DNA of 61,362 bases from Desulfobacca sp. (GTDB lineage Bacteria > Desulfobacterota > Desulfobaccia > Desulfobaccales > Desulfobaccaceae): contig JAQVHY010000002.1 of NCBI GenBank assembly GCA_028695935.1, forward strand, positions 1 to 61,362. Reading direction: 5' to 3'. The position numbers and the translations under genes were made by a program. Of the stretch, positions 1 to 61,362 are shown in pieces. Below the pieces are notes generated by a model that saw only the letters and a list, made by a program, of their open reading frames with translations, ran no database searches and had not been told where the DNA came from. Positions within the stretch are counted from its first letter, which is position 1. Every line of letters begins with the position of its first letter.

Positions 1-257
1 GCGTCCCTGCGAATGACGAAAAAACAGGGACGCCGCCGCCGGTGTTACCGCTCACCCGGGTGGACCGTGGAAACCGAGTGCGCGGTTTGGGGGAGGTGTC
101 TCATGTCTCCCCCGCTTTTGGGCCGCCGGGTCCCTGGATACCCAACGTCCCGCTTTTGGGCCTGGTAAACCCCCGACGTGCCTCGGCGCCGGGTCAAACC
201 CAGACCCTAGGAGAAAATAACACCTCGTGAACTCCCAAGGAAAAGTGGTGTCGTCAA
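1..257. other. Gene-free segment with a hairpin and a short direct repeat
   Basis: Positions 1-9 and 25-33 form a perfect 9-bp inverted repeat (GCGTCCCTG / CAGGGACGC) with a 15-base loop. A 14-bp direct repeat, CCCGCTTTTGGGCC, occurs at 111-124 and 149-162. I translated the minus-strand start codons upstream of the neighbouring gene by eye and all close quickly. A 62-codon plus-strand frame is open here but runs against the direction of every neighbour and has no recognisable content. I see no gene. Confidence 0.4.
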
Positions 258-974
258 TCAGAAACCCTCAGGCCGGGGTGGTAGCCGGTCGGCCTTAAAC
301 CGCGTGGTGAATTTGTTCCGGGACGCCCGGAAGGGTTCAACCACATGCCGCCGGTAATCCACAACCTTCATTTTGTCATATGGCGAATCAACGCAATCAA
401 TAACCAGCTCATCATTTTCGTCTCGCACAACATTTTGGCCGTCAATCCACCGAACCGGGTCGCCCCGCGCTGAACCACAAGGGCCGTAATACAAAATTTC
501 GGACCTGCGCTCCGATTCCTCTTTGGCCTCAAACTTGGCAAGCTCCCGCTTTAGGTGCTCTAGCTCAGATCGGGTAACATCAAGCCGGGCTTCAGCCTTC
601 AACCTTTGCTCTTGCAGGTCCGGGGGGAGCGCCGTCGGCTCGGACTTTCCGGAACGCCGGGCCTGGCCCTGAAGTTTTTCAAAGTCGGCGTCGATTTTAA
701 AAAGTGCCATCTCATGCCCTTTGAGCACCCCTGGCCGCCAGCGTCCGTCAATCTGAATGTCGCCATAATGTTCAGAGCTCGGGTCGGTGATACCCTCATA
801 GGCATAAACCAGGCTTTTTAAACCGCCCGGAGAGGACATTGCCATCCTGGTTTCGCTGACCGCATGGCTTTTGGGATTCAGGACGGGCGACTTAACCTTT
901 AAAAAGTCAAAAAGCCGGTCATACTCCGGGTGTTGCCCGATTCGATAGCGTCTTGGATTGTTGGCCATTGTCAC
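258..974 (-). CDS. Phage-element protein of unknown function with a coiled coil
   Basis: 238 residues. I do not recognise the family. Residues about 105-155 are rich in Glu, Arg, Lys and Leu with heptad spacing and should form a coiled coil; the ends are basic and polar, and there is no signal peptide or membrane segment. The ATG overlaps the stop of the prohead-protease-like gene by four bases, so the two are probably translationally coupled. A gene just after a prohead protease is often a scaffold, decoration or head protein, and the central coiled coil would suit a scaffold, but that is inference from position only. Confidence 0.6.
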   Translation of the reverse strand: MTMANNPRRYRIGQHPEYDRLFDFLKVKSPVLNPKSHAVSETRMAMSSPGGLKSLVYAYEGITDPSSEHYGDIQIDGRWRPGVLKGHEMALFKIDADFEKLQGQARRSGKSEPTALPPDLQEQRLKAEARLDVTRSELEHLKRELAKFEAKEESERRSEILYYGPCGSARGDPVRWIDGQNVVRDENDELVIDCVDSPYDKMKVVDYRRHVVEPFRASRNKFTTRFKADRLPPRPEGF

Positions 975-1732
975 AGACTCCGTGGTAGTAGAGCTTCTTC
1001 ACAGTCTGAACACGCAGGCCGGGCCGTGGTGCCGCGGTTATACTGCGCCGGTAACAAAAGATTATCCTTCTCCGCCGCCCGCTGCAAAGCCTGGATGTCG
1101 GTAAACCCCTCGGTTTTCACGTTGGGGGGATAAAGCGCCTCTTGATTTGTCATGGTTTCACCTCCATTGATGATTAGTAGGGCCGCAGCATTGGCCGCTT
1201 CCCTAAGAAAATCACCCGAGTTTGTGCGAATCCCGCAACCGTCCCGGAAGCTGCAAGCGCCTGTTTCGTTCTCCAGCAAAGCCAGATGATCGGGTTGCAT
1301 GGTGATAGCGCAAGCGTTATATTCTTTGCCATTGTGATAACCGTTAATCCATGTGTTTTTTGAGAATATTCCAACGGATACCTCTTTTATGCCCCGTATT
1401 GTGTCGCTTTTGGGATGGTCTGCACGCACTTGGATTGTGGCTCGAATGGCCTTTTTGGCTGCGTCAAAAAAGGGATTCCGAACGCGCCCGACAACACTCG
1501 CCGGGCTTTGGGTGACGCTTATCGGCACCCCGTCCGGGCCGGTCGGGTGATTCAACGCCACAGGGACGCCGTCCCAGCTCGGAGCTGCAGCTCGTAGAAC
1601 ATGGCCGGGCCAGTAAATGCAACCGTGAGAACCACAATGGACCCCTTCAGTTATCATTGTCACCGGAGCTTCAAGATACTTACCCCGCCGTTTCCAGGGG
1701 CCGCTAAAGGTTGATAGAATCTCGCTTATCAT
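971..1732 (-). CDS. Prohead-protease-like protein (DUF2213-like)
   Basis: 253 residues. The N-terminal 150 residues resemble phage head-maturation proteases of the DUF2213/XkdF type: a beta-rich start, a His in a conserved VALNHP context, a VGRVRNPFFD segment, a hydrophobic strand ending in RATIQV, and a Ser in KEVSVGIFS. His and Ser in these contexts are the expected catalytic pair of the HK97-type fold. The C-terminal 100 residues are poorly conserved and may be a scaffold-like tail. A good ribosome site (AAGGAG) lies about eight bases before the ATG. If the call is right, the element encodes or once encoded its own capsid. Confidence 0.6.
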   Translation of the reverse strand: MISEILSTFSGPWKRRGKYLEAPVTMITEGVHCGSHGCIYWPGHVLRAAAPSWDGVPVALNHPTGPDGVPISVTQSPASVVGRVRNPFFDAAKKAIRATIQVRADHPKSDTIRGIKEVSVGIFSKNTWINGYHNGKEYNACAITMQPDHLALLENETGACSFRDGCGIRTNSGDFLREAANAAALLIINGGETMTNQEALYPPNVKTEGFTDIQALQRAAEKDNLLLPAQYNRGTTARPACSDCEEALLPRSL

Positions 1733-1794
1733 TATTTTGTCTCCTTGTTCATAGTCACTTGGCAGTCACTTGTTTTTATAACTACCAGTATATA

Positions 1795-2004
1795 CTATTC
1801 TTTTACCCGTGTCACTTGATGGGTAGTCAGGGGGCCGGGGTGATAACACTCGCTTATCCATTGCTCAATCTCAGTTTTGCTGAACCTCACACACCCGCCA
1901 AACTCGTAATAGGGGAGTAGGCCTTGCTGTTTCCACTTAGAAACGCAGGCCTTGCTTACCTTTAAAATCTTTGCCAGCTCTTGCGGGGTTAAAAAGTCGA
2001 TCAC
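1795..2004 (-). CDS. AlpA/excisionase-like helix-turn-helix protein
   Basis: About 69 residues. The motif from FLTPQELAKILKVSKACVSK to the wing residues RFSKTEIEQWI is a MerR-type winged HTH of the kind called HTH_17, found in excisionases and AlpA-like activators of prophages and satellites. I place the start at a GTG two bases after the stop of the upstream gene, because GGGAG lies about eight bases before it; an in-frame TTG at 2031 would add nine residues and overlap that gene. It may direct excision or control the element's packaging and structural genes. Confidence 0.65.
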   Translation of the reverse strand: MIDFLTPQELAKILKVSKACVSKWKQQGLLPYYEFGGCVRFSKTEIEQWISECYHPGPLTTHQVTRVKE

Positions 2005-2006
2005 TG

Positions 2007-2789
2007 CTACTCCCAGGGCTTTCGCCACCAACGCCCTTTACCCCGGTCCGATGGTATTTCCACAGTCGGGAGTGTCATGTCCGGGTTTGGCTCGGGGTCC
2101 GGGGCCGGTTCGGGGTCCAGGGCCGGTTCGGGGCCCTCAGGTGGGACATCGTGCTCTACCACTTGTTCAGCTGATTCCTCAGGCTCTACCCGGACAAATT
2201 TCTCTTGGGGCTGCCAGGGCTCAAAGACGATGGTCGGTATGTTCCCCCCGCAAAAGTCAAACACTAACCCCGTTATGTCCCCCGCCATTTTGCTATGTAA
2301 GATCGCCAAGACTTCCAGCTCCGCATCGCTTAGCCGGGCCAAACGCTCGGCGCTGTAGACCGATTGCTCGGCTTGAATCTCTTGGCGTATCCGGGCCTCG
2401 ATGTCCTCAGTCTTACCACGCAGCTCCGCAAGCCGGGCCTCGTGAAACATTGCCGCTATCCGACAAAGCAGGTCCAGGGTGTTCCGTTGCTCACCCAAGG
2501 CCTTCAACGCCGTCCCGTCCCGCTTGGCCTTGAAGTTCCGGTCAAAAATTAGCTGGGCCTTGCCGATGATATCTTCAAGCTGGGATAGCAACCCTAGGGA
2601 TTCCACAACCTGACGCTTTTCGTAGACCTGGCAGAGCTGACGGGACAAGTGATTTTTGGCGTGGTAGCTGATTGAGTTCTCTGACACCCCGTATCGGCCA
2701 GCTATCCCTGCAAAAGATAGTCCTTTCACGATTTCTCTATCAATTTCCAACCTTTTCGGATGGTTACATATCTTGCAGGCCATAGTCAT
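2007..2789 (-). CDS. Phage HTH protein, terminase-small-subunit-like
   Basis: 260 residues. Residues 1-50 carry a CxxC pair (CKIC) followed by a homeodomain-like HTH with the pattern SFAGIAGRYGVSENSISYHA, as in terminase small subunits and related phage DNA-binding proteins. Residues 60-180 look helical. The tail from about 215 is a Pro/Glu/Asp-rich repeat (EPALDPEPAPDPEPNPD), coded by a GC-rich tandem repeat near 2085-2140, and ends in a short basic Trp-rich peptide. The position before an AlpA-like gene and a head protease fits a packaging or late-regulation role. The assignment is tentative. Confidence 0.55.
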   Translation of the reverse strand: MTMACKICNHPKRLEIDREIVKGLSFAGIAGRYGVSENSISYHAKNHLSRQLCQVYEKRQVVESLGLLSQLEDIIGKAQLIFDRNFKAKRDGTALKALGEQRNTLDLLCRIAAMFHEARLAELRGKTEDIEARIRQEIQAEQSVYSAERLARLSDAELEVLAILHSKMAGDITGLVFDFCGGNIPTIVFEPWQPQEKFVRVEPEESAEQVVEHDVPPEGPEPALDPEPAPDPEPNPDMTLPTVEIPSDRGKGRWWRKPWE

Positions 2790-3022
2790 TAGGATTTTTC
2801 CTCTTCAGGGTCGGGGGTTGCGACACAGGCGACAAAAGGCGACACAAGCGACAAAAAGCGACATTTTTCATAAGGGTGCGAGGTGGTTTCATTGAAACCA
2901 GCTTGTGCGCTTGTGACGCGGGCTAGTAATAAAACTAAGTACCTTGTACATGGGCGTGACACCCTGGTTGTCCGGGCTGTTCCTTTTTTTAACCCGTTAT
3001 TTGTTATATTTAATATTTTCAA
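2789..3022 (-). CDS. Doubtful small reading frame across the origin region
   Basis: 77 codons from a TTG with no clear ribosome site; the stop overlaps the next ATG by one base (TAATG). I recognise no domain. The frame runs through the GCGACA repeat array and a 17-bp palindrome, so it may be open by chance across a replication origin. The TAATG junction is the only argument in its favour. Confidence 0.2.
   Translation of the reverse strand: MKILNITNNGLKKGTARTTRVSRPCTRYLVLLLARVTSAQAGFNETTSHPYEKCRFLSLVSPFVACVATPDPEEEKS
2820..2863. repeat. Five-copy GCGACA array
   Basis: GCGACA begins at 2820, 2829, 2839, 2848 and 2858, a spacing of 9, 10, 9 and 10 bases (mean 9.5), close to one DNA turn. The copies therefore face the same side of the helix, as protein-binding iterons do. 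Confidence 0.75.
2884..2900. promoter_or_regulatory. 17-bp perfect palindrome inside the origin region
   Basis: TGGTTTCA-T-TGAAACCA is a perfect palindrome with 8-bp arms, between the two iteron-like arrays. It could bind a dimeric regulator or initiator; nothing in the sequence says which. Confidence 0.45.
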
Positions 3023-3060
3023 CTAATTACCTGTTTATAAAAATTAGTAATCATTACTGA

Positions 3061-3160
3061 GCGTGACATTAGCGTGACATAAACGTGACATTGGCGTGAC
3101 AGTTTGGACAACCCGTGACATGCGTGACAGTTCGTGACATGCGTGACAGTTCGTGACGGT
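3061..3160. repeat. Nine-copy CGTGACA array
   Basis: CGTGACA or a one-base variant begins at 3062, 3073, 3084, 3095, 3114, 3123, 3133, 3142 and 3152, a spacing of 11, 11, 11, 19, 9, 10, 9 and 10 bases. The last copy (CGTGACG) abuts the stop codon of the replication gene. The units differ by one base from the GCGACA units of the other array. Confidence 0.8.
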
Positions 3161-4737
3161 TAGGTAACAAAATTGCATCCTTGGACTAATTTATATTGCC
3201 ATTTCATACCCTTAGGGTTTTTACCAGGGATTCGCCAGAGTTTGCCTGACTTAAGCTCAGCGGTCCCGCCGTCCAGGTTAAGGTAAATTCTGGCCTTCTG
3301 CATGGTGGCATAACCGCCGCGGGCCACGTCCGCACCTGGATTTTTCTGTAGGCCGATAATGGCGACGCCGGTCGTTAATTTTCGCCAGATACGGCCAATT
3401 TGATTTCCAAGCCTGTAAATTTCCTCCGGTTCCTCCAGGTAGTCGATGATATTAAGAGCATCCGGAACAACAATGTTTTCCACGGCCTCAGGTGCAAAAT
3501 TGCCTTTCCAATTGACATGTTGCCATGCCTCAGGCGGATACTCGAATTTATCCAGGCGGTCCCTCAGTTCCGCGGCGCTCATTTCTGAATTGAAAAAGAA
3601 AACCCCGTGTTGGCTATTGGCGAGGGCTAGATTTAGTAGAAAGGCGGTCTTACCCGCGTCTTTCGCGCCGGCCACGATAGCGATTGATTTAGGATAGAGA
3701 TAACAAAGCTCATGTAATCTAAAAGGCCAAATTAGCTTATACTCCGACTGTTTTTCAGTAGAGAAGGGGTCCAGGTCATCACATGCAGAGTCAACTTTTG
3801 TATAAATTCCTGGCCGGTTTGGTATTCTGGCGATGATTCCCGCTTCTGCAAGTCTTTGAACAATTTTTCGCCTGTTATCAGTTTCAGATTGTTTGATATT
3901 TAGTTCCCGGTCCAGGTCGCTAATCGCAAACTGGCCCTCAATCCCTTCTATCCACTCTCGAATATCCGATGACAACCCCCGCTCCCGTGGGGTCTGATTG
4001 AAAGCCGATTGAACCTTAGCCAGGGCGGTCTTTTCGCTAAATGGTGGGTTGCACGACGCGGCCAACTGGCAGACAACCATCTCCACGTCGGGCCGCGGCA
4101 TACCAGACTTGCGCAGGGCCAGGGCTATGGTGTAAAGCGATACGTCCCGGCCAGGTTCATTAAAGGTTAAGGTAGCAGTCCCGGCCTCCTGGCGCTCTCC
4201 CTTCGGCCTGGTGGATTCCCCGCGGGCCTGGTTCTCTTGAAAAAACTTAATAACAAATTCCGGCAAAGGTGCTGGTTCAATCGCTTCCGGGTCTTGATCT
4301 TTAAGCCACCTGTAGGCCACGCCGTCGATTTCCGATGGCGGGATAACATCTTGGTGTCCGCTTCCGGACCTGAGTTCCATTTCGTCAAATATATCTCGCC
4401 CTTTTTCGTCTTTTTTCCCGGTAGCCTGCTTAACTATAATTTGGCCGCTATCAAAGGGCCAGGGATCGGGTCTGAGGTAAAGGCGTTTAGTGTAGCCTCT
4501 TGCCGTTTTCCAGGCCACAGTAGGGGGTAGCTTGCCAGTTTTCTCCCAACTGTTAACCAGGGATTCATAGCAGAGTGCGTCAGGGTCCAGGGTGACATAA
4601 CGGTCAAGTCTTAGCCCTACATTGCCGCCGTTGTTCTTGCCCATTGCCTCTGATAATTGGCTCTCAGACAATGTTGTCCATTCGCCCAAATATGGCTTTT
4701 TAGAGTTCTTAATGATAGGGATTAACGGGCCAATCAT
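3160..4737 (-). CDS. Primase-polymerase fused to a RecA/DnaB-type helicase
   Basis: 525 residues, probably the replication initiator of the element. The N-terminal 170 residues are a bifunctional primase/polymerase (AEP) domain: an hDhD-type motif in VTLDPD and an sxH-type motif in SGSGHQDVIPPS. A helical linker with winged-helix character follows (about 250-320). The C-terminal 200 residues are a RecA-fold ATPase with Walker A AGAKDAGKTAF and a DnaB-like FFFNSEMSAAELRDRL segment. The N-terminus starts right at the first strand, a little short for the family; no better start codon is in frame before the upstream stop. The gene ends on an iteron array, which supports a replication role. Confidence 0.8.
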   Translation of the reverse strand: MIGPLIPIIKNSKKPYLGEWTTLSESQLSEAMGKNNGGNVGLRLDRYVTLDPDALCYESLVNSWEKTGKLPPTVAWKTARGYTKRLYLRPDPWPFDSGQIIVKQATGKKDEKGRDIFDEMELRSGSGHQDVIPPSEIDGVAYRWLKDQDPEAIEPAPLPEFVIKFFQENQARGESTRPKGERQEAGTATLTFNEPGRDVSLYTIALALRKSGMPRPDVEMVVCQLAASCNPPFSEKTALAKVQSAFNQTPRERGLSSDIREWIEGIEGQFAISDLDRELNIKQSETDNRRKIVQRLAEAGIIARIPNRPGIYTKVDSACDDLDPFSTEKQSEYKLIWPFRLHELCYLYPKSIAIVAGAKDAGKTAFLLNLALANSQHGVFFFNSEMSAAELRDRLDKFEYPPEAWQHVNWKGNFAPEAVENIVVPDALNIIDYLEEPEEIYRLGNQIGRIWRKLTTGVAIIGLQKNPGADVARGGYATMQKARIYLNLDGGTAELKSGKLWRIPGKNPKGMKWQYKLVQGCNFVT

Positions 4738-4869
4738 CGCAAGGCCTCGAGTCTTAGCAACAACCTGTCCAGGGCCAGGGATAACCCCCTGTCAAAGTTG
4801 TGGTAGTCGATAAGGAGCTGAAGCAAGACAAGGTGGACTAAGTCCTGGGGATGGTAGGATATTTTTTGC

Positions 4870-4898
4870 TTGACAAACGATTTAGAGGATGGTATCAT
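4870..4898 (+). promoter_or_regulatory. Sigma-70-type promoter pointing away from its neighbours
   Basis: TTGACA (4870-4875), a 17-base spacer and TATCAT (4893-4898) make a near-consensus promoter on the plus strand. It is in a region where every gene is on the minus strand, and a terminator follows 33 bases downstream. Confidence 0.6.
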
Positions 4899-4904
4899 CT
4901 GATT

Positions 4905-4961
4905 AACATTTCAGATAGTTTTTAGTTTAGCCCCCGGGTCAGCCGCCCGGGGGTTTTTTTT
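4905..4961 (+). ncRNA. Candidate ~57-nt small RNA antisense to the replication-gene leader
   Basis: The interval runs from the expected start of the promoter at 4870-4898 to the end of an intrinsic terminator. No reading frame of useful length fits. Any minus-strand message reading from the regulators at 5.0-5.7 kb into the primase-helicase gene would cross this region, so the RNA would be antisense to that leader. Short antisense RNAs next to replication genes are known as copy-number controls in plasmids. The match here is architectural only. Confidence 0.4.
4931..4961 (+). terminator. Intrinsic terminator
   Basis: A perfect 8-bp stem, CCCCCGGG (4931-4938) and CCCGGGGG (4946-4953), with a 7-base loop is followed by eight T residues (4954-4961). 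The T tract is only on the plus strand, so it ends plus-strand transcripts. The hairpin could still make a minus-strand polymerase pause before the replication gene. Confidence 0.75.
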
Positions 4962-5015
4962 GGGCCGCATTGCTTCTACCCGTAAGCTCTTGGGGAATAT
5001 TGGCCGGGGTGAACA

Positions 5016-5210
5016 TTAGCTGGCCTCTGGAAAAATTTCTGATTCTTGAACCTGTAACATTTTGGCGATGATCGCTTTTTCTTCCGGGGTCGGGGTAGCT
5101 CGGCCATATATGAATCGGCTAATTCGATCTTCCCGGATTCCACAAGCCCGGCCGAAAACGAATTGACGGCCAAATTTTTGAATAATTTTAGCCTTTAGCT
5201 CGGTGTTCAT
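5016..5210 (-). CDS. Cro/CI-like HTH regulator
   Basis: 64 residues, essentially one lambda-repressor-like HTH domain: VFGRACGIREDRISRFIYGR is the helix-turn-helix core, and TPEEKAIIAKMLQV is the typical fourth-helix region of XRE proteins. There is no dimerisation or cleavage domain. GAGGG lies about nine bases before the ATG. It sits between a MerR-like regulator and the replication gene, the normal place for a Cro- or Stl-type switch protein of a temperate phage or satellite. Confidence 0.75.
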   Translation of the reverse strand: MNTELKAKIIQKFGRQFVFGRACGIREDRISRFIYGRATPTPEEKAIIAKMLQVQESEIFPEAS

Positions 5211-5263
5211 TTAATCCCTCGTGAAATGTGCAACGTATTGCGTATTAATAAACCAAAAAAAAA

Positions 5264-5707
5264 TTAAGGTTTTCGGCTAATTAGGTCATCGACACCTTTG
5301 GCGATTCGATTAAGATAAATATCAATAGCCAACTCACCTTTGGCCTGGGGTAGCCTGTCATTTTCCTCAAAACGCAAAGAGATAAAATGGCCTCTGGTTT
5401 CCCCGGGTTCAATTCTTAAGACTACCCCTCTTTTGAAAACGGGCGCGGTCCAGATTCTTTCAACTTGGGGTGCTATACTTTTCAACCACAACGCAGATAT
5501 TCCAAGCTTTAATAATTTCTCCATTGTGGCCAGGGTGTAAAGATTTTCCAGGGAATATACCCGATTGCGCCCCCGCCGGTCTGTATGTTCTCCCACAGTC
5601 CCCACTAAACCGTTTTCAACCCAAAAAAGGATGGTCCGTTTTGGAATATGGGAAAAGATTCGGTTGACGTCTTTTTGATTAAATTTAGTAAGCATTATGT
5701 TGCTCAT
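5264..5707 (-). CDS. MerR-like HTH regulator of the element
   Basis: 147 residues. Residues 8-75 form a MerR-type winged helix (NRIFSHIPKRTILFWVENGL, then RRGRNRVYSLENL in the wing and second helix). The rest is short and has no cysteine-rich effector site. An in-frame ATG at 5695 is an alternative start; neither has a clear ribosome site. The gene's own promoter spacer holds a 12-bp palindrome, so autoregulation is likely. It is the first minus-strand gene inside the right boundary of the element and is probably the immunity or lysogeny regulator. Confidence 0.65.
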   Translation of the reverse strand: MSNIMLTKFNQKDVNRIFSHIPKRTILFWVENGLVGTVGEHTDRRGRNRVYSLENLYTLATMEKLLKLGISALWLKSIAPQVERIWTAPVFKRGVVLRIEPGETRGHFISLRFEENDRLPQAKGELAIDIYLNRIAKGVDDLISRKP

Positions 5708-5731
5708 AGCATATTACAATATTTTTGTCAA
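5703..5731 (-). promoter_or_regulatory. Promoter with palindromic operator before the MerR-like gene
   Basis: On the minus strand TTGACA (5731-5726), 17 bases and TATGAG (5708-5703) form a plausible promoter. The perfect inverted repeat ATATT-AC-AATAT (5711-5722) fills the spacer, where MerR-type regulators bind. The -10 box overlaps the first ATG, so the transcript would start near the second ATG at 5695 and might be leaderless. Confidence 0.4.
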
Positions 5732-5918
5732 GGGGGTTTTGTTTCAAAAAAATGACCCCCTAATCCTGGTGCTCAGCCGGGGTTAGAGGGCCGAAAACGA
5801 GTGACCAAAAAGTGACCAAAATATATTTTACGGTGTCAAATACGTCAAATGAGTTAACCAGTCCCCCCTTGTGATTTCAAAGGGTTAGTAATTTCGCACA
5901 ATTGCACAACCGCCTTAT

Positions 5919-5968
5919 CCTGAATGGGGTTCAGGGGGTCGGAGGTTCAAATCCTCTCGTCCCGACCA
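5919..5968 (+). other. Attachment site: 3' fragment of tRNA-Pro(GGG)
   Basis: The sequence folds as the anticodon arm (stem CCTGA/TCAGG, loop ATGGGGT, anticodon GGG), a five-base variable loop, the T arm (GGAGG-TTCAAAT-CCTCT), the 3' acceptor strand CGTCCCG, discriminator A and encoded CCA. Everything 5' of position 27 is missing: the bases upstream do not form a D arm or the expected CGGGACG acceptor strand. This is the duplicated 3' end that tyrosine integrases leave at one side of an insertion. The intact tRNA-Pro should be at the other end of the element, beyond position 1. Confidence 0.85.
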
Positions 5969-5987
5969 GGGGTTAGCAATAATTTGA

Positions 5988-6024
5988 GCAAGCTATAGGC
6001 AAGCACCTATAACTTGCTTTTTTT
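5988..6024 (+). terminator. Displaced terminator of the tRNA-Pro gene
   Basis: GCAAGCTATAGG (5988-5999) pairs with CCTATAACTTGC (6006-6017), 11 of 12 positions, with a six-base loop and seven T residues after it. It lies 20 bases after the tRNA 3' end, so it was most likely the tRNA gene's own terminator before the element inserted. Confidence 0.8.
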
Positions 6025-6083
6025 ATGGTCAATGTTCGCCGGATATTACAGAAAACTTGGAGGCGGGCGGTCAGGAGAAGAGC

Positions 6084-6114
6084 CTGGCCAGGTTGGAAAT
6101 ACCAGCCTGGCCAG
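6084..6114 (-). terminator. Hairpin after the FGE-like gene
   Basis: A 13-bp stem with one G-T pair (CTGGCCAGGTTGG / CCAGCCTGGCCAG) and a five-base loop lies 46 bases beyond the stop of the FGE-like gene. There is no strong T tract, so it may act as a weak or Rho-assisted terminator. Confidence 0.45.
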
Positions 6115-6159
6115 CATTATTCCAGGGGTTGGTAAAAGCCCAACTCTTCCCTCTTCCGG

Positions 6160-7290
6160 TCAGACCACTCGCACCAGTCGAAATCCCGAGATCGGGAAGC
6201 GATTGCGGGAATGGGGTGGCGCATAAAAACGGGCCGCACAGCGGCATTTTTTGGCGCTGCTGAACCATGAACCGCCCCGCACTACCCGTCCGGGACCGGA
6301 AAGCGGGCCGGCAGGATCGGTCTGAGCGGTTTCCGGGTAGGAACTATACCAGTCCTGGCACCACTCGGCCACATTGCCATGCATGTCGTATAGGCCCCAA
6401 GCATTGGGGCGTTTTTGAGCCACAGGTTGTAGGGAACGGTTGGAATTGCCACAGTACCAACCGATCTCATCCAGGGCCGGGTCAAGTTCACAAAATAGGG
6501 TGATTAAATCCCCGTTGGCCAGGGCCGTGGGGCTTCCGGCCCGGCAGGCGTACTCCCATTCAGCTTCGGTGGGCAGCCGGTAAATGCCTTCCTGGAGGGC
6601 CAGCAATTTTCTGATAAACTCCTGGCAGTCATTCCAGTTTACCCCTTCCACCGGTAGGTCGGCGCCAGTTTTCAACATGCGGGAAGGTATGTGGCCCATC
6701 AGGGCCTGCCATTGGCCCTGGGTCACTGGGGTGACCTGAAAATAAAGGTCCTGGGAGATAGTCACTTCATGCTGAGTCTCATCGCTACTGCGTCCGGTTT
6801 CAGTTTCTGGACTGCCCATCAGAAAACTACCGGCCGGGATGCGGACAAAGGTCATGTTCAGGGAATTGGTCAGAGTCTCTAATCCGGCCGGAATCTGAAT
6901 GGCGGAGGGTCCCAGGGCTGGGACCTCGCCCACCTCTTCGTTTAAAACTTGAACCTCGGGTTCAGAAAGTGAAACATCACCAGGGGCTGGTTCTAAGGGA
7001 GGCGGAGGTAGAGGTGAAACAACCTGTTGCGCCCTGCTCAGAGCCGGAGCTGGCCCCGCCACCGGCCCAAAATTCTGAGCCTCGGGTTTAAAGATTGGAA
7101 CCTCATCAGGCCGCGGTCCGGACCGTAGCGCGGCACCGGCCTTCGTGGCCCCGGCTGGAGGAACAACGGGCGCGACACCGGGTGCAGAGATTCGTTCTGG
7201 CACGGGCGCGGCTGGAACCGGAGATGGAGTAGATTCTCCCATTAGGTCCTGGACCCTGGAAAAAATCGGCTTTTGTTTTGTTTTTTTCAT
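6160..7290 (-). CDS. Formylglycine-generating-enzyme-like protein lacking the catalytic cysteines
   Basis: 376 residues. Residues 1-140 are a Pro/Ala-rich low-complexity region without a signal peptide. Residues 145-376 are an FGE-sulfatase (SUMF1-like) domain: FVRIPAGSFLMGS, RLPTEAEWEYACR, WGLYDMHGNVAEW, GRVVRGGSWF and a closing GFRLVRV. In true FGEs the segment after GGS holds two copper-binding cysteines; here it reads GGSWFSSAKKCRCAAR, so at least the first is absent. Sulfatase activation is therefore unlikely, and a ligand-binding or scaffold role is more probable. It starts eight bases after the ExeA-like gene and is surely in its operon. Confidence 0.8.
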   Translation of the reverse strand: MKKTKQKPIFSRVQDLMGESTPSPVPAAPVPERISAPGVAPVVPPAGATKAGAALRSGPRPDEVPIFKPEAQNFGPVAGPAPALSRAQQVVSPLPPPPLEPAPGDVSLSEPEVQVLNEEVGEVPALGPSAIQIPAGLETLTNSLNMTFVRIPAGSFLMGSPETETGRSSDETQHEVTISQDLYFQVTPVTQGQWQALMGHIPSRMLKTGADLPVEGVNWNDCQEFIRKLLALQEGIYRLPTEAEWEYACRAGSPTALANGDLITLFCELDPALDEIGWYCGNSNRSLQPVAQKRPNAWGLYDMHGNVAEWCQDWYSSYPETAQTDPAGPLSGPGRVVRGGSWFSSAKKCRCAARFYAPPHSRNRFPISGFRLVRVV

Positions 7291-7297
7291 GGTTTAG

Positions 7298-9064
7298 TCA
7301 TCCTGATCTGGCCTTCAGGCGTTGGAGGGCTTTATCCAGATCCTGGCGGTTCTCATAACCGCCGATCAATACTCGATGGGTTATCCCGCCCTGGTAAGTT
7401 TTGGTATTCACCACCAGATAACGGACCCCCTGCTGACTCAGCCAAGAGAGCGTCTTCTGTAAGCTCGACATAGAGAAGTAACGTCCATAAGCCCCATAAA
7501 ACAGATGCTCTCGTAAGATTATCGTCTGATCGGCTGGATTTATTAAGGGTAGATTCAATTTCTGGCCCGGATAGATTAAATCTTCATTAGTAGTCTCGGG
7601 GTTGGCCAGCAGGATGGCTTCCAGCCCCAGGTCAACATCGTCGGGGTAATGGGTGGAGGCAATCTTAGTCAGGTTATCATTGGCTCTGACTTTGATGGGT
7701 TCGGGAAAGTTGACGGTTGTGGAGTCCGACACGGTTGATTTAACCCCAGTATCCCCCGCCGAAATGGTTTCCGGGGCAGCTTTCGAAGTGTCCTGACTGA
7801 CGGTCGGTGGTGAACTAGAGCTATCTGTTGCCGCGCTACCAGGCCGTGAAGAAAATTCTGGGCGGGACAGCTCTGCCCTCGCAAGGCTGCCCGTCGGACC
7901 AGGCGCAGCGCTTGCGATAGTTGATTGACCCTCATTCTCATCCTTGCTGACTTGGACCTCAGCCCCCTTTGACTGAGGTTCGTAGGCCGGCTTATCCGCA
8001 GACTGTTCAACTTTTTTTCCGGGTACGGATAAGACGTTATCTGGCTTGGCTGGTTTGGAAGTCGCGGGTAAGGGCGCTGAAACCGAGGGTATTTTACTTT
8101 CAAGTCTAGTCTGCCCTGGATCTGGTCGGAAATACTGACCCCACCAACCGGTCTGGCCCAGGAACAGCCCGATAATTAGAAAAGCCGCAGAGGCGGTTAA
8201 GGGAATCCATAACGCCATATTTTTCCAGGGCTTGACTGAAGCTTTGGGGGTAAAAATGACGTCGGTGAGCAGAGCCTCATGGGCTTTTTTCAGAACCTGG
8301 CGATTGACTCTCCTCAGACCGTCCGCCATACAACTCAATAAGGCATTATCGCAGAGTTGGTTGATCCGGCGCGGAACCCCATCGGTCAGTTGATAAAGTA
8401 ATTTCTCGCACTTAGGTTCAAAAATGGCCGGAAAACTAGACCCCACCTGCTGCAAGCGATGATCTATGTAGGCAATAGTCTCGGTCTGATTTAAAGGAGA
8501 TAAAAACCGGCTGATATTGATGCGCTGCCGCAGTTGGCGCATCTGAGGACGGTTCAGATTATGGCTCAGTTCATACTGCCCCACCAGCAAAATTTGCAAC
8601 AGCTTGCTTTCCGGGACTTCAATATTGGAGAGCAGCCGGACTTCCTCTAAACTGGCATCTGGAAATAGATGGGCTTCGTCAACGATCAAGATATAGTCTT
8701 TGCCTTGCTGGCGATCGGCAATTAAGACCTCTTTGATCTGATCCAGGAGTTCCAGGACATTTTCCTTTTTATCGACGATGCCAATCGCGGCCGCGATAAA
8801 ATGCAGCAGATCAAGATAGCTGGCCATAGGGTTGGAGATCAGAATCGACTGCACCGAGTCCGGCAACCGATTCAGGAAACTGTTAACGAGCATGGTTTTC
8901 CCCGTCCCCACGTCGCCGCACACAATTGCTAATCCTTTTCTCTCCTTGACAAAATATAACAGGGCCGCTAATACTTCCTGGTGATCTTCAGAGAGAAACA
9001 GGAAGCGTTGATCTAAATTATTCTCAAAAGGAGAGTTGGAAAAACCAAAATAATCATTATACAT
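7298..9064 (-). CDS. ExeA/GspA-type AAA ATPase with transmembrane, LysM and SPOR-like domains
   Basis: 588 residues. Residues 1-270 are an ExeA-type AAA+ domain: the opening YFGFSNSPFE, Walker A GDVGTGKT, Walker B ILIVDEAH, and a RINQLCDNALL sensor-2 region. A single membrane helix lies near 287-310. A long Ser/Pro-rich linker follows, then a LysM domain (about 455-505: IKVRANDNLTKIAS ... YPGQKLNLP) and a C-terminal SPOR-like domain. The architecture couples a cytoplasmic ATPase to periplasmic peptidoglycan binding, as in GspA/ExeA, which helps place secretins and pili through the wall. No secretin or pilus gene is nearby. It is followed at once by the FGE-like gene. Confidence 0.85.
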   Translation of the reverse strand: MYNDYFGFSNSPFENNLDQRFLFLSEDHQEVLAALLYFVKERKGLAIVCGDVGTGKTMLVNSFLNRLPDSVQSILISNPMASYLDLLHFIAAAIGIVDKKENVLELLDQIKEVLIADRQQGKDYILIVDEAHLFPDASLEEVRLLSNIEVPESKLLQILLVGQYELSHNLNRPQMRQLRQRINISRFLSPLNQTETIAYIDHRLQQVGSSFPAIFEPKCEKLLYQLTDGVPRRINQLCDNALLSCMADGLRRVNRQVLKKAHEALLTDVIFTPKASVKPWKNMALWIPLTASAAFLIIGLFLGQTGWWGQYFRPDPGQTRLESKIPSVSAPLPATSKPAKPDNVLSVPGKKVEQSADKPAYEPQSKGAEVQVSKDENEGQSTIASAAPGPTGSLARAELSRPEFSSRPGSAATDSSSSPPTVSQDTSKAAPETISAGDTGVKSTVSDSTTVNFPEPIKVRANDNLTKIASTHYPDDVDLGLEAILLANPETTNEDLIYPGQKLNLPLINPADQTIILREHLFYGAYGRYFSMSSLQKTLSWLSQQGVRYLVVNTKTYQGGITHRVLIGGYENRQDLDKALQRLKARSG

Positions 9065-9305
9065 AAGATCTTAACCTCGATTTTATGGTCATCCTGTGAT
9101 CCTGGAAATCAATCGGCTAGTTGGGGTGGCCCGTCAATAATCCCAAACCATTGGCCCCGAATATGATGGTGATAGTATAGTATGGTTAAAAGTATTTTAT
9201 CCTTCACGACAATGCATAAAATATACCAAAAGCCTAGAATCAATGCCAAGATAAATCAAAAGGAGGAGGTTGGGACGACGCCTCACAAAAAAAGGGTCCC
9301 ATGAC
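9065..9305. other. Intergenic region between divergent exeA-like and rplM genes
   Basis: AT-rich in its right half. It should hold the promoter of the minus-strand ATPase gene, but no convincing match is visible. There is no reading frame of note and no RNA I recognise. Confidence 0.4.
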
Positions 9306-9334
9306 TTGACAATCCAAGAAATTAAGTATATTAA
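9306..9334 (+). promoter_or_regulatory. Promoter of the rplM-rpsI operon
   Basis: TTGACA (9306-9311), a 17-base spacer and TATTAA (9329-9334) lie 32 bases before the rplM start codon. The match is near consensus, as expected for ribosomal protein genes. Confidence 0.7.
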
Positions 9335-9366
9335 TTATTTTTTGATTAGATCTGGAGTGTTCCGAT

Positions 9367-9801
9367 ATGAAGACTTATGTTGGACGTGAAGCCGAGGTGC
9401 AGAAAAAATGGTATCTGGTAGATGGCCAGGGACAGGTGTTGGGCCGTCTGTCCAGCCAGATTGCCATGATTCTGCGCGGCAAAACCAAGCCGGTTTATAC
9501 CCCCCACGCCGATGTCGGGGACTTTGTGGTGGTAGTCAATGCCGAACAGCTCCGGCTGACCGGCAAAAAACTGGATAATAAGGTTTATTATCGGCACACC
9601 GGCTATATCGGCAGCATCAAATCGATTACCGCCCGCAAGTTGCTTGATAAAAAGCCGGACGAGGTCCTCCGCAGCGCGGTGCGGGGCATGCTGCCCAAAA
9701 ATAGCCTGGGGCGCCGCTTGTTAAAAAAACTAAAGATCTATGCGGGCGACCAACATCCCCATCAGTCTCAGCAGCCCGAGGTTTTAACTTTAGCAAAATA
9801 G
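9367..9801 (+). CDS. rplM: 50S ribosomal protein L13
   Basis: 144 residues, normal length for L13, a 23S rRNA-binding protein needed early in 50S assembly. Recognisable blocks are the N-terminal KWYLVDGQGQVLGRLSSQIA, the DVGDFVVVVNAEQLRLTGKK region and VRGMLPKNSLGRRLLKKLK. TGGAG precedes the ATG. It is followed after 15 bases by rpsI, the pairing found in almost all bacteria, and both should be read from the promoter at 9306-9334. Confidence 0.98.
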   Translation: MKTYVGREAEVQKKWYLVDGQGQVLGRLSSQIAMILRGKTKPVYTPHADVGDFVVVVNAEQLRLTGKKLDNKVYYRHTGYIGSIKSITARKLLDKKPDEVLRSAVRGMLPKNSLGRRLLKKLKIYAGDQHPHQSQQPEVLTLAK

Positions 9802-9816
9802 CTCAAGAGAAGAGAT

Positions 9817-10212
9817 ATGACCAGCACTGCCAATGTCCACGCCCTAGGCAAACGAAAAAATTCGATTGCCCGGGTTTATTTACGTCCGGGAACCGGGCGG
9901 ATCACCGTAAACCAACGGGAACTGACCGACTATTTCCCCCGCGAAACCTTGCGCATGATCATTCATCAGCCCTTGGAGCTGGTCGATACCGGGAGTGATC
10001 TCGATATCGTGGTAAACGTGCGGGGGGGCGGGATTTCCGGTCAGGCCGGGGCGATCAAACACGGGATCAGCCGGGCGTTGATCGAACTCAACCCTGATTA
10101 CCGACCCATCCTAAAGAAAGCCGGGTTCCTGACCCGCGATGCCCGTATCAAAGAGCGCAAAAAATATGGCCAGCGCGGGGCCCGGGCTCGCTACCAATAT
10201 TCCAAGCGTTAA
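9817..10212 (+). CDS. rpsI: 30S ribosomal protein S9
   Basis: 131 residues. S9 reaches the ribosomal P site with its C-terminal tail. Typical segments are [37 protein letters not shown] and the basic ending in SKR, whose last Arg contacts P-site tRNA. AGAGAAGAG precedes the ATG. It is the second gene of the rplM operon; argC follows after 21 bases and may be co-transcribed. Confidence 0.98.
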
Positions 10213-10233
10213 TCAATTACAGGTTAACTTGCC

Positions 10234-11271
10234 ATGCTCAAGGTTGCGGTGGTCGGGGCCTCAGGATATACTGGTCTGGAACTGCTCCGGTTGCTGGCCC
10301 GCCACCCCCAGGTGGAAATCGTGGCCGTTACTTCCCGGGAATACGCCGGGAAGCCCTTGACTAGTGTCTTTCCGGCCCTGGCCCAAATCGTCGAGATCGA
10401 TTTTACCGCCCCCGACCCGGAGAGCATCGCGGCCCAGGCCGATTTTATCTTCACCGCCCTGCCCCACAAAGCCGCCATGGGCGTAATCCCCGCCTTTATC
10501 CAGGCGGGCTGCCAAGTGGTGGATCTAAGCGCGGATTTCCGCTTTCAGGACCAGGGTGTTTATGAGCAATGGTATCAACCGCATAGTGCGCCAGAGCTGC
10601 TGCGCGACGCGGTCTATGGCCTGCCCGAACTTTACCGGGCGAAGATATGCGGCGCCCGCTTAGTCGGAAATCCCGGCTGTTATCCGATCAGCGTCATTCT
10701 GGGCCTGGCCCCTTTGCTTAAAGCTGATCTTGTTGACCCGGAAACTATCATCGCGGATTGCAAATCCGGGGTCAGCGGTGCCGGCCGCGGGGTCGCCCTG
10801 GCCAGCCTGTTCTGCGAGGTTAACGAGGGTTTCCGGGCCTACAAAGTCGCCGAACATCGGCATACCCCCGAAATCGAACAGGAATTAAGCCGGGTGGCGG
10901 GTTTCCCGGTACAGGTCACCTTCACGCCGCATCTGGTGCCGATGAGTCGGGGGATTCTGGCTACCCTGTATGCCCACTGGCGCCGCCCGGTAACCGACTC
11001 CGAACTCTATCAGATCTATCGCGACTTTTATCAGGGCCATCCCTTTATCCGAATTTGTAGTCCCGGCGGCTTGCCCAACACCGCCTTTGTTAAAGGCACC
11101 AATTTCTGTGATCTGGGTTTTCGGGTTGACCCCCGGACCGGTAGAATAATCGCGGTGTCGGCTATTGATAACCTGACCCGCGGGGCCTCAGGTCAGGCCA
11201 TCCACAATATGAACCTGATGCAGGGTTGGCCGGAAACCCTGGGATTGGAAGTCGTCCCGTTAGTGCCTTAA
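10234..11271 (+). CDS. argC: N-acetyl-gamma-glutamyl-phosphate reductase
   Basis: 345 residues. It catalyses the NADPH-dependent third step of arginine synthesis, reducing N-acetylglutamyl phosphate to the semialdehyde. The N-terminal Rossmann motif is [16 protein letters not shown]; the catalytic Cys is C149 in GNPGCYP, and the active-site His region is [11 protein letters not shown]. Full length for the short (type 1) family. It follows rpsI closely, so it is probably read from the same promoter, an arrangement seen in other Desulfobacterota. No other arg gene is in the window. Confidence 0.96.
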
Positions 11272-11278
11272 AAATACT

Positions 11279-11303
11279 GTTTTCGGTTTTCGGTTTTCTG
11301 TTA
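11279..11303 (+). repeat. Tandem 7-mer (GTTTTCK) after argC
   Basis: GTTTTCG, GTTTTCG, GTTTTCT and a partial GTTAGAA follow each other with a period of exactly 7. It is one of several such tracts in the window's gaps. The surrounding 130 bases between argC and truA are AT-rich and hold nothing else I can identify. Confidence 0.6.
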
Positions 11304-11411
11304 GAAAAATTAATTTAAATAATTGGTTAGTATTATTAGTTTGTTATGTGATAGCAAAATTTATATAATCCCCCCTACCCTATTATCTTCGCCGGATTTT
11401 CCGTGCCTGCC

Positions 11412-12197
11412 ATGTTGTCACACCGAAATATTAAACTATTAATCGAATATGATGGCAGTGCTTATCACGGCTGGCAGCGGCAGCATAATGCCCTGACCAT
11501 CCAGGAAGTCTTAGAAACCTGTCTGTCCCGTCTGACCAAAGAACATATTCGGGTCATCGGTTCCGGCCGCACTGATGCCGGAGTCCATGCCCTGGGGCAG
11601 GTAGCCAACTTTAAGACCGCCACCGATTTGCCCTTAAGCGCCTTTAATGCGGGGCTTAACCGACTGCTCCCGGCCGATATCGCCATCCTGGCGGCCCAGG
11701 AAGTGGCCCCGGAATTTGACGCCCGTTATGCGGCGCTCGGCAAGACCTATGAATACCGCCTGCTGAACCGTCCGGTCCGGTCGGCCTTGCACCGGGCCTA
11801 TTGCTGGTGGCTGCCGATGTTCTTGGATGAGACAGCCATTAAGCAAGCCAGCGCCGCACTTATCGGAGAACATGACTTTTCCGCGTTCCAGTCTAGTGGC
11901 AGCAGCATCAAGAATCCGGTGCGCCGCGTCTGGGCGGCGAGCTGGGACTTAGCTGGCGAGGGATGGTATAGATTTCGGATAACCGCTAACGGTTTCTTGC
12001 GGGGCATGGTGCGGTCGCTGGTGGGAACCCTGGTGGACATCGGACGCGGTAAGCGGCGGCCGGAGGATATAGCCCAAATTCTTGTCAGCCGGGATCGGTG
12101 TCAGGCCGGACCTACCGCCCCGGCCCAGGGGTTATATCTGGTGCAGGTATTATACGATCAGCAGGATTTAGAAAAACTTACCGATTCAGAAGGCTGA
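11412..12197 (+). CDS. truA: tRNA pseudouridine(38-40) synthase
   Basis: About 261 residues. It isomerises U38, U39 and U40 in the anticodon stem-loop. The family start IKLLIEYDGSAYHGWQRQ is clear, and the catalytic Asp is in GSGRTDAGVHALGQ. Later blocks FSAFQSSGSS and RFRITANGFLRGMVR confirm TruA. I chose the ATG at 11412 because it puts six residues before the conserved IKL, as usual; a GTG at 11403 is in frame. No ribosome site is obvious for either. It faces the GmrSD-like gene across a 45-base convergent gap. Confidence 0.95.
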   Translation: MLSHRNIKLLIEYDGSAYHGWQRQHNALTIQEVLETCLSRLTKEHIRVIGSGRTDAGVHALGQVANFKTATDLPLSAFNAGLNRLLPADIAILAAQEVAPEFDARYAALGKTYEYRLLNRPVRSALHRAYCWWLPMFLDETAIKQASAALIGEHDFSAFQSSGSSIKNPVRRVWAASWDLAGEGWYRFRITANGFLRGMVRSLVGTLVDIGRGKRRPEDIAQILVSRDRCQAGPTAPAQGLYLVQVLYDQQDLEKLTDSEG

Positions 12198-12242
12198 TTT
12201 GATTGAATAGAAGACTCCATAAATCGGAAGATATGGTTCATT

Positions 12243-13919
12243 TCACAAATCCCAGACTTTCTTTAAAGTTTCAAGTAGATTATTTTGACGTTTTGCTACA
12301 GTGGCAGGAGTCCACTCTGGTTCCTGGAGAACTTGTGTAGTTAAAGTAAACGGACTTACCCCACCTCTTTGAAAATATTCCTTCTTTTTTCTTTCAAATT
12401 CAAAATTGCTGGCCTTGCTATTTTTCCTTCGTGAAAGAAGAGCAAGATTTCCCAACCGGTGTACAGAACTATTTCTTTCGTCTTCATTCGGCCACCATTC
12501 CAACCACTTGCTATCTGCTGGTGGACACTGAGGGAGCACATGCTCAACGGTAAGTATTGGGTAATTGTAAGTGGCTTCGCCACCAGAAAGAGCTTCATCA
12601 AGGCGAAGGAGGATCGGAAGTCTGATTTTTACAACTGTATATATATCTCCATCGAGTGTGGTGATTATTCGCTTCCGTTCTTCATCTGAAAGCTGTATTG
12701 GAGATTCAGCCGATAGAAGGTCAGCATTGCTTTCTATTGCGGCAAGAACTCGTCCATAACGTTCAATGCGATAATTAATATCGGCTCTAAGAATCATCAT
12801 TCCTACTGCTAGACGCTCTAATTTTGTTAAAAACCTTAGTAGTTGCTCAGGCTTGTTTCTAAAATAAGTCATATAAAGGATTGATGATGGCTGCCAATCA
12901 AAATTGTCAATTCTCTTTAGGTACTTAAGGAATCCATTTATTTCATCTGTCTTTGTAACACCTTCATAGCTAGTATTTTGAATCTGGTCAAAAATTTCTC
13001 CCATTGGTAATAAAGTATTATCAATAAATTCTTTTGGATTGTTTGTTGGATTTAGATAACTCCTAAACTCTTGAAGAACCGTAGAGCGAAGTTTATTTTT
13101 AGCTTTAATCATTCTTATATGAGCAAACAAATCCTCAAAAGCATCTCTCCCCAAATTATCTTCGATATCCTCCCACTTTTTCGTATATTCTTCCTCTTCT
13201 TTTGCTCCAACTTCGCCAATGACTTCAGCCTTAAGAATATCTGTAAGAGATAAATCAAGCCCTCTATCGTTCAGTACGGAAAAAATTCTATAAGCAGAAT
13301 TTAGATCAGGAGTTGAAACAACCACCACGAAGCAGCGTAATGCAATAAAGCTTGCTAAATAGATTAACTCTGTTTCACTCAAATTTTCTAATTTTGAAAC
13401 AAAATTTAAAGCGTTATTACGGATATTTTTGCAGCTTTCTGGTAGTTCTCCATTTAAAGACTTTAGTTTTTCAATTCCTCCCTCGACCTGAATATATTCT
13501 TGAAAAAAATTCTCGTCCCTTTTTCTTATTGTTAGACGGTAACGGTCAGGAGTAAAAAGAATAGGGTTTCCCTTTTCGTAAATCATTACAGAGATGCCCT
13601 CTGCCTTATCCTGCCCTAAAAGAGATCTGATTACAGACAATAGGATCGTTAAAGTAACTAAACGTTGTTGTCCATCAACTATTTGTGAATCTGGTTTTTC
13701 ACCTTTTATCAAGACGATACTTCCTAAAAAATAGGGGTTTAAGTTTTCAACGGGACTCTTCCCGTTATCTAAGCTTACAAGTAAATCATCCAATAATTCG
13801 CCCGATTCTTCAGTGGTCCACGCATAGGGTCGTTGGTAGTTGGGGACATTAAATACAAAGTCATCACTGAAAATTTTGGCTACCGGCTTTTCTGACCCCT
13901 GAATGGTAACTGGACCCAT
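12243..13919 (-). CDS. GmrSD-type (DUF262/DUF1524) modification-dependent restriction protein
   Basis: 558 residues. The N-terminal DUF262 half has the ParB/Srx-like nucleotidase motif DGQQR in QIVDGQQRLVTLTILL and the opening FNVPNYQRPYAWTTEE. The C-terminal DUF1524 half carries a His-Me-finger nuclease signature, LTVEHVLPQ followed by VHRLGNLALLSRRKNSKASN. This is the single-chain form of GmrSD, a type IV system that cuts phage DNA with modified bases; related fusions include BrxU and SspE. The gene is strikingly AT-rich against its neighbours and interrupts housekeeping genes, suggesting transfer. AAGGAGG seven bases before the ATG fixes the start. Confidence 0.88.
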   Translation of the reverse strand: MGPVTIQGSEKPVAKIFSDDFVFNVPNYQRPYAWTTEESGELLDDLLVSLDNGKSPVENLNPYFLGSIVLIKGEKPDSQIVDGQQRLVTLTILLSVIRSLLGQDKAEGISVMIYEKGNPILFTPDRYRLTIRKRDENFFQEYIQVEGGIEKLKSLNGELPESCKNIRNNALNFVSKLENLSETELIYLASFIALRCFVVVVSTPDLNSAYRIFSVLNDRGLDLSLTDILKAEVIGEVGAKEEEEYTKKWEDIEDNLGRDAFEDLFAHIRMIKAKNKLRSTVLQEFRSYLNPTNNPKEFIDNTLLPMGEIFDQIQNTSYEGVTKTDEINGFLKYLKRIDNFDWQPSSILYMTYFRNKPEQLLRFLTKLERLAVGMMILRADINYRIERYGRVLAAIESNADLLSAESPIQLSDEERKRIITTLDGDIYTVVKIRLPILLRLDEALSGGEATYNYPILTVEHVLPQCPPADSKWLEWWPNEDERNSSVHRLGNLALLSRRKNSKASNFEFERKKKEYFQRGGVSPFTLTTQVLQEPEWTPATVAKRQNNLLETLKKVWDL

Positions 13920-14123
13920 ATTACCCCTCCTTAAATGCGATTCTTAAGCCTCAATATGGCACAAGCGAAAACCAACAATCAATCTTCGTTTTCGACTATT
14001 ACTATGTTATCTGCATCATTTCAATCTTTCGTTTGTCCTCCCCACGGCTACCTGATCTTCATTGATATCTCCATTCAGGTCCTCACGGTTTATATACATA
14101 GCGTCATTTCTCGCCAGCTCTAG

Positions 14124-14585
14124 TTAACCGCCTTTTTTCCTGATCCGCTGTAATTCCCGTTCCTCATCGCGGCGGCGGATGGTCTCACGTTTGTCGTATT
14201 TCTTTTTGCCGCGGGCCAGGCCGATCTCCACTTTGACATATTGATCGCGGAAATAGATCTTTAAAGGGATCAGGGTATAACCCCGTTCTTCGGTTTTGCC
14301 GATCAGCCGTTTGATTTCGCGGCGGTGCAACAATAGCTTGCGGGGTCGGGTGGGATCATAGGCCTCGGGAGGCGCGAAGGGATAGGGGCTGATATGGGCG
14401 TTATAGAGATAGACCTCGCCCTTGCGGATGCGGGCATAGGCATCGCCGATGTTGGCCTTGCCCAACCTCAGAGATTTGACCTCGGAGCCGGTCAGCACTA
14501 ATCCAGCTTCGTACAGGTCATCGATGTAATAATCGAAATAGGCCTTGCGATTTTGAGCGATCAGTTTAATAACGTCTTTGGGCAT
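14124..14585 (-). CDS. smpB: SsrA-binding protein
   Basis: 153 residues, normal length. SmpB delivers tmRNA to stalled ribosomes for trans-translation. Conserved segments are IAQNRKAYFDYYI, AGLVLTGSEVKSLRLGKANI, YLYNAHISPYPFA, RKLLLHRREIKRLIGKT and the C-terminal basic tail beginning at ARGKKKYDKRE, which enters the mRNA channel. The tmRNA gene is not recognisable nearby. Downstream lies the AT-rich GmrSD gene; upstream, the ptsI stop is separated by a stretch of palindromes. Confidence 0.97.
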   Translation of the reverse strand: MPKDVIKLIAQNRKAYFDYYIDDLYEAGLVLTGSEVKSLRLGKANIGDAYARIRKGEVYLYNAHISPYPFAPPEAYDPTRPRKLLLHRREIKRLIGKTEERGYTLIPLKIYFRDQYVKVEIGLARGKKKYDKRETIRRRDEERELQRIRKKGG

Positions 14586-14649
14586 GATCAGATCGGGAAG
14601 TTACCGGGTATCCTCACAAATTTTTTCAGATGTGGTAAATAGCCCTAAA

Positions 14650-14775
14650 GGCGCAATGAATTGCGCCCCTACCAAAATCTGTTTTTTATCCTTAAAAAGG
14701 CCACAAATAATTATAAGCTCTGGATTGGGAAACTGCAATTTTCCCTGTAGGGGCGACCCGGCGGGCCGCCCCTAC
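14650..14775. repeat. Two GC-rich palindromes between ptsI and smpB
   Basis: GGCGCAA-TGAA-TTGCGCC (14650-14667) and GTAGGGGCG (14747-14755) with CGCCCCTAC (14767-14775) are strong hairpins. Both contain the CGCCCCTAC(C) string, so they look like ends of one dispersed element. They lie just after the ptsI stop and may help end that transcript. The rest of 14586-14799 holds no gene. Confidence 0.5.
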
Positions 14776-14799
14776 GGTATCCGACCCTTATAATTTTTT

Positions 14800-16599
14800 T
14801 TAATAATTGCTATTAACTAATTCCCGGCCAAACATGAAGACTTCGGGAAACCGGCGGGCCATAAAGTTGGTCACATAGGAGGTGACCGCGTCAATCGACC
14901 CCAATTGTAAGGCCTGGTGGGCAAATTCTTTGGCTTCCGCCAGAGTGGCTATCCGTACGATCCTCTTCACCACCGGGATCGAGGGGACGTTCATGGATAA
15001 TTCATCTACCCCCAGACCCAACAGAATCGGAGTATAGATCGGGTCCCCGGCCATTTCGCCGCACATTGCCACCGGGATGCCCGCGGCGTGGGCTGCGTCG
15101 ACCACCTGCTTGATCATCCGTAAGACCGCGGGATGCAGCGGTTGATACATTTCCGCGACATATTTGTTGCCGCGATCAATGGCCAGGGCGTACTGGATCA
15201 GGTCATTGGTGCCGATACTGAAAAAATCGGCTTCCTGGGCCAGAAGATCGGCCAGCATTACTGCGGCCGGGACCTCGATCATGACTCCGACCGGGATCTG
15301 GGAGTCAAAATTCAGGCCTTCTTGCTGGAGTTCGGCCTTGATTTCTTCCAACATCTGACGCGCCGCCAGCACCTCCTGAACCCCAGAGATTAAGGGAAAC
15401 ATGATCCGGACCGTGCCAAAGGCCGAGGCCCGCAGAATGGCCCGCAACTGCGACCGGAAAATCTGCTGTTCTTTCAGACTGAAGCGGATGGCCCGCAAAC
15501 CCAGGGCCGGGTTCATCTCCTGGACATATTGGGAGTAGGAAGCAAACTTGTCGCCACCAATGTCCAGGGTGCGGATGGTCACCGGCTTAGGTTTCATGAT
15601 GTGGGCCACGGTCTTATAGTCTTCGAATAACTCCTCCTCGGTGGGCAGGTAGTGTTGCCGGAGGTAAAGAAATTCCGTGCGGTACAGGCCGATGCCGTCG
15701 GCGCCGTAGTCCAGGACCAGATCTAATTCATCCTGAAACTCGATGTTGGCCAAAATCCGGGTCGGGTAATCATCGAGCGTCACCGCCGGCATAAAGCTGG
15801 AGCGGTTGATTTCCGCCTTAAAGTTCTCAAATTGCTTTTTGCGGGCCAGATAGAGCGACATCGTTTCGGCATCGGGATTGATGATAACCTTGCCGGTCAG
15901 GCCATCCAGAACCAGCGTATAGCCGGTATCAATCTCCCGGACCGCGTTTTCCAGCCCCACCACGGCCGGGATGCGCAGGGATTGGGCCATGATGGCGATA
16001 TGGGAGGTTTTGCCCCCCATTTCGGTAATAAAGCCCTGTACCCGCTTCAAAGACATCTGAGTAGTATCAACCGGCGACAGGTTCCGGGCGACGATGATCA
16101 CCGGTTCCTTGAAATTGGTAAAACTGGAAGGACTGGTGCCGGTCAGATGACGCATAATCCTTTCGCTGACATCTTCAATGTCCTGCACCCGGCTGCGGAT
16201 ATAAGGATCGGCGATCTGGTCGAAGAGTTCCTGGGCCTTTTTAACCGCCTGTTTCAAGGCCCATTCGGCATTGATCTTTTCCTCCTGAATGAGCCGGAGG
16301 GTCTCATCCAACAGCAGGCGATCCTGGAGAATCAACATATGGGTATCGACGATATAAGCATGTTCCCGAAAATCCTCGGGAATCGCCTCCTTGCTGCGGC
16401 TCAATTCCTGCTGGGTGCGGATAATGGCCTCCCGGAACCTTTCCTGTTCCCCGGCGACCTGCTGGCGCGACCCTAAATATCGATAAAATACCTGAACCCG
16501 GCTGCGGTCGGCCAAAACGTGGGCCGGAGCAATAATAATGCCCGGAGACGCGGCAATCCCCTTTAATACCTTATTTTGCGGCCAGGTTTCTGAGGCCAT
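14800..16599 (-). CDS. ptsI: Phosphoenolpyruvate-protein phosphotransferase (enzyme I)
   Basis: 599 residues, full-length EI. It autophosphorylates from PEP and passes phosphate to HPr. The N-terminal HPr-binding domain leads to the swivelling phospho-His in MGGKTSHIAIMAQ (about residue 207), then the PEP barrel with GLYRTEFLYL, RTLDIGGDKF and the C-terminal catalytic Cys in AMCGEMAGDP. There is no GAF domain, so it is not EI-Ntr. The ATG overlaps the HPr stop by one base (TGATG) with GGAGAG before it. No sugar permease is near, which suggests a regulatory PTS as is usual in this phylum. Confidence 0.95.
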   Translation of the reverse strand: MASETWPQNKVLKGIAASPGIIIAPAHVLADRSRVQVFYRYLGSRQQVAGEQERFREAIIRTQQELSRSKEAIPEDFREHAYIVDTHMLILQDRLLLDETLRLIQEEKINAEWALKQAVKKAQELFDQIADPYIRSRVQDIEDVSERIMRHLTGTSPSSFTNFKEPVIIVARNLSPVDTTQMSLKRVQGFITEMGGKTSHIAIMAQSLRIPAVVGLENAVREIDTGYTLVLDGLTGKVIINPDAETMSLYLARKKQFENFKAEINRSSFMPAVTLDDYPTRILANIEFQDELDLVLDYGADGIGLYRTEFLYLRQHYLPTEEELFEDYKTVAHIMKPKPVTIRTLDIGGDKFASYSQYVQEMNPALGLRAIRFSLKEQQIFRSQLRAILRASAFGTVRIMFPLISGVQEVLAARQMLEEIKAELQQEGLNFDSQIPVGVMIEVPAAVMLADLLAQEADFFSIGTNDLIQYALAIDRGNKYVAEMYQPLHPAVLRMIKQVVDAAHAAGIPVAMCGEMAGDPIYTPILLGLGVDELSMNVPSIPVVKRIVRIATLAEAKEFAHQALQLGSIDAVTSYVTNFMARRFPEVFMFGRELVNSNY

Positions 16600-16904
16600 C
16601 AAGACTCTCCAAACCGCAATCGAAATAATTCTTGCAAGGCCTGTAGGGCTTCACTGGCCTCCGGCCCTTGGACCCGGACCTGCACCACGGTCCCGGGGCC
16701 GCAGCCCAGGCTGAGAATCTCTAAAATACTCTTGGCATCGGCCTGAAGCCCATTTTTCTCTAAAATAATCTTGGCCTGATGCTCTTGGGCCAGGGCCGCG
16801 ATCCGAGCCGCGGCCCGGGCATGTAAGCCCAATCGATTACAGACCAATAATTTCGCCTGGTAATCGGCATTATTACCATCTAGATCGGTCATGTTGGACA
16901 TCAT
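16599..16904 (-). CDS. ptsH: Phosphocarrier protein HPr
   Basis: About 101 residues. It carries phosphate from EI on the His of GLHARAAARI. The segment AKSILEILSLGCGPG holds a Ser at the position that HPr kinase phosphorylates, so regulatory phosphorylation is possible. The first 16 residues extend past the usual HPr start; in-frame ATG codons at 16904, 16901 and 16892 are all candidates and none has a strong ribosome site. It is the first gene of a two-gene unit with ptsI. HPr kinase and EIIA genes are not in the window. Confidence 0.93.
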   Translation of the reverse strand: MMSNMTDLDGNNADYQAKLLVCNRLGLHARAAARIAALAQEHQAKIILEKNGLQADAKSILEILSLGCGPGTVVQVRVQGPEASEALQALQELFRLRFGES

Positions 16905-16975
16905 CAAAAATATTTTTTCCTAATCGCCGCCAGTGTTTTATTCCAGAAATACCAGTCAGATAAAATCAGATAGAA

Positions 16976-17096
16976 TCTCTCTCCCCTCAGCGGGAGGGGG
17001 TTGGGGGGGGATTTGGTTCATTAGCTGTAATCACCCCTAAATATGCCACCCCCACCCTGACCCTCCCCCCTCCAGGGGGAGGGAATTGAAGAACTG
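16976..17096. repeat. Dispersed inverted-repeat element, copy 1 (degenerate)
   Basis: The left arm CTCCCCTCAGCGGGAGGGGG and the right arm CCCACCCTGACCCTCCCCC with CAGGGGGAGGGAATTG match copies at 29737 and 37115, but the outer ends are lost or diverged. It fills much of the gap between rsmI and ptsH. There is no gene inside. Confidence 0.75.
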
Positions 17097-17182
17097 TATT
17101 ATTGTAAGGTAATAATGGGATATAATCCTAGCACATAGCAATTACCCCGAAAGGCTTGCATCAGTGACTTTAGCGGTGCCGA

Positions 17183-18082
17183 TCAGGCCAAACGCTTCTG
17201 GGCCTTTAAATCCAGGTAGGTCTGATAAACCAGACGGCGAGGCAGGCCCAATTCCTGGGCTACGCGGGTACTCAGGGTGCGCCCGGTATCTTGAGATTCC
17301 TGAGCCGCGGCCAGCAGATAAGCCGCCAGATCTTTGATCTGGGGACCGACCCCAGTCGGCCGTGAGAGCACCAGGGTGCATTCGCCTTTAATTTCCTGCT
17401 CGCCGATCTGGGCCAAGACCTCCGAGATAGCGCCACGCCAGCATTGCTCGTAATATTTGGTCAACTCTCGGGCTACCAAGATTTGCCGGTCGCCCATAAT
17501 TTCCTGGAGTTCAGTAAGCGTACCCACCAGTCGCCGCGGCGATTCGTAGAGTAGCAGGATTCTGGCTTCACGGGCCAGACCTGCCAATAATTCCCGCCGC
17601 CTACCGCCTTTACGGGGCAAAAAGCCGATGAAACTGACATCTCCTTTAAAGCCTGAGATTGACAGGGCCGCGATCCCGGCCGCCGGCCCCGGAATGGCAA
17701 GCACCTGCAGACCCGCGTCCCAGACCTGGGCTACCAAATCAGCCCCCGGATCTGAAAAGCCGGGCGTCCCGGCATCGCTGACCAGGGCGATATTTTCCCC
17801 GGCCTGCAGGCGTTCCAGTAATTCCTGACCCCGAGTTTCCTGGTTATGGGCGTGGTAACTGATCAGTGACGTATTAATCTGGTAATGGGTCAAAAGTTTT
17901 CGGGTCTGGCGGGTATCTTCGGCCGCGATCAGGTCCACTGATTTTAAAATTCTTAAGGCCCGCAGGGTGATATCTTCGAGATTGCCGATCGGCGTCGCCA
18001 CCACATAGAGACAGCTCTGGGGCTCCAGTTCCCCGGTTTCCGGCCCGTTGATTTTTTCTGGCTTATCCGGCGGGCGTCGCAT
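17183..18082 (-). CDS. rsmI: 16S rRNA (cytidine(1402)-2'-O)-methyltransferase
   Basis: 299 residues. RsmI uses SAM to methylate the ribose of C1402 in the ribosomal P site. It has the tetrapyrrole-methylase fold: LYVVATPIGNLEDITLRAL, AEDTRQTRKLL, HAHNQETR, ALVSDAGTPGFSDPGADLV and VLAIPGPAAGIAALSISGF. The last 50 residues hold the small C-terminal helical domain. It starts two bases after the yraN stop and belongs to the rpsP-to-rsmI cluster. Confidence 0.97.
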   Translation of the reverse strand: MRRPPDKPEKINGPETGELEPQSCLYVVATPIGNLEDITLRALRILKSVDLIAAEDTRQTRKLLTHYQINTSLISYHAHNQETRGQELLERLQAGENIALVSDAGTPGFSDPGADLVAQVWDAGLQVLAIPGPAAGIAALSISGFKGDVSFIGFLPRKGGRRRELLAGLAREARILLLYESPRRLVGTLTELQEIMGDRQILVARELTKYYEQCWRGAISEVLAQIGEQEIKGECTLVLSRPTGVGPQIKDLAAYLLAAAQESQDTGRTLSTRVAQELGLPRRLVYQTYLDLKAQKRLA

Positions 18083-18084
18083 GT

Positions 18085-18447
18085 CTATCCCCCAAAGGCG
18101 TGGGGGATAATCTCTACTTTGATGTCTGGTCCCTGGACTGAAATCGCCACCACATCGAAGCGCATGGGCCGGGAGCTCAGACGCCGTTGTTTCAGGTAAT
18201 ACTCTGCCAAACGATACAGCCGGGCCTGTTTGCGGCTATTGACGGCTTCCTGGGCAGTGCCGAAAGTTTGACTCTGCCGGGTTTTAATCTCTACAAACAC
18301 CAGGGTCCCCTGATGCTGGGCAATGAGGTCGATCTCTCCCAAGGGAGTGGTATAATTGCGTTCCAGGATTTTATAGCCTTGCCGTTTTAAGGTAGCCGTG
18401 GCCAGGTCTTCCCCGGCCCGGCCCAAGAGGCGGCGGCTAAAGGTCAT
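18085..18447 (-). CDS. yraN: YraN family endonuclease-like protein (UPF0102)
   Basis: 120 residues from the ATG at 18447. The family pattern is complete: GRAGEDLATATLKRQGYKIL, the catalytic-type GEIDLIAQHQGTLVFVEIKT (D, then ExK, as in restriction-fold nucleases) and RLYRLAEYYL. The biological role of YraN is not settled. A longer frame opens upstream but only by running through rnhB, so I reject it; the chosen ATG overlaps the rnhB stop by 11 bases. The rnhB-yraN-rsmI order is widely conserved. Confidence 0.93.
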   Translation of the reverse strand: MTFSRRLLGRAGEDLATATLKRQGYKILERNYTTPLGEIDLIAQHQGTLVFVEIKTRQSQTFGTAQEAVNSRKQARLYRLAEYYLKQRRLSSRPMRFDVVAISVQGPDIKVEIIPHAFGG

Positions 18448-19099
18448 CAGCCTCTCCCAACCATTCCCGCACCCCGCGAAAAGTCCGCCGGTGTAAGGCA
18501 CATGGCCCCCAGCGGCGGATGGCCTCCCGATGTTCGGCAGTCCCATAGCCTTTATGGCGAGCAAAATTATATTGGGGGTAACTGCGGTGATAGACGATCA
18601 TTTGGCGATCCCGATAGACCTTGGCCAACACCGAAGCCGCGGCAATCGATAAACACCGGGCATCACCCCGGACCACCGGTTGTTGGGGATAGTCTAAGGG
18701 CAAGCGCCAAGGACCGTCAACCAGCACCATTTCCGGCTCGCCGGGCAGAGCCTGCACCGCTTGAGCCATGGCCTGCAAGGAGGCGGCCATGATCCCCTGG
18801 CGGTCAATCTCGGACACGGCAATGGCTTGGATGGCGTAGGCTAGAGCCTGTCGGCGGATCTGGTGATCGAAAAATTCCCGCCGTCCTGGACTCAAACGCT
18901 TGGAATCGGTCAACCCCTCAAGCTCGACCTGGGGGGGCAGCATGACCGCGGCCGCGACCACCGGCCCGGCCAGGGGTCCACGCCCGGCCTCATCTACCCC
19001 GACCAGCCGTACCAAACCCTGAGCCCGCCACCAGACTTCGGGATCATCAACGGTCTGATCAGGTAAAGGCCGCTGTCCTGCCTCCGGGTGCCGCTCCAC
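18437..19099 (-). CDS. rnhB: Ribonuclease HII
   Basis: 220 residues. It cuts RNA in RNA-DNA hybrids and removes misincorporated ribonucleotides. The active site begins with LVGVDEAGRGPLAGPVVAAA (Asp-Glu pair), with another Asp in VDGPWRLP and the fourth in IAAASVLAKVYRD. The first 30 residues are a non-conserved extension from a GTG start, and the true start could be a little further in. It lies two bases from the rplS stop in the same cluster. Confidence 0.95.
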   Translation of the reverse strand: MERHPEAGQRPLPDQTVDDPEVWWRAQGLVRLVGVDEAGRGPLAGPVVAAAVMLPPQVELEGLTDSKRLSPGRREFFDHQIRRQALAYAIQAIAVSEIDRQGIMAASLQAMAQAVQALPGEPEMVLVDGPWRLPLDYPQQPVVRGDARCLSIAAASVLAKVYRDRQMIVYHRSYPQYNFARHKGYGTAEHREAIRRWGPCALHRRTFRGVREWLGEADDL

Positions 19100-19101
19100 G
19101 C

Positions 19102-19449
19102 TTAACCGACTCGCTTCTCCTTGACCCGGGCGGCCTTACCATAACGATCCCGGAAGTAATAGAGCCGGCCGCGCCGCACCCGGCCTCGACTTAACACTTT
19201 GATACTGTCAATACTGGGTGAATGCAGCGGAAAGGTGCGCTCTACTCCCACGCCATAAGAAATTTTGCGGACCGTGAAACTGGCCCCGGTATTGCTGCCG
19301 CGCTTGCGCAGGACCATGCCTTTAAAGATCTGGATGCGTTCTTTATCGCCCTCGACGATCCGGACATGCACCTCGACGGTATCGCCGGGGCGAAAATCGG
19401 GCAAGTCCAGCCGCATCTGCTCCTTTTCCAGGAGATCAATCCGTTCCAT
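19102..19449 (-). CDS. rplS: 50S ribosomal protein L19
   Basis: 115 residues. L19 sits at the 30S-50S interface. The start [13 protein letters not shown] matches the family, followed by [27 protein letters not shown] and the C-terminal [14 protein letters not shown] use the ATG at 19449 since GAGGAAAAC precedes it and this gives the usual family length; the ATG at 19464 would add five residues and overlap trmD. The trmD-rplS pairing is near universal. Confidence 0.97.
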
Positions 19450-19456
19450 GTTTTCC

Positions 19457-20212
19457 TCATTCATCTTTAGGTTCTGACCCGGTTTGCGACTCTCTGGCCA
19501 AATCGGCCACGAAGTCCTGATCTTCCGTGGTCAGGGACGCGCGGTCCAGTAAATCCGGCCGGCGTTGCCAGGTGCGCCGCAGGGCCTGCTGTCGGCGCCA
19601 GCGGGCAATGCGCTGGTGGTTTCCGGAAAGCAGGATCTCAGGCACCGCATGCCCGTTGAAGAGTTGGGGCCGGGTATAATGGGGATATTCCAGCAGGCTG
19701 TCTTGAAAAGACTCCTCGTCGGCGGATTGGGCGTCCCCCAAACTACCGGGCAGTAATCTGGTCACCGCATCGATGACCACCACGGCCGGGATCTCGCCCC
19801 CGGTTAGGATATAGTCCCCAATAGAAATTTCTTCATCAATATAATAGCGGACCCGGTCGTCCACCCCTTCATAGTGGCCACAGACCAGCAGCACATGCCG
19901 CTGGCGGGCCAGCCTCGCCGCCCCTGGTTGGGTAAACAACCTACCCTGGGGACTGAGGAGAATGACCCAGACCCCGGCATCTTGATCTCGGACCCAGGTG
20001 ATTGCCCGGGCCAGGGGCTCAATTTTCAGCACCATGCCCGGCCCGCCGCCAAAAGGCCGATCATCGGTGACCTGGTGGCGATCCAGAGCAAAATCGCGCA
20101 AATTAATGACCCGGAACCGTACTACTCCATGGTGCTGGGCCCGCTTCAACATACTCTGACTCAGGGGCGAATCAAAAAACTCGGGGAACAAGGTCAGGAT
20201 GTCAAACTGCAC
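19457..20212 (-). CDS. trmD: tRNA (guanine-37-N1)-methyltransferase
   Basis: About 251 residues. TrmD makes m1G37, which prevents +1 frameshifts. It has the SPOUT knot: [20 protein letters not shown] at the start, [32 protein letters not shown] and the knot loop [21 protein letters not shown] prefer the GTG at 20212, which puts the first residue directly before QFDILTLFP; an ATG at 20233 would add seven atypical residues. It overlaps the end of rimM. Confidence 0.96.
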
Positions 20213-20720
20213 GCGTTTCCAGCACCCCAACATTCGGGTCGATCTTCATCCAGCCCTGTTCCAGAGAGATCTCTTGAATCACCTCGACTCTGGCCGGAAT
20301 CAGATATTCCCGGTCACCCTCCCGGACCACGTAGACGTCATGGGCCGCAGTGGGGATAATTTCGGTCACCCGGCCCAAATAGGCCCCGGTATCCGTCCGA
20401 TAAACGGCCAACCCTAGAATCTCATCCCAGTAATACTCGCCTTCCGGCAAGGGTGGCAACGACTCTGCTGCGCCCCGAACCTCTTGGCCGATCAAGGCCT
20501 CGGCCTGGTTGCGGGTGCAGATTCCGGCCAGACTGAGGAGTAGATAGCGCTTATGCGGCCGGGCCCCGGTAACCTGATAGCCGCGGCCGGCCAACTCTAC
20601 TTCCCCGATCTGTAAGAAAGTCTCGGCCCCCTCGGCCTCAGCCCATACCTTAATCTCACCTCGGATACCATGGGCACCGACTACTCGCCCCAGGATAATC
20701 CTGGGGGCTGAAGCTGACAT
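20202..20720 (-). CDS. rimM: 16S rRNA processing protein RimM
   Basis: 172 residues. RimM binds S19 and aids maturation of the 30S head. The N-terminal barrel begins LGRVVGAHGIRGEIKVWAE, with GKRYLLLSLAG-like spacing in the middle, and the C-terminal PRC-barrel has EYYWDEILGLAVYRTDTGA and IPARVEVIQEISLEQGWMKI. It lies two bases from the khpA stop and overlaps trmD, in the order rpsP-khpA-rimM-trmD-rplS. Confidence 0.95.
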   Translation of the reverse strand: MSASAPRIILGRVVGAHGIRGEIKVWAEAEGAETFLQIGEVELAGRGYQVTGARPHKRYLLLSLAGICTRNQAEALIGQEVRGAAESLPPLPEGEYYWDEILGLAVYRTDTGAYLGRVTEIIPTAAHDVYVVREGDREYLIPARVEVIQEISLEQGWMKIDPNVGVLETRAV

Positions 20721-20722
20721 AA

Positions 20723-20953
20723 TTATTCGATAATTTCCAACACTGCCCGTTTGCGGATTTTGGTGGAGGCAGCGCTCAGAATGGTGCGCATGGCCCGGGC
20801 GGTCCGTCCCTGTTTGCCAATGACCTTTCCTAAATCTTCCTTCGCCACCTTGAGCTCGATCACCGAGGTCTGCTCTCCTTCAATCTCGGTAACTTCCACT
20901 TGTTCGGGATGATCCACTAGCGACTGGGCGATGTATCTGATCAACTCTTTCAT
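20723..20953 (-). CDS. khpA: KH-domain RNA-binding protein KhpA
   Basis: 76 residues, a single KH domain with the [18 protein letters not shown] signature. KhpA-type proteins bind RNA, often as partners of KhpB/Jag, and in Gram-positives affect cell size and division-gene expression. The position between rpsP and rimM is the standard one. 207 bases separate it from rpsP; I see no gene in that gap. Confidence 0.93.
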
Positions 20954-21160
20954 CTTACGGACCTCCGTTAGCGGATAACATTGGAAAACAGGTTGGCCCG
21001 GTTAGCCCTGGTTGCAGTGTCAGTCACGCACCACACCCGGCACCGGGGATTAGCCCTCCCTGGCAGGCTGATCATGCCACACCTAATTTTTAAGTTCATC
21101 TCAGGGCTTATCATCAGAACTGCTACCCTGGGTTAACCAAACTTATGGCCTCCTCTACTC

Positions 21161-21430
21161 TTAGGTATTGGGTCCGGTGGCCGCCCCCGGAGTTAAACCG
21201 TGTTTTTTCAGGAGACTGGCCACAGTTTTGGTCGGCCGGGCCCCACGGCCCAGCCATTGGGCCAGCGGTTCGGCTTGCACCATAACCTGGGCCGGATCCT
21301 GGTTAGGATCGTAGGTGCCAATAATCTCAATAAACCGGCCATCCCGCGGCGCCTCATTATTGGCTACCACAATCCGGTAAAACGGTTTTTTCTTAGCCCC
21401 ATGGCGGGTCAGACGGATTTTTAACGACAT
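21161..21430 (-). CDS. rpsP: 30S ribosomal protein S16
   Basis: 89 residues. S16 is an early-binding 30S protein. The start SLKIRLTRHGAKKKPFYRIV and the block APRDGRFIEIIGTYDPN are diagnostic; LAQWLGRGARPTKTVASLLK follows. It heads the ribosome-maturation cluster and is downstream of ffh on the same strand, across a 238-base gap framed by 7-mer repeats. Confidence 0.97.
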   Translation of the reverse strand: MSLKIRLTRHGAKKKPFYRIVVANNEAPRDGRFIEIIGTYDPNQDPAQVMVQAEPLAQWLGRGARPTKTVASLLKKHGLTPGAATGPNT

Positions 21431-21457
21431 TGAATTATATTTTCTCCCTTTTTAAGA

Positions 21458-21665
21458 GTTTTCTGTTTTCTGTTTTCTGTATTAACCTTGTTCTGGCGAT
21501 AATATCATAACCCTAAATTTAGGTAATCTTAATAGTCCAAGACTGAAAATGGTTAAAAATGTCAAAATTTAAGGCAAACCTAAATTCCAAGCTTCGGTTT
21601 TCAGCCCACGATTATTAGACTTTCCCCTGCCATAGAACTTTTTTTTTACAGAAAACCGAAAACCG
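21458..21665. repeat. Gap between ffh and rpsP framed by inverted 7-mer tracts
   Basis: GTTTTCT is repeated three times at 21458-21478. The reverse-complement type, AGAAAAC then CGAAAAC with period 7, stands at 21650-21663. The intervening 170 bases are AT-rich with no gene. The layout suggests a small element with heptamer ends in inverted orientation. Confidence 0.5.
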
Positions 21666-21668
21666 TAT

Positions 21669-23006
21669 TCAAAAGCCAAAGGGCATACCCCGACGTTTGC
21701 CGCCCTTTTTCCCGGCCTGGACCATCTTTTTCATCATCTTCTGGGTCATGGCAAAATTTTTCAACAGGCGATTGACATCTTGGACGGTGGTGCCGCTGCC
21801 CTGGGCGATGCGCCGTCGTCGACTGCCGTCAATGATCTGGTGCTGAACCCGCTCCTGGGGAGTCATGGAATTGATAATCGCCTCAATTCTGACCAGTTCC
21901 CCTTCGTCCGGCTGCATGCCTTTCAGCCCTTTGACCCGGTTCAGCCCCGGAATCATGTTGACTAATTGTTCCAGGCTGCCCATTTTACGGACCTGTTTTA
22001 ACTGATCCCGGAAGTCATCCAGGGTAAAGGTCTCTTTGCGGAGCTTGCGCTCCAGTTCCTGGGCCTGATCGGTATCAAAAGCCTCCTGGGCCTTTTCGAT
22101 CAGGGTCAGAACATCGCCCATACCCAGGATGCGGGAGGCCAGGCGATCGGGATGAAAAACCTCCAGGGCGTCGATTTTTTCTCCCACTCCCAAAAACTTG
22201 ATGGGCCGGTCGATCACGGCCCGCATGGATAGAGCCGCCCCGCCGCGGGCATCCCCTTCGATCTTGGTCAGGATGACCCCGGTGAGGTCTAACAGCTCGT
22301 GGAATTTTTGGGCCACCTGCACCGCGTCCTGACCGGTCATGGCATCTGCCACCAGCAGGATCTCTTGGGGAGCAACCTTATCTTTAATGGCCCTGAGCTC
22401 AGCCATCAGCGGCGCATCGATATGGAGCCGGCCGGCGGTATCCAGCAGCACGGTATCATAGCCCTGGGTATAGGCCTGTTCCATAGCCGCATCGGCGATC
22501 TCTACCGGTTGCTGCCCAGGAGGTGTTTGATAAGTCTCCACCGCGATCTCGGTCCCCAGCTTCTGAAGCTGATCGACGGCCGCGGGTCGGTAAATATCGG
22601 CCGGGACCAAAAAAGGCTGACGGCCCTGTTTTTTTAGTTTCAGAGCCAGCTTGGCCGCCGTGGTGGTCTTGCCGGAACCCTGGAGGCCCACCAGCATCAG
22701 GGCTACCGGCGGCTTGCCGCCCAGATTCAGGCGCGGCGCCTCGCCTCCCAACAACCCGATCAGCTCCTCGTGGACAATCTTGATCATTTGCTGACCCGGA
22801 GTCAGGGAGGCCATGACTTCCTGCCCCACGGCCCGCTCGTGCACCCGATCGATAAAGGCCTTGGCCACCTTGTAATTGACGTCGGCCTCTAACAGCGCCA
22901 GCCGGACTTCGCGCAAGGCCGCCTGAATATTAACTTCGGTGAGCTTACCATGCCCCTTAAGTTTTTTGAAAACCTGGGCTAACTTATCGGATAAGCGGTC
23001 GAACAT
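21669..23006 (-). CDS. ffh: Signal recognition particle protein Ffh
   Basis: 445 residues, full length. Ffh binds signal peptides and 4.5S RNA and docks with FtsY. The N domain is followed by the GTPase G domain: LVGLQGSGKTTTAAKLALKL (P-loop), VPADIYRPAAVDQLQ, VLLDTAGRLH, TKIEGDARGGAALS. The methionine-rich M domain ends RRRRIAQGSGTTVQDVNRLL and a basic KKGGKRRGMPFGF tail. It lies 80 bases downstream of rtcB on the same strand. Confidence 0.98.
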   Translation of the reverse strand: MFDRLSDKLAQVFKKLKGHGKLTEVNIQAALREVRLALLEADVNYKVAKAFIDRVHERAVGQEVMASLTPGQQMIKIVHEELIGLLGGEAPRLNLGGKPPVALMLVGLQGSGKTTTAAKLALKLKKQGRQPFLVPADIYRPAAVDQLQKLGTEIAVETYQTPPGQQPVEIADAAMEQAYTQGYDTVLLDTAGRLHIDAPLMAELRAIKDKVAPQEILLVADAMTGQDAVQVAQKFHELLDLTGVILTKIEGDARGGAALSMRAVIDRPIKFLGVGEKIDALEVFHPDRLASRILGMGDVLTLIEKAQEAFDTDQAQELERKLRKETFTLDDFRDQLKQVRKMGSLEQLVNMIPGLNRVKGLKGMQPDEGELVRIEAIINSMTPQERVQHQIIDGSRRRRIAQGSGTTVQDVNRLLKNFAMTQKMMKKMVQAGKKGGKRRGMPFGF

Positions 23007-23086
23007 CCGAGCCTACCAGTTAAAAGATTAATCTGATAAATTAAACTAGAAATCTTAGAATTGTCAAGGAAAAACATGACATTTCG

Positions 23087-24544
23087 CTAGCCCTTAATTA
23101 CTCCCAGGGGGTGGAGCTTAGCCACTTTGCGACTGATCCCGGCGCCCTGCACCACCTCCACCACATTATCCACATCTTTATAGGCCTCCGGGATTTCTTC
23201 GGCAATGGTCCCTCGGCTGGCGCCCCGCACCACGATGCCTTTGGCGGCCAATTCCTGGAGGATCGACCGGCCTTTAGCGGCCTTTAAGGCCTGGTGGCGG
23301 CTTAGCAGGCGACCGGCCCCATGGCAAGTGCTGCCAAAGGTCTCGACCATGGCTTGCGGGGTCCCCACCAGGACGTAAGAATAGCGCCCCATATCGCCGG
23401 GAATCAACACCGGTTGACCGACCTCCCGGTAGGCCTCCGGAACCTCGGGGTGGTGCGGCGCAAAGGCTCGGGTAGCGCCTTTACGATGCACGCAGACCTT
23501 TTTAGTTACCTGGTTAATCGTATGGGTTTCAATCTTGGCTATATTATGGGCGACGTCATAGACCAGTTCCAGACCCAGGGCCCGGGGGCCGGCCGGCCAC
23601 ACCTGTTCAAAGGATTCCCGCACCCAATGTGTAATCAACTGCCGGTTAGTAAAAGCAAAGTTGGCCGCCGCGGCCATCGCCGCCAGGTATTGCTCACCCT
23701 CCGGCGACGTAATCGGGGCACAACAGAGTTGTCGATCCGGCAACTCAATATTATATTTGGCCGCGGCCTTCATCATAATTTTAATATAATCATCGCAGAC
23801 CTGATGTCCCAGTCCCCTGGAACCGGTATGGATGATTACGGTAATTTGCTGGGGAAACAGTCCAAAGGCGCGGGCGATAGCCTCATCAAAGATTTCTTGA
23901 ACATACCCCACTTCCACAAAGTGGTTGCCGGAGCCCAGGGTGCCCAACTGGTCCCGCCCCCGGTCCAGGGCCTTGTCGGAAACCAGGTCGGCATCGGCTC
24001 CCGGAATCTGACCCCCGGCTTCGATATGTAACAGGTCGTCCGCGGTGCCAAAGCCGTTTTTCACGGCCCAGGCCGCGCCCAAGCGCAGAACCTGTCGCAG
24101 CGCCGGGGTAGTCAGCTTTAAATCCTTACGTCGCGAGCCTAGGCCGGAAGGAATATTACGGAATAAGGCATCGACTAAATCCTCCAGGATCGGTTCGGCC
24201 TCCTGGCGCAGCAGATTGGAACGCAACAACCTCACGCCGCAATTGATATCATAGCCCACGCCGCCGGGGGAAATCACGCCCTCGGTCAGATTAAAGGCCG
24301 CCACCCCGCCGATCGGGAAACCATAGCCCCAATGAATATCCGGCATGGCCAGGGAAGCCCCTTCGATACCCGGCAGGGTCGCCACATTGGCCACCTGCTG
24401 GATGCTCTGGTCGGTCCGTATGTCCGGCAACATGTCCCAGGTCGCGTAAATCAGCCCCCGGGTCCGCATCTTACCGGTCTGAGGGACCTCCCAGCGGTAG
24501 TCATCCAGGCGGCGCAACTGAATATCGGGTGGTTTAGACTCCAT
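23087..24544 (-). CDS. rtcB: RNA-splicing ligase RtcB
   Basis: 485 residues. RtcB joins 2',3'-cyclic phosphate or 3'-phosphate ends to 5'-OH ends with GTP and Mn2+. Diagnostic segments are AMPDIHWGYGFPIGGVAAF, VISPGGVGYDINCGVRLL (metal-binding Asp and Cys), LGTLGSGNHFVEV, VIIHTGSRGLGHQ and YDVAHNIAKIE; the guanylylated His lies in STCHGAGRLLSR. It starts 36 bases after archease, its activating partner. No RtcR-like activator is adjacent, so it is probably not the sigma-54-controlled form. Confidence 0.97.
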   Translation of the reverse strand: MESKPPDIQLRRLDDYRWEVPQTGKMRTRGLIYATWDMLPDIRTDQSIQQVANVATLPGIEGASLAMPDIHWGYGFPIGGVAAFNLTEGVISPGGVGYDINCGVRLLRSNLLRQEAEPILEDLVDALFRNIPSGLGSRRKDLKLTTPALRQVLRLGAAWAVKNGFGTADDLLHIEAGGQIPGADADLVSDKALDRGRDQLGTLGSGNHFVEVGYVQEIFDEAIARAFGLFPQQITVIIHTGSRGLGHQVCDDYIKIMMKAAAKYNIELPDRQLCCAPITSPEGEQYLAAMAAAANFAFTNRQLITHWVRESFEQVWPAGPRALGLELVYDVAHNIAKIETHTINQVTKKVCVHRKGATRAFAPHHPEVPEAYREVGQPVLIPGDMGRYSYVLVGTPQAMVETFGSTCHGAGRLLSRHQALKAAKGRSILQELAAKGIVVRGASRGTIAEEIPEAYKDVDNVVEVVQGAGISRKVAKLHPLGVIKG

Positions 24545-24580
24545 AATTTGTTAGCGGGCGTTCTACTTAGGTCGAATTAT

Positions 24581-25033
24581 TTAAATATCGAGAATAATCG
24601 TGGCCTGCCAACCGGCGGCGGTCTCCTTGACCTCCAGGTTATGATAGGTGGCCGCCTTAATCCCGGTGTTGAGTTGATGTCGTTCCTCATCTAAAGGTTC
24701 CCCCCGCAGCCTAGCCTGGAGCCGCTGGGAAGTGATCTCCTGAACCTCTACTTCTCGTCCCAAAAAACCGGTAGTATCAAAAAGATATAATAACTGATTG
24801 AGCCACTCTACCAGAAGAGCTCCCGAATCGGGGGCCTCGACCACTACCTCCCGGCACTCTAAGCCCCGGATTCTACGGCGATCGGTCATGACCCCGTATA
24901 GGGCGTGGGCAGCATTGACAAAAATATCAGCCAGACTCTCGCCATACAGCCGGAAGCCCAAATCCGCCGTATGAGCTAACTGGCGATAACCCGATTTGGA
25001 TTTGGGAGGATCAGAATTATTAACCATCAGCAT
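24581..25033 (-). CDS. Archease
   Basis: 150 residues. Archease activates RtcB for repeated turnovers and speeds its guanylylation. The family blocks are YRQLAHTADLGFRLYGESLA, the Asp-containing SGALLVEWLNQLLYLFDT and LDEERHQLNTGIKAATYHN with the metal-binding acidic and His residues. A short polar N-terminal extension (about 14 residues) precedes the domain. GAGG lies before the ATG. It is the first gene of a unit with rtcB. Confidence 0.94.
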   Translation of the reverse strand: MLMVNNSDPPKSKSGYRQLAHTADLGFRLYGESLADIFVNAAHALYGVMTDRRRIRGLECREVVVEAPDSGALLVEWLNQLLYLFDTTGFLGREVEVQEITSQRLQARLRGEPLDEERHQLNTGIKAATYHNLEVKETAAGWQATIILDI

Positions 25034-25611
25034 GAACCTCGTCCCGGGGAGAGGCCTGGTTAGAAATTGGTTAACTTTATTTTAAATTTGACAGATCTGC
25101 TGGTATGATGCAACCTTAATTAAAATTAAGTCTTAAGTTGCCAATTGCAAGTTGCCAGTTAAAATAAATACTTATAATATGAAATGGCAATATTTAGCAA
25201 AACCCGGTCTGGTGGATAAGCCCTGATATTCATTTAGCTTACTGATCACTGAACCCTAACCCTAACCTGGCCCTCTTGCTAGCCGCTCGGGGATAGATTT
25301 GGCGCCATTATAAACAGACTTTCTGTCTCAGATTTGCTAAATTGGGCCATGGGTGCGATTTTGAGCTTTAAGCAGGGCTGATATTCAGGTCTAATTTTTC
25401 GAAAAGACTTTTAACCATGGCTCCCTAGGGTTTGTTATAATATTAATCATCAACCAATATTTTCGGACCAGAATATTAGTCTGACCACTGTGGGCCGCGC
25501 CAGATCTTTAATTTTACAAGCCTCCACGCTACACTCCGATTAGCCAAGAGGGGAAGATCCGAACACGAATAACCTATCAGTAAGGCACTAAATTTTTTAG
25601 AGGAGGCCATC
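25034..25611. other. Long divergent intergenic region with a dispersed repeat
   Basis: It separates archease from the cysteine-desulfidase-like gene. Positions 25137-25268 are a dispersed repeat. A loose palindrome, AATATT-N10-AATATT, lies at about 25463-25484 and could be an operator. I see no reading frame with coding character and no riboswitch I can name. Confidence 0.4.
25137..25268. repeat. Dispersed 133-bp repeat with heptamer ends, copy 1
   Basis: It begins GTTGCCA-ATTGCAA-GTTGCCA-GTTAAAA with period 7, continues ATAAATACTTA, and closes TTTAGCTTACTGATCACTGA followed by CTAACC units. The same ends, in the same order and nearly the same distance, occur at 52835-52968, while the middle 70 bases are poorly conserved. 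Confidence 0.65.
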
Positions 25612-26949
25612 GTGAGTTTTGCTATCAAAAGCCTGTTGCATGATCGAGCCCAGGCCCTGATCCATTTGGAAACTGAACCGGGTTTGGGCTGCACTGATCC
25701 CGCGGCCCTTGGGCTTTGTGCCGCGGCCGCGGCCGCGCTTTTACCCGGCCAGGACTTTGATAGCATCGAAGTTACGCTGGACCCCAACCTTTATAAAAAC
25801 GCCTTGAGGGTCATTATTCCGGGCACAGGTGGTAAAGGCGGCATCGCTTTGGCCGCCGCACTCGGAGCCTTAGCCGGTGACCCCAACCTCAACCTCCAGG
25901 TTTTTAGTACAGTGGACGCCGCGGCCCTGGAACAGGCCCAACAGTTGTTAAACACAGGTAAAGTCTCAACTGCCATCTTAGAGGGTCAGGTGGGACTTTA
26001 TGTCCAAACCGTGATTAGCGCCGGGGGCCATACAGCCGCCGCTACCATAATCGGCCAGCATGATCATATTGTTTCCCTTACCCTGGATGGCCAGCCGCAA
26101 GAAAACCATCCTCTGCTCCGGCGGGTGGCAGAGCCGGATAAGGGCATTGCTGACCTGGAGCGCTGGCTAATGGGCCGGTCGCTGGGGGAGCTGGTGGGCC
26201 TGCTGGACGAACTGGACCCGGATGACCTTGATTATATCCAGCAAGGCATTGATATGAACCAGGTGCTGGCCGCCTATGGCCGGGAACACGGTCCAGGCCT
26301 GGGGGTGGGTCAGGCCCTGGAGCGCCTGGTGCACCAGGGACTTATCCACCGAGACCTAGTAGTTGAGGCCGGAATCCTGACCGCCGCGGCCATTGACGCC
26401 CGTATGGCTGGGATTATGCTGCCGGCGATGACCCTGGCCGGGAGCGGCAACCTGGGATTGGCCGCCAGTCTGCCGCTGGTCGCGGCGAGTAACTTTACCG
26501 GGGACGGCGACCGCCCGCGGCTGCTCCGCGCCGTAACTTTAAGCTATCTGATGGCCTGTTATATCACCGCCCAGGTGGGCCGCTTAAGCGCCCTGTGCAG
26601 CAGCAGTGTCGCCGGCGGGGCTGGAGTGGCGGCCGGCGTGACCTATTTACAGGGCGGCACCGTCGATCAGATCGGTGGGGCCATTACCAATCATCTCGCC
26701 ACCGTGGCCCTGGTCATCTGTGATGGCGCCAAGACCAGTTGTGCCTTAAAAGTCAGCAGCGCGGTAATGGCGGCGGTAAGAAACGCACTACTGGCCTTGG
26801 CAGGCACGGTGGTCAGAGCCGACGATGGGTTCGTCGGTGCGACCCCCGAAGCAACCATACGTCATCTGGTCAAGCTCTCCCGTGAAGGCCTATCCCCCAT
26901 GGATACGGCCCTTCTCGATATCATGCTTCACCCAGAATTAGATGGGTAG
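25612..26949 (+). CDS. L-cysteine desulfidase-like Fe-S protein (UPF0597/CyuA family)
   Basis: 445 residues. The family (YhaM/CyuA, CdsB in archaea) uses a 4Fe-4S cluster to split L-cysteine into sulfide, ammonia and pyruvate, and is related to the alpha chain of iron-sulfur serine dehydratases. Likely cluster cysteines and neighbours are in LGCTDPAALGLC, ALCSSSVAGGAGVAAG and VICDGAKTSCALK. The GTG start follows AGGAGG by five bases. It stands alone on the plus strand, facing the NYN gene. A few relatives act on other substrates, so the substrate is inferred. Confidence 0.82.
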   Translation: MSFAIKSLLHDRAQALIHLETEPGLGCTDPAALGLCAAAAAALLPGQDFDSIEVTLDPNLYKNALRVIIPGTGGKGGIALAAALGALAGDPNLNLQVFSTVDAAALEQAQQLLNTGKVSTAILEGQVGLYVQTVISAGGHTAAATIIGQHDHIVSLTLDGQPQENHPLLRRVAEPDKGIADLERWLMGRSLGELVGLLDELDPDDLDYIQQGIDMNQVLAAYGREHGPGLGVGQALERLVHQGLIHRDLVVEAGILTAAAIDARMAGIMLPAMTLAGSGNLGLAASLPLVAASNFTGDGDRPRLLRAVTLSYLMACYITAQVGRLSALCSSSVAGGAGVAAGVTYLQGGTVDQIGGAITNHLATVALVICDGAKTSCALKVSSAVMAAVRNALLALAGTVVRADDGFVGATPEATIRHLVKLSREGLSPMDTALLDIMLHPELDG

Positions 26950-27003
26950 AGATCTTAAAGCAAAACTGGGGGAGTGGTGGATAAGCGGATTCTTGGAAGA
27001 ACC

Positions 27004-27516
27004 TTAAATTTTCCTAAGCCTCTGCTGCTGCCGCCGTTGCTTTTTGGGGGCGCGATGGGCCGGACCTTTTTTCCGGGTATGTCTGATCACCAATTCATCA
27101 TCGTTAACGTCATCGTAGCCGTCCACGGCCAGGTGTAAGCGGGACTCAAATTCGGGGACGGATATGGCCGTAGAGCCATGTTGTTCAACGTAATCCAGAA
27201 TCTCCCGATCCGAGGTCACTACCAAGGCGCGCATCCCTTCACGCACCGCTAAGCGTTTAATTACCTCATCGGCCGGTTCACCCCGGCGGGAATAGATGAT
27301 CAGGATGCCTTGATAGCGGTCCCGATTTTCGGTCAACTCCCCGGATTGCCAGCCATCGAAAACCACCGTGATGCGATGGGGCCGGACCTGACGATAAGCC
27401 GCTAGTTTCTGAAGCAAGGCCTGTCGCCCGGATTGCAGATCCTGGGCCTCAAAAGCCAGCAACTCCGGAGATTGGCGAATAAGGTTGTAACCGTCTATGA
27501 TGAGATGAACCGACAT
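27004..27516 (-). CDS. YacP-type NYN domain RNase-like protein
   Basis: 170 residues. The NYN (PIN-like) fold is shown by LIIDGYNLIRQSPEL, VVFDGWQSGE, EPADEVIKRL and ALVVTSDREIL, which place the acidic metal-binding residues of YacP/Rae1-like nucleases. The last 25 residues are a very basic tail rich in Arg, Lys and Gln that should bind RNA. Rae1 cuts mRNA at the ribosome; whether this protein does is unknown. It is the last gene of a minus-strand set that begins with the thymidylyltransferase. Confidence 0.85.
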   Translation of the reverse strand: MSVHLIIDGYNLIRQSPELLAFEAQDLQSGRQALLQKLAAYRQVRPHRITVVFDGWQSGELTENRDRYQGILIIYSRRGEPADEVIKRLAVREGMRALVVTSDREILDYVEQHGSTAISVPEFESRLHLAVDGYDDVNDDELVIRHTRKKGPAHRAPKKQRRQQQRLRKI

Positions 27517-27734
27517 ACATTTGAATTTATCCTGCGCGGTTGAGTTTTGTCAACTTTTTGAAACCTACGGTCCCTTCTATCATTCTGATCAACAATGTTC
27601 TGCACTGCTTAATCATGCATATTAACCGAAAGTATGAGGAAGTCAAAGTTAGAACGGAGGCAAGTCGATCGTTCCAAAGGAGGGAGGGGCCAAAAAATCT
27701 GGCCCCCACATTAAGGATTGATTGTGGTTGGAAG

Positions 27735-28013
27735 TTAATTCAACGGAGGGTTGGGGGATCGATCAAAATATAATTTCTCCACTATGCGGCTTACCTTGGG
27801 ACGCAGGGCTTGACTCTTACGGAGATATTGTAACCGGCCCAAGACTTCTTGAATTACGCACAGATTGGTTCGCAGCTCGTGCAAAGAATACTCCAGGGCT
27901 TGCAGATACTGGATCAATGCCTCCCGAGGGTAGCCATTATCCATCAGTTCTCGTGCCTTGTTAATTTGAAGTTGGACTGCTTGGGAATCGAAGCGGCCAG
28001 CTACGTAAGGCAT
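27735..28013 (-). CDS. Small helical protein of unknown function
   Basis: 92 residues from the ATG at 28013, which has AAAGGGGTGAG before it; an upstream in-frame start at 28085 would add 24 basic residues without a ribosome site. The centre, QINKARELMDNGYPREALIQ and the following LEYSLHELRTNLCVIQEVL, looks like a pair of TPR-like helices followed by a long helix. There is no membrane segment or metal site. I do not recognise the family. Confidence 0.6.
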   Translation of the reverse strand: MPYVAGRFDSQAVQLQINKARELMDNGYPREALIQYLQALEYSLHELRTNLCVIQEVLGRLQYLRKSQALRPKVSRIVEKLYFDRSPNPPLN

Positions 28014-28248
28014 GTTCTCACCCCTTTTGGTTATCCTATTACCATAGAATTTATTCAGCTTTTTGCACATTGTCTTACTCTTCAACTAGTTGCTATTCAA
28101 TAATGCAAATCATATACCAAATAAACCAAACCCAGATTAGCTTGAATAATCAAGGCTTACCGCGGGCTAAAGACGTCCCGCGGCCTTAACTTTGTTTGGT
28201 TATCCGCACATCACGTTTAAAAATTTGTACATTACTCTGAGTTTGGAT

Positions 28249-28557
28249 TTAGTCAGGCAGGTTAGAGGCAGAGGAGGGTGAAAAGGAGGTCAGGAGATGA
28301 CGCAGTTCTGTAATAAGCTTTTGATATTTGTTAAAAAGTTGCTGGACGTAGGCTTGTTGTTGGTCCAGTTGACGGCACTGTTCCTGACAACCGGCCAATT
28401 CTTCCTGCAGAGACTGGTTTTCCTGACGTATGGCAAGGTTCTCAGCCTTTAAACGCGCAATCTGAATTTTAGCCGACAGACCTTCTTCATCAGGTGAGCT
28501 TTGGCGAGGGGTGAGTTCGTCTTCTCGACGGGTAACAAGATCTTCTACTTTGTCCAT
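28249..28557 (-). CDS. Small coiled-coil protein of unknown function
   Basis: 102 residues. Residues 28-92 form one long coiled coil (for example ARLKAENLAIRQENQSLQEE and LFNKYQKLITELRHLL); both ends are polar and disordered. It is cytoplasmic, with two cysteines in GCQEQCRQL. It lies 78 bases after the thymidylyltransferase gene on the same strand. A structural or division-related role is possible, since ZapB-like proteins look alike at this level, but there is no specific match. Confidence 0.6.
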   Translation of the reverse strand: MDKVEDLVTRREDELTPRQSSPDEEGLSAKIQIARLKAENLAIRQENQSLQEELAGCQEQCRQLDQQQAYVQQLFNKYQKLITELRHLLTSFSPSSASNLPD

Positions 28558-28635
28558 TAGTCCTCCGGGGTCGCTCTTACTACCAGAAGCTTGTAAGTTT
28601 AACGCCAGCTATCAGATCTCGGCCAGATAATAATG

Positions 28636-29700
28636 TTAAAATTCTACCACGGAATCATCGCCAATCATCAGCCGTAAACAGCGATGTTGTTCATGGCGAG
28701 CCAGCCGAGCATTTTTACCGATAAGACTGTCTTCCAAGCGGTCAATCTGTTGGATCAGCACTTCATTGAGAATCACTGAATGTTCAATCGCCGAACTCTC
28801 TATCCGGGAGTGATCGCCAATGCTGGTAAAGGGGCCGATGAAGCTGTCCTTAATCAGGCAATTAGCGCCAATCACGATCGGGCCGCGCAGCGTGGAATTG
28901 ATGATCCGAGATCCGGGGGCGATGCTCACCCGGCCGCTGATCTGGCTCTGATCATCAATCTCCCCTTGCAGATCTCGTCGCACCCATTCGTCCAGAACAA
29001 TAGTATTGGCGGTTAACAGGTCGTCCTTCTTTCCGGTATCCAGCCACCACGCATCGAGTCGGTAGCTGGTCACCGCCTTGCCTGACTCCAGTAATCTTTG
29101 GATGGCATCGGTAATTTCCAGTTCCCCCCGCCAGGAAGGGGTCAACCCGGCAATGGCCTGATGGATCACCGGGGAGAAAATATAAACCCCGACCAGGGCC
29201 AAGTTAGAGGTAGGATTCTGGGGTTTCTCTACCAGCCGGACCAGACAGCCCTGGGCATCTACTTCGGCAATGCCAAATTGGGAGGGATTTTGGACCTCTT
29301 TGAGAAGTATCAGGGCATCTACCTGACTCTGACTAAAGGTCTCAATCAAGCCATTGATCCGGCTGCCGATCAGATTATCTCCCAGATACATCACAAAGGG
29401 TTGATCCCCTAAGAATTCTCGGGCCGTGCTGACCGCGTGAGCCAACCCCGCAGGTTCGGATTGAACGATATAACTAACATTAACCCCCCAGCGGTCGCCG
29501 TTGCCGATAGCCTCTTGGACCAAGGCCCCGGTCTCCGGAGAAATGATGATCCCCAGATCCTGAATCCCGGCATGGATTAGATTTTCAATCACATAAAACA
29601 GTATGGGTTTATTGGCTACCGGAACCAGTTGTTTAGCCGCCGTATAGGTCAGGGGCCGCAAGCGGGTCCCTTTGCCACCGCTAAGTATCAGTCCTTTCAT
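28636..29700 (-). CDS. Glucose-1-phosphate thymidylyltransferase, long form
   Basis: 354 residues. It forms dTDP-glucose from dTTP and glucose 1-phosphate, for rhamnose or other dTDP-sugars of the envelope. Residues 1-235 are the nucleotidyltransferase: [43 protein letters not shown] and [12 protein letters not shown]. Residues 245-354 are a left-handed beta-helix of hexapeptide repeats, as in the StrD/Cps2L-like long group rather than the 290-residue RmlA. No rmlBCD genes follow; the sugar made is not determined here. Confidence 0.88.
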
Positions 29701-30217
29701 TGCTGCTGTGCTCCTGTGGTTAACCGCTGTGTTTGTTTAGATAGTAATCCATCGGAGGCTCTCCCGCCCCTGGGGGGGGAGGGGGTTGGGGGGAGAGGGA
29801 TGTAAATTTCAACATTTTGAGATTACGTAGTATTTTCTCACCCCCACCCTGACCCTCCCCCATCCAGGGGGAGGGAATTGTGGGTTCCCGGACGGAAACT
29901 ATCTAATTCAAACCCTGATCAGAAAAAATGATTCTGCACATTTTATTGCACTGTCAAGATTCAACAGCACCTAGACCGCGCTTTAACCCCTTAAAGCCAA
30001 TACTCCAGGGTTGGGTTGATTAATGTCGCTATATTGGCATTATACTTGAGCTGTCACTGGTTGCCAACCTGATTTGCAATTGTCAATATACTATGGTAAT
30101 TTTCTCGCTACAATGATAAGTTACATTTAATCGAGCAGTCCCCTCGTCAACCTGGAGGTAATCTCGGTGCTTAAGGTGGCCGGATTAAATCATGTCAGAC
30201 AGGTAAAGGAATAAATC
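29701..30217. other. Divergent intergenic region with a dispersed element
   Basis: Positions 29737-29906 are copy 2 of the inverted-repeat element. The remaining 310 bases are AT-rich and contain no clear gene. They should hold the promoter of the small plus-strand gene at 30218. Confidence 0.5.
29737..29906. repeat. Dispersed inverted-repeat element, copy 2 (most complete)
   Basis: 170 bp bounded by TTAGATAGT and ACTATCTAA. Inside these ends, ATCCATCGG...CTCCCGCCCCTGGGGGG on the left pairs imperfectly with CCCCCATCCAGGGGGAGGGA and CCCGGACGG on the right, giving terminal inverted repeats of about 60 bp. The centre of about 50 bp is AT-rich. It is non-coding and MITE-like. Confidence 0.8.
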
Positions 30218-30454
30218 ATGGATGTGGAACAATCTTCGGAAATTGAGCTGGCGGAACGAGTCCGCCCTTTGGTCAACGAGATCCTGGCACGGTTTAATGA
30301 AGAAGGAATCAACCCGCAGGAAGCAGGGACCATAATCATTGCGCTAATGCACCGCCTACTGCAGGCCCTGGATGACAATCCCGAAGCGCAACGCCTCTTT
30401 ACCCTGTCCGTGGTCCAATTGGTTAATCAGCACCTGGCTGGCACTTTGTGCTAG
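30218..30454 (+). CDS. Small helical protein of unknown function
   Basis: 78 residues, acidic, all predicted helix, with a single Cys at the very end. The centre EAGTIIIALMHRLLQALDDN alternates hydrophobic and polar residues as an amphipathic helix. AAAGGAA lies ten bases before the ATG, so translation is likely. It is alone between two repeats and upstream of the cysteine synthase fusion. I do not recognise the family. Confidence 0.6.
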   Translation: MDVEQSSEIELAERVRPLVNEILARFNEEGINPQEAGTIIIALMHRLLQALDDNPEAQRLFTLSVVQLVNQHLAGTLC

Positions 30455-30574
30455 GCATAATTTGTGTGTCCGAGGCCAACCAGCTGCTTTAGCCAGAGTT
30501 GGCAAGCACCATAACCACTAGTTGCCGCTCTTTCTCTGGCAAATTATTGATTAGGGGTATCTCATAAAACCAGC

Positions 30575-30609
30575 AACTAAAAACTAAAAACTCGAAACTC
30601 GAAACTAAA
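30575..30609 (+). repeat. Tandem 7-mer (AACTAAA/AACTCGA) before the cysteine synthase fusion
   Basis: Five perfect-period units: AACTAAA, AACTAAA, AACTCGA, AACTCGA, AACTAAA. The tract ends 21 bases before the ATG of the next gene and so lies in its likely 5' leader. Confidence 0.65.
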
Positions 30610-30630
30610 AAATCCCAGGAATTGGCCTTT

Positions 30631-32937
30631 ATGCGCCACCGTTATAATAATTTGTTGGAATTAATCGGCCACACTCCGCTAGTCCGTCTCAACCGCCTTA
30701 ATCCCAACCCCCGGGTGGAAGTCTATGTCAAGCTGGAGTGCTTTAACCCCGGCGGGTCGATCAAAGATCGGGTCGCCTGGACCATGATCAATGATGCCGA
30801 GGCCCGGGGGGAATTGACCCCTGGAAAGACGGTTATTGAGGCGACCAGCGGTAATACTGGCATCGGCCTGGCCCTGGTCTGTGCCGTCAAAGGATACCCC
30901 CTGGTGTTGGCCATGTCGGAGTCAGCCAGCCAGGAGCGCCGGCTCATCCTTAAGGCCCTGGGAGCAGAAATACTCCTGACTCCGGCGGCTTTAGGCACGG
31001 ACGGCGCCATTGAAAAGGTCTATAGTCTGGTCCGGGAACACCCCGAACAATATTATCTGCCCGATCAGTTCAACAATCCCAGCAATCCCTTGGCGCACTA
31101 TTACGGCACGGCCCAGGAAATCTGGGAGCAGACCGAAGGTCAGGTCACCACGGTAGTGATCACCATGGGGACGACCGGGACCTTGATGGGCATTTATCGG
31201 CGCTTGAAAGAGCTAAACCCGGAAATAAAGATCATCGGGGTGGAGCCTTATTTGGGCCACGGCTTGCAGGGCCTCAAAAATATGAAGGAATCTTATAAAC
31301 CTGGCATTTTTGATAAAACCCAGGCCGATGCCATCATCAATATCGAGGATGAAGTAGCCTTTGCGACCACCCGCCGTCTGGCCCGCGCCGAAGGGATGTT
31401 TTTAGGCATGAGTTCAGGGGCCGCGGTGGCCATAGCCTTGCAACTCGCCCAGGAACAGGAACAGGGACTGATTGTCGCCATCTGCCCGGATGGCGGGGAA
31501 CGTTATCTCTCGACGCCTCTATTTGCCGAGCAAGAAAAGCCGACGCTGCGTTTCTACAATACCCTGACCCGTCAGAAAGAGGCCTTTATCCCTCTGAAAC
31601 CGGGAGAAGTAACCATCTATACGGACGGTCCCACCATGAATGCCCACCTTTCCCTGATGGGGGCGCGGCGGTTGGTCATGGTAGATCTGCTGCGGCGCTA
31701 CCTGGAATACCAGGGCTGGACCATCCGCCAGGTGGTAAACCTGATTGATTGCGACGATAAAACCATTCAGGGAGCCGCCGCCGCCGGACAGCCGCTAGCT
31801 GAATTCACTCAGCATTATGCCCAAGAATTCTTTAAGGATCTCGAGGTCCTGAGATTAAAGCCGGCCACGGCCTATCCGCGGGCTACCGAGCACATTAATG
31901 ATATGCTGGCCCTGACCCGCCGGTTGATGGATCGCGGTTACGCCTATGAAAAGCTGCGCTCGGTTTATTTCGATATTTCGCGCTTTAAGGACTATGGCAA
32001 ACTCTCCCGGATTGATCTGAGTAAAATTCGGGTGGGCAAAACCGTGGATCTGGACGAGTATGAAAAGGACAACCCCCGTGATTTCACCCTGCTCAAAAGA
32101 GCCAAACTGGGGGAACTGAAACGCGGCCTTTATTTTGCCACCGAGTGGGGCAACGTCCGCCCCGGCTGGCACCTGGAATGTGCGGCGATCGCCTTGAAAC
32201 ACCTGGGAGATACCATTGATATCTATACCGGCGGTCTGGAACAGATCTTTCCCCACCATGATAACGTCACCGCCATCTGTACCGCCGCCACTGGCAAACC
32301 GCTGGTGCGACACTGGCTGCACAGCGAACGGCTGCTCTCGGATGGCCGCAAACTACAAGAAGGTCAGGAACAGAGTACAGTACGGGAACTTCTGGACCAG
32401 GGGTTTCAAGGGGAGGATTTACGTTATTTCCTGATGGCAACGCACTATCGCAAGCCCCTCCAGCTCGGCCTTGACGCCCTCCACGCCGCGGCGCGGGCCC
32501 GCCGTCGCCTTGACTTCTTCCTGGACCGTTTGGCCCACCTCCCGGGAGGGCGGGGGTTCCCGGACCTGGATCAGCTCCTGTTTAAATTGAAGAAGGATTT
32601 TAACGCGGCCCTGGATGATGACTTAAACATTTCTCAGGCCTTGGCGGTGATTTTTGGCTTTCTGAACCAAGTTCACGGTCTTATTGACCAGAACCGTCTC
32701 GACCAGGATGGCGCTCAGACCATCATAGGCCGGTTCCAGGAACTGGATGGGGTGTTGGGGATCATGAATTTCCCGGAGACGGCCCAAGATGCGGCTATCG
32801 ACGCTAAAATCCAGGCCCGCGAGGCCGCCCGGCGCCAACGGGATTGGCCCCAGGCCGATCAACTCCGTCAGGAACTGGCCGACCAGGGCATCGAAGTGAT
32901 TGATACCCCCCAGGGGCCGGTTTGGCGTCGCCGATAA
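30631..32937 (+). CDS. Cysteine synthase fused to a catalytically degenerate cysteinyl-tRNA synthetase
   Basis: 768 residues from the ATG at 30631 (numbers here count from an in-frame TTG three codons earlier). Residues 5-300 are a PLP cysteine synthase with the active Lys48 in NPGGSIKDR, TSGNTGIGLA at 75, GTTGTLMG at 183 and SSGAA at 264. Residues 308-771 align with CysRS from FYNTLTRQKE to DTPQGPVWRRR. The HIGH motif is replaced by SLMG (344-347). The first zinc Cys is Asp335 (YTDGPT), the last zinc Glu is Val549 (HHDNV), the active-site His of HGGG is lost (YTGG), and KMSKS is replaced by KLQEG (577-581). Aminoacylation is therefore very unlikely. A 7-mer tract precedes it and tRNA-Leu follows. 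Confidence 0.93.
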   Translation: MRHRYNNLLELIGHTPLVRLNRLNPNPRVEVYVKLECFNPGGSIKDRVAWTMINDAEARGELTPGKTVIEATSGNTGIGLALVCAVKGYPLVLAMSESASQERRLILKALGAEILLTPAALGTDGAIEKVYSLVREHPEQYYLPDQFNNPSNPLAHYYGTAQEIWEQTEGQVTTVVITMGTTGTLMGIYRRLKELNPEIKIIGVEPYLGHGLQGLKNMKESYKPGIFDKTQADAIINIEDEVAFATTRRLARAEGMFLGMSSGAAVAIALQLAQEQEQGLIVAICPDGGERYLSTPLFAEQEKPTLRFYNTLTRQKEAFIPLKPGEVTIYTDGPTMNAHLSLMGARRLVMVDLLRRYLEYQGWTIRQVVNLIDCDDKTIQGAAAAGQPLAEFTQHYAQEFFKDLEVLRLKPATAYPRATEHINDMLALTRRLMDRGYAYEKLRSVYFDISRFKDYGKLSRIDLSKIRVGKTVDLDEYEKDNPRDFTLLKRAKLGELKRGLYFATEWGNVRPGWHLECAAIALKHLGDTIDIYTGGLEQIFPHHDNVTAICTAATGKPLVRHWLHSERLLSDGRKLQEGQEQSTVRELLDQGFQGEDLRYFLMATHYRKPLQLGLDALHAAARARRRLDFFLDRLAHLPGGRGFPDLDQLLFKLKKDFNAALDDDLNISQALAVIFGFLNQVHGLIDQNRLDQDGAQTIIGRFQELDGVLGIMNFPETAQDAAIDAKIQAREAARRQRDWPQADQLRQELADQGIEVIDTPQGPVWRRR

Positions 32938-33028
32938 GTCAACTTGGTAAACAAAAATTCTTGCAAAACCGGAGCGGAGAATTTATAAATCAGAATATTA
33001 TCTAGACAGAAAAAGTTTTTTGTCGGCT

Positions 33029-33116
33029 GCCGGAGTGGTGGAATGGGTAGACGCAGGGGACTCAAAATCCCCCGGGCTTTATGCCTGTGCGAGTTCGAGT
33101 CTCGCCTCCGGCACCA
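33029..33116 (+). tRNA. tRNA-Leu(CAA)
   Basis: 88 bases with encoded CCA. The acceptor GCCGGAG pairs with CTCCGGC, the anticodon stem GGGGA/TCCCC encloses loop CTCAAAA with anticodon CAA, a long variable arm (CGGGCTTTATGCCTG region) marks class II, and the T arm has GAGTTCGAGTC. It reads UUG codons. Confidence 0.95.
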
Positions 33117-33137
33117 ATAAATTCAATAAGTTACCCA

Positions 33138-33163
33138 GGGTTTAGGTGAACCGACCTAAACCC
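33138..33163 (+). terminator. Hairpin after tRNA-Leu
   Basis: GGGTTTAGGT (33138-33147) and ACCTAAACCC (33154-33163) form a perfect 10-bp stem with a six-base loop, 22 bases after the tRNA. A T-rich stretch follows a few bases later, so it probably ends the tRNA transcript. Confidence 0.65.
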
Positions 33164-33252
33164 GTTCGTATTATTTTAGACCATCATTTTAGACCATCAG
33201 ATTAATAAGACTAAAGTTGTACTTACCTAACTGTTCCATCTGCGGAGGTATC

Positions 33253-35124
33253 TTGCGTTATCTAGCGTTAAAGCGCCTTAGTCCGCCTATTTATATGATT
33301 TTACTATCCTTGCTGTGGCTCCTGATGTTTCCCGAAGTTGCAACTGCGGGTCATGCGGCCGAAGACCACGCCCTGTTAAACAGCATTGGCATCAGTATTT
33401 TAGTGGCCACGGTTCTGGCCTTTCTGGCCTCTTTGATCAAACAACCCCTGATTCTGGCCTATATTGTGGCAGGGGCGGCGATCGGTCCGCAATTCGGCTT
33501 CGGCTGGGTGGCAAGTAAAACCGACATCCGGATTATCGCCGAAATCGGCCTGATCCTGTTATTATTCATGATCGGGTTGGAGCTCAATCTCAAAAAGCTC
33601 AAAGAAGCCGGCAAGTCACTGATCACCACCGGCGTTTTGCAATTCATCCTCTGTGCCGCCTTGGGCTTTGGCTTTTTCCTGTTGCTGGGCTTTACTGTCG
33701 GGGCACCCTATGAATACGAAATTTTCGGCGTCAAGGTAATCGGCGGAGAATATGATCTCCTCTACCTGGCTGTTTGTCTGGCGTTAAGTAGCACGACTAT
33801 CGTAGTCAAACTACTTTATGAAAAATTTGAACTGGATACCCTGGCCGGACGACTGACTATCGGCGTGCTGATCTTCCAAGACCTGTGGGCCATCGTCATC
33901 CTGAGCCTGGCGCCTTCTTTGGACAACCCCCAAGTTCTTCAAATCTTATTAGATTTTGCCGAAGCTGCCCTGCTCGTCGTGACCAGCCTGTTGCTCAGCA
34001 AATATTTGCTGGGCTATATCTTCAAAAAGATTGCCAAGTTGCCGGAATTAGTCTTGGTGGCCTCTTTGGGGTGGTGCTTTCTGATCTGCGGCCTGGCTGA
34101 TTTTTTCGGCCTTTCCCGGGCCATGGGCGCCCTGATTGCCGGCATGGCGATCTCAACCTTTCCCTATAATTTAGATATCATTGCTAAAATCGTCAGTATC
34201 CGCGATTTTTTCATTACCTTGTTTTTTGTGGCCTTGGGGATGGAAATTCCGAATCCGGCTGATAATCTCGGCTTCGTGCTGGTAGCTGGGACTGGCGCCT
34301 TATTTTTAGTGGCGACCCGGTTCCTTACTATATTTCCCATTCTCTATCTGCTTAAAAACGGCAGCCGGGTCAGCCTGCTGACTTCGATCAACCTGTCCCA
34401 GCTCAGCGAATTTGCGCTGGTTATCACCGTGTTGGGGTTACAGAATCAGCAAATCTCCCCGGACATTCAGACCATCATCATTTTTGTCTTTGTCATCACC
34501 TCGATTACTTCCACTTACATGATTAAATACAATCAGCAATTGCAGGACTTCCTTAGTAAGCTCTTGAAAAGAATTGGCGTTAAGGATATCGGCGGTGCGA
34601 CCGACGAAAAGCTCACCACGCCGGACAAAGAAATCGCTATGTTAGGGTTTTTCCGGATTGCCAGTGCCTTTTTGGAGGAGATCGAGCAGTCAGATCAGGA
34701 AATCAAGGAGCGGATGGTAGTAATCGACTTTAATCCCCGGGTATTTAGAAGGTTAAAAAAGCGCGGTGTCAAGGTTATTTACGGAGATATCAGTAATCTC
34801 CAAACCTTGCACCACGCCGGGATTGAAGGGGCCAAGGTGGTGATCTCCAGCGTACCGGACGAACTGTTGGTCGGCACTGATAATCTAAGAATCATCAACC
34901 AGATCAAAACGCTCTGTCCCCACGCCAAAATTATCGCCACCGCGGGTTCGGCCAAGCAAGCTCTGAGCCTGTATGAGGCCGGGGCGGACTATGTGCTGCT
35001 TCCCAACCTGTTTACTGCCAAAAATTTGATTCCGATAGTAGAACTGATGGTCCACGGGCGTCAGGTTCTCCTCAAGGAGGAGGAGATGGCCAAATTGCGC
35101 CACTGCCATGAGGTGCTTGACTAA
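33253..35124 (+). CDS. Kef-type (CPA2) cation/proton antiporter with a TrkA_N-like domain
   Basis: About 623 residues. A cleavable-looking signal (basic start, hydrophobic MILLSLLWLLMF, then ATAGHA) precedes a 12-13-helix CPA2 membrane domain, with family segments LIKQPLILAYIVAGAAIGP, IGLILLLFMIGLELN, LALSSTTIVVKLL and ILIFQDLWAI-like LIFQDLWAIVIL. The C-terminal 160 residues are RCK/TrkA_N-like, but the nucleotide loop reads MLGFFRIAS instead of GxGxxG, so NAD(H) binding is doubtful. I take the TTG at 33253 because GGAGG is just before it; ATG at 33295 is the alternative. It likely exchanges K+ or Na+ for H+. Confidence 0.88.
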   Translation: MRYLALKRLSPPIYMILLSLLWLLMFPEVATAGHAAEDHALLNSIGISILVATVLAFLASLIKQPLILAYIVAGAAIGPQFGFGWVASKTDIRIIAEIGLILLLFMIGLELNLKKLKEAGKSLITTGVLQFILCAALGFGFFLLLGFTVGAPYEYEIFGVKVIGGEYDLLYLAVCLALSSTTIVVKLLYEKFELDTLAGRLTIGVLIFQDLWAIVILSLAPSLDNPQVLQILLDFAEAALLVVTSLLLSKYLLGYIFKKIAKLPELVLVASLGWCFLICGLADFFGLSRAMGALIAGMAISTFPYNLDIIAKIVSIRDFFITLFFVALGMEIPNPADNLGFVLVAGTGALFLVATRFLTIFPILYLLKNGSRVSLLTSINLSQLSEFALVITVLGLQNQQISPDIQTIIIFVFVITSITSTYMIKYNQQLQDFLSKLLKRIGVKDIGGATDEKLTTPDKEIAMLGFFRIASAFLEEIEQSDQEIKERMVVIDFNPRVFRRLKKRGVKVIYGDISNLQTLHHAGIEGAKVVISSVPDELLVGTDNLRIINQIKTLCPHAKIIATAGSAKQALSLYEAGADYVLLPNLFTAKNLIPIVELMVHGRQVLLKEEEMAKLRHCHEVLD

Positions 35125-35220
35125 TTTACGATGGTCCACATCCCCAGTGGCAGTAAACCAGATTTGCCAACTTCGGTCATCCGCCTGGGCAACTTAGACC
35201 CCCGGCCGACCTAACCACCA

Positions 35221-35472
35221 TTATTTTTTTATCAAGTTGTCGAGGATGGCAATTTTTTTGGCCTCACTACCCAACTTCGAGGGGACCTTTTGAAAAATGA
35301 CCGTCTTTTGCTCTTGGGCAATTTCGGAGGTATCAGTGACGGACTCTGGGAGGATAAAGTCGTCCAGGCTGAAGAACACGTCCCCACCGTCGATATCCTG
35401 GATAATCCCAATCTTTTTACCTTGATCGACGACCTTGATGGTGCCGCTGGACCAGCTTTCTTTTACACTCAT
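35221..35472 (-). CDS. Divergent cold-shock-domain-like protein
   Basis: 83 residues. The pattern SGTIKVVDQGKKIGIIQDID-GGDVFFSLDDF resembles a cold-shock domain (GTVKWF...KGFGFI...DVFVHFSAI), and the later KTVIFQKVP and KKIAILDNL fit its last two strands. The aromatic RNA-binding residues of RNP1 and RNP2 are largely replaced, so nucleic-acid binding may be altered or lost. AGGAG precedes the ATG. It lies in a gap between a convergent antiporter and an unknown membrane protein. The assignment is moderate. Confidence 0.55.
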   Translation of the reverse strand: MSVKESWSSGTIKVVDQGKKIGIIQDIDGGDVFFSLDDFILPESVTDTSEIAQEQKTVIFQKVPSKLGSEAKKIAILDNLIKK

Positions 35473-35530
35473 ATTGTGACTCCTACTACTATGGTATTAC
35501 ATGATATCATGTTCGGGACCTTCCCGGCAA

Positions 35531-36748
35531 CTATTGGGTTTTCGTATGATCAACCGACTTCACGGTGAGATAGCCCGCATGGGAAATGGCCAGCAGGGTA
35601 TTTAGCTCCGCCGAAAACGGCGGGAGGTTGACCCCAAAGGGAGCTAACACCGTGGCGCTATTGGTGAGCAACCCTCCTAATGTTACGCCATAGCTGATAA
35701 GAATGGCCACAGTGAAAAAGAACATCTGAACTTTGGCGAGATCAATGAGTTGATAGTTGCCGATCTCATCGCCCTGGAAGATATCACTCAAACTCGCCTG
35801 CTGGGGCGATTCGTTGACCTTCAGCAAGCCCTCCTTTTTCTTATCCTCGGTTGCCAGGTTAGTTTTGGCATTCTCCCAGAGTGTCCTGGCCTCCTCGTAA
35901 CCCTGCTTGGCCAGATTAAACTGGGGCGTCAGGGTTTGGATGCCCAGATCGGCCTGGTCGATATCCTTCTGACAACTTTCCTGTTCCTGAGCTGTACATT
36001 GCGGGTCTTTTTTCTTTTCTTCCGCCGTGAGTTTGACTGCCGTATATTCCGCCAATTTTTCCGATAATTTTCTGTAGTTCTCCTCCTTAGCCCGTAAGCT
36101 CTTCTCCGCGTCCCCCAATTTCTTTTCTAATTCAAACAGATAGCTTATAGCACTTTTGTTTCTCTTGATTTGCTGGACCAGCGTCGATCCCGCGAAGGAG
36201 GCAGTGCTGATCCCCAGGGCCAGAAGTAGTTCGGGGGGGAAATATATTTTCAAAGGTCCTGGGTGGCAGTGGGCTTGGGCCCGTTCCATGGCGGCCTGGG
36301 CAGCTTCCGGATCTTTAAGTCGGAGTTGCTTAAGATCTTCAATCCCCTCCTGATTTTTTAGAAAAGCCGCCTGACATTCTTCAGTTTTGATAGCCTTTTG
36401 TGACGCCGTGTAGGTAGCAAAGGGATCCGACGCGGCTCTACTTAAGGCTAGGGCCAGATAGGCCGAAATTATCAGGAGGGTCCAAAGGCTGATCTGTAAA
36501 CGGGACAGACTGGCTCTATTCCGCACGTCAATAATGGCGCCGTACCACTTGCCATTAGCCTTGAGACCAACCGCCAGCAGCAAAAGGACGATTAAGGTTG
36601 CTAAAATAAACCAAAGATACAACGGTTGAATCTCCCTCAGCCCAGAAACCACGAAAAAAATAATCAGCGCCAATCCCAGGCCGAATATCAGCGCCAGGAG
36701 CGAAACCCATCTGCTGGGGCTCGGACTGCCCGTTTGCCCGTCTCCCAT
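35531..36748 (-). CDS. Membrane protein with a large coiled-coil loop, unknown function
   Basis: 405 residues. Hydrophobic segments lie near 14-36, 44-62, 83-103, 172-190 and 338-360. Residues 190-320 form a Lys/Glu-rich coiled coil (EKKLGDAEKSLRAKEENYRK and following). Cysteines at about 125, 162, 254 and 262 are in the soluble parts. The segment YGAIIDVRNRASLSRLQISL near the third helix is the most likely conserved core. AAGGAGG precedes the ATG. I do not recognise a family with a known role. Confidence 0.7.
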   Translation of the reverse strand: MGDGQTGSPSPSRWVSLLALIFGLGLALIIFFVVSGLREIQPLYLWFILATLIVLLLLAVGLKANGKWYGAIIDVRNRASLSRLQISLWTLLIISAYLALALSRAASDPFATYTASQKAIKTEECQAAFLKNQEGIEDLKQLRLKDPEAAQAAMERAQAHCHPGPLKIYFPPELLLALGISTASFAGSTLVQQIKRNKSAISYLFELEKKLGDAEKSLRAKEENYRKLSEKLAEYTAVKLTAEEKKKDPQCTAQEQESCQKDIDQADLGIQTLTPQFNLAKQGYEEARTLWENAKTNLATEDKKKEGLLKVNESPQQASLSDIFQGDEIGNYQLIDLAKVQMFFFTVAILISYGVTLGGLLTNSATVLAPFGVNLPPFSAELNTLLAISHAGYLTVKSVDHTKTQ

Positions 36749-37277
36749 GACTGCGGCCTCCTTTCTTTTTAGAGGATATTTCTTCTGTCCCCGCGGCCCC
36801 CGCCGGGTCTAGAACTACCAAAAATTTAAGGAATAATTCTTTAGGAACACAATGGCTTAAAATATTAAATTAATCATCATCCCGAGCATTTACAAGTTTA
36901 GTTCGAGGACCGGAGGGGAATAATAGCCCCCTGCCTTGCCTTCTCCTAATGGTAATTTTTCCTGGCCTCCATTAAGTAATAGCAAGTGTTCGGTTGGCGG
37001 TTAAAACTACTACTGATGGAGTAAATGGCCATAATGGCCCAGATTGAGGCTTGAGAACAAACGGCGGGCTGGCTAGAGATGTGGGGCAAGGGTTTCTGGA
37101 GGAAATGAGATATGTTAAGTAGTCTCCATCCAGAAACTCCCCTGCCCCTGGTGGTAGGGGGTTGGGGTGAGGGGGCATAAAGTTCAAGATATTGAAATGA
37201 TCTGTTACTTTTCACCCCCACCCTGACCCTCCCCCATCAATGGGGAGGGAAACCAGGGCTTTCCGGATGGACACTAG
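36749..37277. other. Intergenic region holding a dispersed element
   Basis: Positions 37115-37281 are copy 3 of the inverted-repeat element. A 91-codon and a 71-codon minus-strand frame are open across it but consist of translated repeat, so I reject them. Bases 36749-37114 show no gene. Confidence 0.5.
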
Positions 37278-37281
37278 TTAG
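37115..37281. repeat. Dispersed inverted-repeat element, copy 3
   Basis: The left end TTAAGTAGTCTCCATCC and right end GGATGGACACTAGTTAG are inverted repeats. Inside are CTCCCCTGCCCCTGG and the shared CCCACCCTGACCCTCCCCC. The right end overlaps the stop codon of the epimerase gene, so the element inserted at, or supplies, that stop. Confidence 0.8.
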
Positions 37282-38216
37282 TGCTGGGCGGAACGCTGGC
37301 GAAAATATTCTACCGTCGCAATCAGACCGTCCGTTAAGGATGTCTGGGGGTCCCAGCCCAATTGCGTCTTGGCCTTGCCAAAATCGATCACACTGCGCCG
37401 TTGCTCCCCGGATTTGGGCGGGCCGTGATACTCTGCCAGGGTGGCGCCGGTAAGTTCCTGGAGAGAGTTAAACAGGGTATTGATATCGGTCTCGCGGCCG
37501 GTGCCAATATTGATTTCTCCCTTGATATTGCTGTTAAGGGCCAGGAGGTTGGCCTGGGCCACGTCTTTGACGAAGACAAAATCCCGGGTCTGCCGGCCAT
37601 CGCCATTGATTACTGCCTGTTCCCCGTGAAGCATCTTCTCGGTGAAGATGGCTACTACTCCAGCTTCACCATACGGATCCTGTCGGGGTCCATAGACATT
37701 GGCGTAACGCAGGGCCACATAGTTAAGCCCATACTCCTGCTGATAGTAGTACAGGTATCGCTCTACGGCCAGCTTGGCAACCCCGTAAGGGCAAACCGGC
37801 CTCGCCGGATGGGCCTCGTTGGCCGGAAAATAATCCTGCTCACCATAAATCGCCCCGCCGGTGGAGGCGAACAGAAATTTTTCCACTCCGGCCGGGATGG
37901 CGGCCTCAAGCAGGTTCAAGGTTCCCAAGATATTGATGGAGGCATCCTGGGCCGGGTCAGCCACCGAGTTCCGGACACTGACCTGGGCCGCTAAATGGCA
38001 AATGACCGAGGGCCGGCGCTGTAAAATCAGTTCATGCACCTCGGCACTACGAATGTCTAACTGGCTTAGCTCAGCCTGTAGATTAAGGTTATCCAGGGAG
38101 CCGGTGGATAGATCATCGACCACCAGGACCCGATGCCCCTGGTCTAATAATAAATCCACCACATGCGAGCCGATAAATCCGGCCCCGCCGGTCACCATGA
38201 TTAATTTAGGTTGCAT
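37278..38216 (-). CDS. NAD-dependent UDP-sugar epimerase (GalE-like)
   Basis: 312 residues, an extended short-chain dehydrogenase. It has the NAD motif TGGAGFIGSHVVDLLL, LVVDDLSTGSLDNL, the Ser region FASTGGAIYGEQD, and the catalytic Tyr and Lys in YGVAKLAVERYL. Substrate-side blocks RYANVYGPRQDPYGEAGVV and GDGRQTRDFVFVKDVA are those of UDP-glucose 4-epimerase-like enzymes. The substrate could be UDP-glucose, UDP-GlcNAc or a uronate. Its stop codon lies within the end of a dispersed repeat. It is probably an envelope-polysaccharide gene like the thymidylyltransferase at 28.6 kb. Confidence 0.88.
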   Translation of the reverse strand: MQPKLIMVTGGAGFIGSHVVDLLLDQGHRVLVVDDLSTGSLDNLNLQAELSQLDIRSAEVHELILQRRPSVICHLAAQVSVRNSVADPAQDASINILGTLNLLEAAIPAGVEKFLFASTGGAIYGEQDYFPANEAHPARPVCPYGVAKLAVERYLYYYQQEYGLNYVALRYANVYGPRQDPYGEAGVVAIFTEKMLHGEQAVINGDGRQTRDFVFVKDVAQANLLALNSNIKGEINIGTGRETDINTLFNSLQELTGATLAEYHGPPKSGEQRRSVIDFGKAKTQLGWDPQTSLTDGLIATVEYFRQRSAQH

Positions 38217-38616
38217 CGTTGTCCTTTTAAAAAGCTAATACTTCTGATTGCGCATCACTAAACAAAGGTTTTACCCAGATATAATTACCTGAACCCGCTA
38301 GCCCCTGGCAAGTAATATTTTAGCTCGGCAGGTTTACTCTGGGCCAATACTAGCAATAATCACTAATCTGTTAAAATTTTTAAAAGGATAATCATAAAAA
38401 AATTTTCGGTAAGATTTACATAATTATTTTAGAAGCTTGGCCACTAGGACCGATTTTTGGGCCGGAGTACATGGTTTATACAAAAAATTTAAAGAAAAAG
38501 CCGGCTACCAGAGTCTAAAGTGTTAGAAAAAATCGCCTTCTGGTTATTGACATTTAAAATCTAAAGATTTAATTTAAAAATATCTCAATAAGGATAATTA
38601 TTATTAACTAATAAAT
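38217..38616. other. AT-rich divergent intergenic region
   Basis: No gene is visible. It should carry the epimerase promoter and, near its right end, a promoter for the HTH gene (see 38547-38575). Confidence 0.4.
38547..38575 (+). promoter_or_regulatory. Possible promoter with palindromic operator before the HTH gene
   Basis: TTGACA (38547-38552), 17 bases and TAATTT (38570-38575). The spacer contains the perfect palindrome AAATCT-AA-AGATTT (38557-38570), a likely operator for the regulator encoded 42 bases downstream. The -10 box is weak. Confidence 0.35.
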
Positions 38617-39039
38617 ATGACTGAAAAAACTACCCACAGAGGGGTTGAATTAGTCCTCAAAAAAATCCTGGCCGGGGTCGAAGCAGCACTTCAAGAAGGT
38701 GAAACTCAGGCCTCGCTGGCGGAGAAGTGTGGTATTACCCACCAACAGATGAATCGCTTGATCCGCGGTTTAAGAGGTAGCAATTTAACGCTTAACATGG
38801 CCTTTAAAATCTGGGAAGGTCTGGGACATAAATTAGAATATCTGTTTCCGGGTCCCATCCCCGAGCAGCTGTTGATCAAAACCGGAGATATCATTCGCGG
38901 ATCGGATGCCGAGTTGCTCAATCAATTCATTGATATTCTGCATAACCGTCACTCCTTCTGCAACGACTTTGATAATCTAAAATCTGTGGTGGCCGCAACA
39001 CATCGTCAACTCATGGCCCAAAAAAATCAAGAGCCATAG
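38617..39039 (+). CDS. XRE-like HTH protein
   Basis: 140 residues. Residues 30-75 form an XRE-type HTH: TQASLAEKCGITHQQMNRLI and LTLNMAFKIWEGLGHKLEYL. The C-terminal half (80-140) is helical without a known sensor domain; two residues, Cys and His, lie in NRHSFCNDF. No strong ribosome site is near the ATG, and AAGGAT is over 20 bases upstream. The gene stands alone, so its targets are unknown; a palindrome in its own promoter suggests autoregulation. Confidence 0.7.
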   Translation: MTEKTTHRGVELVLKKILAGVEAALQEGETQASLAEKCGITHQQMNRLIRGLRGSNLTLNMAFKIWEGLGHKLEYLFPGPIPEQLLIKTGDIIRGSDAELLNQFIDILHNRHSFCNDFDNLKSVVAATHRQLMAQKNQEP

Positions 39040-39557
39040 CTCCGCATTCTGGATTACACCAGCAAATTTCTAAATTACTATTTAAATCAAACAGTTGAAC
39101 GTATTTTGGGTGCGTTTTCGCCTGATCTGACAGCCTTCGCTCTGGGCCCCGACCTTATTGAGTACGCGGATCCGATGGCGCGCGGTCTAATCGCTCAGCC
39201 TGCGGCTTCCCTTAGTTGCCAGGAGACCGACTAACTTCTAAATTAATCCTAAGTACAGTTAATCAGATACAGCTATTTATAACAACTAGATATTTTTTTA
39301 TGCAACAAATAATTTAACTCCCCCACTCCCCCTAAAGAAGTAACAGAATTGCTCAGGGCAAGAGTCATCCTACAATATTTATAAATTATATCTATTAGTT
39401 ACCCCTAAATAATTCCGGGCGCAATAAACTGCCTTGCCCTAACCATCCAGGGTTTGGGGGGGTTAAACTGGTAAGTTGTCTTTCCCTTCGAGAATCTCGA
39501 TACTAAAGCGGATGGAGCTCGGGTCAGCTTTGCCTCTGGTGATGGCGGGGGACGAGA
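39040..39557. other. Convergent intergenic region after rho and the HTH gene
   Basis: A 518-base gap. Short GC-rich patches near 39115-39235 alternate with AT-rich stretches. I find no gene with a start, ribosome site and recognisable product. Confidence 0.35.
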
Positions 39558-40805
39558 TTAACGGCTCATCGAAGCTAAAAATTCGGCGTTACTCTTAGTG
39601 CCGCGCATCTTTTCCAGCAGAAATTCCATACTATCGATCGGACTCAGAGGAGCCAACAGCTTTCGCAAAATCCAGATGCGATTTAAATCTTCCGGGGGCA
39701 CCAGTAATTCTTCTTTGCGGGTTCCGGAACGATTGATATCAATCGAGGGGAAGATGCGTTTTTCGGTAAGCTTGCGCTCCAGCAGGATTTCCATATTACC
39801 GGTACCTTTAAATTCCTCGAAAATCACCTCATCCATCCGGCTCCCAGTATCAATCAGGGCGGTGGCAATAATAGTCAGACTGCCGCCCTCCTCAATGTTC
39901 CGGGCCGCGCCAAAAAAGCGCTTGGGTTTGTGCAAGGCGTTGGAATCCACCCCCCCGGAGAGGATCTTGCCGCTGGGCGGGACCACGGTATTGTAAGCCC
40001 GGGCCAGCCGGGTAATGGAATCGAGTAAAATAACTACATCGCGTTTATGTTCCACCAGCCGTTTGGCCTTTTCCAAGACCATCTCCGCGACCTGGACATG
40101 ACGCTGCGCCTGTTCGTCAAAGGTGGAGCTGACCACCTCAGCCTTTACCGAGCGTTGCATATCGGTCACTTCTTCAGGCCGTTCATCGATCAACAGGACA
40201 ATCAGGATGACCTTGGGGTGATTGCGGACAATACTGTTGGCAATATTCTGTAACAGCATGGTCTTGCCGGTGCGCGGGGCGGCCACGATCAGACCTCGTT
40301 GACCTTTGCCGATGGGGGTCATCAGATCCATGATGCGGGCCGAATAGTTATCCGGATCCGTTTCCAGCCGCAGGGGTTTATTGGGGTACAGCGGGGTGAG
40401 GTTGTCAAACAGGATCTTTTCCCGGGACATCTCCGGGTCTTCAAAATTTACCGACTCCACTTTCAGGAGGGCAAAATAACGCTCGCCATCCTTGGGAGGC
40501 CGGACCTGGCCCGATACGGTATCGCCGGTACACAGATTGAAGCGTCGGATCTGAGAGGGAGAAACATAGATATCATCAGGCCCCGGCAGATAGTTGTATC
40601 CGGGCGAGCGCAAGAAACCAAAGCCATCTGGCAGGATTTCCAGGACTCCCTCGCCATAAATGTAGCCGTTCTTCTCCGTCTGGGCCTGGAGAATGGCAAA
40701 GATTAGCTCCTGTTTGCGCATAGCCGCGGCGCCATCTACGTGAAACTCCCGCGCCAGACTGGCTAACTCCGCAATTTTCTTGTTTTTTAAGGCTGCAAGG
40801 TTCAT
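39558..40805 (-). CDS. rho: Transcription termination factor Rho
   Basis: 415 residues. Rho is the hexameric RNA-DNA helicase that ends transcription. The start [20 protein letters not shown] matches the family, and GAGG is placed eight bases before this ATG; an ATG at 40826 would add seven residues. The cold-shock RNA-binding domain has [20 protein letters not shown]; the motor has the P-loop [28 protein letters not shown] (Walker B, then the catalytic Glu) and the Q/R-loop segments [20 protein letters not shown]. Full length, with no N-terminal insertion. Confidence 0.97.
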
Positions 40806-40826
40806 AACATCCTCTTCTGGTAACAT

Positions 40827-41328
40827 TTTCTCTTCTCTTTCATGACAATCTCACGTTTAACCATCGGCTAAGCGTTGGCGATCCCTTGATAATCGTATTG
40901 GAATTAGGGATCGGGCTAACCTCGGGCGGTTCAGACTTCCCAGTCCTCGGTAGCCGACCTCGTCACCGCGGGCCGATCCTCGTTGCCGTGACTCTCTAGT
41001 CATTTTTTTAAGATATATTTTTTTCTACAGGGCCCGGCCCCGTTTTGCGCAGGGGTTGGCTGTACTCATCAATTTGGGGGCCAGCATTTTTTTTGACCCG
41101 CTGGCGTCGGGTGCAAACCTCGGTAAGTTTACAACTTCAGGGTTAACGAACTTAGGTAATCATCGATTGAAGGTCACGGAAATTGGGGGTTAAGTCTGGC
41201 TGATCGCCTGCTTCTTTTGAATATCTCATGAAAATTTATGGGGAATAGGGCTTGTGCGATAACTTATTATTTCATTCGGATAGACATATAATTCTCTTAA
41301 GGAGAGGTTATCTGGCACGGTAAACATT
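40827..41328. other. Upstream region of rho
   Basis: A 502-base gap between coaE and rho, both on the minus strand. CGATCCCT (40879-40886) and AGGGATCG (40906-40913) form an 8-bp stem 75 bases before the rho start and could belong to a regulated leader, since rho is often autoregulated by attenuation. No gene is visible. Confidence 0.4.
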
Positions 41329-41943
41329 TTATAAATTTTTGTCAAGCATAATCGGTTTGACTTTTTCTAAAATATTTTTAACCTTTTGGTGCGTTTCCTC
41401 AAGAGTACCGCGGTTATCGATCACGTAATCCGCTCGCCGGACTTTATCCACCAAGGGGGCTTGGGCCTGGAGCATACCCGCAATCTGAGAATAGCTCCGC
41501 CGGTCCCTTGATTGGAGGCGGCGAATCTGGGTGTCACGGTCGACATCGACCACGATCACCAAATCATAGGCCGACTCTAACCCCAATTCAAAGAGCAAGG
41601 GCACTTCTACCACTACCAACGGCACCCCCTGGGCCTCGAGCCGTCGTAGTTGCCGCTCAAGGGCTTGAGCAATCCAGGGGTGGGTCAATTCGTTCAGGCG
41701 TTGCCGCGCCGCCGGATCGGTAAATACTCGCTGCCCCAGTTTTTCCCGCTTAAGGGTACCGTCCGGGTCAAAGAACTCTGGACCAAAGGCCTGTCGAATA
41801 GCCTGGTTAGCAGGTTGCCCGGGGGCCACTACCTCCCGGGCCAATTCATCAGCATCAATTACCGCCACGCCCAAGTCGCGTAAGTACTTAGCCACCGTGC
41901 TTTTGCCCGAGGCCACACCTCCGGTCAGGGCTATCTTGAGCAT
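41329..41943 (-). CDS. coaE: Dephospho-CoA kinase
   Basis: 204 residues. It phosphorylates the 3'-OH of the ribose in the last step of CoA synthesis. The P-loop is LTGGVASGKSTVAKYL, the substrate Asp is in VIDADELAREVV, and the lid region is DRRSYSQIAGMLQAQAP. The ATG overlaps the end of the pseudouridine synthase gene by 13 bases, which suggests coupling. The order YacL-like, rluD, coaE is compact on the minus strand. Confidence 0.96.
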   Translation of the reverse strand: MLKIALTGGVASGKSTVAKYLRDLGVAVIDADELAREVVAPGQPANQAIRQAFGPEFFDPDGTLKREKLGQRVFTDPAARQRLNELTHPWIAQALERQLRRLEAQGVPLVVVEVPLLFELGLESAYDLVIVVDVDRDTQIRRLQSRDRRSYSQIAGMLQAQAPLVDKVRRADYVIDNRGTLEETHQKVKNILEKVKPIMLDKNL

Positions 41944-42899
41944 GCCGCCCGCGGTTCCAAGAAATTTAATACTACCTGAAAATCATTCGGCAAGTCAGCC
42001 TCAAAACTTAAAATTTTGGCCGTCCGGGGATGACGCAAAGTTAATTTCCAGGCATGCAACAATTGTCGCGGCACCAGGGTCTTAAGCTTTAGGAGCTCCG
42101 TTGGTAGCGCGGACAGACGACGCGCCCCACCCCCATAAGTCTGATCCCCGACGACCGGATGCCCCAGGGCGGCCAGATGCACTCGAATCTGATGGGTCCG
42201 ACCGGTATGTAATGCTAATTCCAGCAGGGTTAGAGGCCCCGGGTATTGCCGCAACCGTCGCCAGGAGGTATGAGCTTCCCGACCACGTCGGCCATAAACA
42301 GACATTTTCTGGCGTTCTCGTGGATGCCTCCCGATAGCTTGGACGATCTCACCCTGTGGTTCCGCCAGTTGCCCCCACACCAGGGCCAGATAGATCTTGG
42401 ACACCAAACGTTGTTTAAATTGGTTTACCAGAGACTGATGGGCCACATCCGTCTTGGCCACTACCAGCAGGCCGCTGGTCTCTTTGTCCAGGCGGTGTAC
42501 CAGTCCCGGCCGCTTAACATCGCCGATCCCCGCCAGGTCCGGGCAATGGTGCAATAAGGCCTGCGCCAGGGTTCCGGTTCGATGTCCGGCTCCGGGATGG
42601 ACTACCAACCCCGGTGGCTTATTGATGGCCAGCAGATGCTCATCCTCAAATATTATCGCCAACGGGATCGGTTCCGGAGTCAGCGACCAGGTCTCCGGTT
42701 CCGGCGGGGTCACTAGCAGTTGATCTCCAGGTTGCACCCGATAATCCGCGGCCCGGCCCCCCTGGTTAACCAAGACCAGTCCGCTCTTGATCCATCTCTG
42801 GATGCGAGCCCGGGAAATGTTGCTTAAGCGACGACTCAGAACCTGGTCCAGACGGAGACCCTGCTCCAAAGCCTCGACCGTCAGGGCAATATGGGTCAT
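41931..42899 (-). CDS. rluD: 23S rRNA pseudouridine synthase, RluD family
   Basis: 322 residues. An N-terminal S4 domain (residues 14-75: RLDQVLSRRLSNISRARIQR) precedes the RluA-type catalytic domain. This carries the catalytic Asp in GLVHRLDKETSGLLVV and the blocks INKPPGLVVHPGAGH and LHTGRTHQIRVHLAALGHPV. RluD makes the pseudouridines of helix 69. An S4-bearing RluA-family member without a closer test could also be RluC-like, but the architecture and length fit RluD. It overlaps its neighbours on both sides. Confidence 0.9.
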   Translation of the reverse strand: MTHIALTVEALEQGLRLDQVLSRRLSNISRARIQRWIKSGLVLVNQGGRAADYRVQPGDQLLVTPPEPETWSLTPEPIPLAIIFEDEHLLAINKPPGLVVHPGAGHRTGTLAQALLHHCPDLAGIGDVKRPGLVHRLDKETSGLLVVAKTDVAHQSLVNQFKQRLVSKIYLALVWGQLAEPQGEIVQAIGRHPRERQKMSVYGRRGREAHTSWRRLRQYPGPLTLLELALHTGRTHQIRVHLAALGHPVVGDQTYGGGARRLSALPTELLKLKTLVPRQLLHAWKLTLRHPRTAKILSFEADLPNDFQVVLNFLEPRAACSR

Positions 42900-43924
42900 T
42901 TAGACTGGTACGCGGCCGAGAGATTATTACTGTCTTTGATCTCGGTAAAAATCATCCGTCCCGCGGTGGTCTGGAGAACACTGGTGACTGAGACATCAAC
43001 TTGCTTACCGATATAACGCCGGGCATTTTCAATAACTACCATGGTGCCGTCATCCATATAGGCCACCCCCTGCCCTTGGGACTTGCCCTCCCGCAGGATA
43101 TGGACATGTAAGATTTCTCCCGGCAGCACCGCGGGCTTCAGGGCATTGGCCAACTGGTTGATATTCAAAACCTCGATGCCTTGTAAGTCCGCAACTTTAT
43201 TGAGATTAAAATCGTTGGTGAGAATCTTGGCGTGGGTCTTAAGTGCTAGTTCGATGAGTTTGGAATCAACCGTGGCCTTAGAAACCCCGTCATCAGTGAA
43301 TTCCACCCGCACCCGGGTATTCTTCTGAATACGTTTCAGGATATCTAGACCCCGACGGCCGCGGCTCCGCTTCAAATTATCGGCGGAATCGGCGATATAT
43401 TGCAATTCTTCCAACACAAACTTAGGCACGATAAAGGTACCTTCAATAAACCCGGTTTCGCAGATATCGGCAATCCGTCCATCGATGATGACACTGGTGT
43501 CTAAGATCTTGGGTTGGAAGCGCAAACTTTTATTTTCTTCTAAAAATAGAGGTGTCGTTACCTCGGCCATCTTTTTGCCTCCCAGCACCAGACCGATATA
43601 GCCGAAAATAGCGGAGAAGGAAATGTAGATGGGGATTTGCAGGAAGGATTGTCCGAGATATTTCTCAAACGGATAACTGGCTAGCTTGGCAATGCCTAAA
43701 CCAATAAACAGCCCCAGGGTTCCCCCCAGGATAATCTTCAATGGCACCCGCTTGATTACCCGCTCTAACTGTAAGGTAAGCAGGGCAATCAGCAGTCCCG
43801 CCAGGGCTCCAACCCAACTGGTCCATCCCAGGTAGCTATACTGAGGTATCTGGCTGCCGATCAGGTAGCCGCTGACGGAACAGATGGTCCCCAACACCAC
43901 CCCGACCACAATTTTGTAACCCAC
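42896..43924 (-). CDS. YacL-type membrane protein with PIN and TRAM domains
   Basis: 342 residues. Four N-terminal membrane helices (about 5-27, 34-52, 64-82, 96-116) anchor a PIN nuclease domain (140-260), with the acidic residues in KILDTSVIIDGRIADI, FVLEELQYIAD and ILTNDFNLNKVA. A C-terminal TRAM domain (280-335) should bind RNA. YacL-like proteins are common near carD and isoprenoid genes; their RNA target is not established. The GTG start has GAGGTGA about eight bases before it, and the stop overlaps the rluD start. Confidence 0.9.
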   Translation of the reverse strand: MGYKIVVGVVLGTICSVSGYLIGSQIPQYSYLGWTSWVGALAGLLIALLTLQLERVIKRVPLKIILGGTLGLFIGLGIAKLASYPFEKYLGQSFLQIPIYISFSAIFGYIGLVLGGKKMAEVTTPLFLEENKSLRFQPKILDTSVIIDGRIADICETGFIEGTFIVPKFVLEELQYIADSADNLKRSRGRRGLDILKRIQKNTRVRVEFTDDGVSKATVDSKLIELALKTHAKILTNDFNLNKVADLQGIEVLNINQLANALKPAVLPGEILHVHILREGKSQGQGVAYMDDGTMVVIENARRYIGKQVDVSVTSVLQTTAGRMIFTEIKDSNNLSAAYQSK

Positions 43925-44134
43925 TTTAAATTCACCTCATTTCCGGGTTAACCATTCGGGGGGAGCTTTGAAAGAACAACGATATTATTCATTAACCCAG
44001 CGCCGCCCGGACCCAGGCGTCAACAGAGCTTTAACTATCCCGACGATGCTTAATCAACTGTGAGAAAGGAAATCGGCCCGTTCAACTGCACTAATTATCG
44101 CCTGGCCGCGGATAGGAAAATTTACAAAATAAAG

Positions 44135-44626
44135 TTAACTCTCTGAAATATCGAGAAGTTTCTGGATATCCGCTTCAATCTCGATTTCTTCTTTTTTTCT
44201 GGCAATAGAAAGCTCTTTAATTAGCAGGTTCTTGGCGGTATCTAACATCTTGCGCTCACCAAAAGACAAATCCTTGTCGGACTTTAGGAGTGAAAGGTCC
44301 CGTAGTACTTCGGCCACTTGAAACAGCGACCCGGTTTTAATCTTCTCCATATAATCCCGATAACGACGGTTCCAGGTCTGATGTTCCACCAGCCGCTTCC
44401 GACTTCCCAGAATTTCATAAATTCGGGCTACGGCTTGAGGATCGATAATGCCCCTTAAACCAACGGCTTGGGCATTTTGGGTAGGGATCATAATGATCAT
44501 ATTGTTCTCTAAGATCCGCATTATATAGAATCTTTGGCTATTGCCGGAAATCTCTTTATCTTCTATGGATTCTATCACCCCCACTCCATGTGCCGGATAA
44601 ACGGCCAGGTCCCCAGTTTCAAACAT
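44135..44626 (-). CDS. carD: CarD family transcription regulator
   Basis: 163 residues. The N-terminal RNA-polymerase-interacting domain (FETGDLAVYPAHGVGVIESI, similar to the Mfd RID) binds the beta subunit, and the C-terminal helical domain (TWNRRYRDYMEKIKTGSLFQ, then LRDLSLLKSDKDLSFGERKM) contacts the promoter upstream edge. CarD/CdnL proteins stabilise the open complex at rRNA and other promoters. The ATG at 44626 has AAGGAG before it; an in-frame start 13 codons upstream lacks one. It is divergent from xseA. Confidence 0.93.
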   Translation of the reverse strand: MFETGDLAVYPAHGVGVIESIEDKEISGNSQRFYIMRILENNMIIMIPTQNAQAVGLRGIIDPQAVARIYEILGSRKRLVEHQTWNRRYRDYMEKIKTGSLFQVAEVLRDLSLLKSDKDLSFGERKMLDTAKNLLIKELSIARKKEEIEIEADIQKLLDISES

Positions 44627-44812
44627 AGTGTCACTCCTTCTGTTGCTTCTATAAGATATTAGCATAGCTTCACAAAAAGTGCAAGGTTATTTCCGGCGGA
44701 AAGAGACGGCTGTTTTAGGGTCAGGTTCGCTGACCAGCCCCGCGGTCTGGAAAATTGATTGCCGGGAGTTATTGACTGTGGTATGGTAACATAATTACAA
44801 GCGAATCTCGCC

Positions 44813-46159
44813 ATGGCGGAAGAATATCCACAGATCTATACGGTGACTGGTCTGACCCAGCAGATCAAAAGCCGATTAGAAACTAATTTCCCGCGGGTTT
44901 GGGTCAGTGGAGAGGTTTCTAATCTTCGCCGACCAGCCTCCGGTCACTATTATTTTACCCTAAAAGATGAAGCGAGCCAATTACGGGCAGTACTGTTTCG
45001 GGGCAATCATCAATACTTACGTCATAAACCCAGCGACGGTCGCCAAGTCGTCTGTCGAGGCCGGATCAGCGTCTATGAACCGCGGGGCGAATACCAGTTA
45101 CTGGTAGATTACCTGGAGCCGTTGGGAATCGGCGCCCTGGCCCAGGCCTTTGAAGAACTGAAACGGCGACTGGCCGCAGAGGGGCTGTTCGATCCGGCTC
45201 ATAAGCAGCCCCTGCCCTTTTTGCCGCGGCGGCTGGCCGTAGTCACCTCTCCGACCGGAGCGGCCATCCGGGATTTCTTGCAGATCTTGAACCGCCGCTT
45301 CCCGACCGTGGAAGTCTTGATCTGTCCGGTCAAGGTGCAAGGAACCGGGGCCGCGGCTGAAATCGTCCAGGCCCTGGACCTCTTGAATACCTTATCTGAC
45401 CTTGATGTCCTGGTGCTGGCCCGGGGCGGGGGTTCCTTAGAAGATCTTTGGGCCTTTAATGAAGAGGCCGTGGCCCAGGCCATTTTCCGCTCTCGGATTC
45501 CGGTAATTTCGGCCATTGGCCATGAGATCGATTTTACCATCGCGGATCTGGTCGCTGATGTCCGGGCCCCTACGCCTTCGGCCGCGGCCGAACTGGTGGT
45601 GCAGCGCAAAGAAGAACTAGCTCTCACCTTGCAACGCCTGGCTACCACCCTACAACGCCGCTTTCAGGCCCTGGTGCAGGGACGCCGGGAACGGCTGGGC
45701 CATCTCAGCCAACGGCTCCCCGACCCCCGGCGCCGGCTGGCGGATCTGCGTCTTAGGGTGGATGACCGCCTCGAACAGCTCCAGCGGGGGTGGCAGGCCC
45801 AACTGCGCGCCCGGCAGCATCGTCTCCAATTGGCTCAGGCTAACCTGCGGTTGATGAGTCCGCGGCGGGCCGCGGTGTCGGGACGTCAGTTGGTGGAACA
45901 GCAGGCCGCCCGATTGTACCGCTGGCTGGGAACCCGGCTGGCCAGCCAACGGCTACAACTGCAACATTTCCAGGAACGGCTGCAATCCTTGAATCCCCAG
46001 GCGATCTTAGACCGCGGCTATGCCATCGCCACTACCTTGCCGGATCAGGAAGTCGTGCGCGATGTCCAGCGGGTCCAGGTCGGCGCGGCCCTGCGGGTCC
46101 GAGTCGCCCGCGGCAGCATGGACTGCGAGATTCAGAAAATTAATAAAATATTAAACTAA
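44813..46159 (+). CDS. xseA: Exodeoxyribonuclease VII large subunit
   Basis: 448 residues. With XseB it degrades single-stranded DNA. The N-terminal OB domain includes RVWVSGEVSNLRRPASGHYY and YFTLKDEASQLRAVLFR; the catalytic region has VVTSPTGAAIRDFLQIL, ARGGGSLEDLWAFNEE and SAIGHEIDFTIADLVADVRA. The C-terminal half is a long Arg/Gln-rich coiled coil that binds XseB, ending at ILDRGYAIA. It begins a four-gene unit, and its stop overlaps the xseB start (TAATG). Confidence 0.97.
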   Translation: MAEEYPQIYTVTGLTQQIKSRLETNFPRVWVSGEVSNLRRPASGHYYFTLKDEASQLRAVLFRGNHQYLRHKPSDGRQVVCRGRISVYEPRGEYQLLVDYLEPLGIGALAQAFEELKRRLAAEGLFDPAHKQPLPFLPRRLAVVTSPTGAAIRDFLQILNRRFPTVEVLICPVKVQGTGAAAEIVQALDLLNTLSDLDVLVLARGGGSLEDLWAFNEEAVAQAIFRSRIPVISAIGHEIDFTIADLVADVRAPTPSAAAELVVQRKEELALTLQRLATTLQRRFQALVQGRRERLGHLSQRLPDPRRRLADLRLRVDDRLEQLQRGWQAQLRARQHRLQLAQANLRLMSPRRAAVSGRQLVEQQAARLYRWLGTRLASQRLQLQHFQERLQSLNPQAILDRGYAIATTLPDQEVVRDVQRVQVGAALRVRVARGSMDCEIQKINKILN

Positions 46160-46425
46160 TGACCACTACAAGCCGAAAAAATGTGAAGTCCGAAAACTTC
46201 GAGGAGGCCTTAAAAAGACTGGAAAACCTGATCCAGCAACTGGAAAGCGGTGATCTGCCGTTAGAACAGGCGCTCCAGACCTTTGAAGAAGGCATGCGAC
46301 TGGTCCGGTTCTGTACCCATAAATTAGACGAAGTGGAAAAAAAGGTCGAGATTCTGCTCCAGGATGAAGAGGGACGGTTGGTTACCCAGCCCTTTGTCGC
46401 ACCTGCCGAAAATACCGAGGTTTAA
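46159..46425 (+). CDS. xseB: Exodeoxyribonuclease VII small subunit
   Basis: 88 residues. The family signature is full: NFEEALKRLENLIQQLESGD, LPLEQALQTFEEGMRLVRFC and LDEVEKKVEIL. It forms helical hairpins that wrap the XseA coiled coil. The start codon overlaps the xseA stop by one base, giving coupled translation, and ispA follows after 12 bases. Confidence 0.97.
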   Translation: MTTTSRKNVKSENFEEALKRLENLIQQLESGDLPLEQALQTFEEGMRLVRFCTHKLDEVEKKVEILLQDEEGRLVTQPFVAPAENTEV

Positions 46426-46437
46426 TCTGGAGGGCGG

Positions 46438-47328
46438 ATGGAGCTGAAAACTTATCTGGCCGAGCGCAAGGCCCTGATTGACCAGGCGCTGGAAAAATAT
46501 CTGCCCCCGGTTGAGGGGCAGGGAGCCAGAGTGACCGTGGCCATGCGCTACAGCCTGATGGCCGGGGGCAAAAGGCTCCGGCCCATACTTTGCCTGGCCG
46601 CAGCCGAAGCGGTCGGCGGCAATGTTTCCGAGGCCCTGCCGGTGGCTTGTGCCCTGGAGATGATTCATACTTATTCCTTGATCCACGATGATCTACCGGC
46701 CATGGATGACGATGATCTGCGCCGCGGGCAACCTACCTGTCATAAAAAGTTCGATGAGGCCACGGCTATTCTGGCCGGAGATGGTTTGCTGACCGAGGCC
46801 TTTGTGATTATGAGCCAGGTAGCCCAAGGTTTGTCGGGCCGTAACGCGGTGGTTCTGGAGGTAATCAATCTGATCGCCCAGGCCGCGGGCTATCGGGGGA
46901 TGGTTGGTGGTCAGATGGCGGATCTGTTGGCCGAAGGCCAAAGCTTGGGGCTGCCCCAGATAGAGGCTATCCACAGCCTTAAAACCGGGGCCTTACTTAC
47001 TGCGGCGGTCCGATCCGGGGCCTTGTTAGGCGGTGGAAGCCCGAAGGCGGTAGCGCATCTTACCCGCTATGGCCAATGCTTCGGTCTGGCCTTTCAGATC
47101 ACTGATGATCTGCTGGATGTCGAAGGTCAGGCCGCGGAAATGGGCAAAGCTCCAGGGATGGACCTGCTCCGACAAAAAGCTACCTATCCCGGCATCCTGG
47201 GAGTGGAAACCGCCCGCCAGCAGGCCCGGCAGTTGGTCAGCCAGGCCAAAATGGAGCTGGCAGCTTTGGGGCCCGAGGCCGAGCCACTCCGGGAATTGGT
47301 GCAATACCTGTTAATCCGGCGACATTAA
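46438..47328 (+). CDS. ispA: Farnesyl/geranylgeranyl diphosphate synthase
   Basis: 296 residues. This short-chain polyprenyl synthase condenses isopentenyl diphosphate with allylic diphosphates. The first Asp-rich motif is [14 protein letters not shown] (DDxxxxD type) and the second is [30 protein letters not shown] is the substrate-binding opening. The xseB-ispA-dxs order is conserved across many proteobacteria. The product length (C15 or C20) cannot be fixed here. TGGAGGG precedes the ATG. Confidence 0.95.
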
Positions 47329-47338
47329 GGGGAGGAAA

Positions 47339-49306
47339 ATGGCTACTACTGAGGATACTTCGAGTAAATTGCCCAGCACCGAGAGGGGTTCAAAAATGCT
47401 TCTATTAAACACCATCCGCAGTCCCCATGATCTTAAAAAGCTAGCCCTGGAACAACTGCCACAACTGGCGGCGGAGCTTCGGACCCAGATCATTGATACC
47501 GTCTCCAAAACCGGAGGCCACCTGGCCCCCAGCCTGGGGGTCATTGAACTTACTATTGCCCTGCATTACGTCTTCGACACCCCCAGGGATAAAATCATCT
47601 GGGACGTCGGCCACCAGGCCTATGCCCATAAACTCCTTACCGGACGTCAAGCTAGATTTCACACCCTACGCCAGTTCGGCGGCCTTAGCGGCTTCCCCAA
47701 ACGCGCCGAAAGCCCCTACGATACCTTTGATACCGGCCACAGCTCCACCTCGATCTCGGCCGCGCTGGGCGTGGCTACCGGTAAATGCCTGAAGCGCGAA
47801 CGGCGCCGCGTGGTGGCGGTGATCGGCGATGGCGCTATGACCGCCGGCCTAGCCTTTGAGGGCCTCAATAATGCCGGCGATCTCAATAAAAACCTGATTG
47901 TCATCCTAAATGACAACGAGATGTCGATTTCCCCTAATGTCGGGGCCTTATCGTCCTACCTGAGCCGTAAGCTGACCGGCAAGATCATGGTTTATATGAA
48001 AAGGCAACTTGAAGGCTTTTTGCGCTCGGTCCCCGGCATCGGCGAAGAATTGGTGGCCCTGGCCCGCAAAAGTGAGGAATCACTTAAATCCTTCTTAACC
48101 CCGGGCATGCTCTTCGAGGCCCTGAAATTTACCTATCTGGGCCCGGTTCAGGGTCACCGGATAGACCATCTGATTGAAACCCTAAATAATGTCAAAAACT
48201 TAAGTGGCCCGGTGCTGGTCCACGTGCTGACCACCAAGGGCAAGGGTTATCAACCCGCGGAATGCGATCCGACCAGCTTCCATGGTCTGGGCTGCTTTGA
48301 CCTGGAAACCGGTGAACCCAAGAAGAGCGTCAGTCAGGTCCCCAGCTATACCGAGTTGTTCGGTGATACCCTGGTGAAACTGGCCGCCGAGGATAAGCGC
48401 ATCGTCGCCATTACCGCGGCTATGCCGGATGGCACCGGACTGGTCAACTTCCGCCTCCATTATCCCGATCGGTTTTTTGACGTCGGCATCTGTGAGCAGC
48501 ACGCGGTCACCTTTGCCGCGGGTCTGGCCGTCGAAGGTCTGCGGCCGGTGGTAGCGATTTATTCGACTTTCTTGCAGCGGGCCTACGACCAACTACTCCA
48601 TGATGTCTGTCTGCAGAACCTGCCGGTAGTTTTTGCCCTGGATCGCGGCGGCGTGGTCGGCGAAGACGGGGAAACCCACCAGGGGCTGTTTGACCTGTCT
48701 TATCTCCGGCATCTGCCCAATATGGTGGTCATGGCTCCCAAAGATGAAGACGAACTGCGCCATCTGCTCTATACCGCGCTCCATCACCAGGGCCCGATTG
48801 CCATGCGTTATCCCCGCGGCACTGGGGTGGGGGTGCCGCTGTCGCCCACCTTACAGAAAATCCCCCTGGGGCAGGCCGAAGTCCTGGCCGAAGGCGAGGA
48901 CCTGCTGATCTTGGCCCTGGGCGCTTCCGTACACCCGGCCTTGAAGGCGGCTCGGGAACTTCAAGCCCGGAAATACTCGGCCACCGTGGTCAATGTCAGA
49001 TTTGTCAAACCCCTGGACCAAGCCCAGTTGCTCAGCCTGGCCGCCCGTCACGGCCGGGTGCTGACCGTGGAGGAGAACGTGGCCATGGGCGGGTTTGGCA
49101 GTGCGGTCCTGGAGCTCTTAGCCGATCACGGCCTCTATGGCATTCCGGTCAAACGACTGGCCATCCCCGATACCTTTGTAGAACATGGCACCCCCAAAAT
49201 CCTGCGCCAAAAATATGGCCTCGATGCCGAGGGCATCCTGACTAGCGCCCTAAAATTGTTAGAGCAACCCGCGATGCCGCAAAAGGTGGTCTGGGGGAGG
49301 TTTTAA
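47339..49306 (+). CDS. dxs: 1-deoxy-D-xylulose-5-phosphate synthase
   Basis: 655 residues. DXS makes the first intermediate of the MEP isoprenoid pathway from pyruvate and glyceraldehyde 3-phosphate with thiamine diphosphate. The blocks [36 protein letters not shown] (TPP motif), [20 protein letters not shown] and [20 protein letters not shown] are present. About 19 residues precede the usual start, but AAGGGGAGG stands before the ATG at 47339, so I keep it. It ends the xseA-dxs unit and supplies IspA. Confidence 0.97.
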
Positions 49307-49368
49307 GCGGTATTCATCTTGCCCCTTTCCCTTGTCGGGAGTGTGTCGGGGGATGACAAAAGAGCATA

Positions 49369-49399
49369 AAATTAGGGTAGGCTTTGCCTACCCTAATTT
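49369..49399 (+). terminator. Strong hairpin after dxs
   Basis: AAATTAGGGTAGGC and GCCTACCCTAATTT pair perfectly over 14 bp with a three-base loop. A T tract after the stem is missing on the plus strand; on the minus strand TTTTATGC follows. It probably ends dxs transcription or protects its 3' end. Confidence 0.6.
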
Positions 49400-49527
49400 A
49401 CCGTGAAAAACTTCTAGGTTCTGGTTGACATTGAGGGGTGGAAAATTGCGTCTTATCTTTGGCCGTTGGCATGCTTTCGCCTCTTTGCCAGACATGAATT
49501 TCCCTGTTGTTAGCAACTCCTTCCCAG

Positions 49528-49566
49528 GTTGTACTTGATAAGAATTTGACGTCAAATTCGTACAAC
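49528..49566. repeat. Nested palindrome in the dxs 3' gap
   Basis: GAATTTGACGTCAAATTC (49542-49559) is an 18-bp perfect palindrome. Outside it, GTTGTAC (49528-49534) pairs with GTACAAC (49560-49566), with seven unpaired bases on the left side. It may be a protein-binding site or a cruciform. Confidence 0.5.
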
Positions 49567-49776
49567 AGCTAATTTAGTCGCAATGCCGTTAACTGAAGCC
49601 CGTTGATTGGCCACTTGCGTGGCGGTGTTGGAATAGGCGGGGGAATTTCAGACCGGAACGGGGTCGATAGTCAGGGGTAGAAAACATTGGATAAACTCGG
49701 GAAGAAAAGATGGACAGAATCTTTGTTTCTGTCCAACCCGATCTGGAATCTTCACAATGTGATCATGTGAAAACAT

Positions 49777-52368
49777 TTAACCTTGATCTGGGTTGGCAAC
49801 GGACCCGGGTTCTCCGGCAAAGCGATAATTGCCTTCCAGGAAGGCCTGGATATACCACTCCACCGTGGACTCATCCGCCATGACCATGTCGCGCTGGCGG
49901 GCACAGCCCATCAGCCGGCCCAAAAGATCGAGTTTTTCTTCCAGGAGGGGGCGGGGATATTTCCACAGCCTGGCGACTACCAGGTCCCCGGTAATATCAA
50001 CCTCGAGATCTAATCGGGTCAGCACCTCCCCCAGGAACCGGGCCCGGCGGCCGCGCCGCGATTCATCCGCGGCCCCGCCTTTAAAGCGGAAACTAAGATA
50101 ATTATCATTGCGGACATCGCTGACCAAGGCGTCAATGGTGGCAAAGTGATATCCCAAACGCGAGCTATAGTTCAAGTAATTCTCGGAGACGATCGCCAGG
50201 GTGCGCGCCCAAAAATCCGCATGTTGCGGAGCAGCGGCAGTCAAAGATCGGGAGACGACGGAATAAAGCCCCCTCATATCAATGGGGATGGGGCCGGCCC
50301 AGGAAATCTCGGGATGGCTGATGCCTCGCCATAAAGCCCGTAAGGGAATTGAAGTAATATCCTCTGGAGAAACGAACCGACCCCGGTGATCGGCCCGAAT
50401 ACCGCCGCCCAGGTCAATAATGTAGAGGTTTAAGGGGATGTTGGTCTGCAACTGCACCATGTGCACCTCACCCTGCCGGGCCTGTTCGCCCAGCTCAAAC
50501 ATTTCGGTGACCGCCATCTGATGCGCAAAACGGGTGATATCATGCAGAGTTTGACAAGCCGCGGGGGTGAAATTGGCCAGCTTGGGGTCGGTAAGCCGCA
50601 AAGGGGTGATCCACCGTAATACCCGCCGCAGCCGGGCATAAATCGGGGTTTCGGCCAGCAGCGAGGTCTTGGCGACCGGGGCTTGGAGGATTTCCTCCAG
50701 GCGTCCGTCATAAACCCTGATCTGGTTGGCATCTACGGTGATTTCCTGACCGGGACGCAGAACCTGCGTGGCTTTTCCGGTATCCACGAGGGCAGGAAGC
50801 TTAAATTCGCGGGCCAGGATAGCCAGATGCGAGGTGGCACTGCCAATATCTATGACCATGCCCGCGGCTTTGTGTAACACCGCCCCATAGCGCGCCGTAG
50901 TATGCCGAGCTACCAGGATGGCCCCGTCCGGGAAATGGCTCAGATCCGCCTGATGGTCAACCATAAACACTGGCCCCGCCGCCACCCCGAAACAGGCCAC
51001 TGTACCGTGGTCGAGCAATACGGGATGGCGCTCTTCGAGGTGCGGCGGCAGGATTCCGGTGGCGCGCGGTGTCAGCAAGGTTAAGGGCCGCGATTGTAAG
51101 AGTATTATCCGTCCTTGTAGATCTACACTGAACTCAATATCCTGGGGACTGCCGAAATACTCCTCTAACTGGAGGGCATAGCGGCCCAGGGTGAGCAGTT
51201 CATCCCTGGTCAGAGCGGGTTGGGAACCTTCCTCAAGAGGTACGGCCTCTTCGGCAATGCCGCGGTCGGCGGCGATCCACCGTCTTGGTTTGCGGCTGAT
51301 CTGTTGCTCAAGTAAGTCCAGGGCCGGTTGTTTGGAAAGTACGTAGTGATCCGGCGTTAAGGTGCCATCAACTACGGCCGGTCCCAGTCCCCAGGCGGCA
51401 TCGATGACTAGCACATCGCCGCGACTGCCGGTCGGATCCGCGGTGAACATCACCCCGCTGGAGCGGGCCGGTACCATGGCCAGGCAACCGACACTCATGG
51501 CCAGTTGCCGCTGCAGCAATCTTTTCTGGCTTAAATAAACCAGGGCGGTAGGAGTAAATTGACTGGCCAGGACTTCTAGATAACTCGGAAAAAATCGGTC
51601 AAACGGCACATTCAAAACAGTGAGGAATTGCCCGGCAAAGGAAGATTCCAGATCCTCGTATAAGCCGCTGCTTCTTAGGGCCAGATAGGGTTCATAATTC
51701 AGCGCGGCCACCAACTGACCATATTGCTGATTTACTTCTTCCACCAGACGTTGAGGAATTTTGGCCGGCAACAGCATTTCTCGCAAAATCTGGCTCTTTT
51801 CCGTTAACTGCTCAATATTATCAATATCTAGTTCTTTGACAAGACTGGCCAACGGTTCGGTCAGACGATTTTCCGCCAGCACCAGTCGGTAGGCTTCGTT
51901 GGTCAGCACAAACCCTTCGGGCGTGGGGAGCTGCAAGCGATTCTTGATCTCTCCCAGATTAGCGTTTTTCCCTCCTACTTGCAGGAGGAAGCGCCGGTCC
52001 ACCTGACTCAGAGGCAATACCAGCGGGACCGACAAGCTCGGGGGTGCGGCCTCGGTCTCGTTCTGAATCTTGGCAGCAATATTTTGATAAACCTTAACCA
52101 GTTCAGCATAGCGATTATCTCCCAGAGTGTTCAACTCCTGGACGATGGTCTGAACCTTCTCCAGGATGGATTCCGCGCTGGCTCGGATGAACTGTAGATC
52201 AAAGACATAGTCGCCCTCCTGGGTGGCCTCCATATGAGACATGACTTCCAGCGCCGCATTGTTGGCCTCCAGGAGATTCTTGAAGCTTTGGTATTTTTTC
52301 TTGAAAAATTCCTCCCCCGCTGCCGCGGCTGAGGGTTTTTTTCTTCTAAAGAGATTCAATAGTTTCAA
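49777..52368 (-). CDS. PEP-synthase-like phosphotransferase with an unassigned C-terminal domain
   Basis: 863 residues. Residues 20-105 are a helical N-terminal domain. Residues 128-430 are a PPDK/PEP-synthase ATP-grasp domain with GGKNANLGE (132-140), RSSGLYEDLESSFAGQF (232-248) and QDIEFSVD...LLQSRP. Residues 450-555 are the swivelling phospho-His domain with His514 in GSATSHLAILAR. The PEP/pyruvate barrel of true PEP synthase is absent. Instead residues 595-855 form a domain shared with the protein at 55878, with HDITRFAH, TSIPLRA, SENYLNYSSRLGYHF and RFKGGAA. It may transfer phosphate to an unknown acceptor. It has a TTG start with AGAGG before it, 37 bases after a response-regulator gene. 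Confidence 0.85.
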   Translation of the reverse strand: MKLLNLFRRKKPSAAAAGEEFFKKKYQSFKNLLEANNAALEVMSHMEATQEGDYVFDLQFIRASAESILEKVQTIVQELNTLGDNRYAELVKVYQNIAAKIQNETEAAPPSLSVPLVLPLSQVDRRFLLQVGGKNANLGEIKNRLQLPTPEGFVLTNEAYRLVLAENRLTEPLASLVKELDIDNIEQLTEKSQILREMLLPAKIPQRLVEEVNQQYGQLVAALNYEPYLALRSSGLYEDLESSFAGQFLTVLNVPFDRFFPSYLEVLASQFTPTALVYLSQKRLLQRQLAMSVGCLAMVPARSSGVMFTADPTGSRGDVLVIDAAWGLGPAVVDGTLTPDHYVLSKQPALDLLEQQISRKPRRWIAADRGIAEEAVPLEEGSQPALTRDELLTLGRYALQLEEYFGSPQDIEFSVDLQGRIILLQSRPLTLLTPRATGILPPHLEERHPVLLDHGTVACFGVAAGPVFMVDHQADLSHFPDGAILVARHTTARYGAVLHKAAGMVIDIGSATSHLAILAREFKLPALVDTGKATQVLRPGQEITVDANQIRVYDGRLEEILQAPVAKTSLLAETPIYARLRRVLRWITPLRLTDPKLANFTPAACQTLHDITRFAHQMAVTEMFELGEQARQGEVHMVQLQTNIPLNLYIIDLGGGIRADHRGRFVSPEDITSIPLRALWRGISHPEISWAGPIPIDMRGLYSVVSRSLTAAAPQHADFWARTLAIVSENYLNYSSRLGYHFATIDALVSDVRNDNYLSFRFKGGAADESRRGRRARFLGEVLTRLDLEVDITGDLVVARLWKYPRPLLEEKLDLLGRLMGCARQRDMVMADESTVEWYIQAFLEGNYRFAGEPGSVANPDQG

Positions 52369-52405
52369 GGAGAGCCTCTACAAGCATGCCGCAGTGGAAA
52401 AACGG

Positions 52406-52792
52406 TTAGGCCGGCAGGTGCTCTTGCCGCCAACGGAGGGCCTTGGCAATGGTCATCAGGATATGTTCTTTCCGGAACGGCTTGGTAATATAGTCAAAGG
52501 CACCATGGCGCATCGCCTCTACCGCGGAGCCGATAGTTCCATAGGCCGTGATGATAATCAAGGGTAAGTAAGGGTCAATCTCCTTGATAATTTTTAACAG
52601 CTCGATGCCCTCCATCTCCGGCATGCGGAGGTCGCTGATCAGCAGATCAGCATGATATTCCCGGCACCAGTCAACGGCCTCTTGGGGATTGGTAGTGGTA
52701 ACCACCTGGTGATCGGTCTTTTCGGTCAGAATCAGTTTGAGCAGGTCCAATAGATCGGGTTCATCATCGACGATGACGATAGTAGCAGACAT
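52406..52792 (-). CDS. Receiver-only response regulator (first of two)
   Basis: 128 residues, a lone CheY-like receiver. Acidic residues are in IVDDEPDLLDLL, the phospho-Asp is in LLISDLRMP, and the switch residues are Thr in IITAYGT and Lys in ITKPFRKEHIL. There is no DNA-binding or enzymatic domain, so output must be by protein contact; the adjacent PEP-synthase-like proteins are obvious candidates. AAGGAG lies seven bases before the ATG at 52792. It is closely similar to the receiver at 53046. Confidence 0.92.
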   Translation of the reverse strand: MSATIVIVDDEPDLLDLLKLILTEKTDHQVVTTTNPQEAVDWCREYHADLLISDLRMPEMEGIELLKIIKEIDPYLPLIIITAYGTIGSAVEAMRHGAFDYITKPFRKEHILMTIAKALRWRQEHLPA

Positions 52793-52834
52793 CAATCAGC
52801 TCCTTAATGGGTAAACAATGAGCGTAAGCGTTCG

Positions 52835-52968
52835 GTTGCCAGTTGCCCGTTGTCAGTTAAAATAAACACTTAACTGTGAACAGGCGATAGTCGCCAAGGC
52901 AAGGTCTTATAGATAACCAGTTAAATTTGCTTAGCTTACTAATCACTAATCACTGAACACTGAACACC
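52835..52968. repeat. Dispersed 133-bp repeat with heptamer ends, copy 2
   Basis: The left end reads GTTGCCA-GTTGCCC-GTTGTCA-GTTAAAA and the right end CTAATCA-CTAATCA-CTGAACA-CTGAACA, all with period 7. The inner flanks AAATAAACACTTA and TTAGCTTACT match copy 1 at 25137. It sits between the two receiver genes and splits the signalling operon. Confidence 0.7.
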
Positions 52969-53045
52969 TACCAATAATCGCAGTTAATTATAATACACTC
53001 CCCTAAAAATTGCTCTACCGGTCATTGGTGGGGACCCGCGTCGCG

Positions 53046-53498
53046 CTAGTCGCCAGGAGGCCCGGAAGTCTTGGCGGCCGTTTTCTCGGCCTCCATGCGA
53101 TTTCTCAACTCCCGATTTTCTTGAGTAATCCGTTGCCACTCCAGGGCCCGCGCAATAGCCACCAGGATCTGCTCCTTGCGGAAGGGCTTGGTAATGAAAT
53201 CATAGGCCCCGCGGCGGACGGCTTCCTCGGCCGATTCCAGGGTGCCAAAAGCCGTAATTACGACTACTGGAATATCGGGATTGTGGCTCTTGACCGTCTC
53301 AATAACCTCGATGCCGTCCTTAGCGGGCATTTTGAGGTCGGTGATGACCAGATTAAAGTTTTCCTGGGCGAGCAGCTCTGGCAGTTCTAGGGGATTAGTC
53401 GTGGTCACCACTTGATATGCGGTCTTATCAGTGATGATCATCTCCAGCATGATCAGCATGTCTGGTTCATCGTCAATGATCAAAATCTTGGCTGACAT
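53046..53498 (-). CDS. Receiver-only response regulator (second), with a helical tail
   Basis: 150 residues. CheY-like receiver with IIDDEPDMLIML, the phospho-Asp in LVITDLKMP, Thr in VITAFGT and Lys in ITKPFRKEQIL. A 25-residue charged helix and a short Pro/Gly end follow the domain. Its start overlaps the end of the histidine kinase gene by 26 bases, making them an obvious pair. About half or more of its residues match the receiver at 52406, so the two arose by duplication. Confidence 0.92.
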   Translation of the reverse strand: MSAKILIIDDEPDMLIMLEMIITDKTAYQVVTTTNPLELPELLAQENFNLVITDLKMPAKDGIEVIETVKSHNPDIPVVVITAFGTLESAEEAVRRGAYDFITKPFRKEQILVAIARALEWQRITQENRELRNRMEAEKTAAKTSGPPGD

Positions 53499-55725
53499 AA
53501 GTGTCCTCTGTTTTTAATTCCTGGTCGGTCGGCGAAGCTACGGGCAGGGTAATGGTAAAGGTGGTGCCGCTCTGGTCTCCCGCCTCTTCCCGGGTTCGGC
53601 TCAGACATTCGATGGTACCGCCGAATTTGGCCAGGATACCATAACTGACGGAAAGACCTAACCCGGTACCTTCGCCGACCTTGCGGGTGGTGAAAAATGG
53701 GTCATAGATTTTATGTAAATGATCCTTTTTGATCCCCTCCCCGGTGTCGGCGAATATGATCCGCACCCGATCGCCGGTAGGATTTAAGCCGGTGGTGATC
53801 GTTAGCTGCCCGCCCTGGGGCATGGCCTTTACGGCATTGGTAACCAGGTTCAAGAAGACCTGTTGGAGTTGGGCGGCATCGCCCCGGACCAGCGGCAGAC
53901 CTTCCGCCAGTTGTAAGTGGTACTTAATCTTTTTGGTCAGCAGGGTGTTTTGCACGATCTCCATCACCATCGCCACATTGCGATTAATATCGGTATGGTA
54001 CTGGACCTTCTCCGGAGTCCGGGCAAATGTCATCAGGTTTTCGACAATTTTCTTGCAATTATTGCCCTGACGCTCGATAGTCTTCAGGATTTTATACTGT
54101 TGGGAATCGGCTTCGGCCTTCTCCAGCAGCATATCGGTAAATCCCAGGATGATCGCCAGCGGATTGTTGATCTCATGAGCTACCCCGGCGGCCAGTTGGC
54201 CAAGCGAAGCCAGTTTTTCGGTGTGGTATAATTGTTCCTCCATTTTTTTGCTGCTGGTAATATCATGGGCAATGATCAGCACACTCATAATCTCGTGGTT
54301 TTCTCGGATCGGGGTGAGGTTAAGGTTAAAGTAGTATTCTTTCCCGCCCAGCAGCATTTGGAGAGTGGCGCGGCGTCCACTGTGGGTCGCGAATACCTCG
54401 TCAATATGATGGTGAATGTCCCTTCCGGCTCGACCTGGGAAGAACTCATAGATGCTCTTGCCAATAACACCCTGCGGGGTATAGCCGAAAAGCTTGACCC
54501 CATAACGATTGATCGAAATTATCTTTCCTTCGCAATCTACATTAATAATGACATCCTCGGCTGATTCTACCAGAGACTTATAGAGCTTTTCAGATTTTGC
54601 CAGTTCCTCGGTAGATTGCTTCAAGGCCGCGGTCTTGCGTTGGACTTCCTGTTCCAGGGCCGCCGCCCAGCGGCTTTCATAATAGATAATTACTCCGCCG
54701 CCCAGGAGGATGATGAGGATTACCACTCCTTGGAGGAGGAATTGGCGTACATATACTCCGTGGATTGCGCCTTCTACCTCGGTTTGGGGAGCCACTACCG
54801 CCACTGACCAGATTAGGCGGGTATTGTCCCCCTGTAAGGGAATGGGCGCGTACCCAATAAATTTTTTCATCTTCTTGACCACGCCCCGGTGCCAGCCACT
54901 CCAGTACCAGGAATAGCCCTCCCGCCCGGTCAACATCTTTTCTTTCTGGATCCGATTGATTTCGGCAAAAGAGATCTTGGGATCCCGTTGTTCCCGGACC
55001 TCAAAGGCTGATTTGCCAATAAATCCTTCATCCGGGTGGTAGAGAAAATTACCTTGCTGATCAATTACCCAGGCATAGCCGGTCTGGCCGGAACGGATGT
55101 CCTGGCAATACATCGTAGTTAAGCGTGAGGGGTCCACCAGAAAATATAAGCAGCCCACAAATTCTCCCGAGGCCACGGGATGGCTTTGATCGACCGACAC
55201 CTGGTAGGTAGGGAGACCGATAAGCAAATATGGACGCTCTAGGGAAGGGGAGGGGAAATCAGCCCCTACCCGTTTCAGGAAAAATTTATTCTGTTTGGTG
55301 CGGTCACTGGCCCATTGTAAGCATTCGATCTCTGAAACCTTCGCAGTTGCTACCAGATCATGTCCCTCAGCGTTTAACCGATAGATTTTTTGGCGGCGGG
55401 CTTCGATCAGACCGATTTCAATGGTGCCGAATTTCCTGACACTGGCCATCGTGATCTGCAGCCGATTGGGCCAGGAGACCTCCAGGTACTGGACTGAGGG
55501 GGATAAATTCAGGGTATGCAATTCATTTTCTAAAAAGGTAAACTTATCGACAATATCGGAAGCTACCCCCTGGGCAATGGTCAGTTGCTGTTGGTTGAAT
55601 TGTTCACTGATAATGTCGCGCATCTTATTGGCGGACATCAGCCCCAGGACAAAGGCGCCGGTTAACACGATGATGGTCACCGAGCTCACAATGAGATAAA
55701 GTTTGGGCGATCCTAAGCGTGGCAT
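53473..55725 (-). CDS. Membrane sensor histidine kinase with dCache and PAS domains
   Basis: About 750 residues from the ATG at 55725 (a TTG seven codons earlier is in frame). One membrane helix lies near 10-32, then a periplasmic double-cache sensor domain (about 35-335, with SGQTGYAWVIDQQGNFLYHP as the cache core), a second helix near 340-362, a short linker helix and a PAS domain (about 385-500). HisKA carries the phospho-His in GVAHEINNPLAIILGF, and HATPase_c has NLVTNAVKAMP (N box), ADTGEGI, and GEGTGLGLSV. The C-terminal Pro/Glu tail overlaps the receiver gene at 53046. It should sense a small extracellular molecule, identity unknown. Confidence 0.92.
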   Translation of the reverse strand: MPRLGSPKLYLIVSSVTIIVLTGAFVLGLMSANKMRDIISEQFNQQQLTIAQGVASDIVDKFTFLENELHTLNLSPSVQYLEVSWPNRLQITMASVRKFGTIEIGLIEARRQKIYRLNAEGHDLVATAKVSEIECLQWASDRTKQNKFFLKRVGADFPSPSLERPYLLIGLPTYQVSVDQSHPVASGEFVGCLYFLVDPSRLTTMYCQDIRSGQTGYAWVIDQQGNFLYHPDEGFIGKSAFEVREQRDPKISFAEINRIQKEKMLTGREGYSWYWSGWHRGVVKKMKKFIGYAPIPLQGDNTRLIWSVAVVAPQTEVEGAIHGVYVRQFLLQGVVILIILLGGGVIIYYESRWAAALEQEVQRKTAALKQSTEELAKSEKLYKSLVESAEDVIINVDCEGKIISINRYGVKLFGYTPQGVIGKSIYEFFPGRAGRDIHHHIDEVFATHSGRRATLQMLLGGKEYYFNLNLTPIRENHEIMSVLIIAHDITSSKKMEEQLYHTEKLASLGQLAAGVAHEINNPLAIILGFTDMLLEKAEADSQQYKILKTIERQGNNCKKIVENLMTFARTPEKVQYHTDINRNVAMVMEIVQNTLLTKKIKYHLQLAEGLPLVRGDAAQLQQVFLNLVTNAVKAMPQGGQLTITTGLNPTGDRVRIIFADTGEGIKKDHLHKIYDPFFTTRKVGEGTGLGLSVSYGILAKFGGTIECLSRTREEAGDQSGTTFTITLPVASPTDQELKTEDTYVSQDFDH

Positions 55726-55877
55726 AACATTATATGAGCGTGGCAACCGGAGGTATCATTGGTTGACATTATACTAACCTGTTAAGTCCTTTGGTCTTAC
55801 AGTTTTCTAAACTGAAAACTTTTACCATAAGTTAATAACTGAAAACGCCAAATCCAAGCTTGACAATATAATCAGCT

Positions 55878-57920
55878 TTAATTTTGCAGATCGGCATTAC
55901 AGTGTTTGTCAAAAAAATCTTCGATATAACCAAAGACTACCCCATCGTCAGACATTACCATATCCATCTGTTTGGTATAGACTTCCAGACGGCCCAAGAT
56001 TTCTAAGACCTTAACTAACGATGGCGTTGGCTCTCCGACGAGTCGGGCGTCCAACAGATCGCCGTTCAAGTTTACCTTAAATCCCAGCCGGGACAAGACC
56101 CCGTCAATGAGTTGGAGCCGTCTTACCCGCCGTTCTAAGGACGCGGCCCCGCCTTGATAATGAAAGCGGATATAATTGTGGTCCAGATTGGCCCCGATAT
56201 GGGCTTCAATGGTAGAGGCATGATATCCCAGACACAGGCTGAAATTCATGTAATTTCTTGACAGCACTGCAAAACTGAATTTTTGTAATTGCTCCTCTGA
56301 CCGGGGCGTGGTCGAGGTCACCCCGATGACTGAGATAAATCCTTTCATATCCACCGGCCGCGCCTTGGGCCAGGGGATGGACATCATGCCGCTCAGAAAG
56401 GCACGGTAGGGGATAGAAGTTATGGCTTCAAAGTTCACCGTCGGTGTCTCGGCGCTCAGCCCCTCCCCGGCATCAATAACTAAAATCGGGACCAGCCGTC
56501 CGGTAACCAGGCTGACGCCATCCTTTTTCGTGACCCGACCTCTCAGGCTCAGGCAAAACATCTCATCGACGCCGGCCTGCGTGGTATAATACAGGATATC
56601 ATGGATACTTTGGCAAGATGTCGGGGGCAAGGCATCATCCGGTAAATCCATCACCTTAAGAGGAAAAAACCAGGGACGCAGGCGCTGCAGCATCTCCGGG
56701 GCGACCGCGGTGCTGCGGCTGACGGGTGGAGTCGGTTCTGGGAGGACAGGGCGTCCGGCATAGACCTGAAGATGGATCGCATCAACCGTTAGGATTTCCC
56801 CAGGGGCGATATCTACCTTAGCCATGCCGCTATTAAAGATCGTCGGCACCCGGCATTCTCGGGCAAGGAAGGCCAGGTGATTGTAAGGTTCGCCGGTGGC
56901 TACCACCAGAGCCGCGGCCTGGCTCAAGAGCGGCGCCAGAGCCAGCGATGGTTTAGCGGCCCAGATCACCGCCCCCGCGGGAATATCGCCGGGGTCGGGA
57001 ATCTGGTCGGTCTGGAGGGGCAACGCCGGCCCTACGGTCCGGCCGGGGTATATGCTTATTCCCCCGGAGAGTATCAGTTCCGGCCGCGGTACTGAATCAA
57101 GACCTGGCGCGGCCGGGGGTGAGGGGTGGGGCAGGCTGCGCAGGATGACGATTTCCCGCTTGACCCCCAGACCCCATTCTACTCTCTGGAGGCCTTGGTG
57201 ATAGGCAGTCGTCAGCTGCCGGACGTAGTCGGCAATCAGCCTTAATTCCGCGTCCTGCAGCAAAGGTTGCGGTTCCCGGGCGATAGCCTTTGATTCCCCG
57301 CCCCGGCCTGGTTCGGGCTGAGATTCCGCAAGTGCTGATAAAGTGGTGATTTGATCCCGGGTGACCAGGTAGCGTCTGGCCGCCTCGGGTGCCGCCGGCC
57401 CCCAGCCCCAGATGCCCTCAATGACCACTTCTTCCCATGAATCTGATTCCGGGGCCGGATACGCTTGACCACTGGCTAGCAATTCTGGACTGGCCAGCAG
57501 CTGCTGCTCAAACGGCCAAAGAGACCGGGGGGCCGCCGAGGACCATTGGTCCACTTCGAGGTCAGTGTTAAATTTCGGGGCTAGCTCCGCATTTATGCGG
57601 TTGGTCAGGATGGCAAAAATCTCGCTCAACTCCTGATGCTTAAGCTGATCGCGGCAAAACCCTTGTAAAGTCCGGATCGCCTCGCCAGTATGGCGTAACA
57701 CCGTGGCGCTGCTGACCTGCACATAAGCAGGACTGTAATCACCCTCCCCTTCCAGGCTGGCCTGCATCTGGGCCATAATTTCCAAAGCCCTGTTGCTGGC
57801 CGCCAAGATCTGCAGATAGCGCTGCACCTTGCGCTGATACTGTTCCTTAAGACTGGATGAGGCCAGTACCGCCTGGGGTTTTTCGCTTCTCTGGAACAGG
57901 CGTCGCCAGATTGACACCAT
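55878..57920 (-). CDS. PEP-synthase-like paralogue with a collapsed ATP-binding domain
   Basis: 680 residues, related to the protein at 49777 over nearly its full length. Residues 25-112 match its helical N-terminal domain. Of the ATP-grasp domain only the later part remains (EGIWGWGPAAPEAARRYLVT and EWGLGVKREIVILRS); the GGKNANLGE and RSSG...SFAGQ segments are gone, so ATP use is very unlikely. The swivel domain keeps His348 in GEPYNHLAFLAREC. The C-terminal domain (about 425-675) has the shared signatures SIHDI, TSIPYRA, LSRNYMNFSLCLGYH and RFHYQGGAA. It may be a phosphate acceptor or a regulatory partner. GGGAG precedes the ATG. It is the first gene of the kinase operon. Confidence 0.85.
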   Translation of the reverse strand: MVSIWRRLFQRSEKPQAVLASSSLKEQYQRKVQRYLQILAASNRALEIMAQMQASLEGEGDYSPAYVQVSSATVLRHTGEAIRTLQGFCRDQLKHQELSEIFAILTNRINAELAPKFNTDLEVDQWSSAAPRSLWPFEQQLLASPELLASGQAYPAPESDSWEEVVIEGIWGWGPAAPEAARRYLVTRDQITTLSALAESQPEPGRGGESKAIAREPQPLLQDAELRLIADYVRQLTTAYHQGLQRVEWGLGVKREIVILRSLPHPSPPAAPGLDSVPRPELILSGGISIYPGRTVGPALPLQTDQIPDPGDIPAGAVIWAAKPSLALAPLLSQAAALVVATGEPYNHLAFLARECRVPTIFNSGMAKVDIAPGEILTVDAIHLQVYAGRPVLPEPTPPVSRSTAVAPEMLQRLRPWFFPLKVMDLPDDALPPTSCQSIHDILYYTTQAGVDEMFCLSLRGRVTKKDGVSLVTGRLVPILVIDAGEGLSAETPTVNFEAITSIPYRAFLSGMMSIPWPKARPVDMKGFISVIGVTSTTPRSEEQLQKFSFAVLSRNYMNFSLCLGYHASTIEAHIGANLDHNYIRFHYQGGAASLERRVRRLQLIDGVLSRLGFKVNLNGDLLDARLVGEPTPSLVKVLEILGRLEVYTKQMDMVMSDDGVVFGYIEDFFDKHCNADLQN

Positions 57921-58048
57921 CGCACTCCCGTCTCAAGACTCGGTGGCTCGATTGACCGCTAGGTTATCCGATCTCCGAGCCGCGGTAATTGATCACTGAT
58001 CGATCATTGCAAATTATATCAAAAAAAACCACTTTTTTGATCAAGGCT

Positions 58049-58282
58049 TCAGTCATGATGATGCTTCTTAGGAGTTTGAGAGCCGGTTAGCCCCCATTTC
58101 GGCGGCGGGTGATTTGTAGCCGAATAATGAAAGATCCTGATAGGGGCCCAAAGAGCTTCGGGGTAAGTGTTGAGATGCCGGGCCCAGGCCGCCTCCCGAC
58201 TTTCCCCTTGTTCCACCAGGATTAATGCCAATTTATACTGAAAGCCGGTTGCCGATCCGGCCCGGTAGTTGGAGCTATCCAT
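58049..58282 (-). CDS. Small protein with a His-rich end, unknown function
   Basis: 77 residues. AGGAGAATAAC precedes the ATG, so it is probably translated. The first half, GFQYKLALILVEQGESREAA followed by WARHLNTYPEALWAPIRIFH, is likely helical and resembles short proteins often found beside sensor genes; the last residues are KKHHHD, which could bind metal. I know no function. It lies between the TauE-associated genes and the PEP-synthase-like paralogue on the same strand. Confidence 0.65.
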   Translation of the reverse strand: MDSSNYRAGSATGFQYKLALILVEQGESREAAWARHLNTYPEALWAPIRIFHYSATNHPPPKWGLTGSQTPKKHHHD

Positions 58283-58354
58283 GTTATTCTCCTAATGAAG
58301 CTGGGAGGAGCAGTACCCCGGCAAAGACGATCATTCACTGCTCCAGAGGAAACA

Positions 58355-58394
58355 AATGGCCAGAGTTTGGATCCGGTAACAAACCCTGGCCATT
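58355..58394 (-). terminator. Hairpin after the two-TM membrane protein gene
   Basis: AATGGCCAG-A-GTTTG pairs with CAAAC-C-CTGGCCATT, 14 of 15 positions, with a ten-base loop. It lies 24 bases beyond the stop codon at 58419. There is no T tract; it may separate the TauE unit from the 58049 gene or act as partial termination. Confidence 0.55.
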
Positions 58395-58418
58395 CGGTCA
58401 GATGTTTATTCAGGGATA

Positions 58419-59123
58419 CTAGACCTCTTCTTTAGCCTCGGATTTCTCCATACTCAAGCCAATGCCCTCGAACAATTCGAAAATGCCATAGCCATACCAC
58501 AGGGTGTAGACCACATAAAACACCAGCATAAAGGTCAACAGCGCCACATTAGCGCCCACACTGGCCGGAACAATGCCGTAGAAATTATAGGCCGGTTCCA
58601 GGGCGCGGCTCATAACCTCAGTAACTACCTTGGCCTGCTTAAATTCCTTCTGTTTGGTCAACGCCGCTTCCATATTTTTAAAGGAGCCCCACCAGTGCTT
58701 TAGAGCTTCCTGGGGATGATATTGATATCGATCCCGCAATTGCTCACCCTGGTTATTAAACATGGCCTCGGCATCGTCCACCGATTGCAGCAGGATATTG
58801 CCCAGGTCGCCGTTGATCTTTAAAACCGGCCCGGCAACTTCCACCTGCGCCCCGGCCTCAGTGTAAAGTAATGCGGTTTTTTGGGCCTGGTAACCGCTTT
58901 CCACCGCCAATTCGACCGCTACCGGAGTGCCGACATATTCCTGGGCCAGTTTGCGCATCTGGGGCATATAGTTACTGGAACCTTTGGCCAGCGAGTTAAA
59001 GAAATTGTCAGAGTATTCCAAGCCATTCTGTCTGTCGCCATAGATTGGCAAAAAGATCAGAACCAGGACCACGACAAACGAGACCAGTAACAAGATCCCC
59101 TTCCAAAGTTTTGCGGTATTCAT
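58419..59123 (-). CDS. Membrane protein with an extracytoplasmic domain, TauE-associated
   Basis: 234 residues. Hydrophobic helices lie at about 9-28 and 188-212, with a soluble helical domain between them that should be periplasmic (GNILLQSVDDAEAMFNNQGE region). A charged cytoplasmic tail, SMEKSEAKEEV, ends it. I do not know a characterised relative. It begins three bases after the TauE/SafE stop, so it is probably an accessory subunit of that transporter or a sensor part of the same system. Confidence 0.72.
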   Translation of the reverse strand: MNTAKLWKGILLLVSFVVVLVLIFLPIYGDRQNGLEYSDNFFNSLAKGSSNYMPQMRKLAQEYVGTPVAVELAVESGYQAQKTALLYTEAGAQVEVAGPVLKINGDLGNILLQSVDDAEAMFNNQGEQLRDRYQYHPQEALKHWWGSFKNMEAALTKQKEFKQAKVVTEVMSRALEPAYNFYGIVPASVGANVALLTFMLVFYVVYTLWYGYGIFELFEGIGLSMEKSEAKEEV

Positions 59124-59126
59124 ATC

Positions 59127-60437
59127 TTAACCTACCTCCTCAGCCAGCTTTGCAGGTTTTTCCTGGCCTTTCAATTTACCCAGGTTCTTAAAGAACATAG
59201 CAAATACCCAGATAGCAAAAACGCTGACAATCAGGAAGAAGATTAGCAAGCCGATAAAATCAATGGTTCGGGCTAACCCCTTCGAGATGGAGATGTACTC
59301 CATGGCGCTCAATTTGCTGGGCAAGGCAAACAACCGATTAATAAATCCGGCCAGAATGGCTATGGCATAAAATCCCCGGATATAGATGCCCTTGACCACC
59401 TTGGTGGTCAGCGCGCCGATTTGAATACCCAGCAAAGATCCCAACAGCATACCCAAGGCCAGGGTGTAAAAGATAAAGCCATAAATGGCATACTGCGAGA
59501 TGGCGGCAAAGCCGGCGGTGAAGATAATCTGCAAGATATCCGTACCTACGGTGGTAAAAGACGAGACCCCCAAGATGTAAACGAAAATCGGGAAGGTCAA
59601 AAAGCCGCCGCCCACGCCCATGATCGCCGCCACCAGGCCAACGAAGGCACCGCAGATGGCGACGAAGACTCCCGAAATGCGATTGCCCCCGGGGACGACA
59701 TCCTCGTCGAAGGTAATCACCGGCGGCACCTTGACCGCCTGCAGCTTCTGAGCCAAACCGGTCGTGGCCGGAGTGGGCGGTTTAGCCACTTTCTCCTCAT
59801 CCGGAGACAGGGTGCGATGTTCCCGCCCGGCTTTCTGGAGCCGCAGAAAATCAGTCATGGCGTAGATGCCCAAAAATCCTAGCAGGAAGACATAGACCAG
59901 ACTGATGAAGAGATCGCTCATAACCGGGTTAAATTCGTAGATCGCCCGGTTAATGCCTCCCCCCACCACGACCCCGGCAATCGAGCCCACCAGGAAGGCC
60001 AGCGCCAGCTTGACCGAGACATTGCCTAGCTTCCTATGCACCGCGGTCCCCATGATGGCCTTGGCGAAGATGTGGAAGAGATCAGTGCCCACCGCCAGAA
60101 TCCCTTTAATCCCCGCACTCATCAAAGCCGGGGTGATGATAAAGCCCCCGCCGGCCCCGATGCAACCGGTAATCAGGCCGGCGCACATGCCAATGAAGAT
60201 GGTAACGATAAAGATGGAAGTGGAATAAAACGCCGGAGCATAGGCTTTTTTGCCACCCAGCACGTCTCCGGCGGCCCAGGAGTACCCCAGGAATGCCAAG
60301 ACCGGCAGACACATGATCAGCAAGATGAGCAGTTTCTTGCGGGACCGCAGGATATTCGTGGAAGTTTCAATCTCCCACCTGGCGTGGGCCTCAGAGGCCG
60401 TCTGCAACATGTTAAAAAGTTTTCGTCCTGTCTTCAT
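59127..60437 (-). CDS. TauE/SafE family transporter
   Basis: 436 residues. The family repeats are plain: GMCAGLITGCIGAGGGFIIT in the first half and LVAAIMGVGGGFLTFPIFVY in the second, with TDLFHIF and TDILQIIF at matching places. About nine membrane helices are predicted, preceded by a 30-residue cytoplasmic start and split by a 65-residue cytoplasmic loop. TauE/SafE proteins export sulfite, sulfoacetate or related organosulfur anions; the substrate here is not shown. GAGGTAAGGT precedes the ATG. It leads a unit with the 234-residue membrane protein. Confidence 0.9.
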   Translation of the reverse strand: MKTGRKLFNMLQTASEAHARWEIETSTNILRSRKKLLILLIMCLPVLAFLGYSWAAGDVLGGKKAYAPAFYSTSIFIVTIFIGMCAGLITGCIGAGGGFIITPALMSAGIKGILAVGTDLFHIFAKAIMGTAVHRKLGNVSVKLALAFLVGSIAGVVVGGGINRAIYEFNPVMSDLFISLVYVFLLGFLGIYAMTDFLRLQKAGREHRTLSPDEEKVAKPPTPATTGLAQKLQAVKVPPVITFDEDVVPGGNRISGVFVAICGAFVGLVAAIMGVGGGFLTFPIFVYILGVSSFTTVGTDILQIIFTAGFAAISQYAIYGFIFYTLALGMLLGSLLGIQIGALTTKVVKGIYIRGFYAIAILAGFINRLFALPSKLSAMEYISISKGLARTIDFIGLLIFFLIVSVFAIWVFAMFFKNLGKLKGQEKPAKLAEEVG

Positions 60438-60778
60438 AAAAGACCTTACCTCCTCTTGATGAAATCATAAATATTATTCCCGCTCCGCTGCCGACCTACA
60501 GCATGAGCCAAGAGCCTTCCCCTTTTTACTTGAGCAATGGCCGTGCCAGGAGAGGCCAAGCTCCTTATTAAGTTAAGTATTTGATATAATTTATCATTAT
60601 TTTATTAAAGTGATATGCGGCACCAGGGCTCGACTCACTAACTGCCAGTATTTTTGACAAGGTGTAAAAAGGGCCAGGTGGATTAGCCGCGGGGGAGGAA
60701 GGAGCTTGACATCAAGAAAAATACCCTATAACATAAGTGTGCTTGCCATAAGCTGCCCTGTGGTGTGAGGCCTGAACC
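60438..60778. other. Divergent promoter region between two TauE/SafE units
   Basis: A 341-base gap, AT-rich around 60580-60620. It holds a good plus-strand promoter at 60706-60734. I could not settle on a minus-strand promoter. No gene is visible. Confidence 0.45.
60706..60734 (+). promoter_or_regulatory. Promoter of the second TauE/SafE unit
   Basis: TTGACA (60706-60711), 17 bases and TAACAT (60729-60734), about 45 bases before the start of the small plus-strand gene; TATAAC with a 15-base spacer is an overlapping alternative. Confidence 0.55.
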
Positions 60779-60967
60779 GTGAGATTCTTAGCGTGGTTAG
60801 CGGAAATTTCCCAAAGTGCGGCGCCGCCGGGCCAGCCCTTTGCCCCTCAATGGCTTTATGTCGCCTTAGCCCTGGTAATTCCGGCGCTGGTCGGAGTAGG
60901 GCTAGCTTTTTTTATGAACGCCATCGAAAGGGCCTCGGGGATGAAATTCGGCGGCGGTAGTGTTTAA
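60779..60967 (+). CDS. Small single-helix membrane protein
   Basis: 62 residues from a GTG with GAGG about eight bases before it. One membrane helix lies at residues 26-46 (LYVALALVIPALVGVGLAFF); the short ends are polar. It starts the plus-strand unit and ends 15 bases before the next TauE/SafE gene, so it is probably an accessory peptide of that transporter. I recognise no family. Confidence 0.55.
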   Translation: MRFLAWLAEISQSAAPPGQPFAPQWLYVALALVIPALVGVGLAFFMNAIERASGMKFGGGSV

Positions 60968-60982
60968 CGGGCCCAACCCCCG

Positions 60983-61362
60983 ATGATGATTCCCTTACCG
61001 CTAGCAAGTTATTGGCACCAACACCTGCATCCGGAGCTTACCCGCTTGGCGGAGCCGGTACAGGGCTGGTTTTACACCATCCAGCCTCCGGGCGATCTGC
61101 TGGTCAATCTCTGGGCCCTGATCGGCTTGGGTTTGATCGTCGGCCTGCTGGCCGGCTTTTTCGGGGTGGGCGGCGGCTTTGTGATGACCCCCTTACTCAA
61201 TCTGATCGCTAACGTGCCATACAATGTGGCCGTCGTCACCGATCTGACCCAGATGGTGGGGACCGCCACCATTGCCAATCTGCGACAACGCGGGTTTGGC
61301 TATGTGGATTATAAGCTGGCTCTGTTGATGTTGCTGGGCAGCGTTATTGGCGTAGAAACCGG
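60983..61362 (+). CDS. TauE/SafE family transporter, 5' part (cut by window end)
   Basis: 126 residues are visible before the window ends. After a 36-residue amphipathic start comes the TauE/SafE signature LIVGLLAGFFGVGGGFVMTP, then VAVVTDLTQMVGTATIANLR and YKLALLMLLGSVIGVETG, which match the family's first repeat closely. It has no cytoplasmic start like the minus-strand transporter at 59127. Two tandem ATG codons begin it; I use the first. The divergent pair of TauE/SafE genes around one regulatory region suggests shared control. Confidence 0.88.
   Translation, partial: MMIPLPLASYWHQHLHPELTRLAEPVQGWFYTIQPPGDLLVNLWALIGLGLIVGLLAGFFGVGGGFVMTPLLNLIANVPYNVAVVTDLTQMVGTATIANLRQRGFGYVDYKLALLMLLGSVIGVET

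Follow-up and report, generated by a model that had tools for sequence, protein, structure and literature searches.

A predicted replication origin with two iteron types beside a PrimPol-wHTH-ATPase gene in an integrated element of Desulfobacca

Positions 2820-3158 of the window (i.e. the whole stretch of Desulfobacca sp. DNA that was analysed, 61,362 bp, which is the entire contig C177) are very probably the replication origin of a phage or satellite element integrated in a tRNA-Pro gene, and this origin would be bound by the PrimPol-wHTH-ATPase protein encoded beside it. Comparison with related loci strongly supports the assignment of this segment as an origin. Read jointly, the data suggest a broader picture, which we hold to be reasonably likely: widespread phage-type initiators of the PrimPol-wHTH-ATPase kind would hold a complete origin, made of an AT-rich tract and two phased arrays, inside their own gene, with one array lying over the codons of the presumed DNA-binding domain; the iterons would switch in concert, the origin could move to either side of the gene, and the window would carry such an escaped origin, with two of the iteron alleles of the family. 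What appears to be new is, on the one hand, an initiator family whose origin can be intragenic or lie on either side of the gene, and whose iterons change together, and, on the other hand, the mixture of two iteron types in the window origin. A literature search limited to open papers found no description of an intragenic origin in PrimPol-type genes.

RESULTS

Two phased repeat arrays around an AT-rich stretch

The features of the segment and of the genes on its two sides are the following.

2007-2789, minus strand: 260-aa HTH protein adjoining array 1, possibly a terminase small subunit (from a weak N-terminal HTH match and from its position)
2820-2863, plus strand: predicted iteron array 1, GCGACA x5 (starts at 2820, 2829, 2839, 2848 and 2858; steps 9/10/9/10)
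2868-2916, no strand: imperfect inverted repeat between the arrays, with palindromic centre GGTTTCATTGAAACC (2885-2899), a possible regulator site
2955-2961, plus strand: single CGTGACA, a predicted iteron, between array 1 and the AT-rich stretch
2985-3060, no strand: AT-rich stretch (82% AT), candidate unwinding region
3062-3158, plus strand: predicted iteron array 2, CGTGACA x8 (3062, 3073, 3084, 3095, 3114, 3123, 3133, 3142) and a degenerate CGTGACG at 3152
3160-4737, minus strand: predicted replication initiator, 525 aa, with PrimPol, helical, wHTH and RecA/DnaB-like ATPase domains
3796-3975, minus strand: residues 255-314 of the initiator, a wHTH domain that presumably reads the iterons

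The five GCGACA and nine CGTGACA units reported in the first-pass annotation are correct in number and position, and the degenerate CGTGACG at 3152 comes in addition. Counted from 2955, the CGTGACA units follow each other at steps of 107, 11, 11, 11, 19, 9, 10 and 9; within array 2 (3062 to 3152) the steps average 10.0 bp, the 19 being taken as two. All the GCGACA and CGTGACA units of the segment are on the plus strand (0 on the minus strand) and, over the 61-kb window, CGTGACA occurs nine times on the plus strand, always in the segment, and once on the minus strand. In 2000 dinucleotide shuffles of the segment GYGACA came up 0.33 times on average and never more than 3 times, compared with the 14 occurrences observed; the top 6-mer count per 386 bp is 10 in the segment, the next best elsewhere in the window being 8. 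The segment is single-copy in the genome, and GGTTTCATTGAAACC is present once in the window. The AT-richest 60 bp, at 2997-3056, reach 87% AT, which places them in the top 0.04% of the window. The earlier statement that the arrays flank an AT-rich stretch is true overall, except that one CGTGACA (2955) sits on the GCGACA side. The cores were also said to differ by one base; in fact the base before the first G differs too (gGCGACA or aGCGACA versus CGTGACA).

Array 2 stops one base short of the stop codon of the PrimPol-wHTH-ATPase gene, as the claimed contact with the end of a primase-helicase gene implied; the gene is on the minus strand and the repeats on the plus strand, so that the repeats run opposite to the gene. 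The arrangement is thus that of an iteron origin, with short direct repeats beyond chance adjoining an initiator gene and an AT-rich region beside them. A GC-skew check, which had been proposed with the origin reading, showed no switch at the segment. Promoter and terminator scans of the segment gave no excess over shuffles, and an Rfam search no match near the arrays.

The putative initiator

Pfam recognises a Prim-Pol domain (PF09250, 7.7e-15) and a DnaB-like C-terminal part in the 525-aa protein, with no SF3-helicase or TOPRIM-type match. The AlphaFold2 model (mean pLDDT 87, pTM 0.55, hence with uncertain domain placement) comprises a PrimPol domain (1-155), a helical domain (160-247), a wHTH (255-314) and a RecA core (338-524) that matches DnaB, RadA and KaiC structures; the domain limits were taken from secondary structure and alignment. 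The family-invariant residues D51, D53, K363 and D432 are all kept, and the gene looks intact.

Relatives were found in Methanosarcina virus MetMV (28% identity over 99%) and in many viral contigs and genomes, and none in plasmids. The closest one found shares about 37% identity, and consequently no second element with exactly the window origin was encountered. Viral contigs were also scanned with single proteins of the element (the initiator, the 260-aa protein and the DUF2213-type protein), which gave no close relatives.

Phased arrays in and beside homologous genes

A k-mer survey of 110 homologous genes (107 fetched loci and three others), based on one array statistic picked after the window was seen, detected phased arrays in or beside the gene in 65 loci versus 10 of 1024 control windows (600 bp, elsewhere in the loci); some of the loci are near-duplicates, so that these counts are not independent. 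For the remaining 45 homologues this measure gives no clear array: 38 have none and 7 a weak one. Arrays are therefore kept with the initiator gene in relatives, as expected of an iteron origin. The first-pass annotation had named repeats that are not conserved in related elements as grounds for giving up its reading; phased arrays turn out to be conserved in the family, while their sequence and position are variable.

Most of these arrays are intragenic. In 45 of the 110 genes, ~10-bp-phased copies inside the gene exceed all 200 synonymous-codon shuffles, and in every one of the 45 the copies lie in two or more reading frames; this argues for selection on DNA, and protein repeats were rejected as a source of the arrays on these same two grounds. 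The frequent order is an AT-rich tract, array A, ~225 bp and array B, one array of the pair being inside the wHTH-coding part. A recurrent spacing consists of four copies 9-10 bp apart, a gap of 222-237 bp, and four copies 21, 20 and 10 bp apart, with, for example, CGTTACA in locus L093, GTCTACA in L086 and CCTTACA in L033. At the same threshold, extragenic arrays lie 5' of the gene in 11 loci and 3' in one. CGTGACA arrays are found at the 3' end of the gene in L080 and L167; in L080 there are three CGTGACA at the gene end, with AT-rich sequence beyond, and in L117 there are 3' and intragenic arrays sharing one motif. L080 and L117 are the nearest parallels to the position of the arrays in the window.

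When the two arrays were searched separately, the motif of array A was that of array B in 17 of 19 genes; the two exceptions include L104, where array B corresponds to array A in reverse complement. Between genes the motif switches, even when the proteins are 73-76% identical: the pairs L101/L102 and L075/L105 have different motifs in all copies. A motif shared within a gene and changed between genes is what would be expected if one protein reads all the copies, target and reader changing together. It also bears on the idea that the repeats are chance occurrences or sites for a host factor, which we find extremely improbable. The same CGTGACA triple does recur in many unrelated contigs, as would a common host-factor site, but the excess over shuffles is strong, plus-strand CGTGACA is confined to the single-copy segment within the window, and a host-factor site would not be expected to vary between close relatives.

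Among de-duplicated genes, 15 of 37 with arrays and 0 of 15 without have the AT-richest 60 bp of gene and flanks at +430 to +620 from the start (Fisher p = 0.0024; percentile comparison, p = 4e-5), and the AT peak typically precedes array A by a few to ~30 bp. In the window, too, the AT peak (2997-3056) comes before CGTGACA (from 3062), with the same polarity, the module being inverted relative to the gene. Two points count against the origin reading: this orientation to the gene is the reverse of that in the intragenic cases, and the two window arrays differ in core while those of relatives normally agree.

Other repeat arrangements were seen in the course of the survey. One genome has two prophage-like copies, L028 and L027, with TGTGGAC arrays inside the initiator gene (at 5237-5334 and 6481-6560, with 11 and 7 units found, respectively). 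A different PrimPol-ATPase gene (558 aa) occurs in L024, L025 and L026, from three genomes of the same order; the region behind it (7503-7782 in L024) holds many TGGCTCA and TGAGCCA sites, with both orientations represented, and is probably another origin type.

The motifs as entry point

Three CGTGACA at 9-12 bp steps are present in at least 120 viral contigs, and a relative of the window protein in only 5 of the 80 CGTGACA-array contigs that were examined. Genes within 700 bp of the triple arrays are mostly primases, replication initiators, DnaB and DnaD-like loaders; those more than 3 kb away on the same contigs are portals, integrases, terminases and endolysins. Replication genes beside CGTGACA arrays, together with the phased arrays and AT-rich tracts of the family loci, lend support to the origin reading of the first annotation.

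Phased repeats are typical of operator and partition sites too, and the arrays might be operators or a centromere-like partition site where no replication starts. We consider this very improbable, because none of the element genes in the window was recognised as a partition gene, the arrays of relatives are inside a replication gene and accompanied by an AT-rich tract, and the neighbours found from the motif are replication genes. A further alternative keeps the origin and changes the binder: the MerR-like, the Cro-like or the 260-aa HTH protein would bind the iterons and recruit the PrimPol-helicase. Several HTH proteins are indeed encoded nearby, and the presence of CGTGACA arrays next to unrelated initiator types in viral contigs implies that one motif can go with different proteins. 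However, in relatives the PrimPol-wHTH-ATPase gene keeps its arrays, often within its own sequence, in surroundings that vary; the arrays are still beside or within the gene in homologues that lack the PrimPol part; and the initiator has a wHTH of its own. It is because homologues starting near the wHTH still have an array beside them that this domain is presumed to be the iteron reader, and binding through one of the other proteins seems to us quite unlikely.

Both window motifs are used as iterons in the family, GCGACA in both arrays of L322, a clear member (E = 3e-133), and CGTGACA in L044, L057 and L080. Most GCGACA pattern matches were collagen-like coding repeats with a period of 9 and were discarded; only the few mixed-spacing arrays were used, and these lie mostly beside primase-helicase genes. 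Such arrays accompany DUF3987 and Prim-Pol genes in L290, L291 and L329, and in L290 the GCGACA sets flank an AT-rich tract.

These findings matter for a rival reading that restricts the origin to the CGTGACA array and the AT-rich stretch, the GCGACA array being a packaging site for a small terminase or the operator by which the 260-aa HTH protein controls its own promoter. A distance of 31 bp separates the end of the GCGACA array from the start codon of the 260-aa gene, whose product has a weak N-terminal HTH match; the core of the array is unlike CGTGACA, whereas relatives usually have one motif. Against this stand the use of GCGACA in both arrays of L322, the mixed-spacing GCGACA arrays by DUF3987/Prim-Pol genes and the published PICI layout, in which two sets surround an AT-rich region; moreover, a terminase function of the 260-aa protein found no confirmation. 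We regard this restricted origin as unlikely. Of the two options left by the first-pass annotation for the differing arrays, the motifs of the family members favour two affinity classes of one protein over two proteins. The difference could also stem from a second protein, or from the origin being a hybrid of two.

The integrated element

The first 5969 bases of the window are the end of an integrated element, whose further features are the following.

5016-5210, minus strand: Cro-like HTH protein of the element
5264-5707, minus strand: MerR-like HTH protein of the element (in L022, too, the homologous initiator gene has a MerR-like gene before it)
5919-5969, plus strand: att repeat of 51 bp, 3' part of tRNA-Pro(GGG), right end of the element

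On contig C130 there is an intact tRNA-Pro(GGG) gene whose 3' part matches the 51-bp att stretch exactly, and a tyrosine integrase gene beside this tRNA gene marks the other end of the element. No contig overlapping the window start or the end of C130 was found, and the middle of the element is missing; cut as it is by a contig end, the element may be incomplete or dead. Its genes in the window, all on the minus strand, encode the MerR-like and Cro-like HTH proteins, the PrimPol-helicase, the 260-aa HTH protein, an HTH_17 protein, a DUF2213/head-protease-like protein and a 238-aa protein.

Several other short signals were noticed. GTGACCA pairs, 11 bp apart, occur near both element ends, at 5801-5818 of the window (GAGTGACCAAAAAGTGACCAAAA) and at 2862-2878, minus strand, of L020 (TTTGTGACCATTCGTGACCATTG); lying ~70-120 bp inside the att core, they are candidate arm-type integrase sites. 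AAGTGAC is found on the minus strand at 1754 and 1765 (11 bp apart) and at 1811, between the HTH_17 gene and the DUF2213-type gene, and 1754-1817 may be a small operator. Between the PrimPol gene and the Cro-like gene, at 4913-4962, a strong G+C-rich hairpin is followed by a T run on the plus strand, opposite to the element genes; its Rfam matches are sub-threshold only, and it could be the end of an antisense or regulatory RNA.

DISCUSSION

In the mechanism that we propose, the element would first be induced and excised. The PrimPol-wHTH-ATPase protein (3160-4737) would then bind the ~10-bp-phased GYGACA iterons, probably via its wHTH and probably as an oligomer whose subunits stack along a single helix face. 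Occupation of the CGTGACA array and of the GCGACA array, on either side, would open the AT-rich stretch at 2985-3060, where the RecA/DnaB-like domain would be loaded and the PrimPol domain would prime DNA synthesis.

An odd block of repeats would thereby become a predictable origin for a large and mostly uncharacterised group of mobile elements of bacteria and archaea. The apparent recognition rules are short units in phase, which on the coding strand mostly end in CA, and an adjoining AT-rich tract; they could be used to find origins in unannotated viral contigs. Since target and reader often occupy the same bases, the family would form a natural series for the study of joint specificity changes of an initiator and its sites, perhaps in response to origin attack such as that described for PLEs.

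How does this origin compare with known systems? In P4-type satellites, short repeated sites lie in two places (ori and crr) and a multi-domain primase-helicase, the alpha protein, binds the origin. The window likewise has short repeats in two places, and its multi-domain primase-helicase would bind the predicted origin. However, alpha combines a TOPRIM-type primase with an SF3 helicase, whereas the window protein combines a PrimPol (PF09250) with a RecA/DnaB-like ATPase. In lambda, iterons and an adjacent AT-rich tract lie inside the initiator gene O, with 4 iterons, and 6 in Stx phages (PMC7466680); many relatives of the window gene likewise have intragenic iterons and an AT-rich tract, but in the window itself the predicted origin is 3' of the gene. 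Moreover, O is not a primase-helicase, and the family is distinguished by ~7 bp units at ~10-bp steps in two arrays ~225 bp apart, one of them in the wHTH-coding part.

The origin of PICIs such as the SaPIs, which goes with a Pri-Rep protein, lies directly 3' of pri-rep and has two iteron sets flanking an AT-rich region (PMC6092414). The predicted window origin is organised in this way: the initiator has primase and helicase parts, the origin is immediately 3' of its gene, and two iteron sets surround the AT-rich region. The element also integrates site-specifically with its own integrase (51-bp att in tRNA-Pro(GGG), C130), a property that is not specific to PICIs. It differs from PICIs in that the nearest initiator relatives are in phages, prophage-like loci and viral contigs, with the origin mostly inside the gene, in the differing cores of its two iteron sets and in having a head-protease-like gene. 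As both contigs end inside the element, its gene content is read in part, and membership of the PICIs is only a possibility.

Finally, in the replicons of Vibrio PLEs the DNA-binding domain of RepA and the iteron origin vary together between relatives, and this switching has been linked to an origin-targeting phage nuclease (PMC8263062). The PLE initiator is unrelated (RepA_N) and its iterons are semi-palindromic, ~30 bp long and intergenic, but the concerted change of initiator and origin is the same as that suggested here for the family of the window protein.

Follow-up and report, generated by a model that had tools for sequence, protein, structure and literature searches.

A dikinase-type ATP-grasp protein with an uncatalogued C-terminal domain, encoded among two-component regulators and a TauE-type permease gene in Desulfobacca sp.

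The locus described here raises the question of what two proteins related to PEP synthase may do on either side of a histidine kinase and two stand-alone receivers. It lies in a 61,362-nt stretch of DNA from Desulfobacca sp. (GCA_028695935.1, contig JAQVHY010000002.1, positions 1–61,362), the whole of which is referred to as the window. The five open reading frames described in a first-pass annotation were all recovered on the minus strand at the same coordinates, and its account of their domains held up. The PEP-utilizers mobile domain was found by Pfam in both proteins A (E 3e-21) and B (E 1e-8), neither of which matched the PEP/pyruvate barrel (PF02896) at E <= 0.1, while the same model, serving as a positive control, detected PtsI of the window with E 4e-115. 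Receivers R1 and R2 both consisted of a receiver domain only, with intact Asp/Thr/Lys motifs and no output domain. Two features were absent from that description, namely a complete ATP-grasp domain (PPDK_N) in A that is missing in B, and the upstream extension of the cluster to m58 and a TauE/SafE permease. The features are as follows.

49777–52368, minus strand: protein A, catalytic member, 863 aa, with N-terminal helices, ATP-grasp, swivelling phospho-His domain and C-terminal domain (CTD)
49819–50646, minus strand: CTD of A, aa 575–850 (~275 residues), uncatalogued
50725–50934, minus strand: swivelling phospho-His domain of A, aa 479–548, with catalytic H514 in TSHLAILARE
51064–52017, minus strand: ATP-grasp PPDK_N of A, about aa 118–435 (Pfam E 2.8e-84)
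52033–52368, minus strand: N-terminal helical domain of A, aa 1–112, without a Pfam match
52406–52795, minus strand: receiver 1 (R1), stand-alone; A starts 37 bases downstream
53046–53498, minus strand: receiver 2 (R2), stand-alone, overlapping the kinase gene by 26 bases
53473–55746, minus strand: sensor histidine kinase with dCache_1, PAS, HisKA and HATPase_c (Pfam)
55878–57920, minus strand: protein B, paralogue without a working ATP-grasp, 680 aa, with N-terminal domain, remnant C-lobe, mobile domain and CTD
55899–56714, minus strand: CTD of B, about aa 403–674, 27/36 signature positions kept
56778–56981, minus strand: mobile domain of B, aa 314–381, His kept, TSH changed to YNH
58419–59123, minus strand: m58, probable membrane protein, hydrophobic by eye, no Pfam match above cut-off
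59127–60437, minus strand: TauE/SafE-type permease (PF01925)

Like PEP synthase (pyruvate, water dikinase), A carries a PPDK_N domain with its catalytic residues followed by a swivelling domain with a phospho-accepting histidine, in the same order and with the motifs kept. R232, E238, E412, Q425 and R427 of the ATP-grasp domain were retained in the family alignment, as were the family-conserved residues of the ATP-grasp and phospho-His domains generally, and the catalytic histidine (H514 of A) was present in 120 of 121 aligned members, the remaining one having a gap there. Over these two domains the closest solved relatives of A were PEP synthase and rifampin phosphotransferase. A differs from PEP synthase in its extra N-terminal helical domain, in the uncatalogued domain that replaces the barrel, and in falling short of the curated NCBIfam cut-offs, scoring 330.5 bits on the PEP synthase model (cut-off 598) and 318.6 bits against a second cut-off of 739.75; on the model for rifamycin-inactivating phosphotransferase it scored 213 bits (cut-off 999). 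PTS enzyme I, which draws phosphate from PEP via its barrel, has a mobile domain resembling aa 474–564 of A, but the barrel is missing from both A and B, the PEP-utilisers_N domain of enzyme I was found in neither at E <= 0.1 (Pfam), and a true enzyme I is encoded elsewhere in the window. Judged by its sequence, A is a complete ATP-grasp and phospho-His protein with the CTD where the barrel would be.

At the thresholds applied, the CTD of A matched nothing in Pfam, NCBIfam or the PDB, and a profile search of PDB sequences returned a best hit of only E 0.09. Its residues H609, D610, H616, P675, H741, G764, G765 and R775 were invariant in 115/115 catalytic members. Foldseek searches with the predicted CTD model (pLDDT 84) yielded no match at E <= 0.001 in the PDB or among viral structures. 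No weight was placed on three candidate folds, whose scores all fell in the range commonly seen with these tools: RecJ, the best Foldseek match (E 0.02, TM 0.20); arginine kinases (4–5 Å over about 75 columns); and red chlorophyll catabolite reductase, the best VIA-align match (Z 6.1, 138 residues, 4.0 Å). No paper on the CTD, or on a pair of kinase and dead twin, appeared among those listed for the open-licence PMC literature, and no passage relevant to this cluster came up in PMC10102598 or PMC6052904.

In B, the first ATP-grasp lobe (N-lobe) is gone, no PPDK_N match was obtained at E <= 0.1, and substitutions occur at the ATP site (D410R, Q425R and R427L in A numbering), so that B probably does not function as a phosphotransferase. 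The N-terminal domain is common to A and B (27% identity, E 1e-9), with none of its five signature positions kept in B, which weakens the idea that the two proteins pair; R613, H616 and E617 are among the CTD signature positions lost. All four B relatives in the sister genus are 388–412 aa long, lack the ATP-grasp and phospho-His (mobile) domains, and are encoded in the order TauE-m58-B, so that the retained function of B is, by this comparison, unlikely to depend on the phospho-His domain. At least seven such N+C-only proteins were identified, counted as a single match that starts at query residue 1–43 and continues to the end, in a frame no longer than 431 aa, and each had TauE no more than 1.2 kb away. 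The count excludes short frames, among them G019:C298, G020:C18, G024:C265, G025:C102 and G025:C172, whose match spans the CTD part only; some of these lie at contig ends or contain stops.

The corresponding paralogue of four Desulfovibrio-lineage clusters lacks the catalytic histidine, with H to Q among the changes; in the passages seen of PMC12167813, the catalytic histidine is described as essential in two-component dikinases, and an H to Q substitution abolished the activity of HpeH. Kinase-dead versions have evolved on more than one occasion, with much of the CTD retained, and this sequence pattern suggests that the CTD is the functional centre of the family. A simple coupling of H609 to catalysis is suggestive only and was set aside: this residue is missing in 4/4 sister-genus N+C proteins and in L073 and L027, but L024, B of the window and the four dead Desulfovibrio forms still have it. 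The idea that the gene preceding the kinase is always of B type was rejected, as trees placed an A-clade member first in L038 and L039. Even so, it is the degenerate member that precedes the kinase in the window, G001 and the four Desulfovibrio-lineage clusters. In the genus-mate G002, no close B was found among the matches listed and another regulator occupies the place after TauE-m58, so that B is either dispensable there or hidden in a gap.

The family was present in all 29 genomes searched of the host's order, with 2–9 matches each among the matches listed. Neither of the two findings that the first-pass annotation had named as refuting its proposal turned up: no barrel was detected, and the genes co-occur beyond the source genome. 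Similar gene orders appear in other genomes, and the order family member-histidine kinase-receiver(s)-family member was seen in nine clusters of seven genomes. The gene order in the window is therefore more than chance. Of 104 family genes, 45 had a TauE gene no more than 6 kb away, where 3.7 would be expected, and m58 adjoins TauE and B in relatives too. The commonest typed neighbours were universal stress proteins, TauE, kinases, receivers, sigma-54 activators, and small membrane or unknown proteins. A stand-alone receiver was directly upstream of 21/109 catalytic members and directly downstream of 5/103; its absence from the upstream position in the other 88/109 counts against the explanation preferred below. 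Likewise, 24 of the 89 family genes from one scan had none of these partners within 5 kb, which also counts against that explanation; 18 of these were near a contig or locus end and six had 5 kb on both sides. The H, N, G1 and G2 boxes are all present in the kinase of the window, and the receivers have the DD/D/T/K residues, as expected of two-component proteins. Eight members of ~1060 aa are extended at the C-terminus by about 200 residues. A fused output domain was considered as a clue and set aside, as the extension of L135, the single typed case of the eight, gave only a sub-threshold match to the 3-keto-disaccharide hydrolase of Pfam (21.6 bits, cut-off 26.8). In L079, L083 and L088, the extended N-termini look like the result of over-long open reading frames.

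A cluster of similar make-up has a mutant phenotype. In the parts seen of PMC4001038, resistance to nitrate is common to several mutants of the nitrate cluster DVU0251-DVU0245 / Dde_0597-0605 from two Desulfovibrio strains, with DVU0245 and DVU0250 mutants not behaving uniformly; a leaky thiosulfate transporter is the hypothesis offered there, and no CTD is named in those parts. By the same account, that cluster shares with the window a TauE, a small hypothetical protein, a PAS histidine kinase, a stand-alone receiver and a protein with PPDK_N and mobile domains. The window cluster, by contrast, encodes a pair of family members, a pair of receivers and a kinase of the Cache type, but neither the phosphatase nor the PtxB-like protein. 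The order kinase-receiver-PPDK_N/mobile protein-dual-specificity phosphatase was not found in the window cluster, which has no phosphatase by Pfam; contig C72 of the same genome (L120) does show the order of DVU0248-0245, with histidine kinase, receiver, family member and dual-specificity phosphatase. L176 encodes a PhnD-type protein, histidine kinase, receiver and family member, CTD included. In trees, L168 and L176, possible stand-ins for DVU0246/Dde_0604, grouped with the C72 member and not with A or B. The window cluster and the C72 cluster are paralogous, and it is the latter whose gene order corresponds to part of the nitrate cluster.

We give about an even chance to the explanation that a dikinase-type phosphotransferase coupled to two-component regulators controls anion transport or a matching response, while B acts at the permease as a partner without catalytic function. 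The catalytic residues of A are intact, the ATP site of B is lost, the module recurs, and TauE and receivers are associated with the family; the enzymatic activity, the acceptor, the direction of signalling, the pairing of A with B and the link to transport are what we infer. A would belong to the PEP-synthase/dikinase superfamily and act as an ATP-dependent phosphotransferase, its ATP-grasp domain loading H514; the loaded swivelling domain would then turn to the CTD, a new acceptor domain in the barrel's place, where H609, D610 and H616 are candidate acceptor-site residues. The Cache histidine kinase and the stand-alone receivers may set the activity of A, or A may set theirs, and the output would control the TauE-type anion permease together with the matching response. 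B would be a catalytically dead twin that has kept its N-terminal and C-terminal domains; the former might, for example, pair it with A, and the latter might bind a ligand or partner that A binds too.

A metabolic or detoxifying role is a possible, if rather unlikely, alternative: the CTD would bind a small compound that A phosphorylates with ATP, as in rifampin phosphotransferase or HpeHI, with TauE as its transporter, the Cache kinase as its sensor and no signalling relay involved. Rifampin phosphotransferase, HpeHI, CreHI and PpsAB resemble A in combining ATP-grasp, swivelling domain and a non-barrel third domain, and the characterised proteins of this kind met in the passages seen of PMC12167813 all act on small molecules. 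The 115/115 invariance of polar CTD residues, the nearby permease, and a thioesterase-like neighbour at four loci and two carboxylase-like ones at three loci each (recognised by eye, some contigs being counted twice) are consistent with such a role. The most widespread typed neighbours, listed above, argue otherwise, as does the persistence of B-type relatives without any kinase domain. A also differs from these four systems in its domain order, with the swivelling domain in the middle and the CTD last, and in its context of two-component signalling and TauE; no sequence or fold match between the CTD and their third domain was seen among the matches listed. Rifampin phosphotransferase has its domains in another order than A.

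The first-pass annotation had proposed a signalling module in which A and B are both histidyl-phosphate transferases that meet an aspartyl-phosphate relay. A recurring module with signalling genes is supported, and both proteins have the mobile domain and its histidine; what speaks for a meeting of the aspartyl-phosphate and histidyl-phosphate steps is that the genes are adjacent. B as a second transferase is not supported: without an ATP site its phosphate could come from A only, its sister-genus relatives lack the phospho-His domain, and the Desulfovibrio counterparts lack the catalytic histidine, making this model very improbable. Still further from likely is that A is a true PEP synthase or PPDK that has diverged, its barrel having gone unrecognised, and that the regulators are bystanders. 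The 330-bit score speaks for it; the match, however, ends near the end of the swivelling domain and misses the cut-offs of 598 and 740 bits, Pfam finds no barrel in A while finding that of PtsI in the same window, and the helix/strand order of the predicted CTD model differs from that of an eightfold barrel. A bolder version of the signalling explanation, which we regard as improbable, makes A a non-canonical kinase for receivers, with phosphate passing from ATP to H514, to a CTD helix histidine (H609 or H616, both in the stretch LHDITRFAH and both invariant in catalytic members) and on to the Asp of the adjacent stand-alone receiver, while the kinase-free B reports the state of the permease. 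If true, the two-component system would have a second input in addition to its classical histidine kinase, one driven by AMP-forming dikinase chemistry.

For the preferred explanation, that of a two-component-coupled phosphotransferase acting on anion transport, the unexplained nitrate resistance of sulfate reducers is of direct interest; because it maps to a cluster of this kind, the idea is testable in existing mutant strains. The family, with its uncatalogued domain, would connect ATP machinery of the dikinase type with both two-component signalling and anion permeases.

The five ORFs proposed in the first-pass annotation were all found on the minus strand of the window, and Pfam searches of these and of the two genes upstream gave the following composition.

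49777-52368, minus: A, 863 aa, with a PPDK_N ATP-grasp domain (aa 130-435) and a PEP-utilizers mobile domain (aa 479-548)
52406-52795, minus: receiver 1 (R1), one receiver domain and nothing else
53046-53498, minus: receiver 2 (R2), one receiver domain and nothing else
53473-55746, minus: histidine kinase (HK), with dCache_1, PAS, HisKA and HATPase_c
55878-57920, minus: B, 680 aa, with the mobile domain alone (aa 314-381)
58419-59123, minus, upstream of B: m58, a probable membrane protein, no Pfam match above cut-off
59127-60437, minus, upstream of m58: TauE/SafE permease

The H, N, G1 and G2 boxes are kept in the kinase, and DD, D, T and K in both receivers. The kinase and R2 genes overlap by 26 bases, while spacings of 37 (R1 to A), 250 (R2 to R1), 131 (B to kinase) and 498 bases (m58 to B) separate the others, so that more than one transcript is possible. 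On the plus strand, 60983-61360 holds the beginning of a second TauE/SafE gene, which is read in the direction leading off the cluster and is truncated where the window ends.

The same annotation had denied both paralogues a PEP/pyruvate barrel, and this was borne out by the Pfam search, in which neither A nor B gave a barrel match at E <= 0.1; as a positive control, PtsI of the same window matched at 4e-115. This enzyme I gene of the PTS (14800-16907, minus), which carries the barrel, adjoins an HPr gene. Elsewhere in the window, a single 771-aa ORF (30622-32937, plus) joins a PALP PLP-dependent domain (E 8e-73) to tRNA-synt_1e (E 4e-75), the latter a cysteinyl-tRNA-synthetase-like catalytic domain with CysRS C-terminal domains. 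PEP synthase and rifampin phosphotransferase are nearest to full-length A, and the PEP synthase model matches, which lie below the models' cut-offs, end at about aa 565-576. For the C-terminal domain that follows (CTD, aa 575-850), Pfam and NCBIfam gave nothing at E <= 0.01 across 85 aligned members, and the profile of these members reached only E 0.09 for its best match among PDB sequences. Its AlphaFold2 model, with a mean pLDDT of 84, combines helices and sheets and had no match among PDB folds at E <= 0.001.

We named the architecture NGMC, for N-terminal helices, Grasp, Mobile and C-terminal domain. When named genome contigs were scanned once, at least 554 relatives were confirmed among at least 582 pattern matches, labelled mostly as Deltaproteobacteria/Desulfobacterota groups with a few Acidobacteria, Nitrospirae, Ignavibacteria and Schekmanbacteria; the best 80 of these relatives were retained. 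Within the window's order, all 29 of 29 genomes contained family matches at E <= 1e-20, two to nine per genome and five in the own genome. The catalytic His was kept in 120 of 121 distinct aligned proteins, the remaining one having a gap. When the set was widened to 145 CTD proteins, some of them partial, the same column held H in 136, a gap in 5, Q in 2 and R in 2. Invariant in the CTD of 115 catalytic full-length members were H609, D610, H616, P675, H741, G764, G765 and R775. Members of about 1060 aa with an additional C-terminal domain of about 200 aa occurred at loci L135-L138 and L140-L143; the only one typed, L135, gave a sub-threshold match to 3-keto-disaccharide hydrolase. Two further proteins, L122:1561-2667 (368 aa) and L134:6146-7432 (428 aa), have only the N-terminal helical domain in common with the family, and each lies shortly upstream of a catalytic member.

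The gene order recurred: among the mapped loci, NGMC-HK-receiver(s)-NGMC on one strand was found in nine clusters of seven genomes, as listed here.

The window
Own contig C157 (L119)
G001, contigs C17 (L115) and C6 (L127)
RBG_13_43_22 (L121; judged by length, the same contig as L039)
Groundwater deltaproteobacterium (L038; short extra ORF)
Desulfovibrio sp. MES5 (L173) and Desulfovibrio sp. ZJ369 (L174)
Nitratidesulfovibrio liaohensis (L170; both ends cut)

The exact five-gene order with two receivers was present in three of these (the window, L115 and L121), and the full seven-gene order TauE-m58-B-HK-R2-R1-A was repeated in L115. Two of the nine contain a family gene that is split over two frames; in L115 this gene is A, and in L038 it is the last one. 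A variant order, HK-NGMC-receiver-NGMC, occurs in genome G003 (L117), and in G005 a kinase fragment lies upstream of NGMC-receiver-NGMC (L036). The paralogous cluster on C157 (254-8343), NGMC-Cache kinase-receiver-NGMC, keeps the catalytic residues in both members.

The first-pass interpretation, a signalling module in which an aspartyl-phosphate relay would meet a histidyl-phosphate transferase, was supported in part: the order with signalling genes does recur, but B lacks the first ATP-grasp lobe and key ATP residues (D410R, Q425R and R427L in A numbering). Its mobile domain retains the His in the motif YNH instead of TSH. The same short form occurs in G001 (678 aa), making an assembly error unlikely. 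In all four genomes of the sister genus (G003, G004, G005 and G006), B relatives of 388-412 aa stand directly after TauE and m58 and contain the CTD, with the ATP-grasp and mobile domains absent; the N-terminal domain was detected by profile in three, and the fourth (L178) is 76% identical to that of G005 over its whole length. In the CTD tree, window B, G001 B and these four proteins form one clade (support 100), adjoining a clade of mostly catalytic members from the same kind of modules. B therefore most likely derives from a catalytic ancestor and has lost the middle part. B appears to be under purifying selection (window B versus G001 B, dN/dS 0.26 at dS 1.5, near saturation), and both TauE in the same pair (0.07) and A versus the closer G002 copy (0.11) are tighter. 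The genus-mate G002 has, after TauE and m58, a 239-aa protein that contains a receiver in the place of B (L177, 2746-5779).

Catalytic residues were also lost in the Desulfovibrio lineage, there by substitution in the member before the kinase. Q takes the place of H514 in L167 and L170, and R does so in L173 and L174, from both of which ATP-grasp motifs are missing too; L167 has E412D and Q425H, and L170 is cut in that region. In HpeH, H to Q at the corresponding position abolished activity (PMC12167813). The Desulfovibrio dead clade is sister to catalytic partners of its own lineage in the mobile-plus-CTD tree (support 94) and falls in the same larger clade, with direct pairing absent, in the CTD-only tree; in both it is apart from window B. 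Further proteins with only the N-terminal and C-terminal domains (N+C; G012, G018 and G019) lie in a third clade of the CTD tree. As judged from these sequences, kinase-dead twins evolved more than once.

Window B keeps 27/36 signature positions of the CTD, 6/42 of the ATP-grasp and 0/5 of the N-terminal domain; for the CTD, the sister-genus proteins keep 23-24/36, the Desulfovibrio dead forms 28-31/36 and L073 33/36. All six B-clade proteins lack R613 and H616, the four N+C proteins among them also lack H609, and two of these four lack D610 as well, with most later positions kept; around H609-H616 the alignment of the N+C proteins is uncertain. A simple rule of H609 loss is contradicted by window B, the Desulfovibrio dead forms and L024, which keep it. 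The H609-H616 stretch is the likely phosphoryl-acceptor region, and the remainder of the CTD would be a binding domain.

Of the 80 named loci, 76 yielded a family gene to mechanical gene picking, which missed it in L053, L056, L067 and L111; the total was 89 distinct family genes. Within 5 kb of these, we found a TauE permease for 36, a histidine kinase for 34, a stand-alone receiver for 31, a universal stress protein for 19, another family member for 19 and an m58 homologue for 8; 24 had none of these partners, 6 of them with 5 kb on both sides. Within 2 kb, TauE density was 7.9 per 100 kb versus 0.30 in the background (197 matches, 66.6 Mb, 21 genomes), and receiver density was about 8.2 (24 in 291 kb) versus 1.97 (1311 matches); the background genomes span fewer lineages than the loci do. 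Across genomes G000-G020, using 104 of 140 family genes and 144 of 197 permeases, a permease lay within 6 kb of 45/104 family genes versus 3.7 expected. Of the catalytic members with enough flanking sequence to judge, 21/109 had a stand-alone receiver directly upstream (same strand, gap <=300 bases) and 5/103 directly downstream. The set also contained six N+C proteins, one of which (L113) may be a fragment, and none of these had such a receiver. TauE lay within 1.2 kb of all seven identified N+C-only proteins (G003, G004, G005, G006, G012, G018 and G019). These placements point to two PARTNERSHIPS: receivers tend to accompany catalytic members and the permease the stripped ones, which are few and phylogenetically related. 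A sigma-54 activator-domain protein lies directly upstream of a family gene, on the same strand, in L063 (typed, with HAMP) and, by similarity, in L071, L096, L097, L102 and L106.

A related arrangement is known from Desulfovibrio. In Korte et al. 2014, transposon mutants of a poorly annotated cluster gained nitrate resistance; its genes include those for TauE, a hypothetical protein, a PtxB-like protein, a histidine kinase, a receiver, a PPDK_N plus mobile-domain protein and a dual-specificity phosphatase. DVU0250 and DVU0245 did not behave alike in all tests or strains, and the authors suggested a leaky thiosulfate transporter (PMC4001038). At L176, from a Desulfovibrio MAG, genes for a PhnD-type binding protein, a kinase and a receiver accompany one for an NGMC protein, which matches positions 18-822 of 855 of the NGMC model and whose CTD is included in the trees; we infer that the CTD is also present in the published DVU0246 and Dde_0604. 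On own contig C72 (L120, 3-5567), kinase, receiver, NGMC and dual-specificity phosphatase follow the order of part of the nitrate cluster, and in the mobile-plus-CTD tree this NGMC falls with the L168 and L176 proteins. Order and grouping indicate that the window cluster is a paralogous cluster of the same kind, distinct from the nitrate cluster itself.

What the sequences show is the domain anatomy, its conservation, the recurrence of the cluster and the losses in B. In the proposed mechanism, A would autophosphorylate H514 with ATP and hand the phosphoryl group on to an acceptor at the CTD, with the kinase and receivers acting upstream or downstream of this transfer. The acceptor may be a protein or a small molecule: characterised non-barrel relatives act on small molecules (PMC12167813), whereas regulators, stress proteins and permeases are the most frequent of the typed neighbours here. 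B would have a non-catalytic role, probably exerted at the TauE permease or together with it. The family represents machinery of the dikinase superfamily that has an uncatalogued, probable acceptor domain and is associated with two-component systems and TauE permeases.
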